DNA from: Parcubacteria group bacterium GW2011_GWA2_51_10
GTDB taxonomy: Bacteria; Patescibacteriota; Minisyncoccia; Phycocordibacterales; UBA2100
Length of the DNA stretch: 33,182 nucleotides
Direction of reading: 5' to 3'
Assembly: GCA_001004265.1 (NCBI GenBank)
Contig: LCQS01000013.1
Location: forward strand, 1-33,182
Each line of letters opens with the position of its first letter. Position 1 is the stretch's first letter. Below, one piece after another: positions 1 to 33,182 of this stretch. Under the pieces are notes generated by a model. The model made no database searches. It saw only the letters and a program-made list of their open reading frames with translations, and had not been told where the DNA came from. Both the position numbers and the translations under genes were made by a program.

Positions 1-305
1 TTGCAGCGGCCGGTTCGTATTTTATGAATCCCGCTGTGCCGAAAGCCATACAGAAAATGTTTGAAACAGAGAAGAGCGTCGCCGCACGCGAGGGCAGAGT
101 GCCTGCCGGATGGCTCATTGAAAAAGCGGGGATGAGGGGCTTCTCCTTTGGCGGCGCGATTGCGAGCGTGCAGCATCCCAATTACATCGTGAATCAAGGT
201 GGTGCCACGGCTAAAGACGTTCTGGCCCTTGCCGAGAAGATAAAGGACGCCGTGCGAAAAAGTTTTGGCATCGAGCTCCACGAAGAAGCAGCTATATTTA
301 GTTGA
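1..305 (+). CDS. murB: UDP-N-acetylenolpyruvoylglucosamine reductase, C-terminal end (5' partial)
   Basis: This is the C-terminal end of MurB, the FAD enzyme that reduces UDP-GlcNAc-enolpyruvate to UDP-MurNAc in cytoplasmic peptidoglycan precursor synthesis. The frame is open upstream of the ATG listed in the ORF track and reads AAGSYFMNP, the family's AGSxFKNP motif, so the gene begins before the window. PAGWLIEKAGMRGFSFGGA and HPNYIVNQGGATAKDVLAL follow in the usual order. The protein ends FGIELHEEAAIFS, close to the family's usual end. A TGA stop is followed by an AT-rich tandem repeat and then the isomerase gene. The call is secure although only about 100 residues are visible. Confidence 0.93.
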   Translation, partial: AAAGSYFMNPAVPKAIQKMFETEKSVAAREGRVPAGWLIEKAGMRGFSFGGAIASVQHPNYIVNQGGATAKDVLALAEKIKDAVRKSFGIELHEEAAIFS

Positions 306-351
306 TTCTGATCGCTGTAACCTATAACCTGTCACCTATAACCTAATCTAT
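306..351 (+). repeat. short tandem repeat ACCTATAACCT between murB and the isomerase gene
   Basis: The spacer reads TAACCTATAACCTGT then CACCTATAACCTAA, an imperfect tandem of a ~15-nt unit. A related string (ACAGGTTACAGTCAACAGT) occurs after mnmA near 21205. It looks like low-complexity intergenic sequence. It contains TATAAC and TAATCT strings that could act as a -10 for the next gene. Confidence 0.5.
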
Positions 352-948
352 ATGGAACATCTTGCTGTGCGAACGCACGAGAAAATGAAAGAGGTATTGA
401 TGAATCCCGATGCCCCGGGACCTGCGGTCCATTACTACATGATTCGCGGCGGCTCTGATCAGCGGAATATTACGGTGTGGGAGCCGGGGACTGTCAGCGG
501 TGAGTACATAAAAACATATGGGCATTATCATGTTGATGACCTACCGGAAACGTATTGGTTTTTATTTGGTGAGGGAGTCATGCTTTTGCAGAAGCTTGCA
601 GTTGATGAAGGTGGAAAACCGATACCGGATGTTGTTGAAGAATTTCGCGCAATCAAAGTGAAAGCGGGGGACAAACTCGATATCCCGCCACGATGGGGAC
701 ATCTTGCTGTAAATACTGGCAAGACATATTTAGTGACGGCAGACGACAGCCCTGTCGATTTTGAAGACAAAGATCCCGTCGGCATGCCTTCCCATGCCGA
801 TTACTCACTTGTCCAGAAAATGCACGGCTTTGCGTTTTATGTTGTCCAAAAAGGTGGATCTCCAACTCTAGTGAAAAATGAACGCTATCGAGTCGTAACT
901 GCCATGGGAACCGGTGGATTCACTGTTCTTGACAATACCGCGCAATAG
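352..948 (+). CDS. pgiA: cupin-type glucose-6-phosphate isomerase
   Basis: This 198-residue protein resembles the archaeal-type cupin phosphoglucose isomerase (GPI family), which interconverts glucose-6-phosphate and fructose-6-phosphate using a bound metal. The cupin metal motif is visible: VSGEYIKTYGHYHVDDLPETYW gives the GHYH histidine pair and a following glutamate. The second motif follows at IPPRWGHLAVNTG. The length matches the single-domain cupin enzyme (about 190 residues) and is far below the ~550 residues of the standard bacterial Pgi. The ATG at 352 has no clear Shine-Dalgarno sequence. The cupin form is a plausible functional substitute for Pgi in a reduced genome. Another sugar-phosphate cupin isomerase cannot be fully excluded. 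Confidence 0.85.
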   Translation: MEHLAVRTHEKMKEVLMNPDAPGPAVHYYMIRGGSDQRNITVWEPGTVSGEYIKTYGHYHVDDLPETYWFLFGEGVMLLQKLAVDEGGKPIPDVVEEFRAIKVKAGDKLDIPPRWGHLAVNTGKTYLVTADDSPVDFEDKDPVGMPSHADYSLVQKMHGFAFYVVQKGGSPTLVKNERYRVVTAMGTGGFTVLDNTAQ

Positions 949-986
949 AAGTTTAATGTGCGCTGTTTTCACGGCGGAGGACGGAA

Positions 987-1259
987 ATGAAGATCGAATA
1001 CCACCCGCATGAAGATGGTTCGGGTGAACTGATATACACAACCAATTATGGCGGTGAGCGGTCCGTGTGCGTACTCCGGCCAGGCGTACACGATTTCGGG
1101 ATTCGAGCATATCACCGCAGTGTCGAATTCATGGATGGCTACGCGTATGTGAATGATCAGGAGTGCTGGCCCGGTGTAGCCCACGTCTACGTAGACGGCG
1201 GCGTTCGGCTGACCATTCGGAATAGCGAGGTGGCCGTCTGTTATATCGAAACGTGCTAA
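987..1259 (+). CDS. small cupin-fold protein resembling pyrimidine/purine nucleoside phosphorylase PpnP (DUF1255)
   Basis: This is a 90-residue protein with a strong ribosome binding site (CGGAGGACGGAA-ATG). Its pattern, VCVLRPGVHDFG...SVEFMDGYAYVND...CWPGVAHVYVDGGVRLTIRNSEVAVCYIE, follows the spacing of the one-domain cupin PpnP: GxYxF, a turn with a glycine, W, then a second beta strand set ending in a hydrophobic CYI strand. PpnP enzymes phosphorolyse nucleosides. Identity is low, so the enzymatic role is only a suggestion. The gene is followed at once by a 10-bp perfect hairpin and so forms its own unit between pgiA and uvrA. Confidence 0.45.
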   Translation: MKIEYHPHEDGSGELIYTTNYGGERSVCVLRPGVHDFGIRAYHRSVEFMDGYAYVNDQECWPGVAHVYVDGGVRLTIRNSEVAVCYIETC

Positions 1260-1260
1260 C

Positions 1261-1286
1261 GGCGACGGGGGATCGGCCCCGTCGCC
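1261..1286 (+). terminator. GC-rich hairpin after the PpnP-like gene
   Basis: GGCGACGGGG-GATCGG-CCCCGTCGCC forms a perfect 10-bp stem with a 6-nt loop, starting 2 nt after the stop codon. It is followed by GATTCCCTTTGTGCT rather than a pure T tract. The position strongly suggests a terminator. The same CTTTGTGCT string follows the hairpin at 4126-4157. Confidence 0.75.
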
Positions 1287-1296
1287 GATTCCCTTT

Positions 1297-1340
1297 GTGC
1301 TAGAATGTTCCGTACTAACCCCTCGGGCAAAACGAGGGGC
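1297..1340 (+). promoter_or_regulatory. extended -10 and short leader hairpin upstream of uvrA
   Basis: TGCTAGAAT (TGn plus TAGAAT) is an extended -10 box at about 1298-1306. About 50 nt lie between it and the uvrA start, and this leader holds CCCCTCG-GGCAAAA-CGAGGGG (1319-1339), a 7-bp hairpin with a 7-nt loop. It is unusual here because most core genes in the window have no leader. Whether the hairpin regulates uvrA is not known. Confidence 0.5.
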
Positions 1341-1357
1341 TGATCGCGTTGTATACC

Positions 1358-4000
1358 ATGTCAAAAAAAGAAGAAGATACGCACAAAATTATCGTAAAAG
1401 GCGCCCGTACTCATAATTTGAAAAATGTGAGCGTTGAAATGCCGCGAGATAAAATGATCGTGTTTACGGGGCTTTCCGGTTCGGGAAAATCTTCGCTCGC
1501 GTTCGATACGATTTTTGCTGAAGGACAGCGCAAATATGTCGAATCGCTTTCCGCATATGCGAGGCAATTCCTACGGCAGATGCAAAAGCCCGATGTTGAC
1601 GAAATTTCGGGCCTCTCTCCAGCAATATCCATCGATCAAAAGTCACGCTCGAATAATCCGCGCTCCACGGTAGCAACAATCACCGAGATTTATGATTATC
1701 TGCGGGTGCTATTCGCGCGCGTAGGGAAGCCCCATTGTCTCATCTGCGGCCGCGAGATCAGGAAGCACACGAATGAAGAAATTCTTGGTTCCGTGATGAA
1801 TATTGTTGATGAAGCGGCACTCGGAGCAAAGAAAAAAACAAAAAAAGCTAAGACGCTTACACATGGTGTATCGGAGGTAAAAATCCGAATCAGCGCGCCC
1901 GTTGTTGTGGGGAGAAAGGGAGAATACTACCAATTGCTCTATGATCTCTTGAACAAAGGATTCGAGAAAGTCGTCATCGACGGTGAAGACAAATCGTTGC
2001 GCGAACGCATCATACTGGAAAAGCACCACAAGCATGACATCGATGTTGTGGTCGACGAAATATTCGTGAGCGAATTCAAGGACGATCAGAAGGGCGCGCG
2101 CGAGCGCGCGTCCGAAGCGATAGAACGAGCGCTCCATGAATCGGATGGACTCGTCAAAATTACGGATGCGGCGGGAGCAGCGCATATTGTCTCTGCGAAA
2201 TTCATGTGTCCCTACGACGGCTTTTCTTTTCCGGAGGTAGAGCCGCGCCTGTTCTCGTTCAATTCACCCTACGGTGCATGTCCGGCCTGCAACGGGCTCG
2301 GCTCGAAATATTTTTACGGCGATGAGCCGTGCGAGACCTGTGGCGGAGCACGTTTGCGCCCGGAAGCACTCAATGTTTTTTTAGGCGCCGTTGCGGATAC
2401 TGATGGTGCGAAAGCTGCAGAAGGCATGCACATCGTAAAGCTGGCATCGCTCTCGATCGAGGATGCGCAGGCTTTTTTTGCGAAACTGAAGCTGACGAAA
2501 AAAGAAGCGGAGATCTCGAAGGTCGTTATTCGCGAGATTACGAGCCGTCTTCAGTTCATGCTGAATGTCGGCATTGAATACCTTACGCTCGACCGGAAAG
2601 CCAATACACTCTCCGGCGGCGAGTCGCAGCGAATTCGGCTCGCATCCCAGCTCGGGAGCGGTCTTGTGGGCGCCTTGTATGTGCTCGACGAGCCGACCAT
2701 AGGCCTACATCAGAGGGATAATGACAAGCTCATCGAGACGCTTAAGCACCTACGCGATTTAGGCAACACGGTCATCGTCGTCGAGCACGACGAGGACACG
2801 ATTTATGCCTCCGACTATATCGTCGATCTCGGCCCGGGAGCGGGCACGCATGGCGGCGAGATCGTCGTGGACGGATGGCTGGAAGATTTGATTACTGCCA
2901 AAACGAATGCATCGGGATCGCGTACGCTTTCGTATTTGCGAGGAGATACGGCGATTCAAATGCCAGAAAAGCGTCGGACGGCAGACAGGGGAAAGTTAAA
3001 AATACGCGGTGCGAACAAGTTTAATCTAAAAAACGTGAATGCTGATGTTCCACTTGCGAAAATGCTTGTCATCACCGGTGTGTCAGGTTCGGGCAAGTCA
3101 ACGTTTCTGTATGAAATCATCCACCGCAATCTGCTTGCACGATTCGACAAGCGCTACCGAAGCGCAAAAATCTACAACTGCAAAGAATTCAGCGGCACCG
3201 AATACTTGCATCGCTCAGTTCTTATTGATCAGTCTCCCATCGGCCGGACGCCGCGTTCGAATCCTGCAACATATACGGGAGCGTTCACGCACATTCGCGA
3301 TATGTTCGCTATGTCGGAAGAGGCCCGCGCGCGCGGATGGAGCCCGGGCCGCTTCAGCTTCAACGTGAAAGGCGGAAGATGCGAGGCATGCCAAGGTAAC
3401 GGCGTCGTCGCAGTGGAAATGCACTTCTTGCCGACGGTGTACGTCACCTGCGACGTGTGCAATGGAAAGCGCTTCATGAAAGAGACGCTCGAGGTAAAGT
3501 ATAAAAAAAAGAGCATTTACGACGTGTTAAAAATGACAGTCGAGGAAGCGCTCGATTTTTTTGAAGACATTCCTGCGATCTCGGACAGATTTAAAACCCT
3601 CGTTGATGTCGGTCTTGCCTACCTTGAGCTTGGGCAAAGCGCAACGACCCTCTCCGGCGGTGAAGCGCAGCGCGTGAAAATCGCATCAGAACTCTACCGG
3701 CCGCTTCAAACGAAGACGGCATACCTTCTCGATGAGCCAACGGTAGGTCTTCACTATGACGACGTGCAAAAATTGATAGATGTTCTCCAAAAGCTCGTGG
3801 ATCGCGGCAATACCGTTATTGTCATCGAACACAATCTCGACGTTCTGAAATGCGCGGACTACATCATCGATTTAGGACCGGAGGGTGGAGAACGAGGCGG
3901 GGAAGTCGTGGCCAAAGGCACTCCGGAAGAGATCGCGCGCAGTCCTGATTCACATACCGGTTACTATCTGAAGAAAGTCTTGAAGAGACGGAACACTTGA
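1358..4000 (+). CDS. uvrA: UvrABC excinuclease subunit A, compact form
   Basis: UvrA is the damage-recognition ATPase of nucleotide excision repair. It acts as a dimer on DNA and loads UvrB. Both ABC modules are present: Walker [10 protein letters not shown] near the N-terminus, signatures [12 protein letters not shown] and [12 protein letters not shown], Walker [11 protein letters not shown] and [10 protein letters not shown], and second Walker [10 protein letters not shown]. The DNA-binding zinc finger [11 protein letters not shown]...CDVCNGKR is intact. The protein is about 880 residues against ~940 normally. Between [10 protein letters not shown] and CETCGGARL only ~9 residues remain where E. 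coli has roughly 100. The first zinc module reads CPYD instead of CPVC, losing one cysteine. I prefer ATG 1358 (MSKKEED) over the TTG at 1349. uvrB is not in the window; uvrC follows 600 bp downstream. Confidence 0.96.
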
Positions 4001-4049
4001 CCTTTGAGGTGGGATGGGTATTTATTACACATAGCTCGTGCCCCCTCCC

Positions 4050-4157
4050 GGCCACGGCATAGGGCCTTGAATGGCCCATCGGCGAGTAATCGCCGTGCTC
4101 ATCGCAAGGTGAGCGTAGCAGCAGCGGCCGGCTCCGACGACGTATTCGGAGCCGGCC
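4050..4157 (+). terminator. three consecutive hairpins downstream of uvrA
   Basis: GGGCC-TTGAAT-GGCCC, CGGCGA-GTAA-TCGCCG and the perfect 12-bp GGCCGGCTCCGA-N8-TCGGAGCCGGCC (4126-4157) lie in series. The last is probably the uvrA terminator. It is followed by AATCTCTTTGTGCT rather than a T run. ORF 4004-4396 runs through these hairpins and is not supported as a gene. Confidence 0.55.
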
Positions 4158-4230
4158 AATCTCTTTGTGCTGAACTTGACTTTTATAGCTGTGTGGTAGG
4201 GTTCCTTACGAATGAAAATAGAAAAGAGAA

Positions 4231-4260
4231 CGCCGGGGAGACAGCGGGTCTCCTCCGGCG
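4231..4260 (-). terminator. terminator of the small minus-strand gene at 4271-4486
   Basis: On the minus strand CGCCGGAGGAGAC-CCGCT-GTCTCCCCGGCG forms a 12-bp stem with one bulge. It is followed by TTCTCTTTTCTATTTT, which fits an intrinsic terminator just after the 71-residue gene. Confidence 0.75.
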
Positions 4261-4270
4261 CGGCGAGCGG

Positions 4271-4486
4271 TCAATCTTGCAGGAACGTCAGCCTCGCTAC
4301 TCGCAGCTCGAAGATCACGTCTTGAAGTGCTTTTTCCGGAATGAACATTTCCCGGAGGTCCGCGAGGCGGGCACAGAGTCCTCCGATTTCAAATGACATT
4401 TTGGTCCCATGCTCCATGTTCCGGAGCTTCTCCGATTGGGCGACGATCTTTTCCGTGATGACCTCGTGCGCAGGTTTCAACTTCAT
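4271..4486 (-). CDS. unrecognised small protein, 71 aa
   Basis: I do not recognise this protein. It is supported by a strong Shine-Dalgarno sequence (AAAGGAGATCAGC-ATG) and by an intrinsic terminator directly after its stop. The sequence (MKLKPAHEVITEKIVAQSEKLRNMEHG...) is charged, probably helical and soluble, with no membrane segment and no cysteine pair. It is transcribed against uvrA and uvrC and therefore forms its own unit. It belongs to a group of small minus-strand genes in this window that share strong ribosome binding sites, unlike most core genes around them. Confidence 0.65.
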   Translation of the reverse strand: MKLKPAHEVITEKIVAQSEKLRNMEHGTKMSFEIGGLCARLADLREMFIPEKALQDVIFELRVARLTFLQD

Positions 4487-4586
4487 GCTGATCTCCTTTG
4501 CTTATTATCGTTCCCGAGTGGAAACGCCGTGCAGACTAAAGCACTAGCTGTCACTCATGTCAACATTTTCAAATGGTGTTGTCTCG

Positions 4587-4592
4587 TATACT
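4587..4592 (+). promoter_or_regulatory. -10 box of uvrC, leaderless configuration
   Basis: TATACT is followed by six nucleotides (CACGCG) and then ATG 4599. Transcription would start at or beside the A of the start codon. This decides the uvrC start against the ORF-track ATG at 4557, which lies upstream of the -10. Confidence 0.7.
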
Positions 4593-4598
4593 CACGCG

Positions 4599-5900
4599 AT
4601 GACGCGCGACGAATTAAAAAAAATTAAGCTGCCTGATGCGCCGGGGGTATACAAATTCATAGGGGCGGATAAAAATATATTGTACGTCGGTAAAGCGGCA
4701 TCACTTCGGGATCGCGTACGCAGCTATTTTGCGAACGATCTTGCAGGAGCGCGCAGTCCGGCTGTCGCTGGTATGGTCGCGCAGGCGGAGACGGTCACAT
4801 GGATCGAAACAGGCTCTGTACTTGAAGCGCTCATTCTCGAAGCAAATCTCATCAAGCGGCATCAGCCGCCATTCAATGCGGCATCGAAGGACAACAAGAG
4901 CTTCAACTACCTCGTCATCACGAAAGAAAATTTCCCACGTGTCCTCATCGTCCGTGGCCGCGAATTGTTTTCTTCCCCACTCAAAACTAAAAATTCAAAA
5001 CTAAAAACTATCTTCGGTCCGTATCCCCACGGCGGATCGCTCAAAGAAGGATTCAAAATTGTTCGCAAAATATTTCCATTCCGCGATTCGAAATGCATCC
5101 CCTGTGAAGACCAGAAGAAAGTTAAAACTCATCTGCAACCGAGAGTGAGCGAGGGCGTACTGAGCCGAGCACGGCGAATGTGTCGCCCGTGCTTCAACAG
5201 ACAAATTGGATTGTGCCCGGGCGTGTGCACTGGCGAAGTTACAAAAGAAGAATACGCACAGACAGTGCGGCATATTTGCGAATTGTTCTCCGGCAATTTC
5301 AAAGGCCTCAAGAGGCAGCTGACGAAAGAGATGAAGGAAGCCGCGAAAGCGGAAGATTTTGAAAAAGCCGGAATGTTGCGTCGCCAATGCGAGGCACTCG
5401 AGCACATCCGCGACGTATCGCTGATCAAAGAAGACAGAGCGACAGGAATATCAACCGGGGGAGGATTGCGCATCGAGAGTTACGACGTGGCGCACACAGC
5501 AGGCAAGGAAACTGTGGCGGTCATGACGGTCGTGAACAATGGCGAATCCATAAAGGATGCATATCGCAAGTTCAAAATCCATTCCGCAAAGAACAATGAC
5601 GTTTCCGCTCTGAAGGAAGCGGTAAGCCGCCGCCTCGCGCATCAGGAATGGCCGTTGCCACGGGTATTTGTCATTGACGGGGGAAAGGCGCAAGTACGTG
5701 CCATCGAGCGCGTGCTGCGCGACGCGGGAATTGAAATCCCGGTTGTTGCCGTTACAAAAGACGAATTCCACAGGCCCGCAACAATAATCGGCAACGAACG
5801 CATCGCTCGCGCGCATGAAGCAGACATTCTTCTCGCGAACAGCGAAGCCCATAGGTTCGCAATCACGTGGCACCGACGCAGAATGCGGAGGTCCATGTGA
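4599..5900 (+). CDS. uvrC: UvrABC excinuclease subunit C, short form with an inserted repeat
   Basis: UvrC makes both incisions in nucleotide excision repair. The GIY-YIG nuclease (PGVYKF...LYVGKA, residues ~14-32), the UVR domain (KEMKEAAKAEDFEKAGMLRRQ) and the RNase H-like C-terminal nuclease (YDVAHTAGKE, VFVIDGGKAQ, EAHRFAITWHR) are present. It stops after HRRRMRRSM at 433 residues, without the helix-hairpin-helix that brings E. coli UvrC to ~610. The iron-sulfur region reads CIPC...CRPCFNRQIGLCPGVC. The encoded peptide of a dispersed repeat (LQPRVSEGVLSRARRM, residues ~179-194) sits between the first cysteines and the last ones. SPLKTKNSKLKT (residues ~127-137) also derives from a 14-bp tandem repeat. 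The start is set by the -10 box at 4587. Confidence 0.95.
   Translation: MTRDELKKIKLPDAPGVYKFIGADKNILYVGKAASLRDRVRSYFANDLAGARSPAVAGMVAQAETVTWIETGSVLEALILEANLIKRHQPPFNAASKDNKSFNYLVITKENFPRVLIVRGRELFSSPLKTKNSKLKTIFGPYPHGGSLKEGFKIVRKIFPFRDSKCIPCEDQKKVKTHLQPRVSEGVLSRARRMCRPCFNRQIGLCPGVCTGEVTKEEYAQTVRHICELFSGNFKGLKRQLTKEMKEAAKAEDFEKAGMLRRQCEALEHIRDVSLIKEDRATGISTGGGLRIESYDVAHTAGKETVAVMTVVNNGESIKDAYRKFKIHSAKNNDVSALKEAVSRRLAHQEWPLPRVFVIDGGKAQVRAIERVLRDAGIEIPVVAVTKDEFHRPATIIGNERIARAHEADILLANSEAHRFAITWHRRRMRRSM
4977..5008 (+). repeat. 14-bp tandem repeat inside uvrC
   Basis: TCAAAACTAAAAAT then TCAAAACTAAAAAC are two near-identical 14-bp units. They are translated within uvrC as PLKTKNSKLKT just before FGPYPHG, where related UvrC proteins have a short loop. 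The AT-rich composition looks like intergenic low-complexity sequence that has entered a coding region. Confidence 0.6.
5134..5182 (+). repeat. R1 structured repeat, copy A, in frame inside uvrC
   Basis: TGCAACCGAGAGTGAGCGAGG, then CGTACTGAG, then the hairpin GCCG-AGCA-CGGC (5164-5175), then GAATGTG. The same order occurs in the ung repeats and in the reverse copies at 8.7 kb. The stem here is GCCG/CGGC, whereas other copies use GGCC/GGCC or GCGC/GCGC around the same type of loop. The copy is read in the same frame as those in ung (SEGVLSRARR against SEEVLRPAGR). Confidence 0.75.
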
Positions 5901-6058
5901 TGTGGAGAGGGGGTCGGGGAACGGGAGTTCCCCGTGTCGGAAGGCAGGGCGAAGCCCGTTGGAAAACCGTCCGCGTGCCGCCGAAGCTTCAGCGGAGGAG
6001 CAGGGTTTCCAAAGAGCGAAGCGCGTTACGTGGCATCGGCAGCGCCGTCGCCGCGCGA
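5901..6058. repeat. nested palindromes between uvrC and ddl
   Basis: CGGGGAAC-GGGA-GTTCCCCG (5915-5934) follows uvrC and may terminate it. GGGC-GAA-GCCC comes next. Then TTGGAAAACC (5959) pairs at a distance with GGTTTCCAA (6004-6012), enclosing CCGCCGAAGCTTCAGCGG. No convincing coding sequence is present in the 173-bp gap. Confidence 0.5.
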
Positions 6059-6067
6059 TGCTATAAT
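6059..6067 (+). promoter_or_regulatory. extended -10 of ddl, leaderless configuration
   Basis: TGCTATAAT is a consensus extended -10. It is followed by TTTTGA and then ATG 6074. No good -35 is visible at the expected distance. The predicted transcript starts at or next to the start codon. Confidence 0.75.
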
Positions 6068-6073
6068 TTTTGA

Positions 6074-7042
6074 ATGGTACGAACTGTCGTCGGAGTTCTG
6101 CGCGGTGGGACATCCAATGAATACAACCTCTCACTTAAAACGGGAGCGACGATGCTCGCTGTGCTCCCGGAAGATCGTTACGAGACGAGAGATATTCTCA
6201 TAGACAAAAAAGGCTACTGGTATTTGCGCGGCATTCCTGTTGCGGCTGTTCGCGCTCTATCGCAGATAGACGTTATTCTGAACGGCCTTCACGGGGGAGT
6301 CGGTGAGGATGGGACAGTCCAACGACTGCTTGATCGTTCTGGCGTGCCATATACGGGCTCGCGCGCATACCCTTCGGCGATATCTCTCAATAAAATCAGA
6401 GCGCGCAATGTGTTGCTGCGCGCGGGTGTGAAAATGCCGCGCGCGGTTTCCTTTACACTCGAGAATAAACTCAATACCGCGGAAATGGCCGAGTCTGTAT
6501 TTTCGCAATTCGGTCCGCCGTATATCGTAAAGCCCGCAACTGACGGCGCTTCCTTTGGCATCCAGATTGCAGACACACTGTACGAATTACCTGACGCGAT
6601 AGGTGACGTATTAGATAATTTCGGTGCAGTTCTAGTGGAGGAATTTTTGCTCGGCGAACTCGTCAGTGTCGGTTTAATTGAAAATTTCCGTAATCAGGAC
6701 ATCTATGCACTTCCGCCTGCGCATGTGCAGTTGCCGGACAACGCACGGATTTTGCACAGTAGTCATCACGAGAGCGGAACGATGCGAAATATTGTGCCAT
6801 CCAATTTTACGCATCGTGAAAAGAAAGCGATAGAGGAACTAGCCAAAGCAGCGCATCGTGCTCTCCAGCTCGCCCAATTTTCTCGCGCCGATATCGTGCT
6901 CACAAAATATGGGCCGTTCCTGCTAGAGATAAACTCGCTCCCGGGTCTTTATCCGGGTTCATCATTCGTGCCGATGCTCGAATCCGTTGGTTCGTCGAGT
7001 AGAGAATTCTTGGAGAATGCAATTGCACAGTCTCGTCATTAA
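6074..7042 (+). CDS. ddl: D-alanine--D-alanine ligase
   Basis: Ddl is the ATP-grasp enzyme that makes D-Ala-D-Ala for peptidoglycan stems. At 322 residues it has normal length. Motifs in order are LRGGTSNEYNLSLKTG at the N-terminus, NGLHGGVGEDGTVQRLLD (the usual LHG.xGEDG), PYTGS, YIVKPATDGASFGI (ATP-grasp lysine) and LLEINSLPGLYPGSSFVP (the usual EINTxPGxTxxS loop). A leaderless promoter precedes it. With murB and mltG elsewhere in the window it shows that the cell builds its own peptidoglycan. It converges with the pfkB-family gene on the other strand, 74 bp away. Confidence 0.95.
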   Translation: MVRTVVGVLRGGTSNEYNLSLKTGATMLAVLPEDRYETRDILIDKKGYWYLRGIPVAAVRALSQIDVILNGLHGGVGEDGTVQRLLDRSGVPYTGSRAYPSAISLNKIRARNVLLRAGVKMPRAVSFTLENKLNTAEMAESVFSQFGPPYIVKPATDGASFGIQIADTLYELPDAIGDVLDNFGAVLVEEFLLGELVSVGLIENFRNQDIYALPPAHVQLPDNARILHSSHHESGTMRNIVPSNFTHREKKAIEELAKAAHRALQLAQFSRADIVLTKYGPFLLEINSLPGLYPGSSFVPMLESVGSSSREFLENAIAQSRH

Positions 7043-7070
7043 AAAGAGAGACTGCCACATTGTGTGACAG
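7040..7070 (-). terminator. terminator of the PfkB-family gene
   Basis: On the minus strand CTGTCACA-CAA-TGTGGCAG (one mismatch) is followed by TCTCTCTTTTT. It lies between the converging ddl and kinase genes and fits best as the minus-strand terminator. Confidence 0.65.
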
Positions 7071-7116
7071 CCCTCTGAAGTGCATTAAAAGATCGGCTCT
7101 CTCGTCCGGAGGAGTG

Positions 7117-8070
7117 CTAAGCAACTTGCAGTTCGACTTCGCCCTCCGAGATCTCGCGGAAGTTCTCTGCCATCGCCTTGACTGCTTCGGCGCTCGTCAG
7201 CGCATTTTCGTGACCCAGATGCAGTGCCTTATTGGCAGCAGCGGCTCGTGAAAAGCGAAGCGCATTCTGGACAGAGTCGTTCGGCCACTGGAGCAGCGCG
7301 TAGAACAGACCGGCCGCATTCGCATCTCCCGTGCCACTCGGATCCACGATGTGCCCTTCGATGTCGAGTGCAGGGAAGTAGCGGAAATCACGGTTCTCGA
7401 ACCAGATCATTCCGCGCCGTCCCATCGTGATAACAGCGATCTTCGCGCCCATGGCTTGCAAAAAACGGAGGGCATTGCGGGGGTTCTTTAGATCACGTTT
7501 CTTGACGATCTTGTCCGACGCAACGATGACATTCATCAGACGCAGATGATCGTCAGCGAAACGTTCTCCGTCACCGATGTCCGCGAACCGCATGATCTCC
7601 TTTTCTTGGCACATCGGTGCATAGTACTCGAGCGCATCGATTTGGTAGCCGTCGAAATAGAAGCCGCGGCACTCGTCCACATCCAGACGCGGGAACTTAC
7701 TGAGGTAGTTTACGTCGGGGAACTTGACTATCGTGCGGATCTCACGCTGGGCCACGACGATAATCGAGACGGACGATCTGTTGACGAGTCGGGGCAAATG
7801 CAGGTTCACGCCGTATCGATCGAACCAGTTCATAACCATCGGTCCGTGCTGATCGTCGGCGTACTGTCCAAGAAAATCGGACCGCAATCCAAAGCCCGAG
7901 CAGTAAAATGACGCTGCAGCTGCACTACCGCCGAAGCTGGTTACCAGCTTCTTCCCGATGACTTTGCAGTCGATCCACTCCAAATCATGAGGCGGAACGA
8001 CGATGTGGTCGACATACGTGTGTCCCAGAAAAGCAGCTGCTCCTGGCGTGAGGCGATCGCTTTTGCTCAT
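7117..8070 (-). CDS. PfkB/ribokinase-family carbohydrate or nucleoside kinase
   Basis: This 317-residue kinase belongs to the ribokinase fold family, which phosphorylates sugars or nucleosides with ATP. The N-terminal GG motif (TSFGGSAAAASFYCSGFGLRSDFLGQ) binds substrate. The C-terminal motif DPSGTGDANAAGLFYAL corresponds to the family's DTxGAGD, with the catalytic aspartate kept although the first residues differ. IAVITMGRRGMIWF is the usual strand before the anion hole. The start is supported by GAAGGAGAGAACA-ATG. The substrate cannot be told from the sequence. It is a single-gene unit between ddl and the tRNA, with its own terminator. Confidence 0.85.
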   Translation of the reverse strand: MSKSDRLTPGAAAFLGHTYVDHIVVPPHDLEWIDCKVIGKKLVTSFGGSAAAASFYCSGFGLRSDFLGQYADDQHGPMVMNWFDRYGVNLHLPRLVNRSSVSIIVVAQREIRTIVKFPDVNYLSKFPRLDVDECRGFYFDGYQIDALEYYAPMCQEKEIMRFADIGDGERFADDHLRLMNVIVASDKIVKKRDLKNPRNALRFLQAMGAKIAVITMGRRGMIWFENRDFRYFPALDIEGHIVDPSGTGDANAAGLFYALLQWPNDSVQNALRFSRAAAANKALHLGHENALTSAEAVKAMAENFREISEGEVELQVA

Positions 8071-8186
8071 TGTTCTCTCCTTCGTTCAGATTTTCAAAGC
8101 CGCGCCACCTTCAGCACGACGCTGTCGCAATAGTGACGCACGGAGACGTGCTGTCAATTCATCTTGGCTGGGGATAAAAAAATCTG

Positions 8187-8258
8187 TGGACCAGCGGGGA
8201 ATCGGACCCCGGACCTCCTCATTGCAAATGAGGCATTCTGCCACTGAACTACTGGCCC
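8187..8258 (-). tRNA. tRNA-Ala (anticodon UGC)
   Basis: A full 72-nt cloverleaf is readable on the minus strand: acceptor GGGCCAG/CTGGTCC, D stem GTTC/GAAT, anticodon stem CCTCA-TTTGCAA-TGAGG, and T stem CGGGG-TCCGATT-CCCCG. The anticodon is TGC, and position 3:70 is the G-U pair that identifies alanine tRNAs. No CCA is encoded after the discriminator A. The T loop reads TCC where TTC is usual, so position 55 would be C rather than U. Confidence 0.93.
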
Positions 8259-8342
8259 GCACGCAGACGCACGAATCTCAAACGGTCTGCGCATCAATTA
8301 TATGCGTGAAGGTGTCTGGAACAAATGCGATGCTGTAATTTT

Positions 8343-8376
8343 GAAAAAAAACGCCCCTGTCAGCATGCACAGGGGC
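8343..8376 (-). terminator. intrinsic terminator of the 61-aa gene
   Basis: On the minus strand GCCCCTGT-GCATGCTG-ACAGGGGC is followed by GTTTTTTTTC. This is a textbook stem and U tract, 30 nt after the stop codon. Confidence 0.88.
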
Positions 8377-8405
8377 AACAAGGAGGCGGTCTGGATCGCC
8401 TGCGG

Positions 8406-8591
8406 TTAGTCAGCCATGGCCTCCTCTCTGGCACCCCTCTCGGTGAGAGACCAGCCTATCGCGGTAGCTCGTGGATCCCGCGTTGGTGCCTGTCCGCGTC
8501 GGGACCCGGCCATCGGCTCGTCACTGTACACGACGAAGTAGAAGCCGTCGTATCCATTCGATTTCCCTGCAAAGACCTTCGTGTCTTTCAT
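8406..8591 (-). CDS. unrecognised small protein, 61 aa
   Basis: I do not recognise this protein. It has a strong ribosome binding site (TTTAGGAGGCCGAC-ATG), a plausible promoter upstream (TTGACG, 17 nt, GAATAT) and a strong terminator, so it is very probably expressed. The N-terminal half (KVFAGKSNGYDGFYFVVYSDEP) looks like a beta-rich core. The C-terminal half is charged (RDPRATAIGWSLTERGAREEAMAD). There is no signal peptide or membrane helix. The R1 repeat island lies just upstream of its promoter. Confidence 0.68.
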   Translation of the reverse strand: MKDTKVFAGKSNGYDGFYFVVYSDEPMAGSRRGQAPTRDPRATAIGWSLTERGAREEAMAD

Positions 8592-8680
8592 GTCGGCCTC
8601 CTAAAAAAGTTACGACCATTCCATATTCCAATACAATTGACAAGTCGTCAATCAACCGATGTGGATACCTTTGCGCGCTT
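8592..8680 (-). promoter_or_regulatory. promoter of the 61-aa gene with an inverted repeat over the -35
   Basis: Read on the minus strand, TTGACG and GAATAT are 17 nt apart. The -35 sits in ATTGAC-GACTT-GTCAAT (plus-strand ATTGAC-AAGTC-GTCAAT, about 8637-8653), a 6-bp inverted repeat with a 5-nt spacer that could be an operator. This is one of the few -35/-10 promoters with a leader in the window. Confidence 0.45.
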
Positions 8681-8783
8681 GGTTGCACATTCGCGCTGCT
8701 GCGCTCAGTACGTCCTACATTCGGCCTGGTGGCCTCAGCGTTTCCTCGTTCCCACTCGGTCATCGCTCGCTCGGTTGCACATT
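8681..8783 (-). repeat. R1 structured repeat island, two reverse copies (B1, B2)
   Basis: Read on the minus strand there are two units: CGAGTGGGAACGAGG...CTGAG-GGCC-ACCA-GGCC-GAATGT and AGGACGTACTGAG-GCGC-AGCA-GCGC-GAATGTG. GGTTGCACATT flanks the island on both sides (8681 and 8773) as an 11-bp direct repeat. The plus-strand stems are at 8693-8704 and 8723-8734. No coding sequence is supported here; minus ORF 8521-8847 runs through the repeats. Confidence 0.75.
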
Positions 8784-8904
8784 TTAAAGGGAGCGGTAGT
8801 ATGCTGGCGTAATGTAAGTTTTCAATGCTAGGGAGTCGAAGAGACAAACGGGGCAGGGAAAGGTTGGTTTACATTTTTAAGAAAAAAAACATACACACAG
8901 ACTC

Positions 8905-9240
8905 ATGGCAAAAAAGTTATATGTCGGTGGCCTGCCCTACGCCACGACAGACACGGAGCTGCGAGACGCATTCTCGCAGGCCGGTACTGTTGCATCAGCT
9001 ACCGTCATCATGGACAAGATGAGCGGTCGCTCGAAGGGTTTCGGATTCGTCGAAATGTCTTCCGATGAGGAAGCGCAGAAGGCGATCGAGATGATGAACG
9101 GGAAAGATTTCGGAGGACGGACTCTCACTGTAAACGAAGCTCGTCCGATGGAAGATCGCCCGCGACGCGATTTTCGCGGAGGCGGGAATGATCGCGGCGG
9201 ATACGGAGGTGGAAGAAATAGTGGTGGAAGAAGTTGGTAA
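8905..9240 (+). CDS. RRM-domain RNA-binding protein with glycine-rich tail
   Basis: A single RNA-recognition motif fills residues 4-80: RNP2 LYVGGLPY and RNP1 KGFGFVEM, with the intervening beta-alpha order of the cyanobacterial-type Rbp proteins. The tail RDFRGGGNDRGGYGGGRNSGGRSW is Arg/Gly-rich and probably adds non-specific RNA binding. At 111 residues it has the usual length. The family is often linked to RNA chaperoning and cold response. The leader appears longer than for neighbouring genes, with an A-rich stretch (AAGAAAAAAAACATACACACAGACTC) directly before ATG and no Shine-Dalgarno sequence. It is followed by its own terminator. Confidence 0.92.
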   Translation: MAKKLYVGGLPYATTDTELRDAFSQAGTVASATVIMDKMSGRSKGFGFVEMSSDEEAQKAIEMMNGKDFGGRTLTVNEARPMEDRPRRDFRGGGNDRGGYGGGRNSGGRSW

Positions 9241-9264
9241 TGAACGAATAAGTAGAAGATAGGG

Positions 9265-9303
9265 AAAATACCCCGGTCGCATCTTGTGGCCGGGGTATTT
9301 TCA
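9265..9303 (+). terminator. intrinsic terminator of the RRM gene
   Basis: AAATACCCCGG-N13-CCGGGGTATTTTC is a perfect 11-bp stem ending in a short T run, about 25 nt after the stop codon. Confidence 0.85.
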
Positions 9304-9364
9304 ATGTGGCATTAAAGGATTTTCCACATCATCGTGGCTGCGCGCATCCTGCCCTACTAAATCG

Positions 9365-9373
9365 TGCCATACT
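9365..9373 (+). promoter_or_regulatory. extended -10 of the membrane-protein pair, leaderless configuration
   Basis: TGCCATACT is followed by TAGCGC and then ATG 9380, a 6-nt spacing as at ddl and uvrC. Confidence 0.55.
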
Positions 9374-9379
9374 TAGCGC

Positions 9380-9757
9380 ATGAAGTATGGGCGGCTCTTT
9401 GGATGGGGAATAGTCATGTATGCGGTCATGTTTCTGCTATGGTCTGCGTTCACGCGTCTCGATTTTACCGCCGGCCCTGCTCCGACGCTCATTTCTCTCG
9501 CGATACTCATCGTGATTGCGATATTGGCCGGCCGCCTACTCCACTATTCATCCTGGAAGGACATCCTGCCGTATTCGTTGGGCTGGGCAATCATTGTGGC
9601 TGTTCTCGACGCTCTACTCACGGTGCCTTTTACCGGATGGCAGATATTTCTGCAGCCGAGCGTACTTATTGGCTACGCTCTCATTATCCTCGTTCCGCTT
9701 CTCGCTTTTGATCGCGCGCCGATCGCGTCAGACGACGTGCTGAAAAGGCAAACGTGA
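9380..9757 (+). CDS. unrecognised small integral membrane protein, 125 aa
   Basis: This is an unrecognised protein with four hydrophobic segments: residues ~7-24 (LFGWGIVMYAVMFLLWSA), ~33-52 (PTLISLAILIVIAILAGRLL), ~62-82 and ~88-108. The last ends in a short cytoplasmic-looking tail. The length and four-helix layout recall small uncharacterised CPR inner-membrane proteins. Its stop codon overlaps the GTG start of the next reading frame (GTGA), indicating translational coupling with the MFS-like gene. A leaderless promoter precedes it. No function can be given. Confidence 0.75.
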   Translation: MKYGRLFGWGIVMYAVMFLLWSAFTRLDFTAGPAPTLISLAILIVIAILAGRLLHYSSWKDILPYSLGWAIIVAVLDALLTVPFTGWQIFLQPSVLIGYALIILVPLLAFDRAPIASDDVLKRQT

Positions 9758-10846
9758 CTACTTCCGAGAGTGCTGTAGCAGATTCGCCCGTGCAGACGCG
9801 CGCGGGGTTCAATGCTCTTCACGCACATCGTTTTTTGTTCCGCGTCGGATTGTGTCTCGCGGGAGTCTTCGCCTGGGTCTTCGTTTTTGAATATTTCTTT
9901 TGCACTCCTTCTCGGCGCGGCATATATCTATCTTGGCGCGACGCTCGAAGGGCTCGTCAACGGCGCCCCGCCCTCGTGGGGCATTGCGTTTTTTGCAATA
10001 CTTCTCGGCGCGTACCGCGCGCTCTATTGGATCCCGTATCAGTTAAGCGGTGGGCGAGCGCTCGGTGAAAGCTCTCGCACATCTCTCGTGTACGAAGTGA
10101 TAATTGCACTCATGCCCGCATTCGCCGGGCTCACACTTATAGCCGTTCCATTTGCCCCGCTACGCCTCCTTTTCGGCGCTGCAGTCTTTGCAGCCATCTC
10201 GCTCATTCCGCTCATTGCAGTCAAAGACTCTAGCGAGAATTTCTCGTGGAGCTATGGGAGGAGTCTTAGCGAATTTCTTGCGGATAGGCACACGGCGCTG
10301 CGTATCGAATCCATCTTGCAGGGGATCCAGGGTGCGGTGCTGTTTCTTGTGTGGCCACTTGCAATTTTCCTCATTGTTGGTTCGGATTATCAATTGCTCG
10401 GATATATTCTGACGGCCACGCTCGTCGCCGTGCTTTTTCTACGGACGTTCTGGCGCGGCTTCATGCGGAAAACTGGATTAGAGCATTCGACAACTGCGCA
10501 TGTCGCGACATCTGTATCGGGTTGGGCGCTGCGACTTTTTGCATGGACGCCGGTCGTTATTTTCATCGCGGATTCGTATTCCCATGCGACTGCGCCGCGA
10601 CGCACGTTTACCCTTGATGCTTCTGTCCTCGAGCAAGCGGCGGACTCGGGCTCATTTGTGGATGAGTACACTGCTCTTAAAGAAATAGGGCTTGCGTGTG
10701 GAAGAATTATTATTGCAGCTGTATTTGCAGTTCTCCTTTTTGCAACAACGCTACCGGTCGCATTTGCCACAGTTCTCATTGTCGCTGCGCTTGCGTCGGC
10801 GGCGTCGATTATCCTCGAACGGCGCGTGGCCCCGTCGCGCTACTAA
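9754..10846 (+). pseudogene. MFS-like membrane transporter interrupted by a one-base frameshift
   Basis: Two frames together make one polytopic membrane protein. Frame 1 starts at GTG 9754, overlapping the upstream stop, and reads NALHAHRFLFRVGLCLAGVFAWVFVFEYFF. Frame 2 continues FALLLGAAYIYLGATLEGLVN to SRY at 10846 with about eight more hydrophobic segments. Removing one T from CTTTTG near 9900 gives VFEYFFALLLGAAYIYLG without a break. The N-terminal LHAHRFLF and later YRALYWIPYQ resemble major-facilitator proteins seen in CPR genomes. The 344-aa ORF starting at 9812 is therefore not a complete gene. Either the gene has decayed, or there is a sequencing or assembly error in the T run, or ribosomes shift there. 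Substrate unknown. Confidence 0.65.
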
Positions 10847-10856
10847 CGTCCAGAAA

Positions 10857-10882
10857 AAAACGGGAGCCGAGGCTCCCGTTTT
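10857..10882. terminator. bidirectional terminator between the MFS-like gene and the 122-aa gene
   Basis: AAAACGGGAGC-CGAG-GCTCCCGTTTT has an 11-bp stem with A and T tracts on both sides, so it can act for the plus-strand transporter and the minus-strand small gene that converge here. Confidence 0.85.
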
Positions 10883-11250
10883 CAATCACTCCGCCGCTTG
10901 AACTTTTGCGGCGTTCTGCCGAGAACTGGCGCAAATCTTTCGGGTGGAATCGGTGCCTCGTGGTCAGTGAAAGCGCGATATTGCCGTTCTGCTCTGTTCG
11001 CCTTAATGCGTTTTGACTTCCGTACGCTCTCAGCGCGCAAGTTGCTTTCTCTGATAATAGCAGCTCTGTAGTAGGCGAATTCCACATCCGATAGGTCGAC
11101 GTTGTGTGCTTTCTTCCACTGCTCAAGCATTGCGCTTACACCGTCGCTCATGGATACGAGCGGAAAGTCACGCCGGTGTTGCGCAACCTGCGACGTCAAA
11201 AGCTTGATGTCAGGTCGTAGAGGCGCTGGCCTCTTGATCGTCGTTGCCAT
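10882..11250 (-). CDS. unrecognised protein, 122 aa
   Basis: I do not recognise this protein. It is supported by a strong ribosome binding site (TCTGGAGGGTTGAG-ATG) and a terminator at its stop. The sequence is rich in Arg and Lys, for example residues ~68-92 (ESNLRAESVRKSKRIKANRAERQYR), and ends QKFKRRSD. It is predicted to be soluble and helical in the middle (SDGVSAMLEQWKKAHNVDLSDVEFAYYRAAIIRE). The basic character would suit nucleic-acid binding, but no motif proves it. It heads the first of three small minus-strand genes that follow each other (10.9-11.9 kb). Confidence 0.65.
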   Translation of the reverse strand: MATTIKRPAPLRPDIKLLTSQVAQHRRDFPLVSMSDGVSAMLEQWKKAHNVDLSDVEFAYYRAAIIRESNLRAESVRKSKRIKANRAERQYRAFTDHEAPIPPERFAPVLGRTPQKFKRRSD

Positions 11251-11312
11251 CTCAACCCTCCAGATAAAGATAATCAGTTGCCATTATGCAACAGTGTGTA
11301 AACACTGTGAAG

Positions 11313-11510
11313 CTACTCCGCCTTCTTTTTAATTTCGCTGCCCATGCGCGTTCGACGGCGTAATATGGCTTCCGCCGTTGGATCGAGTTTGCCACTATCC
11401 AACAGTTCTTTATTTTTCTGGGAAATGTTTGGCACACCCACCTCGTGCTCCGGAAGCTGTCTACGCGGTTTATGTTCGTACCGATTTTTTTTAAACTGGT
11501 CGATGCTCAT
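11313..11510 (-). CDS. unrecognised small basic protein, 65 aa
   Basis: This is an unrecognised protein beginning MSIDQFKKNRYEHKPRRQLPEHEVGVPNIS. A moderate ribosome binding site (AAAGAGGGCAACAATCT-ATG) precedes it. KNKELLDSGKLDPTAEAILRRRTRMGSEIKKKAE suggests a C-terminal helix-turn-helix-sized region, too short to classify. It lies 62 bp upstream of the 122-aa gene in the same direction and may be co-transcribed with it. Composition and context match the neighbouring small genes. Confidence 0.55.
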   Translation of the reverse strand: MSIDQFKKNRYEHKPRRQLPEHEVGVPNISQKNKELLDSGKLDPTAEAILRRRTRMGSEIKKKAE

Positions 11511-11567
11511 AGATTGTTGCCCTCTTTCATATCAACAGCCGGAATCTTACAGGATCCTAAGCAAAAA

Positions 11568-11592
11568 AGAAACAGCGCCCATTCGGTAAGGC
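11568..11592 (-). terminator. terminator of the 109-aa gene
   Basis: On the minus strand CGGCGCC-TTACCGAAT-GGGCGCTG (7 bp with one G-U pair) is followed by TTTCTTTTTTGC. It separates the 109-aa gene from the 65-aa gene. Confidence 0.65.
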
Positions 11593-11613
11593 GCCGCTTC
11601 GGAAGTGTTTGGA

Positions 11614-11943
11614 TTACGAGAGTACGTCCAGTACTGCTTTGACACTTATGAGCTCTCGCAGCATCGGCTGGAAATGCATAACTCTCTTGTAGGCGTGGCC
11701 GAAGAAAATCGCCACTTCTCGACTCTCGTCTCGTGAGCAGACGCGTATATCAAGTCGTACTACCCACGTATGCTGCACAACGTCAACGAATATCCTCAGC
11801 GCATTCTTCCGAGGCACTCGCCGCGAGAACACACCACGCAGCGAGCGTCGTTGCATCGGGGTCATTCGTATCTTCGAGCGTATCCCGATAGTGACATCGC
11901 CGGTTGCGTGAGGATAAACAAGAACACCCTCAAAACGTCGCAT
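11614..11943 (-). CDS. unrecognised protein, 109 aa
   Basis: This is an unrecognised protein with an excellent ribosome binding site (ATGAAAGGAGATTTAC-ATG) and a following terminator. It opens MRRFEGVLVYPHATGDVTIGIRSKIRMTPMQRRSLRGVF and contains VVRLDIRVCSRDESREVAIFFGHAYKRVMHF, which alternates in a way that suggests beta strands. No signal, membrane segment or metal motif is visible. It is the first of three consecutive minus-strand small genes with no recognisable homologues, a possible accessory patch between the transporter and yqeY. Confidence 0.62.
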   Translation of the reverse strand: MRRFEGVLVYPHATGDVTIGIRSKIRMTPMQRRSLRGVFSRRVPRKNALRIFVDVVQHTWVVRLDIRVCSRDESREVAIFFGHAYKRVMHFQPMLRELISVKAVLDVLS

Positions 11944-12134
11944 GTAAATCTCCTTTCATCTGTCATTGGTGGAGTGGTTTGGCTGTAGAGCAAAGCTACG
12001 CATTTAATAACACGTAATTAAACTTATAACAAGGTTTCGACAACCTCCTTCTCCACGGCGCCGTCGGCTCCGCCTTTTAGCTGCTTCATCCCGATACCAT
12101 CCTCCTACGGAGGAGCTACGGGGCGGGAAGTGCT
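11944..12134. other. non-coding gap with a short palindrome
   Basis: This 191-bp gap holds the start signals of the 109-aa gene (AT-rich, with TTATAAG and TTATTAAAT on the minus strand as possible -10 boxes). It also contains the palindrome TCCTCC-TAC-GGAGGA (12100-12114) close to the end of yqeY. I see no gene in it. Confidence 0.5.
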
Positions 12135-12587
12135 TTATGAAAACAATGATTCAATTATTTCTTTTACTGCTGACCCGTCAGCTTGGTTTTTCAATTCTCT
12201 CATCACGGCGCCCATGAGGATGCCAATTTTTGATTTGTCGGTGATGTTCATGCGCGCTTTCACTTCTTTCGCGATCTTTTCGATTTCACCGCGCGACATT
12301 TGCGCTGGCATGTACTCCGCGAGAATTTTGAGCTCCGCTTCTTCCTTTTGCGCGAGATCATCCCGATTGCCTTTTCTGAACTGCTCTATGGAATCTCTGC
12401 GCTGCTTGACAGCTCGTTTGATAACCGCGAGCGCGTCGTCGTCGGAAATTTGCTCGGTCGGCTTCATGCCTTTTCCAACGAGTTCATTCGTGAACGCGGC
12501 GAGAAGTCCACGGAGTGTATTAGTCCGTATCTCGTCTCTCGCCTTCATCGAGCGGGTGAGATCTTCACGGATTTTTTCCGATAACAT
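12135..12587 (-). CDS. yqeY: GatB/YqeY domain protein
   Basis: This 150-residue YqeY-type protein is related to the tRNA-binding tail of the amidotransferase subunit GatB. The family pattern is clear: MLSEKIREDLTRSMKARDEIRTNTLRGLLAAFTNEL at the N-terminus, ALAVIKRAVKQRRDSIEQFRKGNRDDLAQKEEAELKILAEYMP in the middle, and IGILMGAVMRELKNQADGSAVKEII at the end. The role is uncertain; it may act in charged-tRNA quality control. I choose ATG 12587, the start of the conserved region, because TGCTATACT lies 6 nt upstream (leaderless). The longer ORF start at 12668 would run through the rmuC gene on the other strand. Confidence 0.92.
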   Translation of the reverse strand: MLSEKIREDLTRSMKARDEIRTNTLRGLLAAFTNELVGKGMKPTEQISDDDALAVIKRAVKQRRDSIEQFRKGNRDDLAQKEEAELKILAEYMPAQMSRGEIEKIAKEVKARMNITDKSKIGILMGAVMRELKNQADGSAVKEIIESLFS

Positions 12588-12593
12588 CGCAAA

Positions 12594-12611
12594 AGTATAG
12601 CATGATACAAT
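12594..12611. promoter_or_regulatory. overlapping divergent leaderless promoters of yqeY and rmuC
   Basis: The minus strand carries TGC-TATACT (hexamer 12594-12599), 6 nt before the yqeY ATG. The plus strand carries TGA-TACAAT (12606-12611), 7 nt before the rmuC ATG. Only 6 bp separate the two -10 boxes, and 31 bp separate the start codons. The -35 zone of each promoter would fall inside the start of the other gene. Confidence 0.7.
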
Positions 12612-12618
12612 CGCAAAT

Positions 12619-13698
12619 ATGGAGTGGGCTATTGTCGTATTGCTTCTCGCAGTCCTTGCATTTCTCATACTCCTCTACAGGCGCGGACAAAGTACGAAAG
12701 ACGATTCGCAGAGTATGCTTCTTTTGCAGAATCAGATACAGGAATTATCTCGCGGCCTAGATCAGAAGTTAGGGGAGGGAACAACCAGGATGTTCGAGTC
12801 AATGAAAACTCAGTTCGGCGAATCGCAGCGGCTTGCATCTGACATACGCGACCTCGTAGCGAAACAATTAACCGAAGTAGCGCGCGAGCAGACAAAGACC
12901 AATGAAGCGACAACGAGGTTCATGACTATAGCGGAGCAGCTGGCAAACCTAGAGAAAGTACTAAAGCATCAAAAACAACGAGGTAACCTTGGAGAGGCAT
13001 CGCTCGAGCTGATTCTGGGAAATATTCTGCCGCCTGGTTCCTATAAAATGCAGTATGAATTTCCCGGCGGAGAAACTGTAGATGCTGTTGTGGTAACCAA
13101 AGAGGGTGTAATACCGATAGACGCCAAATTTTCTCTAGACAACTACCAGCGGCTCGTGAATGCGATAGACGAAACCCAGCGAGAGGAACTTGAAAAGCAA
13201 TTTAAAAACGACCTAAAGCTTCGTATCGATGAATGCGCAAAGTACGTGCGCCCCAAGGACGGGACGCTCCCTTTTGCGTTCATGTATATTCCGGCTGAAG
13301 CGATCTATTATGACCTGCTTATCAATGAAGTCGGCTCCGTTAAAGTAAATACGCGCAATCTAATCGACTACGCATACAATGAAAAGAAGGTCATCATAGT
13401 CTCGCCGACGACTTTTGCGGCTTATCTTCAATCTGTACTTTATGGATTCAAAGCATTTAAAATTGAAGAAACGGCGAAAGACATCGCAAAAAATGTCGAA
13501 GCGCTCGGGAGACATCTGAAAGCATATGAAGACTACTATAAAAAAATAGGGAATTCGCTTTCAACTACAGTCAACCATTTCAATGCGGGTTCAAGAGAGC
13601 TCGGGAAAATCGATAAAGATGTTTTGAAAATTACCGGAGTCTCCGCCGAATTGGAGACGCCGCTTTTAGATAAGCCCGTACTTGCCCGTGATGAATAG
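12619..13698 (+). CDS. rmuC: RmuC-family DNA recombination protein
   Basis: RmuC proteins limit inversions at short inverted repeats and carry a PD-(D/E)XK-like nuclease fold. This one is 359 residues. A membrane anchor (residues ~4-20, AIVVLLLAVLAFLILLY) is followed by a coiled coil (~35-118). The conserved domain then contains QRGNLGEASLELILGNILPPGSYKMQYEF, VDAVVVTKEGVIPIDAKFSLDNYQRL (acidic and lysine residues of the nuclease-like core) and VSPTTFAAYLQSV. The start follows a -10 box by 7 nt. It is of interest beside the many inverted-repeat elements of this window, but that link is inference. Confidence 0.93.
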   Translation: MEWAIVVLLLAVLAFLILLYRRGQSTKDDSQSMLLLQNQIQELSRGLDQKLGEGTTRMFESMKTQFGESQRLASDIRDLVAKQLTEVAREQTKTNEATTRFMTIAEQLANLEKVLKHQKQRGNLGEASLELILGNILPPGSYKMQYEFPGGETVDAVVVTKEGVIPIDAKFSLDNYQRLVNAIDETQREELEKQFKNDLKLRIDECAKYVRPKDGTLPFAFMYIPAEAIYYDLLINEVGSVKVNTRNLIDYAYNEKKVIIVSPTTFAAYLQSVLYGFKAFKIEETAKDIAKNVEALGRHLKAYEDYYKKIGNSLSTTVNHFNAGSRELGKIDKDVLKITGVSAELETPLLDKPVLARDE

Positions 13699-13726
13699 AG
13701 ATTGTATAGTGCTGACTTCATATCGT

Positions 13727-14044
13727 ATGGCGAAAATAGCGATTATCGAGACCGGGGGGAAGCAATATCTTGTCACACAGGATACCGTTTTGAATGTTGA
13801 AAAGATTTCAGATTCGGAAAAGGCGGGATCAAAGATAACTTTTGATAAGGTTCTGCTGACAGACGATGGAAACGAAACTAAAGTTGGCTCTCCTTATGTA
13901 GAGGGAGCAAAGGTTTCTGCGGAGCTGATTGAGCAGGGGAAGGCCGACAAGGTGACTGTCATTCGATATCGCCAAAAAAGCCGCTACTTTAAGAAAAGAG
14001 GACACAGACAGCCATATACAAAGATTAGAATCACGCAGGTATAA
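13727..14044 (+). CDS. rplU: 50S ribosomal protein L21
   Basis: bL21 binds 23S rRNA early in large-subunit assembly. The protein is 105 residues from MAKIAIIETGGKQYLVTQ to KIRITQV, with the family hallmarks GGKQY near the N-terminus and KVTVIRYRQKSRYFKKRGHRQPYTKIRI at the C-terminus. The start at 13727 fits the family; the ORF-track start at 13682 would add 15 residues overlapping the end of rmuC. TATAGT (13705-13710) lies 16 nt upstream. rpmA, its usual partner, does not follow; a small membrane protein does. Confidence 0.95.
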   Translation: MAKIAIIETGGKQYLVTQDTVLNVEKISDSEKAGSKITFDKVLLTDDGNETKVGSPYVEGAKVSAELIEQGKADKVTVIRYRQKSRYFKKRGHRQPYTKIRITQV

Positions 14045-14070
14045 TTTTTTTCACAAGCCGAATTCTGCTA

Positions 14071-14087
14071 GCCGTGCTAGCATATTG
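14071..14087 (+). promoter_or_regulatory. short palindrome upstream of the 55-aa gene
   Basis: TGCTAGC-CGT-GCTAGCA is a perfect 7-bp inverted repeat with a 3-nt loop, between rplU and the small gene. It may be an operator or a weak terminator of rplU. Confidence 0.4.
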
Positions 14088-14114
14088 GTTCACCAACTAG
14101 AAAGTGGAGTGTTC

Positions 14115-14282
14115 ATGAACTGGACGGCCATATCCATGGGGGCCATAGGTGGAGCTTGTGCACAGAACATAACGCTAAATTGGCTCGGTGCCAGTGTTCC
14201 TGCTGTGATCTTTGCAGCTCTGATGTTATGCGGAGTCGCGGGATTCGTTTCCTGGGCGCTGAGCCTACCCTCAAATCCGTGA
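14115..14282 (+). CDS. unrecognised small membrane protein, 55 aa
   Basis: The ATG at 14115 follows a ribosome binding site (AAGTGGAGTGTTC-ATG), so I prefer it to the ORF-track start at 14085. The 55 residues contain two hydrophobic stretches (TAISMGAIGGACAQNI and VPAVIFAALMLCGVAGFVSWAL) and end SLPSNP. It is probably a small inner-membrane protein of one or two helices. A strong hairpin follows its stop codon. I cannot assign a function. Confidence 0.55.
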   Translation: MNWTAISMGAIGGACAQNITLNWLGASVPAVIFAALMLCGVAGFVSWALSLPSNP

Positions 14283-14290
14283 CGACAAAG

Positions 14291-14318
14291 GGCCGCGAGC
14301 TGTTTCTAGCTCGCGGCC
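14291..14318. terminator. hairpin between the converging 55-aa gene and recR
   Basis: GGCCGCGAGCT-GTTTCT-AGCTCGCGGCC is a perfect 11-bp stem in the 38-bp gap between two converging genes and could terminate both. It lacks a long T tract on either side. Confidence 0.7.
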
Positions 14319-14320
14319 GA

Positions 14321-14938
14321 CTACTTTCTGCCCGCGAGGGCGTTTTTTATGGTATCAGGATCGGCGTACTCGAGTTCACTTCCGGTCGAAAGGCCGCGGC
14401 CGAGCGATGTGATTGCGAATTTAGATTCTTTTGATAGCGGGGCAAGTTCTTCGCGAAGTCGCACGGCAGTGGCATCACCCTCTGGATTCGCCGGAAGTGC
14501 CAGAATTATTTCGCGCAATCCATTCCTTGCTCGAGCAGGTATTGATGAAAGCAACTCGCGCATCCGCAAGTGATTTGTTTTCTCGGACGCGAGTGAAATT
14601 GTGCCCCCGAGGACGAAGTAGCGCCCTCGATACGTATGCGATCTCTCAAGAGCGTTAAGATCGGCATTGCTCGCAACGATTGCCAGAAGTTTTGCGTCGC
14701 GATCTTTGTCCGCGCAAATAGTACAAACTGGGGTGGCGCTCTTTTTTAATGAGGCAAAAAAGCGCATGCACTCCGAACACCTCTCGACTGCCCCCGATAG
14801 TTCCTCAATAGTTTTCGCGAGCTCGCGGCGTAGAGCGGAGCCACCCCGAAGAAGATACTGCACGAAGCGCTCCGCCTGCCGGGGCCCAATGCCTGGAAAT
14901 TTCTCGAATAGGGAAGCGAGGCGCTCTAGAGAATCCAT
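14321..14938 (-). CDS. recR: recombination protein RecR
   Basis: RecR works with RecO (and RecF) to load RecA at gaps. The features are a helix-hairpin-helix (FPGIGPRQAERFVQYLL, near the N-terminus), a C4 zinc finger (CSECMRFF...CTICAD) and a Toprim domain (LLAIVASNADLNALERSHTYRGRYFVLGGTISL... EIILALPANPEGDATAVRL). At ~205 residues it has normal length. I choose MDSLERL at 14938. The alternative ATG at 14953 (MAHHLMDS) falls inside an inverted repeat and adds residues the family lacks. dnaB follows upstream on the same strand across a repeat-filled 114-bp gap. Confidence 0.93.
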   Translation of the reverse strand: MDSLERLASLFEKFPGIGPRQAERFVQYLLRGGSALRRELAKTIEELSGAVERCSECMRFFASLKKSATPVCTICADKDRDAKLLAIVASNADLNALERSHTYRGRYFVLGGTISLASEKTNHLRMRELLSSIPARARNGLREIILALPANPEGDATAVRLREELAPLSKESKFAITSLGRGLSTGSELEYADPDTIKNALAGRK

Positions 14939-14949
14939 AAGATGATGTG

Positions 14950-15044
14950 CCAATCTACGAATCTATTCCAATCTACAAATAATTACGAATAATCATCCCG
15001 CGTATTTGTAGACATTCGTAGCATTCGCATCATTCGCAGATTGG
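14950..15044. repeat. imperfect inverted-repeat element between recR and dnaB
   Basis: The outer arms are CCAATCTACGAAT (14950-14962) and ATTCGCAGATTGG (15032-15044), with one mismatch. The inner arms are TCTACAAAT (14972-14980) and ATTTGTAGA (15004-15012). The inside is made of ATTCGTAG/ATTCGCA words. The whole 95-bp block can fold on itself. Confidence 0.6.
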
Positions 15045-15051
15045 GACGTTT

Positions 15052-15936
15052 TTAGAAGGGGGCGGTGTCTTCCATCTGCGTCTCGGGAGTAAAATCGCCG
15101 AATTCGCTCTTCTCTATGGACAGGAACGTCGTTTTCTCCTCGTCGAATCGCAGATCGACTTTTCCGATCGGGCCGTTGCGATGTTTTTCAACCATGATCT
15201 CCGCAATGCCGGGTCTATCGGAATTCTCATTCATCTTATCGTCGCGGTGTATAAACATCACGACATCCGCATCTTGCTCCAGGCTTCCGCTGTCGCGAAG
15301 ATCGGAAAGCCGCGGCTTGCCGCGGCGGCTCTCGATGGCACGCGAGAGCTGGGAGAGCGCCATGACGGGAACGTCGAGTTCGCGCGCCATTGCTTTAAGA
15401 GATCGCGATATTTCTGTTACTTGCTGAACCATCGAGTCGCCGCCCCGCGAGTGCAACGGCGTGATGAGCTGCAAATAATCTACAATGATGAGTCCGAGTC
15501 CTTTCTCCATCTTGAGGCGACGGGCAACGGAGCGCATCGAAAGCACCGTAGAGCTCGGCCGGTCGTCAATGTAGATCGGCGCCTCTGACAGCGCGGCCAT
15601 GCCGTTATGCAGTCGCTCGTACTCTTCGTCTTTGGAAATTTTTCCTGTCCGAAGGCGCCACGAATTCACGCCCGCCTGTGCCGCGAGCATTCTATCGACA
15701 AGTTGCTGGGAGCTCATTTCGAGAGAAAAAATGCCGACCGACGTGCCGTGCTTGATTGCGGTTTGCCGCGCGATATCCAAAGCGAGCGCGGTCTTTCCCA
15801 CGGAGGGTCTCGCCGCGAGAAGGATGAGATCGGACTTCTGCAGACCCGCGAGTAGATTGTCGAGCTGACTGAATCCCGTTGGTACGCCGCGAATCTCGCC
15901 CCTGGAAACCGAGCTCTCCGATGGTCGCCGCCGCAT
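15052..15936 (-). CDS. dnaB: replicative DNA helicase DnaB, C-terminal helicase part
   Basis: This frame holds the RecA-like motor of DnaB: VPTGFSQLDNLLAGLQKSDLILLAARPSVGKTALALDIA (Walker A), FSLEMSSQQLVDRMLA, GLGLIIVDYLQL (Walker B), RELDVPVMALSQLSRAIESR, and LRDSGSLEQDADVVMFIHRDD (arginine-finger region). The order and length are normal for the domain. The N-terminal domain lies in another frame (15692-16291). The two meet near 15895-15910 at GGTTTCCAGGGGCGAG, and about 50-60 residues of the usual linker (the helix region after ISELAY up to the GVPTGF motif) are missing. I give the ATG at 15936 as the nearest possible separate start; the ORF is open to 16014. Confidence 0.85.
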   Translation of the reverse strand: MRRRPSESSVSRGEIRGVPTGFSQLDNLLAGLQKSDLILLAARPSVGKTALALDIARQTAIKHGTSVGIFSLEMSSQQLVDRMLAAQAGVNSWRLRTGKISKDEEYERLHNGMAALSEAPIYIDDRPSSTVLSMRSVARRLKMEKGLGLIIVDYLQLITPLHSRGGDSMVQQVTEISRSLKAMARELDVPVMALSQLSRAIESRRGKPRLSDLRDSGSLEQDADVVMFIHRDDKMNENSDRPGIAEIMVEKHRNGPIGKVDLRFDEEKTTFLSIEKSEFGDFTPETQMEDTAPF

Positions 15937-16291
15937 CAATGAGTGAACGCAGCACGAACTTTGACTGCACGATATGCGCATAATGTCGGGCGCTCCCGGG
16001 AGAAGCCGCGGCACCCGCGAGCTCCGACAAGAAGCCCCCGCCGCCGATGTCGGCGAGTTGCTTGCGCTCTTTCAGTTTGCCCGCGACGGTAATAACATCG
16101 ATAGGCTCACTCTTTGCATAAAGCGAGAGCATGGCATCGAAAATAGTTCGGTGTTTGCCAGCGTAGAAAGAATCGATAGAGACCACGTCGGCGACCTCAT
16201 ACATCGCATTTTGGTTGAGCATAAGAGCTCCGAGGAGCGCGTGCTCCATTTCGATATCTTGCGGAGGAACGCGTATGGTTTTTGCTGACAT
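15692..16291 (-). CDS. dnaB: replicative DNA helicase DnaB, N-terminal part (frameshifted tail)
   Basis: The first ~134 residues are a good DnaB N-terminal domain: VPPQDIEMEHALLGALMLNQNAMYEVADVVSIDSFY, HRTIFDAMLSLY, PIDVITVAGKL and SPGSARHYAHIVQSKFVLRSLIDAAATIGELGF. After GELGFQ the frame leaves the family and runs to a stop as arginine-rich junk (RDSRRTNGIQSARQS...) over the helicase domain. The start has TAGAAT (extended TGC) 7 nt upstream, a leaderless arrangement. DnaB is normally essential, so either the gene is functional as two pieces, or a frameshift occurs, or the sequence carries a deletion of about 160-180 bp plus a frame change. Confidence 0.8.
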   Translation of the reverse strand: MSAKTIRVPPQDIEMEHALLGALMLNQNAMYEVADVVSIDSFYAGKHRTIFDAMLSLYAKSEPIDVITVAGKLKERKQLADIGGGGFLSELAGAAASPGSARHYAHIVQSKFVLRSLIDAAATIGELGFQGRDSRRTNGIQSARQSTRGSAEVRSHPSRGETLRGKDRARFGYRAANRNQARHVGRHFFSRNELPATCR

Positions 16292-16298
16292 TGAGGCG

Positions 16299-16307
16299 AT
16301 TCTAGCA
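16299..16307 (-). promoter_or_regulatory. extended -10 of dnaB, leaderless configuration
   Basis: On the minus strand TGC-TAGAAT is followed by CGCCTCA and ATG 16291, a 7-nt spacing. Confidence 0.65.
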
Positions 16308-16462
16308 TGGCGCGTTTCGACCTATTTTTGAGATCATTTTTAACTCTTGGTACTAATCTGTGGATACGAAGCGCGCTCTGTTGCGATGCATTTGACTGTG
16401 TGGTATTCTTTTGCTACAACTTACAACACAGTAGCAATAATAGTCAACTTTCTATCCACATT

Positions 16463-17485
16463 ATGATCACATTTTCGCCGAGAGCCGTTACAAAAGACCT
16501 CCTTGGGGAGCTTCCCGACCGATCCCGCAAAGTCTTGACCGACCGATTCGGCCTCGGGCCAAAGGCTATCGAACGCACGCTGGATGCCATCGGCAAGGAG
16601 TATGGCATCACGCGCGAGCGCGTGCGGCAAATCGAAACGCACGGGCTTTCGCTTGTGCGCGAATCAAAAAGTTACGCGGCTCATATGGACGAGCTCGATG
16701 AGCTGAAGCGCGCGCTCCATTCGCTCGGCGCAGTCCTGGCGCACCACACGATCCTTGAGCAGCTACCGGTTACGCCGGCGGATCATAATCACCTCGTATT
16801 CATACTGACTGTGGGTCACCATTTTGATATGCGGCGCGAGGATCCGGATTTTCATACGCGGTGGCACACAGACGAACAGATCGCCGACCAAGTCGAGCGT
16901 GCTCTCTCAACCGTATATGAGTCAATTGATGTCAACCGCCTTACACCGGAAGAAGAATTTTTACAGATCTTTGCGAAGCATCTGAAGCAAGAAGGAATAA
17001 AGAATCGTCCGAACGACGTCTTAATCCGCTATCTTTCCATTTCAAAACGCCTCGGTAAGAATCCTCTCGGCGAATGGGGCCGGATGGAATCGCCCCACGT
17101 GCGAATAAAAAACACGCGCGACTTCGCGTATCTGACGTTGAAGCGACACGGCTCGCCAATGCACTTTACGGAAGTCGCGAAGGGAATCGAAAAATTGTTC
17201 GGGCGCAAGGCGCACCCCGCGACGACGCACAATGAGCTCATCAAGGATAGCCGCTTCGTGCTCGTGGGGCGCGGTCTCTATGCGCTCTCGGAGTGGGGAT
17301 ACCAACCAGGTATCGTCCGCGATGTGATTCGCGAGATCCTTCGCCGCGAGGGACCGCTTTCGCGCGAAGACATTACGAACCGCGTGAAGCGCGAGCCCTA
17401 CGTGAAGGATGCGACCATTGCCGCAAAGCTGCAGGGCAGCGGTTTTGTGCGCCTTCCCGACGGCAGATTCAGCGTCACAAAATAA
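16463..17485 (+). CDS. sigma-70 region 4-like and HARE-HTH domain protein
   Basis: The start at 16463 (MITFSPRAV) removes an implausible 52-residue extension; the protein is then 340 residues. Residues ~8-65 resemble sigma-70 region 4: LPDRSRKVLTDRFGLG...TLDAIGKEYGITRERVRQIETHGLSLVRE, the helix-turn-helix that reads -35 elements. No region 2 (the -10-melting part) is visible. Residues ~215-280 (FAYLTLKRHGSPMHFTEVAKGIEKLFGRKAHPATTHNELIKDSRFVLVGRGLYALSEWG) fit a HARE-HTH domain, known from the RNA polymerase delta subunit and from ASXL proteins. A further winged helix (IVRDVIREILRREGPLSREDITNRV) ends it. It is probably a transcription factor that touches RNA polymerase, but the target is unknown. 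Confidence 0.75.
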   Translation: MITFSPRAVTKDLLGELPDRSRKVLTDRFGLGPKAIERTLDAIGKEYGITRERVRQIETHGLSLVRESKSYAAHMDELDELKRALHSLGAVLAHHTILEQLPVTPADHNHLVFILTVGHHFDMRREDPDFHTRWHTDEQIADQVERALSTVYESIDVNRLTPEEEFLQIFAKHLKQEGIKNRPNDVLIRYLSISKRLGKNPLGEWGRMESPHVRIKNTRDFAYLTLKRHGSPMHFTEVAKGIEKLFGRKAHPATTHNELIKDSRFVLVGRGLYALSEWGYQPGIVRDVIREILRREGPLSREDITNRVKREPYVKDATIAAKLQGSGFVRLPDGRFSVTK

Positions 17486-17546
17486 TTTTCGCATATCCAT
17501 AGAGTCCCATTCTTCCACCGCACTCCGTTCCGCGTACTCTATACGC

Positions 17547-17552
17547 TATACT
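17547..17552 (+). promoter_or_regulatory. -10 box of the 468-aa membrane-protein gene, leaderless configuration
   Basis: TATACT is followed by GTATAAGT and ATG 17561 (8 nt). Confidence 0.6.
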
Positions 17553-17560
17553 GTATAAGT

Positions 17561-18967
17561 ATGGCGATGCCCAAGAGTGAAATCCAAGAGTTCTGGCATG
17601 TTCTTACATCGTTTGACTGGGAGACTTGGACTGACTGGGTATTCGACTGGGGAATTTCACGCGGCGCATTTCTCGGGCTCATTTATGTCGCGCTTCTCGC
17701 AGTCTTGAGCATCCAGATCCCCAATTTTTGGCTCTTCGCTCTTACGTGGATCGCGGGCACTGCGCCTGTATGGCTTCCTGTTGCCATGATAATAACAGCA
17801 TACAGGGTTTGGATATGGTATGCGCGATCGCATTACCTTGCATCCAAAGTGGATCCGGTTCTCTTGGAGATGAAAATCCCGCGAGAGATCACGAAATCTC
17901 CGCGCGCGATGGAAACTGCTCTCACGGCATTCTGGATGGGGTCCCATGAGACCACGTTTATCCATCGATTCGTCAAGGGTCAGGTTCGACCTTTCTACTC
18001 GTTTGAAATCGCTTCTTTTGGCGGCGAGTTGCATTTTTATGTCTGGGTCTTTAAGGCGTACCAAAAATCTGTGGAATCGAATCTTTATTCACAGTACCCG
18101 GACATTGAACTTGTCGAGGTGGAGGATTACTCGCAGAAGTTTGTTTTCGATGAGGATAAATACACATGTTACTGCACGGATTGGCGACTCGAAGGTTCGG
18201 GCATAGATCCGAGGGATCCGCGGATTAACGCGTATCCATTCAAGACGTACATTGATCTCGAGCTCGATAAGGATCCCAAGGAAGAATTGAAGGTGGATCC
18301 ATTGGCGACGGTTTTGGAATTCATGGCGAGCATAAAACCGACGGAGCAGATGTGGATACAGATTATTTTCACCGCGGCATACAGGACGGGTGTCATAAAT
18401 CGAAGAGACACCGCATGGAAGCATCTCGTAGAAACAGAAGTGCAGAAAATCCGACTGGAATCAGCGGTGTTACCAGAGAAACTGCCCGAGGATATTTCCG
18501 AACGGCGCCTAGCGCAGGCGCGGCCCCGCGCGACATGGAAGCAGACAGAGCAGGTGCAGACGATGGAGCGCAACTTGGCAAAGCATCCATTCGACGTAGG
18601 TGTGCGCGGCATCATCATAGCTCCAACAGAGGATTTCGATAGGACGTTCTGGAGTTTGCGCTGGATTTGGCGGCCGTTTGCAAATCCGCAATACATGACG
18701 CAGCTTCGCCCACGTCGCTGGCATAATCCATTTGATTACCCGTGGCAGGATTTTCATGACATCCGCTGGAATCTCGTGACGAGGCGTTTTCTCGATGCCT
18801 ACAGGCGTCGCGCATTCTTCTACACGCCGTGGGAAACTCCTTACAACATCATGACGAGCGAAATGCTCGCGACAATTTTCCACCCGCCGAGTCGCACGAT
18901 CGCGACGCCTGGCATAACTAGAATTCCCGCAACGAAAGCAGAGCCGCCGGCAAATTTGCCGAGGTAA
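17561..18967 (+). CDS. membrane protein resembling the N-terminal module of CPR type IV secretion coupling-like proteins
   Basis: This 468-residue protein has two N-terminal membrane helices (~36-55 AFLGLIYVALLAVLSIQIPNF; ~60-85 ALTWIAGTAPVWLPVAMIITAYRVWIWY). The soluble part carries VLLEMKIPREITKSPRAMETALTAFW, RPFYSFEIASFGGELHFYVWVFKAYQKSVESNLYSQYPDIELVEVEDYS and EQMWIQIIFTAAYRTG. I associate this module with the region before the ATPase in CPR coupling or VirB4-like proteins. No Walker motifs are present. An unusual W/R/F-rich C-terminus (RWIWRPFANPQYMTQLRPRRWHNPFDYPWQDFHDIRWN) follows. It stands alone before mltG. The assignment rests on remembered pattern only. Confidence 0.45.
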   Translation: MAMPKSEIQEFWHVLTSFDWETWTDWVFDWGISRGAFLGLIYVALLAVLSIQIPNFWLFALTWIAGTAPVWLPVAMIITAYRVWIWYARSHYLASKVDPVLLEMKIPREITKSPRAMETALTAFWMGSHETTFIHRFVKGQVRPFYSFEIASFGGELHFYVWVFKAYQKSVESNLYSQYPDIELVEVEDYSQKFVFDEDKYTCYCTDWRLEGSGIDPRDPRINAYPFKTYIDLELDKDPKEELKVDPLATVLEFMASIKPTEQMWIQIIFTAAYRTGVINRRDTAWKHLVETEVQKIRLESAVLPEKLPEDISERRLAQARPRATWKQTEQVQTMERNLAKHPFDVGVRGIIIAPTEDFDRTFWSLRWIWRPFANPQYMTQLRPRRWHNPFDYPWQDFHDIRWNLVTRRFLDAYRRRAFFYTPWETPYNIMTSEMLATIFHPPSRTIATPGITRIPATKAEPPANLPR

Positions 18968-19007
18968 CCCTCGCACAACAGGCGGCTTATATGTCGATAC
19001 ATTTTTC

Positions 19008-20048
19008 ATGGATATAAAAACTGCATTCGAAAAGTTCCTCGAGCGCGGATTCGAATTCTACGAACGCGTCCTCGCGAAATTCTCCGTACGGTGGCGCGAG
19101 CATGCTAATCGCCGCACTATAATCACACTCGTTCTTTTTGGGGCCATCGCACTCTACGCGTATCTATCGATCATCCGCCCACCGGATAATTTTCCGATTG
19201 CCATTCTGGTGACAGTGGAAGAAAACATGCCTCTCACGGCAGTTGCCGAGATGCTCGAAGAGGGTGGCGTCGTTCGCTCGAGTTTCGCACTTCGCTTTGT
19301 GGTTGCAGCGACGGGGCATGAACAGAATGTGCGTGCTGGCGACTATTTATTCAAAGAGCCGAAAGATCTCTTCAGCGTTGCGCGCGCCATATCGATTGGT
19401 GCATTCGGCCTCGAGCCGCTGCGCATCCGCATTCCAGAAGGCGCGACGACAAAGGACATGGAGAAGATTTTTTCTTTGCAGCTGCAGCGCTTCGATGAGG
19501 AGAATTTTCGCGTGCTCGCGTTCCCGCTCGAAGGTTTTCTCTTTCCGGATACATATTTCTTTCTGCCGAACGCCACTGAGGAGCTCGTCGTCCGCACGAT
19601 GAGACAAAATTTTGACACCCACATTGTGGAGCTCGAGGAGGAGATTGCCGCATTCGGTAGACCTCTTCCAGAGGTTGTTACGATGGCGTCCCTTCTTGAG
19701 AAGGAGGCGAGGAAGTATGAGGATCGTCGAAAGATCGCGGGTGTTTTGTGGAACCGGCTAGACAAAGGCATGCTCCTTCAAGTCGACGCGGCATTTCTCT
19801 ACACGCTCGGCAGAACAACATATGACTTGAGCACGGAAGATCTTGCGAGCGACACACCGTACAATACATACCGGTATAAAGGACTGCCGCCGGGGCCGAT
19901 AGGGAGCCCAAGCATTGATTCATTGCGTGCAGCAATTGATCCGGCGAAGCATAGCTACCTTTATTATCTTGCAGACCGCAAAGGAACAACGTACTACAGC
20001 AAAACGTATGAAGAGCACTTGCAGAAGAAACGGCGGTACATTGACTAG
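19008..20048 (+). CDS. mltG: endolytic murein transglycosylase MltG
   Basis: MltG cleaves nascent glycan strands at the membrane and may set their length. At 346 residues it has normal size. One membrane helix is at ~38-56 (IITLVLFGAIALYAYLSII) and a LysM-like part follows (VTVEENMPLTAVAEMLEEGGVVRSSFALRF). The YceG domain contains RIPEGATTKDMEKIF, LEGFLFPDTYFF, VVTMASLLEKEARKYEDRRKIAGVLWNRL (catalytic glutamate in LLEKEA), LQVDAAFLYTLG, YNTYRYKGLPPGPIGSPSIDSLRAAIDP and FSKTYEEHL-like YYSKTYEEH. A GATACA box lies 6 nt before the ATG. Confidence 0.95.
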   Translation: MDIKTAFEKFLERGFEFYERVLAKFSVRWREHANRRTIITLVLFGAIALYAYLSIIRPPDNFPIAILVTVEENMPLTAVAEMLEEGGVVRSSFALRFVVAATGHEQNVRAGDYLFKEPKDLFSVARAISIGAFGLEPLRIRIPEGATTKDMEKIFSLQLQRFDEENFRVLAFPLEGFLFPDTYFFLPNATEELVVRTMRQNFDTHIVELEEEIAAFGRPLPEVVTMASLLEKEARKYEDRRKIAGVLWNRLDKGMLLQVDAAFLYTLGRTTYDLSTEDLASDTPYNTYRYKGLPPGPIGSPSIDSLRAAIDPAKHSYLYYLADRKGTTYYSKTYEEHLQKKRRYID

Positions 20049-20069
20049 CTTCTCTAGTTAGTCTAGGAA

Positions 20070-20104
20070 GCGAGATGTGCGACTTCGTAAGTCGCACATC
20101 TCGC
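20070..20104. terminator. perfect 16-bp palindrome after mltG
   Basis: GCGAGATGTGCGACTT-CGT-AAGTCGCACATCTCGC is a perfect 16-bp stem with a 3-nt loop, 21 nt after the mltG stop codon. It has no T tract, so it may be a terminator or a palindromic repeat. Confidence 0.65.
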
Positions 20105-20136
20105 AATTGCTGATTTGGAACTTGAAGCTTTGTATG

Positions 20137-20142
20137 GATACT
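20137..20142 (+). promoter_or_regulatory. -10 box of mnmA, leaderless configuration
   Basis: GATACT is followed by GACTATGT and ATG 20151 (8 nt). Confidence 0.5.
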
Positions 20143-20150
20143 GACTATGT

Positions 20151-21203
20151 ATGAAAAAGGTATTTGTCGGGTTATCAGGAGGCGTTGACAGTGCCGTTTC
20201 TGCAGCGCTTCTCAAAGAACGCGGATACGATGTCACTGGCGTGTTCATAAAAATCTGGCAGCCAGAATTTATCGAGTGCTCATGGCGCGAGGATCGACTG
20301 GACGCGATGCGTGTTGCTGTTGCGCTCGGAGTTCCGTTTCGCGAGATTGACCTTTCGGAGGAGTATAAGCGGGGCATTGTCGAGAAAATGATAGCCGGTT
20401 ATGCGCGCGGCATCACGCCAAACCCGGACGTGCTTTGCAATAAGGCAATTAAGTTCGGGAGTTTTCTTAGTTACGCTCTTTCGGAAGGAGCGGACTATAT
20501 TGCGACGGGCCACTATGCACGCGTGCGGCAACGGAATGGTGCATTCGAACTTTTGCGCGGCATCGATCGTGCGAAGGATCAATCATACTTTCTCTACATG
20601 CTCGGGCAGGCTGAACTTTCAAAAACTCTTTTTCCATTGGGCGACATCACAAAAAAGGAGACGCGCCATCTCGCGCAGCAGTTTGATTTGCCAGTTGCGA
20701 ACAAAAGAGATAGTCAGGGTCTGTGTTTTGTCGGTGAGGTAACTATTCCGGAATTTCTCTCGCGTTTTCTTCCCCCTTCGGAAGGAGTCGTATTCGATAT
20801 GGCCGGCGAACGTATCGGAACGCACGAAGGCGCAGCATTTCTTACGATCGGCCAGCGGCATGGATTTAGAATATCGATGCCCGGCCACGGGAAGCCGCAC
20901 TACGTGGTTTCCGTTGATACTACAAATAACAGCATTACTGTTTCTGAAAGACGAGAAGACGCAGCAAAAACTGACTGCGATATAGAGGATACGCATTTTA
21001 TAGGCAATTCGATTCCCATGCCATTCGATGCGTCAGCGCAAGTTCGTTACCATGGCGAGGAAATGCCTGTCGTGATCGAATCTTCAGATGGAACGGTACG
21101 AGCGCGCTTCACCGCGCCGATCATACTTTCTCCCGGGCAGTCGCTCGTTCTCTATCGCGAGGACGTGTGCATTGGCGGAGGCATTATAGAAAGTTTACAG
21201 TGA
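20151..21203 (+). CDS. mnmA: tRNA 2-thiouridine synthase MnmA
   Basis: MnmA adds sulfur at C2 of wobble U34 in tRNA-Lys, -Glu and -Gln. At 350 residues it has normal length. The PP-loop is SGGVDS (residues 9-14). The two catalytic cysteines lie in TPNPDVLCNKAIKF and RDSQGLCFVGE. DYIATGHYARV and KDQSYFLYML follow the family order, and the C-terminal beta-barrel ends VLYREDVCIGGGII. After the stop codon there is a short run of GGTTACAGTCAACAGT repeats before the next gene. Confidence 0.95.
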   Translation: MKKVFVGLSGGVDSAVSAALLKERGYDVTGVFIKIWQPEFIECSWREDRLDAMRVAVALGVPFREIDLSEEYKRGIVEKMIAGYARGITPNPDVLCNKAIKFGSFLSYALSEGADYIATGHYARVRQRNGAFELLRGIDRAKDQSYFLYMLGQAELSKTLFPLGDITKKETRHLAQQFDLPVANKRDSQGLCFVGEVTIPEFLSRFLPPSEGVVFDMAGERIGTHEGAAFLTIGQRHGFRISMPGHGKPHYVVSVDTTNNSITVSERREDAAKTDCDIEDTHFIGNSIPMPFDASAQVRYHGEEMPVVIESSDGTVRARFTAPIILSPGQSLVLYREDVCIGGGIIESLQ

Positions 21204-21240
21204 ACAGGTTACAGTCAACAGTAACACTGCGGCTCCAGAA

Positions 21241-22131
21241 ATGCGATACAATGTCAACGTGTCGCTTCCAACACAACAGCGCGCGTACTCGATTCCGCAT
21301 CAGGGGCAGAGCACGGTGCTCGTAACGAAGGCGGATGGAGAGCGGGAGCCGTTCGATCCATCGAAACTAGATACATCTCTCGAACGAGCGGGCGCGAGTG
21401 GAAGTATGCGCTCGCGCGTGATCTCGCACATTTTGGGCGAGATCCGGGACGGCATGACTACAGAGGAAATATATCGGCGAGCGTATGAAATATTGCGTGC
21501 GGAAGAATCATCGCCCGTCGCTGCCCGATACTCCATAAAACGCGCCGTCTTCGAGCTCGGGCCATCCGGCTTCCCATTTGAGCAATTCTTAGCGGAGATT
21601 TTACGTGCGCACGGATGGAGCGCCCGCACGGGCGTCGCACTCATGGGGCGTTGCGCACCGCATGAAGTGGATGTACTTGCCGAAAAGGATGGCAAGCGCG
21701 TCGGCATCGAAGCGAAATTTCATAATGACCGCGGTGGCAAGACTGATATTAAGGACGCACTCTACGTCCACGCGCGCTATGAGGACTTACGGAATACATC
21801 CGATGCGTCTTCCCGCGTGGACGAGGGATGGCTCGTCACGAATACCGTGTTTACACAAAATGCGATCCGCTATGCGCACTGCTCCAACCTTACATTGCTT
21901 GGATGGGATTACCCACACAAGCACAACCTTCTCTCCATGATTGAGGAGGCGCGCGTGCATCCGCTCACGTGCCTCACGACGCTCTCCGACGGCGAAAAAA
22001 GGCGGCTTCTCGATAATAAAATCGTGCTCTGCAAAAGCGTACAGACGCGGCATTTGCTAGACGAATATGGCGTGAAGCCCGCGCGAATCGAGAGCGTTCT
22101 TGACGAAGCGCAACGCCTCTGCGGAGTCTAG
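21241..22131 (+). CDS. ATP-cone domain fused to an Mrr-like restriction endonuclease domain
   Basis: Residues ~24-104 form an ATP-cone (VLVTKADGEREPFDPSKLDTSLERAG...TTEEIYRRAYEIL...ARYSIKRAVFELGPSGFPFEQFLAEILRAHGW), a nucleotide-sensing module best known from ribonucleotide reductase and NrdR. Residues ~112-230 resemble an Mrr-type PD-(D/E)XK nuclease: CAPHEVDVLAEKDGKRVGIEAKFHNDRGG supplies the acidic residues and ExK. The ATG at 21241 overlaps a -10 box (TACAAT); a GTG at 21259 lies 7 nt after that box and may be the true, leaderless start. No methyltransferase is near, so it is unlikely to be half of a classical restriction system. A nucleotide-controlled DNA repair or defence nuclease is possible. 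Confidence 0.8.
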   Translation: MRYNVNVSLPTQQRAYSIPHQGQSTVLVTKADGEREPFDPSKLDTSLERAGASGSMRSRVISHILGEIRDGMTTEEIYRRAYEILRAEESSPVAARYSIKRAVFELGPSGFPFEQFLAEILRAHGWSARTGVALMGRCAPHEVDVLAEKDGKRVGIEAKFHNDRGGKTDIKDALYVHARYEDLRNTSDASSRVDEGWLVTNTVFTQNAIRYAHCSNLTLLGWDYPHKHNLLSMIEEARVHPLTCLTTLSDGEKRRLLDNKIVLCKSVQTRHLLDEYGVKPARIESVLDEAQRLCGV

Positions 22132-22215
22132 ATCGTAGTCTCGCAATCCGGGGTCTCCAGTGGACATTGATGCGCATGAGGGATTATTATTCAAATACGT
22201 ACTACGAACTAACAT

Positions 22216-22686
22216 ATGCCTACTCCTGCTGACTTCATTGATCCAACGGTCATTCTGTTTGCGAAGCTCGTGCTGGCTGTTTTTCTCGGCGGTGTAATAG
22301 GGACTGAACGCGCAGTTGTAGCGCATCAGGCGGCGGGTACACGCACATTCGGTCTCGTTTCTCTCGGCGCTTGTCTTTTTATTCTCACAGGAAATTTTGT
22401 CGATACGGCATACCTCGGCATTGTCAATTTCGATCCGGCGCGCATTTCTGCAGCGGTGGTCATGGGGATCGGCTTTCTCGGCGGAGGTCTCATTATTTTT
22501 AAAGGAGATGCACTTCACGGCGTTACGACTGCCGCAGGATTATGGCTCGCGGCCGGCGTCGGCATTGCCGTTGGCTTTGGGATGTATGCTGTTGCTATAT
22601 TCGCCACATTTCTTGCGCTCTTGGTTTTAATGGGCATGTGGTACTTCGAAAATCGCTTTAAGAGCTGGTTTGCTGATCATAGCTAG
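22216..22686 (+). CDS. MgtC/SapB-family membrane protein
   Basis: At 156 residues with four to five hydrophobic segments, this fits the MgtC/SapB family: FAKLVLAVFLGGVIGTERAVVAHQAAGTRTFGLVSLGACLF (the conserved GxxIGxER...GLRT-like motif) and RISAAVVMGIGFLGGGLIIFKGDALHGVTTAAGLWLAAGVGIAVGFG. The short form without the ACT-like C-terminal domain is common. Members influence Mg2+ or acid stress or inhibit ATP synthase; the role here is unknown. It follows the ATP-cone nuclease by 84 bp. Confidence 0.9.
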   Translation: MPTPADFIDPTVILFAKLVLAVFLGGVIGTERAVVAHQAAGTRTFGLVSLGACLFILTGNFVDTAYLGIVNFDPARISAAVVMGIGFLGGGLIIFKGDALHGVTTAAGLWLAAGVGIAVGFGMYAVAIFATFLALLVLMGMWYFENRFKSWFADHS

Positions 22687-22760
22687 CATTACAGCCTGCG
22701 GAATCATTTTAGGATTGGTGGAATAGCATTTTGGCATTCCATACTCAATAAGTAATACGC

Positions 22761-22766
22761 TATACT
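22761..22766 (+). promoter_or_regulatory. -10 box of the PD-(D/E)XK nuclease gene, leaderless configuration
   Basis: TATACT is followed by GCGCAGC and ATG 22774 (7 nt). Confidence 0.65.
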
Positions 22767-22773
22767 GCGCAGC

Positions 22774-23574
22774 ATGCCTCCGAAATTGTATGCAAAACGT
22801 ACGCGCAATATATTTGATCCCGCGTCGTCGGAAATTTTTCGCGTAAGCCGCAGCAAGATCGATTTATTTCATGAGTGCCCACGCTGTTTTTATTTGGATG
22901 TGCGTCTCGGCATTGCGCGCCCGTCATTTCCGGCGTTTACGTTGAATAACGCCGTAGATGAGCTCATGAAGCGGGAATTTGATATGCATCGTGCGAAAGG
23001 TGAGCCGCATCCTTTAATGAAGGCATACAGGATTGATGCCGTCCCGCTTCACGACCCAAGGATGGAAGAATGGCGAGATGCTCTGCGCAAGGGCATCCAG
23101 TATCATCACAAACCCACGGGGTTCATTTTCCGGGGGGGAGTGGACGATATCTGGGTCAATACCGAGGGTGAACTAATTGTTGTAGATTACAAGGCGACGA
23201 GCAAAAAGGACGAAGTTACGATAGATGGATATTGGCAGAGAGGGTACAAGCGGCAAGTAGAAATTTATCAATGGCTTCTGCGCGGTATCGGCGAAAAAGT
23301 CTCTCCCACCGCCTATTTCGTCTATGTGAACGGGAAATCTGATGCTAAGGCGTTTGACGGCAAGCTTGAGTTTGATGTCACAATTCTTCCGCACGAGGGA
23401 GACACATCCTGGATAGAGCCGGTTGTGATGAGATTGTCGGAATGCCTGCGCGCCAGCGGCGTTCCGCAGCCTGCAGAAACATGTGAGTATTGTCGATACC
23501 GAGAAGCGGCAGGTAAGGAGTTACTCGCACTCACCAAAAGCTCGAAGAAAAGTAGCGGCACTTTGGGGATTTGA
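22774..23574 (+). CDS. PD-(D/E)XK nuclease-family protein with paired cysteines (RecB/Cas4-like)
   Basis: This 266-residue protein shows the RecB-type nuclease signature: RVSRSKIDLFHECPRCFYLDVRLGI at the N-terminus, FRGGVDDIWVNTEGELIVVDYKATSKKDE (GVDD and the DYK of motifs II and III) and GYKRQVEIYQWLLRG (the QxxxY motif). CxxC pairs at the N-terminus (CPRC) and near the C-terminus (CEYCRYRE) could bind a metal or an iron-sulfur cluster, as in Cas4 and AddB, although the spacing differs. There is no helicase domain and no CRISPR array or cas gene in the window. It is therefore best read as a stand-alone exonuclease-like protein. A leaderless promoter precedes it. Confidence 0.82.
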   Translation: MPPKLYAKRTRNIFDPASSEIFRVSRSKIDLFHECPRCFYLDVRLGIARPSFPAFTLNNAVDELMKREFDMHRAKGEPHPLMKAYRIDAVPLHDPRMEEWRDALRKGIQYHHKPTGFIFRGGVDDIWVNTEGELIVVDYKATSKKDEVTIDGYWQRGYKRQVEIYQWLLRGIGEKVSPTAYFVYVNGKSDAKAFDGKLEFDVTILPHEGDTSWIEPVVMRLSECLRASGVPQPAETCEYCRYREAAGKELLALTKSSKKSSGTLGI

Positions 23575-23610
23575 TCATGAGCAAGAGGCAAGAGAAGGAC
23601 GCAGACATAA

Positions 23611-23743
23611 ACCCCGTTAGAAGTTCTCGGCAGAAAAATTTTATTAAAATTTTTCTGCTCTAGATTAACGGAGATATGGCAAAAAAGCTGATTATGTCTC
23701 GGACAAATGATTATAATCAAATAAGTCAAACTTCTAACGGGGT
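23611..23743. repeat. terminal-inverted-repeat element E4 spanning the start of ung
   Basis: The arms ACCCCGTTAGAAGTT (23611-23625) and AACTTCTAACGGGGT (23729-23743) are perfect 15-bp inverted repeats. Inside is a perfect 13-bp hairpin GCAGAAAAATTTT-ATT-AAAATTTTTCTGC (23630-23658) and, near the right end, TCGGACAAATGATTATAATCAAA, similar to the inside of element E1. The first 22 codons of ung lie within it. Confidence 0.75.
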
Positions 23744-24500
23744 AAAAATAGAAAGCTCGTGGAAAGCGGCACTCAAAGATGAGTTCGGACGGGACTATTT
23801 CAAGGAATTGCGCGAGTTCGTCAAGGGCGAATACCAGCACGCCATTGTGTACCCGCCGCCGAAGAATATTTTTCGTGCGTTCGAGCTATGTCCTGTCGGC
23901 AGCGTCAAAGTCGTGATACTCGGTCAGGATCCCTACCATGGTACGGGGCAGGCGAACGGACTTTGTTTTGCCGTCAATGAAGGTGTTCCTCTGCCGCCGT
24001 CGCTCCAAAATATATTCAAGGAGTTGGAGAGTGATTTGGGCGAATCGGTGGAAAATAAAAAGGGCGACCGAGCGCAGAGCGAGGAAGTCCTGAGGCCAGC
24101 AGGCCGAACGGGCGACCGAGCGCAGAGTGAGAAAGTCCTGAGGCCAGCAGGCCGAAGGGGCGATCTTGAGCGTTGGGCAAGGCAAGGCGTTCTGCTTCTC
24201 AATGCCACGTTGACCGTGCGCGCCGGAAGCGCCGGCTCGCATCAAGGCAAGGGCTGGGAAGAGTTCTCCGATGCAGTCATACGAAAGCTTTCCGACGAAC
24301 GCGAGCATCTTGTTTTCATTCTCTGGGGTAATTATGCGAAAGCCAAGGGCGCCCATATAGACAGGAGTAAGCACCTGGTCATCGAATCGGCGCACCCCTC
24401 GCCTTTCTCTGCCGCCAACGGCTTTTTCGGTTCAAAACCCTTCAGCAAAACGAATGAGTACCTAGTGACCCACAACAAGAGGCCCATTGATTGGCTGTAG
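23676..24500 (+). CDS. ung: uracil-DNA glycosylase with an inserted repeat peptide
   Basis: Family-1 UDG removes uracil from DNA. VVILGQDPYHGTGQANGLCFAV carries the catalytic aspartate (GQDPYH, residues 83-88), then PPSLQNIFKELESDLG, WARQGVLLLNATLTVRAG, HLVFILWGNYAKAKG and IESAHPSPFSAANGFFGSKPFSKTN (HPSP with the catalytic histidine). Compared with E. coli Ung there is an insertion of ~40 residues (about 122-161) before DLERWARQG, made by two 48-bp copies of the R1 repeat (GDRAQSEEVLRPAGRT, GDRAQSEKVLRPAGRR). The first ~22 residues lie in inverted-repeat element E4, and no other start codon is available before the conserved part. The ATG at 23676 has GGAG close upstream; 23694 is an alternative. 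Confidence 0.95.
   Translation: MAKKLIMSRTNDYNQISQTSNGVKIESSWKAALKDEFGRDYFKELREFVKGEYQHAIVYPPPKNIFRAFELCPVGSVKVVILGQDPYHGTGQANGLCFAVNEGVPLPPSLQNIFKELESDLGESVENKKGDRAQSEEVLRPAGRTGDRAQSEKVLRPAGRRGDLERWARQGVLLLNATLTVRAGSAGSHQGKGWEEFSDAVIRKLSDEREHLVFILWGNYAKAKGAHIDRSKHLVIESAHPSPFSAANGFFGSKPFSKTNEYLVTHNKRPIDWL
24062..24157 (+). repeat. R1 structured repeat, tandem copies C1 and C2, in frame inside ung
   Basis: The period is exactly 48 bp (16 codons). Each unit reads GGGCGACCGAGCGCAGAG, then GAGGAAGTCCTGAG (or a close variant), then hairpin GGCC-AGCA-GGCC (24094-24105 and 24142-24153), then GAA. The two units differ at a few positions, so the array is not an exact recent duplication. Confidence 0.85.
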
Positions 24501-24521
24501 CCCTCTAGCAGTGATGCAGCG

Positions 24522-24548
24522 CCCCCGTTTAAAATAGAACGCGGGGCA
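24522..24548 (-). terminator. hairpin between ung and the M16 peptidase gene
   Basis: GCCCCCGTT-TAAAATAG-AACGCGGGGC can pair over about 9 bp with one mismatch between the converging ung and peptidase genes. No clear T tract follows on either strand. Confidence 0.45.
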
Positions 24549-24588
24549 CTATAAAGACGTAGTCGGGTGGTAAAAACGCCGCAATGAA

Positions 24589-25860
24589 CTAGACGCGTAA
24601 CAGAGGGTATAGATGTTGATTGTTCGGATGCGGACCGATGACGGCGAGATTGAGTGAACCCGACTTGAAGAGATCGCGTGCGACTCGCTGTACGTCATCT
24701 GCATCTATTCGGTCAATGTTTTTTAGAAGCTCCGCGAGCGATCGCACCCTGCCAATCGAGACGACAGATGCGGCCGCATGCGTTGCCACCGCATCGCTCG
24801 TTTCGAGCGCTAGTGTCATTGTGCCCTTGATGTGTTGTTTTGCCTTACGGAGCTCCGCATTGGACACTTTGACCCGTTTTAATTTGCGCAACTCGGCGAG
24901 GACTGTGGAAATCGTCTTATCAAGCTTTTCGTGTGCGACGCCCGCCTGGATGGCGAGGTATCCAGTGTCTCTATACTTGTCCGCCCATGCGTGGATGGAA
25001 TATGCAAGCCCGCGCTTTTCCCGCACTTCGAGAAAGAGGCGGCTGCTCATGCCGCTTCCGAGGATTGCAGCGAGAACTTCAAGCGCAAACTCATCTTTGT
25101 GTAAGTACGGATACGCAGGCACACCGAGTATCATGTGCGTCTGATCGGTTTTCTTTTCTTTTATCGCTATAGCCGGTTCCACCTGCGCCTTCGAGAAGGG
25201 AAGGGCCGCTTGCGGATTGCCATTCGAAAGGCGCCCGAAATCGCGCCTGATCTTCGCGAGTGTCTTTACAATGGGAAAAGAGCCCGCGACGCAAACGACG
25301 CTATTCTGCGCGGTGTAATGCTTCTTGAAATACGACGCGAAATCCCTACGGCTGAACGAGCGTATATTCTCCTTGGGTCCTAAAATGGTGCGCCCGAGTG
25401 GATGCTCCTTTCCGAACATAAGCGCATCGAACACATTGTCTACGGTGCGCATTGGCATGTCTTCATACATGTCAATTTCTTGAATGACAGCGCCTCGCTC
25501 TTTTGCAATTTCTCTGCCGGGGAGCGTTGAATTAAGAAAAATGTCGCTTATCACGTCAAGCGCAACGCGCAAATATCGACTGCTCACTTTTGCGAAATAC
25601 GCGGTGCGATCCTTCGCGGTGAATGCATTGTATATAGAACCAATGGCGTCGAGCTCCTCACTGATCGCCCGCGCGCTCGGGCGTTTCTTTGTTCCCTTGA
25701 AGAACATGTGCTCGAGGAAATGCGCGAGCCCGTTCTCGCGCTCCGTCTCGTATCGCGAGCCCGTGCCAGTCATAACAACGACTGTTGCTGTCATCGTATC
25801 TTTCATGGGCGCAAGCACGATGCGAAGACCGTTTTCAAGCGTGTGAATCTGATATTGCAT
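24589..25860 (-). CDS. M16-family zinc metallopeptidase
   Basis: This 423-residue pitrilysin/processing-peptidase-type protease has the inverted zinc motif HFLEH (residues 47-51) and the third ligand at E128 (ERGAVIQEI), with the expected ~76-residue spacing. The second domain shows SRLFLEVREKRGLAYSIHAW, the usual substrate-side motif. No signal peptide is visible. The track's start at 26166 runs antisense into alaS. The start at 25860 (MQYQIHTLENGLRIVLAP) matches the family, and TACGAT lies just upstream. It is divergent from alaS, whose start codon is 66 bp away. Confidence 0.93.
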   Translation of the reverse strand: MQYQIHTLENGLRIVLAPMKDTMTATVVVMTGTGSRYETERENGLAHFLEHMFFKGTKKRPSARAISEELDAIGSIYNAFTAKDRTAYFAKVSSRYLRVALDVISDIFLNSTLPGREIAKERGAVIQEIDMYEDMPMRTVDNVFDALMFGKEHPLGRTILGPKENIRSFSRRDFASYFKKHYTAQNSVVCVAGSFPIVKTLAKIRRDFGRLSNGNPQAALPFSKAQVEPAIAIKEKKTDQTHMILGVPAYPYLHKDEFALEVLAAILGSGMSSRLFLEVREKRGLAYSIHAWADKYRDTGYLAIQAGVAHEKLDKTISTVLAELRKLKRVKVSNAELRKAKQHIKGTMTLALETSDAVATHAAASVVSIGRVRSLAELLKNIDRIDADDVQRVARDLFKSGSLNLAVIGPHPNNQHLYPLLRV

Positions 25861-25912
25861 CGCGGCATCGTACCCTCTCGACGGCCGCGCGGCAAACCCA
25901 GAAAAAAGTGTG

Positions 25913-25918
25913 TATAAT
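25913..25918 (+). promoter_or_regulatory. -10 box of alaS, leaderless configuration
   Basis: TATAAT (in TGTGTATAAT) is followed by CCTGCATT and ATG 25927 (8 nt). Confidence 0.7.
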
Positions 25919-25926
25919 CCTGCATT

Positions 25927-27894
25927 ATGACAGCGAATGAGATCCGCGCCGCATTCCTCGATTTTTTCCAGAGGCGCGATCATATCGTTATTCCTTCGGC
26001 CTCGCTCGTGCCTGAAAACGATCCGACGACTCTCTTTACGGGGAGCGGTATGCAACCGTTGGTTCCGTATCTTCTCGGGAAAGACCATCCCGCCGGAAAT
26101 CGGCTTGCCAATTCCCAGAAATGCTTCAGAGCCATGGATATTGATGAGGTCGGCGATAATCGTCACACGACGTTTTTTGAAATGCTCGGCAATTGGTCTT
26201 TGGGCAATTATTTCAAAAAGGAGCAGCTTTCATATTTTTTTGAATTTCTCGTCGACGTCATTCATCTTGACCCGAGACGTCTCTACGTTACGGTTTTCAT
26301 CGGCGACGAGAAAACAGGAATTCCGAAGGATGATGAATCTGCGGCCATTTGGAAAGAGCTGTTTTCACAGAGGGGAATTGCCGCGAAAGAAGTCTCGCTC
26401 GGCTCCGGGGAGGAGGGTTCTCGCACAGGAATGCAGGATGGACGCATATTCTATTACGGCGCGGAAAAAAATTGGTGGAGTAGGGCGGGTACGCCGGATC
26501 AAATGCCCGCCGGAGAGCCAGGCGGACCCGACTCTGAAGTGTTTTACGATTTCGGGACCGCGCACGATATTCGCTTCGGCACATACTGTCACCCGAATTG
26601 CGACTGTGGCAGATTCCTGGAAATCGGCAATTCAGTCTTCATGCAGTACATGAAAAGCTCTGACGGCTCTTTTGCACTCTTGCCGAAGCTAAATGTCGAT
26701 TTCGGCGGTGGACTAGAGCGCATTACCGCGGCAGCGGGAGGTAACCCGGACATTTTTCGGATTGATCTTTTCGCCGACATAATCGCTCTCTTGCAACACT
26801 ACGCCGATGAAAAACAGTATGATGATCCGAAGCACACAAAAAGTTTTCGAATAATTGCTGATCATATTCGCGCTGCCGTTTTCATGATTGCGGATGGCGT
26901 GCGTCCATCGAATACCGATCGTGGCTACATGCTGCGGCGTCTTTTGCGCAGAGCGGCTCATCATGCAATCGCACTCGGCGCCGCACAGGGACAGGAAGAA
27001 AACAACGAGCTTGTGCGGTGCGCGATGCTTGTCGTTGAGAAGTATAAGGAGGCATATCCCGAGCTCGACGGCGAAAACGTGTACAAAAAAATATGGGAGA
27101 CGATATGGGAGGAGGAAAAACAGTTCGCGCGAGCACTCGATATGGGCAAGCGCGCATTTGATAAAATAGTCAGCGCTGAAGGTGCTCTCTCGGGAAAATC
27201 GGCAACCATGCTTGTCACAACATACGGTTTGCCCCTCGAGACCGCCATAGACTTGGCGCGAGAACGAGGGATTGATGTGGACGAAAGAGAGATTACAGAA
27301 ACGCACAAGCGGTTAATGGACGAGCACAGAGAAGTTTCTCGTGCTGGTGTCACGCAGAAGTTCAAGGGAGGGCTTGCTGACAGCTCGGAGAAAACTACAC
27401 GCCTGCACACGGCGCACCACCTCCTTCTGGCTGCACTTCAGCTCATATTGGGCAGGGCAGTGAAGCAGCGGGGCAGCAACATTACGCAAGATCGGCTGCG
27501 CATCGATTTTTCATTCGAGAGAAAAGTATCAGATGAGGAACTTAAAGAAGTAGAGCGGATCGTGAACGAAAAAATACACGAAGAGCTCCCTGTCATTCGC
27601 ACGCTTATGTCTAAGAGCGAAGCGGAAAAGCTCGGCGCACAGCAGGAGTTCGGGGCAAAGTACCCCGATCAAGTATCGGTCTACTCGATCGGCCCGGAAA
27701 CAGCGACGGACGATGATCCGAAATTTGAAAAAGCTTTCTCACTCGAGTTCTGCGGCGGCCCACATGTGAATAATACTCGCGAGCTTGCGAGTATTATTCA
27801 CCCTGACGGTCCTGACCGGAAGGGTTCTTTCAAAATTGTTAAAGAAGAGGCCGTGGCTTCCGGAATCCGCCGCATCAAGGCAGTGTTGCTGTGA
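25927..27894 (+). CDS. alaS: alanine--tRNA ligase lacking the C-Ala domain
   Basis: AlaRS charges tRNA-Ala. The catalytic class II domain (FFQRRDHIVIPSASLVPENDPTTLFTGSGMQPLVPYLLG, NRHTTFFEMLGNWSLGNYF, NFGGGLER-like VDFGGGLERI), the tRNA-recognition region (GVRPSNTDRGYMLRRLLRRAAHH) and the editing domain (HTAHHLLLAALQ with HxxxH; CGGPHVNNT with CxxxH) are complete. It ends KIVKEEAVASGIRRIKAVLL at 655 residues against ~875, so the C-terminal C-Ala domain (dimerisation and tRNA elbow binding) is absent. The end is tidy, which points to a short lineage form rather than a broken gene. Its substrate gene, tRNA-Ala(UGC) with G3-U70, is in the same window. Confidence 0.96.
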   Translation: MTANEIRAAFLDFFQRRDHIVIPSASLVPENDPTTLFTGSGMQPLVPYLLGKDHPAGNRLANSQKCFRAMDIDEVGDNRHTTFFEMLGNWSLGNYFKKEQLSYFFEFLVDVIHLDPRRLYVTVFIGDEKTGIPKDDESAAIWKELFSQRGIAAKEVSLGSGEEGSRTGMQDGRIFYYGAEKNWWSRAGTPDQMPAGEPGGPDSEVFYDFGTAHDIRFGTYCHPNCDCGRFLEIGNSVFMQYMKSSDGSFALLPKLNVDFGGGLERITAAAGGNPDIFRIDLFADIIALLQHYADEKQYDDPKHTKSFRIIADHIRAAVFMIADGVRPSNTDRGYMLRRLLRRAAHHAIALGAAQGQEENNELVRCAMLVVEKYKEAYPELDGENVYKKIWETIWEEEKQFARALDMGKRAFDKIVSAEGALSGKSATMLVTTYGLPLETAIDLARERGIDVDEREITETHKRLMDEHREVSRAGVTQKFKGGLADSSEKTTRLHTAHHLLLAALQLILGRAVKQRGSNITQDRLRIDFSFERKVSDEELKEVERIVNEKIHEELPVIRTLMSKSEAEKLGAQQEFGAKYPDQVSVYSIGPETATDDDPKFEKAFSLEFCGGPHVNNTRELASIIHPDGPDRKGSFKIVKEEAVASGIRRIKAVLL

Positions 27895-27935
27895 GAGAGC
27901 GATTTTGTGCGCACCTTGCGGCAGGGTAGAGCTGA

Positions 27936-27941
27936 TATACT
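27936..27941 (+). promoter_or_regulatory. extended -10 of the PilM-like gene, leaderless configuration
   Basis: TGA-TATACT is followed by GAATCG and ATG 27948 (6 nt). Confidence 0.65.
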
Positions 27942-27947
27942 GAATCG

Positions 27948-29105
27948 ATGTTTCGTTTGCGTCCGCATAAGCTGGTGCGCCCGATCATAGTCGCCGATTT
28001 AGGTAGCAACAGCGCCGGAGTCTGTCTCATCGAGCCCGGCCGTCCGGCCGCAATAATCTCGGCAGAACGACTCACGCTGCCATGGAAGGAGCGCACGCCG
28101 AAAGAGCGCACGGCAGGCGTCTTGTCGCTTCTCGACGAGGCGTGTGCTCACGCTTCTGCGCTTCTCGCACGCATGAAGGCAGAACGACACATGTTAGCTC
28201 CAAAAGAAGCATACGCTATCATTCACGCGCATTGGACGAACTCGCAGACATCAGAGACGGCAGTTTTGTATGAAAAGGAAGAGACCGTAACGGAAGAAAT
28301 GATGAGTTCGCTTGCTCGTAAGGCGCTCGAGCAAACCAAGGAGATCGATAGGTCCGGCATTTTCGAAGCGAGCGTGACATGTATCGACCTCAATGGGTAC
28401 ACGACAGGGAGACCCAATGGAAAACGTGCGCGGCAAGTCAGCATCCCGACTCTCATGTCGTCGTTTGAGCCGGGGCTCGCGCAGGGTGCCCGCGAGACTT
28501 TACTGCGGCACTTTCCCGGAGAAGTTTCATTCCGATCTATGACGCGTGCAATTCTCGCGGCAGTGAAGGAGAGCGGGGGACAGATTAGAAATTCCATCAT
28601 CATCGACATCGGCGGTGAGACAGCGAATTGCATCGTTATGCGTGACGGCATTATCGACAGCCATGTTGTCGCAGGTAAAGGCGCGCGTGAGATCCTGATG
28701 CACATTGCCGGAAAGGGTTCGGCAGAAGAGATACTTTCTTTGATGCGCATGAGGGAGAAGGACGCGTGCTCGGAGCCAGAGTGCGCTCGTTTAGACTCTT
28801 CACTTGCCGAGGTCGAGCTCGAGCTTACCAAGTCCTTCGGCGAGACGATGGCGCGGCTCGCGAATCTGCGGCGTCTTCCAAACGCGATGACGATCATCGC
28901 TCTTCCGGAACTGCTGCCGTGGCTCGTTCGTTTTTTCTCACGGATAGATTTCGGGCAGTTTACGGTGACGACACAGCCCTTCAAACCGAGCGCGCTCTCG
29001 CCAGATGATCTTGCGTCGTTTGCTGTCGCCGCCTCGGGCGTGCGCGTTGACACATCGCTTGCGCTCGCCGCAAGCTTTGTCAACATCGAGCGCTTGCAGG
29101 ATTAA
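27948..29105 (+). CDS. PilM/FtsA-like actin-fold ATPase
   Basis: This 385-residue protein has the actin/Hsp70-fold pattern of PilM and FtsA: an N-terminal phosphate-1 region VADLGSNSAGVCLIEPGR, and a phosphate-2 region IIIDIGGETANCIVMRDGIIDSHVVAGKGAREIL near residue 220. PilM organises type IV pilus assembly at the inner membrane, and FtsA anchors FtsZ. No C-terminal amphipathic FtsA helix is obvious. The next gene encodes a one-TM protein with a large extracytoplasmic part, an arrangement reminiscent of PilM with its membrane partner, but the usual pilN/O/Q genes are not here. PilM-like is the better guess. Confidence 0.7.
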   Translation: MFRLRPHKLVRPIIVADLGSNSAGVCLIEPGRPAAIISAERLTLPWKERTPKERTAGVLSLLDEACAHASALLARMKAERHMLAPKEAYAIIHAHWTNSQTSETAVLYEKEETVTEEMMSSLARKALEQTKEIDRSGIFEASVTCIDLNGYTTGRPNGKRARQVSIPTLMSSFEPGLAQGARETLLRHFPGEVSFRSMTRAILAAVKESGGQIRNSIIIDIGGETANCIVMRDGIIDSHVVAGKGAREILMHIAGKGSAEEILSLMRMREKDACSEPECARLDSSLAEVELELTKSFGETMARLANLRRLPNAMTIIALPELLPWLVRFFSRIDFGQFTVTTQPFKPSALSPDDLASFAVAASGVRVDTSLALAASFVNIERLQD

Positions 29106-29114
29106 TTTTCATGT

Positions 29115-29120
29115 TACAAT
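29115..29120 (+). promoter_or_regulatory. -10 box upstream of the one-TM protein gene
   Basis: TGT-TACAAT is an extended -10 box. The ATG follows after 14 nt (TTTTTTAAACAACA), so a short leader of about 7 nt is predicted. Confidence 0.5.
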
Positions 29121-29134
29121 TTTTTTAAACAACA

Positions 29135-30520
29135 ATGGCGAAGGATTATTTCAAGGATGCAGTTGAAGAAGGCGGCCAGTCGGGGGCGCGAGAAACGCCG
29201 GCGAGAAGAGGGCCGTCGTTTTCATATAGTGAGGGCATGGGCGAGAGCCGTGGCACTCCGCAGGGTGAGCGCTCTATTCGCAACATCAGCATATCGCCTC
29301 GCCGGGCCATGAGGAACCCCAGCGGAGAGACACACGAGGTCGCCCCGCCGCCCCGCTCTCCCTCACGAGGACGCCGCAGGTGGTTGTGGATCGCCGCAGT
29401 ATTATCACTTGTCATTCTTGTGGTGCTGGGGCTGTTCGCATTTCGCGCAACAGCGGTCACGGTGATTCCAACATCGCGCGCTATAGAACAAAATGGCGAC
29501 GTTCACATCGTAGGCTATCTTGAGAGCGCTGCGCCAACCGGTTCGCTCACCTATACTCTTTCCGCGTACGACTTTGAGGACTCTGGCGCCGTTTCCTCGC
29601 AGGGTGTCGAGAAGGTCTCAGTGCGCGCGAGTGGGAACATTACGTTATACAATGAATATTCCGATAGCAGCGTTCGACTCTTAAAAAACACGCGGCTAGA
29701 AGCCCCAAACGGTCTTATATTCCGCATCCCCGAGGAAGTTGTGATTCCAGGCAAGAAGGGCGCGAGCCCAGGCTCGATCACCGTCACGGCGGCGGCTGAA
29801 AGATCTGGTGAGCAATATAATGTCGCGCCAGTCTCGCGTTTTACCTTGCCAGGTCTTAAGGGGAACGCGGCAATGTATGCGAAGGTATATGCACGATCAA
29901 GCGTTGCTATGAGCGGCGGATTTGAGGGAGAGCGGCCCGCGGTTCCTGTGGGGGAGCTTGACGCCGCACGCGCCGATATTAGGGTGCGCCTCCAGAAAAA
30001 AGCCCAAGAGGCCGCTCGCGCGCTCATGAGTGATGCGACTATTGTTCTTTTGGATTTGATGAGCGTCAAATATGAATCACTACCGCAGACGATCGAAGCG
30101 GGCGGGGGTGTTCGCATACATGAGAAGGCGCATGTTGAGATCCCTGTATTTCCTGCCGGAGAGTTCGCCGCAGCGCTCGCAGATACGATTGCAATTTCAT
30201 TGAGCGAGGAAGAGGCGCGAGTCGTCGGCGCAGATGCGCTTGCTGCGCGCAGTGAAATTGATAGTTCAGGCACGGCTCTTGCTGAGGGACCGCTCGATTT
30301 CACACTGAATGGCAAAGCGCTTCTCGTATGGAATATTGATGTCGCGGCGCTCTCACGAGCGCTCGCCGGCCGCGCAGAGGGCGAATTTCAAACGATTATT
30401 GCGAATTTCGCGAGTATTCAGGAGGCGCGAGCGCGGATCGAACCGTTCTGGAGAGGATCCTTTCCGGAAGATGAGTCGGATATCAAAATTAAGGTCACGG
30501 CACCACCCTCACAGCAGTAA
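29135..30520 (+). CDS. unrecognised single-pass membrane protein with a large external domain, 461 aa
   Basis: The first ~80 residues are disordered, rich in Pro, Arg, Ser and Gly and cytoplasmic. One membrane helix follows (~83-103, WLWIAAVLSLVILVVLGLFAF), then a beta-rich external part of ~350 residues: VSVRASGNITLYNEYSDSSVRLLKNTRLEAPNGLIFRIPEEVVIPGKKGASPGSITVTAAAERSGEQYNV. This segment resembles the baseplate J/gp47-type beta domain seen in other CPR surface proteins, which is a tentative likeness. It follows the PilM-like gene by 29 bp. Its TAA stop overlaps the infA start (TAATG), so it is translationally coupled to infA. Confidence 0.7.
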   Translation: MAKDYFKDAVEEGGQSGARETPARRGPSFSYSEGMGESRGTPQGERSIRNISISPRRAMRNPSGETHEVAPPPRSPSRGRRRWLWIAAVLSLVILVVLGLFAFRATAVTVIPTSRAIEQNGDVHIVGYLESAAPTGSLTYTLSAYDFEDSGAVSSQGVEKVSVRASGNITLYNEYSDSSVRLLKNTRLEAPNGLIFRIPEEVVIPGKKGASPGSITVTAAAERSGEQYNVAPVSRFTLPGLKGNAAMYAKVYARSSVAMSGGFEGERPAVPVGELDAARADIRVRLQKKAQEAARALMSDATIVLLDLMSVKYESLPQTIEAGGGVRIHEKAHVEIPVFPAGEFAAALADTIAISLSEEEARVVGADALAARSEIDSSGTALAEGPLDFTLNGKALLVWNIDVAALSRALAGRAEGEFQTIIANFASIQEARARIEPFWRGSFPEDESDIKIKVTAPPSQQ

Positions 30521-30732
30521 TGGCTACGTCCGACGCAGCGGTTGTCGAGGGTGTCGTCGAGGAGGCGCTGCCGAACGCTCTTTTTCGGGTTCGGCTCGCA
30601 ACCGGTGAACTTGTGCTAACGTATCTTGCCGGGAAAATGCGACTGCACAGAATAAAAGTGCTGGTAGGCGATCGCGTGGCCGTGCAGCTCGATCCATATG
30701 GTGGACGCGCACGAATAACGAGGAGGATTTAG
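30520..30732 (+). CDS. infA: translation initiation factor IF-1
   Basis: IF-1 occupies the ribosomal A site during initiation. At 70 residues it has the normal length and shows the OB-fold pattern VVEGVVEEALPNALFRVRLATGELVLTYLAGKMRLHRIKVLVGDRVAVQLDPYGGRARITRRI. The ATG overlaps the previous stop codon (TAATG). It opens the infA-rpmJ-rpsM-rpsK-rpsD-rpoA order that is common in bacteria. A palindrome and inverted-repeat element E1 separate it from rpmJ. Confidence 0.95.
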   Translation: MATSDAAVVEGVVEEALPNALFRVRLATGELVLTYLAGKMRLHRIKVLVGDRVAVQLDPYGGRARITRRI

Positions 30733-30744
30733 TAGACAAATAAC

Positions 30745-30765
30745 GATCCGCCAGCCGGCGGAGAG
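30745..30765. repeat. P palindrome, copy 1 (GATCCGCC-AGCC-GGCGGAGAG)
   Basis: The stem TCCGCC/GGCGGA with loop AGCC is followed by GAGAG. A second copy with loop GGTT lies at 32871-32891. Each sits about 14-18 nt before an inverted-repeat element (E1, E2). Confidence 0.7.
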
Positions 30766-30778
30766 TATATTTTTTGCT

Positions 30779-30888
30779 ACCCCCCCCCACCAGTTTTGAG
30801 ACTCTGCCGAAATGTGTAATACTGTCGGACGATTACGATGATCAAAAAAATGGCCGAAAAAGCCCAAGATTCAAAACTGGTGGGGGGT
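30779..30888. repeat. terminal-inverted-repeat element E1 between infA and rpmJ
   Basis: The arms are CCCCCCACCAGTTTTGA (ending 30799) and TCAAAACTGGTGGGGGGT (30871-30888), 17-18 bp. The inside reads TGCCGAAATGTGTAATACTG, then TCGGACGATTACGATGATC. The reverse complement of element E2 repeats these words in the same order (TTGCGAAA, GTGGTAATA, CTGGACGATTATGGAG). Confidence 0.75.
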
Positions 30889-30944
30889 GTGAGAACTCGT
30901 AAGCTCATGCTCGCGACAGCTCGCACTCGCTAACGATTTCTAAC

Positions 30945-31058
30945 ATGAAAGTCAAAGCATCGGTGAAGAAAATATGCTCGCATTGCCGCCATGTAAAGCG
31001 GCGGGGTCGTTTGTGGGTGATCTGCACGAATCCTCGTCATAAGCAAAGGCAAGGTTAA
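30945..31058 (+). CDS. rpmJ: 50S ribosomal protein L36
   Basis: This 37-residue gene is too short for the ORF track: [37 protein letters not shown]. The zinc ligands C11, C14, C27 and H32 are present, as in the C+ form of bL36. The start follows GATTTCTAAC-ATG without a Shine-Dalgarno sequence. It lies between element E1 and rpsM, its standard position after infA. Confidence 0.96.
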
Positions 31059-31129
31059 ATCAACGCTAAATTCTAAATATCAAATGGTACATTAGTATTT
31101 TGAAATTAAAACATTTGTAATTACACATT

Positions 31130-31513
31130 ATGTTGCGTATATCCGGAGTAACGGTGCCAGAAAATAAGCGGCTGCATATTGGGCTGACTTCTATCTATGG
31201 CGTGGGTCATCCCCGCGCACTCATGACTTTGAAACAGCTCGGTATAGACGCCGAGAAGCGTCCTAAGGACCTTTCACCAAAAGAAGAAGCACTCTTGCGC
31301 GAGACAATCGAGAAGTTCACCGTTGAGGGGGAGCTGCGCCGGCAGATCAGCGGAAATATCAGGCGCTTGAGAGACATCAAATCGTACCGTGGGGGACGTC
31401 ACACGAAGCACCTGCCTGTGCGAGGTCAACGAACGAAGACGAATTCCCGCACGTCTCGCGGCAATGTGCGCAAGACGATGACGAGCGGAAGACGGAAGCT
31501 GGAGAAAACTTAA
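31130..31513 (+). CDS. rpsM: 30S ribosomal protein S13
   Basis: uS13 sits in the head of the small subunit and contacts tRNA and the L5 bridge. At 127 residues it has normal length: MLRISGVTVPENKRLHIGLTSIYGVGHPRA (helix-two-turn-helix start), LRRQISGNIRRLRDIKSYRGGRHTKHLPVRGQRTKTNSRTSRG (the conserved RGxRH..LPVRGQRT.TNART motif) and a basic tail. An AT-rich spacer of 71 bp follows rpmJ. Inverted-repeat element E3 starts right at its stop codon. Confidence 0.97.
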   Translation: MLRISGVTVPENKRLHIGLTSIYGVGHPRALMTLKQLGIDAEKRPKDLSPKEEALLRETIEKFTVEGELRRQISGNIRRLRDIKSYRGGRHTKHLPVRGQRTKTNSRTSRGNVRKTMTSGRRKLEKT

Positions 31514-31664
31514 CCCCAGCCGCACTTTTGCACGTTCTCTCCGAGTATAGTATGGTATGTGAGCTTTTGCTGACTGAAGCCGCGGCAGCGCGCTTCGCCC
31601 GACAAGGGATGCGCTATTCGCGCACGCGCGCTGCATGTATCTGCGCCGCAAAAGTGCAGCGGGG
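31514..31664. repeat. terminal-inverted-repeat element E3 between rpsM and rpsK
   Basis: The arms are CCCCAGCCGCACTTTTGC (31514-31531) and GCAAAAGTGCAGCGGGG (31648-31664), with one unpaired base and one mismatch. ~116 bp lie between them. The inside does not match E1 or E2, but the arm pattern (CCCC...CTTTTG) does. It fills most of the 192-bp gap. The minus ORF 31274-31672 crossing it is not supported. Confidence 0.6.
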
Positions 31665-31705
31665 CGTAACATTTTTTAATTCGCGTCGCTCATAAAAAAT
31701 CTAAC

Positions 31706-32140
31706 GTGGGAAAAAAACGCATAATCAGAAAATCGGGAAGCTCGATGGATGCGGGATTGAAATCGCGTTCTCTTGCTCGCATTGCCAAGAGAAACATTGT
31801 GCAGGGAACGCTCCATATTCACGCGACGTATAACAATACGAAAGTTTTACTCGCAGACCGACAGGGTAACGCCGTTGCGTGGTCGTCGTCCGGGTCCCTC
31901 GGATTTTCTGGCGCAAAAAAGGGCACGCCCTTTGCCGCCGCAAAAGTGGGCGAGCTTGTCGGTGAAAAAGCGGCGATCATGGGCGTCAAGGAGGTGGATG
32001 TGATTGTGAGAGGCGTTGGGGCAGGGCGCGAGTCGGCCCTTCGCGCATTTGCTGGGAAGGGCATAGATGTCGTGCGCATCGCGGATGATACTCCAGTGCC
32101 GCATAATGGCCCGCGGCCGGCGAAGCCGCGTCGTATATAG
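31706..32140 (+). CDS. rpsK: 30S ribosomal protein S11
   Basis: uS11 is part of the platform and lines the mRNA exit. It is 144 residues with NIVQGTLHIHATYNNTKVLLADRQGNAVAWSSSGSLGFSGAKKGTPFAAAKVG and the conserved end DDTPVPHNGPRPAKPRRI. The start codon is GTG (CTAAC-GTGGGAAAAAAACGC); the ORF track shows it as M. The N-terminal extension of ~20 basic residues is usual. Confidence 0.97.
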   Translation: MGKKRIIRKSGSSMDAGLKSRSLARIAKRNIVQGTLHIHATYNNTKVLLADRQGNAVAWSSSGSLGFSGAKKGTPFAAAKVGELVGEKAAIMGVKEVDVIVRGVGAGRESALRAFAGKGIDVVRIADDTPVPHNGPRPAKPRRI

Positions 32141-32249
32141 GTTCTAGCTACGAGCTTCTAGCTTCTAGGAACACTGGAAGTTGGCAGCTCCGAGTTAGGA
32201 GCACACAATTCTCTAGAAGCTAGTCCCTAGTCACTAGAGGCTAAAAAAT
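32141..32249. repeat. CTAG-rich short-word repeat between rpsK and rpsD
   Basis: The 109-bp spacer is built of words such as GTTCTAGCTACGAGCTTCTAGCTTCTAG and CTCTAGAAGCTAGTCCCTAGTCACTAGAGGC, which can pair with each other imperfectly. CTCTAG occurs in both orientations. No gene is seen in it. It has a different character from the inverted-repeat elements nearby. Confidence 0.5.
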
Positions 32250-32858
32250 ATGTTACCCATCAAATCAAAATATAAAATAGGAAAGCGCCTCGGCCCCGGC
32301 GTATTCGAACAACTCCAAACACAGAAATTTGCGCTGTCAGAGGCTCGTTCGAAGAATCGTAGAGAGAAGCGCGGCCGACGGGGAGGTTCCGATTACGGGC
32401 GCCAGCTCCTTGAAAAACAGAGACTTCGATTTACGTATGGACTCTCGGAACGGCAGCTCGCAAATTATGTCAAAAAAGCAACGTCCGCACCCGAGCCCTC
32501 CGTCTTCCTACACCGCGCGCTCGAAATGCGAGCAGACAATATTGTCTACCGGGCGGGCCTCGCGCCGACGCGTCGAGCGGCTCGACAAATGGTCTCCCAC
32601 GGGCACATCAACGTGAATGATAGAAGAATCACAGTCCCCTCATATACAGTTCGCATCGGTGATGTCATCACAGTACGGGAAGCAAGTCGGGCGAAGACTC
32701 TTTTTGCGCAGAACGATGAATCGGAAGCTGGCCCAGCGCATCCATCGTGGCTCACGTACGATCGTGCTCTTTTGCGTATCGAAATTAAGACAGAGCCGAT
32801 GCACACAGCAGGAAGCGGCATTGATTATGCGACAGTATTTGAATTCTACAGCAGATAA
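32250..32858 (+). CDS. rpsD: 30S ribosomal protein S4
   Basis: uS4 is a primary 16S rRNA-binding protein and, in many bacteria, represses the alpha operon that holds it. At 202 residues it has normal length. The N-terminal part KSKYKIGKRLGPGVFEQLQTQKF...GRQLLEKQRLRFTYGLSERQLANYVKKA has the S4 pattern without the CxxC zinc form. The S4 RNA-binding domain (RADNIVYRAGLAPTRRAARQMVSHGHINVNDRRITVPSYTVRIGDVITVRE) follows. It is located before rpoA as in the classical alpha operon. Confidence 0.97.
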   Translation: MLPIKSKYKIGKRLGPGVFEQLQTQKFALSEARSKNRREKRGRRGGSDYGRQLLEKQRLRFTYGLSERQLANYVKKATSAPEPSVFLHRALEMRADNIVYRAGLAPTRRAARQMVSHGHINVNDRRITVPSYTVRIGDVITVREASRAKTLFAQNDESEAGPAHPSWLTYDRALLRIEIKTEPMHTAGSGIDYATVFEFYSR

Positions 32859-32870
32859 GGTTTTTCTGGC

Positions 32871-32891
32871 GATCCGCCGGTTGGCGGAGAG
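32871..32891. repeat. P palindrome, copy 2 (GATCCGCC-GGTT-GGCGGAGAG)
   Basis: This copy has the same 6-bp stem TCCGCC/GGCGGA and GAGAG tail as the copy at 30745. Only the 4-nt loop differs (GGTT against AGCC). It starts 12 nt after the rpsD stop codon. Confidence 0.7.
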
Positions 32892-32905
32892 CTAGAAATA
32901 ACCTT

Positions 32906-33009
32906 ACCCACCTAAACTTTTGACAAAATGCATGCCATGCTCCATAATCGTCCAGTAAAACAAAACAGACCTATTACCACTTTCGCAAGACTCAAAAGTT
33001 TGGGCGGGT
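32906..33009. repeat. terminal-inverted-repeat element E2 between rpsD and rpoA
   Basis: The arms are ACCCACCTAAACTTTTGA (32906-32923) and TCAAAAGTTTGGGCGGGT (32992-33009), 16 of 18 positions complementary. The inside, read on the minus strand, matches E1 in order (TTGCGAAA, GTGGTAATA, CTGGACGATTATGGAGCATG). E1 and E2 are therefore homologous elements in opposite orientation. Confidence 0.75.
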
Positions 33010-33048
33010 GGTGATTTTTATTATCGCTTCAATTTATAAAAATCCACC

Positions 33049-33182
33049 ATGTCCGACTATCACATTGCACTTCCATCGAAGCCGCGAGTCGTTTCAGAAT
33101 CCGAGCGCAGCGGGACATATGAAATCGACGGTCTCTACCCCGGATACGGCTACACGCTCGGTAATTCTCTACGCCGCATTAT
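33049..33182 (+). CDS. rpoA: DNA-directed RNA polymerase subunit alpha, N-terminal end (3' partial)
   Basis: The ATG at 33049 opens MSDYHIALPSKPRVVSESERSGTYEIDGLYPGYGYTLGNSLRRI, the N-terminal domain start of RpoA. G-GYTLGNSLRRI is the conserved assembly motif, and the gene runs off the window. It was not in the ORF track because it is cut. It follows rpsD as in the classical alpha operon, with palindrome P2 and element E2 in between. ATTTATAAAAATCCACC precedes the ATG, giving a possible -10 (TATAAA). Confidence 0.95.
   Translation, partial: MSDYHIALPSKPRVVSESERSGTYEIDGLYPGYGYTLGNSLRRI

What the first reader, a model, noticed from the sequence alone, without database searches (positions are those of the whole stretch)
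21241..22131. Nucleotide-sensing ATP-cone fused to an Mrr-like nuclease without a methylase
The ATP-cone normally tunes ribonucleotide reductase by ATP or dATP. Here it precedes a PD-(D/E)XK domain (HEVDVLAEK...GIEAKF). This could be a nuclease switched by the nucleotide pool, useful in phage defence or in a nucleotide-scavenging symbiont. It stands beside MgtC, a second nuclease and ung.
Basis: partly seen in the sequence, partly recalled or inferred. Interest (0 to 1): 0.62.

Follow-up and report, generated by a model that had tools for sequence, protein, structure and literature searches.

The report
ATP-cone-gated housekeeping nuclease
This bacterial gene joins a nucleotide-sensing domain to an intact DNA-cutting domain; it is an old, vertically inherited housekeeping gene in its lineage, next to DNA-repair genes, rather than a phage-defence gene, and whether nucleotides really switch the nuclease has, as far as I could find, never been tested.

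Summary
ORF 21241-22131 (296 aa) carries a Pfam ATP-cone (residues 28-101) and an Mrr_cat PD-(D/E)XK nuclease (110-220), plus a C-terminal helical domain shared with the solved but uncharacterised archaeal protein AF1548 (1Y88). The AlphaFold model has pLDDT 90.5. E114, D144, E157 and K159 are invariant in 90 of 90 distinct homologues, and most ATP-cone contacts are conserved (K30, E36, F38, K42; the NrdR Arg51 equivalent is Ala).

The defence reading is not supported. The gene is in 33 of 36 genomes of its genus and 19 of 24 sampled families of its order. It is vertically inherited and sits in a fixed block (mltG-mnmA-nuclease-mgtC-second PD-(D/E)XK nuclease-ung-alaS). It is absent from searched phages and viral contigs, and defence genes are not enriched around it. 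The second nuclease lies within 2.5 kb downstream in 29 of 40 carriers of the order, across 15 families.

In Bacteroidota and Chlamydiota, distant members sit with a beta-CASP RNase, a nucleotide phosphorylase, PRPP synthetase and stress genes.

Best reading: a DNA-processing or repair endonuclease with an adenine-nucleotide gate. Gate and substrate are inferred. New member of a known, functionally untested architecture.

The parts
21241..22131 (+). ATP-cone / Mrr_cat nuclease gene, 296 aa
   Evidence: Open frame; Pfam ATP-cone and Mrr_cat over cut-off; 1Y88 E 8e-28
21322..21543 (+). ATP-cone domain, residues 28-101; K30, E36, F38, K42 align with NrdR K50, E56, F58, K62; NrdR R51 is A31
   Evidence: Pfam; conservation K30 87/90, E36 71/90, F38 83/90, K42 87/90; NrdR roles from PMC9110341
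21568..21900 (+). PD-(D/E)XK (Mrr_cat) nuclease domain, residues 110-220
   Evidence: Pfam; E114, D144, E157, K159 90/90; Foldseek 1Y88 E 7e-16
21928..22128 (+). C-terminal helical domain, residues 230-296, shared with AF1548
   Evidence: 1Y88 alignment runs to residue 295; helices in the model
22216..22686 (+). mgtC-like gene, between the two nucleases in most of the genus and some other order genomes
   Evidence: Pfam MgtC E 9e-31; cluster c6
22774..23574 (+). Second PD-(D/E)XK nuclease (PDDEXK_1, Cas4/RecB-like), the conserved downstream partner
   Evidence: Pfam E 4e-14; within 2.5 kb downstream, same strand, in 29 of 40 carriers of the order, 15 families
23676..24500 (+). ung, uracil-DNA glycosylase
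   Evidence: Pfam UDG E 3e-15
20151..21203 (+). mnmA, conserved upstream neighbour
   Evidence: Pfam; cluster c2
19008..20048 (+). mltG (YceG), conserved upstream neighbour
   Evidence: Pfam; cluster c4

Best explanation
A chromosomal, vertically inherited endonuclease of genome maintenance in the order of Candidatus Kaiserbacteria. The AF1548-type PD-(D/E)XK domain with its C-terminal domain cuts DNA with metal ions (inferred from intact catalytic residues and fold). The N-terminal ATP-cone binds adenine nucleotides and, as in RNR and NrdR, probably changes oligomeric state with ATP/ADP/dATP and so permits or blocks cutting (inferred). The ATP-cone runs straight into the helix that carries invariant E114, which gives a short mechanical path from sensor to active site (inferred from the model's secondary structure). 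In this lineage it most likely works with the co-directional second PD-(D/E)XK nuclease in DNA processing or repair. Shown: domains, conservation, distribution, inheritance, gene pairing. Inferred: substrate, gating direction, pathway.
For: Catalytic residues intact 90/90 and ATP-cone contacts conserved. Confident model, pLDDT 90.5, pTM 0.84. Foldseek: 1Y88 first (E 7e-16), then MspJI and the Pyrococcus repair endonuclease 2vld, with EndoMS, RNR and NrdR weaker. Near-universal in genus and order; in the tree the genus is one clade at 100/100 and the order at 95/86. Median pairwise identity in the genus 69%, against 57% for mnmA and 55% for mltG. Downstream PD-(D/E)XK partner in 15 families, with gaps of 24-108 bp in five of them. 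ung in the same block, and an Ogt-like gene (c12) in 15 genus loci. uvrA, uvrC, rmuC and dnaB elsewhere in the window. None in 50,697 phage records or in viral contigs.
Against: No biochemistry exists for any member that I could find. Neighbourhood is circumstantial: mnmA, mltG and alaS are not repair genes, and reduced genomes may keep old gene order for other reasons. In Bacteroidota the same family keeps different company. The residue equivalent to NrdR R51 is alanine, so nucleotide binding could be altered. In the order 9 of 40 carriers lack the second nuclease by a clear match and 3 of 9 non-carriers keep it, so neither depends strictly on the other.
Confidence: 0.5

Rival explanations
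1. Energy- or nucleotide-stress nuclease: the ATP-cone senses a fall in ATP (or the ATP/dATP balance) and the nuclease degrades nucleic acid, so that nucleotides can be recycled together with a beta-CASP RNase, an NMP or nucleoside phosphorylase and PRPP synthetase.
For: beta-CASP RNase immediately downstream, same strand, in 11 of 22 non-redundant Bacteroidota/Chlamydiota loci, with archaeal-type phosphorylase and PRPP synthetase in four; neighbours include USP, Hsp20, PPK2 and P-type ATPases.
Against: In the window's genus and order no archaeal-type phosphorylase over the cut-off and, in the own genome, no beta-CASP domain; there the gene sits in a housekeeping block.
Confidence: 0.27
2. Anti-phage or anti-plasmid restriction nuclease (type IV-like, Mrr), switched on when infection shifts the dNTP pool.
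For: Mrr_cat domain; structural similarity to the modification-dependent enzymes MspJI and AspBHI; some Bacteroidota copies are on plasmids or near-identical islands.
Against: Near-universal and vertical in its order; conserved housekeeping synteny; each of 14 PADLOC families matches only one of 137 neighbours; Mrr N-terminal domain not detected.
Confidence: 0.1
3. A nucleotide-responsive DNA-binding regulator or structural protein in which cutting is unimportant, for instance a stand-in for NrdR, which is missing from the order.
For: NrdR (TIGR00244) over cut-off in none of the genus and order genomes searched.
Against: Catalytic residues invariant; NrdR is missing also from order members without this gene, and outside the class many genomes have both.
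Confidence: 0.08

Closest known systems
AF1548 (PDB 1Y88), Archaeoglobus fulgidus; predicted restriction endonuclease in Yooseph et al. 2007 (PMC1821046)
   Same: Nuclease domain and C-terminal domain over residues 115-295 (E 8e-28); predicted catalytic D38, E51, K53 align with D144, E157, K159
   Different: The solved 199-residue chain has no ATP-cone; no function shown for either
ATP cone domain-containing proteins of Bacteroidota and Chlamydiota (public annotation, e.g. WP_237151220.1, WP_176454803.1)
   Same: Same three-part architecture, about 39-45% identity, same catalytic residues
   Different: Neighbours are RNA and nucleotide catabolism and stress genes
NrdR and class I/III RNR ATP-cones
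   Same: ATP-cone motif with K30, E36, F38, K42 equivalents; matched in Foldseek and, weakly, in the profile search
   Different: Output domain is a nuclease; the R51 equivalent is A31
EndoMS/NucS and MspJI
   Same: PD-(D/E)XK fold neighbours
   Different: Only the nuclease core matches, TM-score about 0.3 or less by query length; other accessory domains

Membership tests
AF1548-like PD-(D/E)XK nucleases | Sequence match over nuclease and C-terminal domains | tested here: met
   E 8e-28 single sequence, 4e-46 profile
AF1548-like PD-(D/E)XK nucleases | Catalytic D, E and K as predicted for AF1548 | tested here: met
   Alignment with residues from PMC1821046
ATP-cone (PF03477) | Score over gathering cut-off | tested here: met
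   39.6 against 25.8 bits
ATP-cone (PF03477) | Conserved phosphate and adenine contacts | tested here: inconclusive
   K30, E36, F38, K42 conserved; NrdR R51 equivalent is Ala in 64/90
ATP-cone (PF03477) | Binds ATP/dATP and changes oligomeric state | not testable with these tools
   Needs biochemistry
Mrr type IV restriction enzyme | Mrr_cat domain | tested here: met
   36.7 against 21 bits
Mrr type IV restriction enzyme | Mrr N-terminal winged-helix domain | tested here: not met
   No such Pfam hit up to E 1; the N-terminus is an ATP-cone
Mrr type IV restriction enzyme | Cleaves methylated DNA | not testable with these tools
   Needs biochemistry
Anti-phage defence gene | Patchy distribution, mobile, beside other defence genes | tested here: not met
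   the Bacteroidota branch is patchy and partly mobile but also without recurrent defence neighbours
NrdR | TIGR00244 over cut-off, Zn-ribbon | tested here: not met
   13.3 against 124.65 bits

The most novel reading that the evidence does not exclude
A housekeeping DNA endonuclease whose cutting is directly switched by the cellular ATP/dATP (or ATP/ADP) balance through an ATP-cone, coupling nucleotide supply to DNA processing. It would be an ATP-cone that controls DNA cleavage rather than dNTP synthesis or RNR transcription, kept across archaea and several bacterial phyla and paired in one order with a RecB/Cas4-like nuclease.
Probability: 0.35. Interest if true: 0.72.

Novelty: new member of a known kind. 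Interest (0 to 1): 0.47.

Why it matters
If the gate is real, cells have a nuclease that reads the DNA-precursor pool and decides when to cut DNA. The family is widespread (Patescibacteria, Bacteroidota, Chlamydiota, Nanoarchaeota and a phylum reached through an 'Actinobacteria' record), and its only solved relative found here, released in 2004, still carries the title 'unknown function'. The conserved pairing with a second nuclease in one order, and with an RNase and nucleotide-recycling enzymes in another phylum, gives two concrete experimental entries.

Tried and rejected
Defence: PADLOC on the protein gave only ZorD's Mrr-like nuclease part (E 4e-4) and a weak PDC-S02 hit; on 137 neighbours no recurrent family. 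NrdR replacement: NrdR is absent from the order whether or not the gene is present. Nucleotide-recycling operon in this lineage: phosphorylase and beta-CASP not found. Phage or viral origin: none by sequence; viral fold matches are partial, to nuclease or RNR proteins. Literature for an ATP-cone nuclease found no paper on function; the library is limited to open-access PMC. Hjc catalytic spacing (E12, D42, E55, K57, from memory, equals the spacing E114, D144, E157, K159 here) could not be confirmed in the library. Co-loss with the second nuclease is weak: 31 of 40 carriers and 3 of 9 non-carriers of the order have it, without correction for relatedness. Promoter and terminator scans around the gene are at chance level.

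Full report
WHAT IS THERE. The ORF at 21241-22131 (+) encodes 296 aa. Pfam finds an ATP-cone at residues 28-101 (E 8e-10) and Mrr_cat at 110-220 (E 5e-9), both over the curated cut-off. The best solved relative is AF1548 of Archaeoglobus (1Y88), which matches residues 115-295 but lacks the ATP-cone (E 8e-28 single, 4e-46 profile). That protein was predicted to be a restriction endonuclease with catalytic D38, E51 and K53 (PMC1821046); these align with D144, E157 and K159 here. An AlphaFold2 model on 36 sequences has mean pLDDT 90.5 and pTM 0.84, with residues 1-17 disordered. Foldseek returns 1Y88 first, then MspJI, a Pyrococcus repair endonuclease, and more weakly EndoMS, RNR and NrdR. From memory, the C-terminal domain of 1Y88 is classed with helix-hairpin-helix DNA-binding folds; this was not tested here.

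CONSERVATION. In 90 distinct homologues from Patescibacteria, Bacteroidota, Chlamydiota and Nanoarchaeota, E114, H141, E142, D144, E157, K159, R179, D182, N201, P241 and T243 are invariant. In NrdR, K50 and R51 bind phosphates, E56 contacts the adenine amino group, F58 lies in the same loop and K62 matters for nucleotide binding (PMC9110341). The equivalents here are K30 (87/90), A31 (Ala in 64/90), E36 (71/90), F38 (83/90) and K42 (87/90). Nucleotide binding is therefore likely but not guaranteed. The ATP-cone's last helices (99-104, 106-109) run through a conserved GPSGFPFE linker into the helix that starts with E114; that this couples sensor and active site is inference.

DISTRIBUTION. In the window's genus 33 of 36 genomes (own included; one of them split over two contigs) carry the gene, and 19 of 24 other families sampled from the order (counts exclude hits only to RNR). 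Phylum-wide, 28 of 287 genomes have a full or near-full match, about a third of them in the genus or order. Elsewhere: 28 of 198 Bacteroidota, 7 of 148 genomes of the phylum of a Nanoarchaeales record, 12 of 199 of the phylum of an 'Actinobacteria' record, all in genomes of 1.3-2.1 Mb. No phage record and no viral contig matched; two plasmids did. In the tree the genus is one clade (100/100) and genus plus order another (95/86), with Bacteroidota plus Chlamydiota a third (98/97). In the genus the protein is more conserved than mnmA or mltG (69% median identity against 57% and 55%).

NEIGHBOURHOOD IN THE ORDER. The recurrent block is a sigma-r4/HARE gene, a 470-aa gene, mltG, mnmA, the ATP-cone nuclease, mgtC, the second PD-(D/E)XK nuclease, sometimes an Ogt-like gene, ung, M16 peptidase, alaS. 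The second nuclease lies downstream on the same strand within 2.5 kb in 29 of 43 carriers compared (29 of 40 in the order), in 15 families; in five families the gap is 24-108 bp. The rest of the window holds uvrA, uvrC, rmuC and dnaB. No defence system or methylase was seen among the proteins scanned; the PADLOC hits of UvrA and RmuC are best read as matches to shared ATPase and RmuC folds.

NEIGHBOURHOOD ELSEWHERE. In Bacteroidota and Criblamydia, 11 of 22 non-redundant loci have a beta-CASP RNase directly downstream, overlapping or within 15 bp; four of these add an archaeal-type phosphorylase and PRPP synthetase. Other neighbours are USP, Hsp20, PPK2 and P-type ATPases. One 12.8-kb island is 99.6-99.96% identical in three Bacteroidota records, so this branch probably moves. 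In the two other phyla neighbours vary and show no recurrent defence pattern by inspection.

INTERPRETATION. I favour a genome-maintenance nuclease with an adenine-nucleotide gate in this lineage (0.5), with a stress or recycling role as main rival (0.27), supported mainly in Bacteroidota. Both share the same core mechanism (an ATP-cone controls a nuclease) and differ in substrate and occasion. All functional steps are inferred.

KNOWN OR NEW. The architecture is already visible in public annotation ('ATP cone domain-containing protein') and its domains are in Pfam; I found no functional study in the open-access library. It is a new member of a known kind.

LIMITS. ORF-based neighbour calls are mechanical; genomes are mostly drafts; searches are samples of phyla; the paper library is incomplete; the own genome is 79% complete.

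Noticed in passing
window 24062-24163: The ung gene holds an in-frame 48-bp tandem repeat (2.1 copies, 94% match) encoding GDRAQSE(E/K)VLRPAGR; its 16-base core was in none of the 177 loci fetched.
   Followed up: partly
L036, L037, L038: A 12.8-kb island (cation P-type ATPase, ATP-cone nuclease, beta-CASP RNase, phosphorylase, PRPP synthetase, efflux genes) is 99.6-99.96% identical in three Bacteroidota records, which suggests recent transfer or MAG contamination.
   Followed up: partly
L104:8834-10189 and L113:5234-6625: The beta-CASP RNase beside the Bacteroidota/Chlamydiota ATP-cone nuclease scores best to the type VII CRISPR Cas14 model (405 and 364 bits, cut-off 800), above its score to aCPSF1; CRISPR genes were not looked for systematically there.
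   Followed up: no
genus and order of the window: NrdR is missing from all searched genomes of the order; the ATP-cone nuclease and RNR are the only ATP-cone matches in the own genome.
   Followed up: partly
window 1349-17485: DNA replication and repair genes gather in this window: uvrA, uvrC, rmuC, dnaB and a sigma-r4/HARE protein.
   Followed up: no
window 17561-18967: A 468-aa conserved protein of the block (cluster c3) has no significant Pfam match although it is found in 27 genus loci.
   Followed up: no
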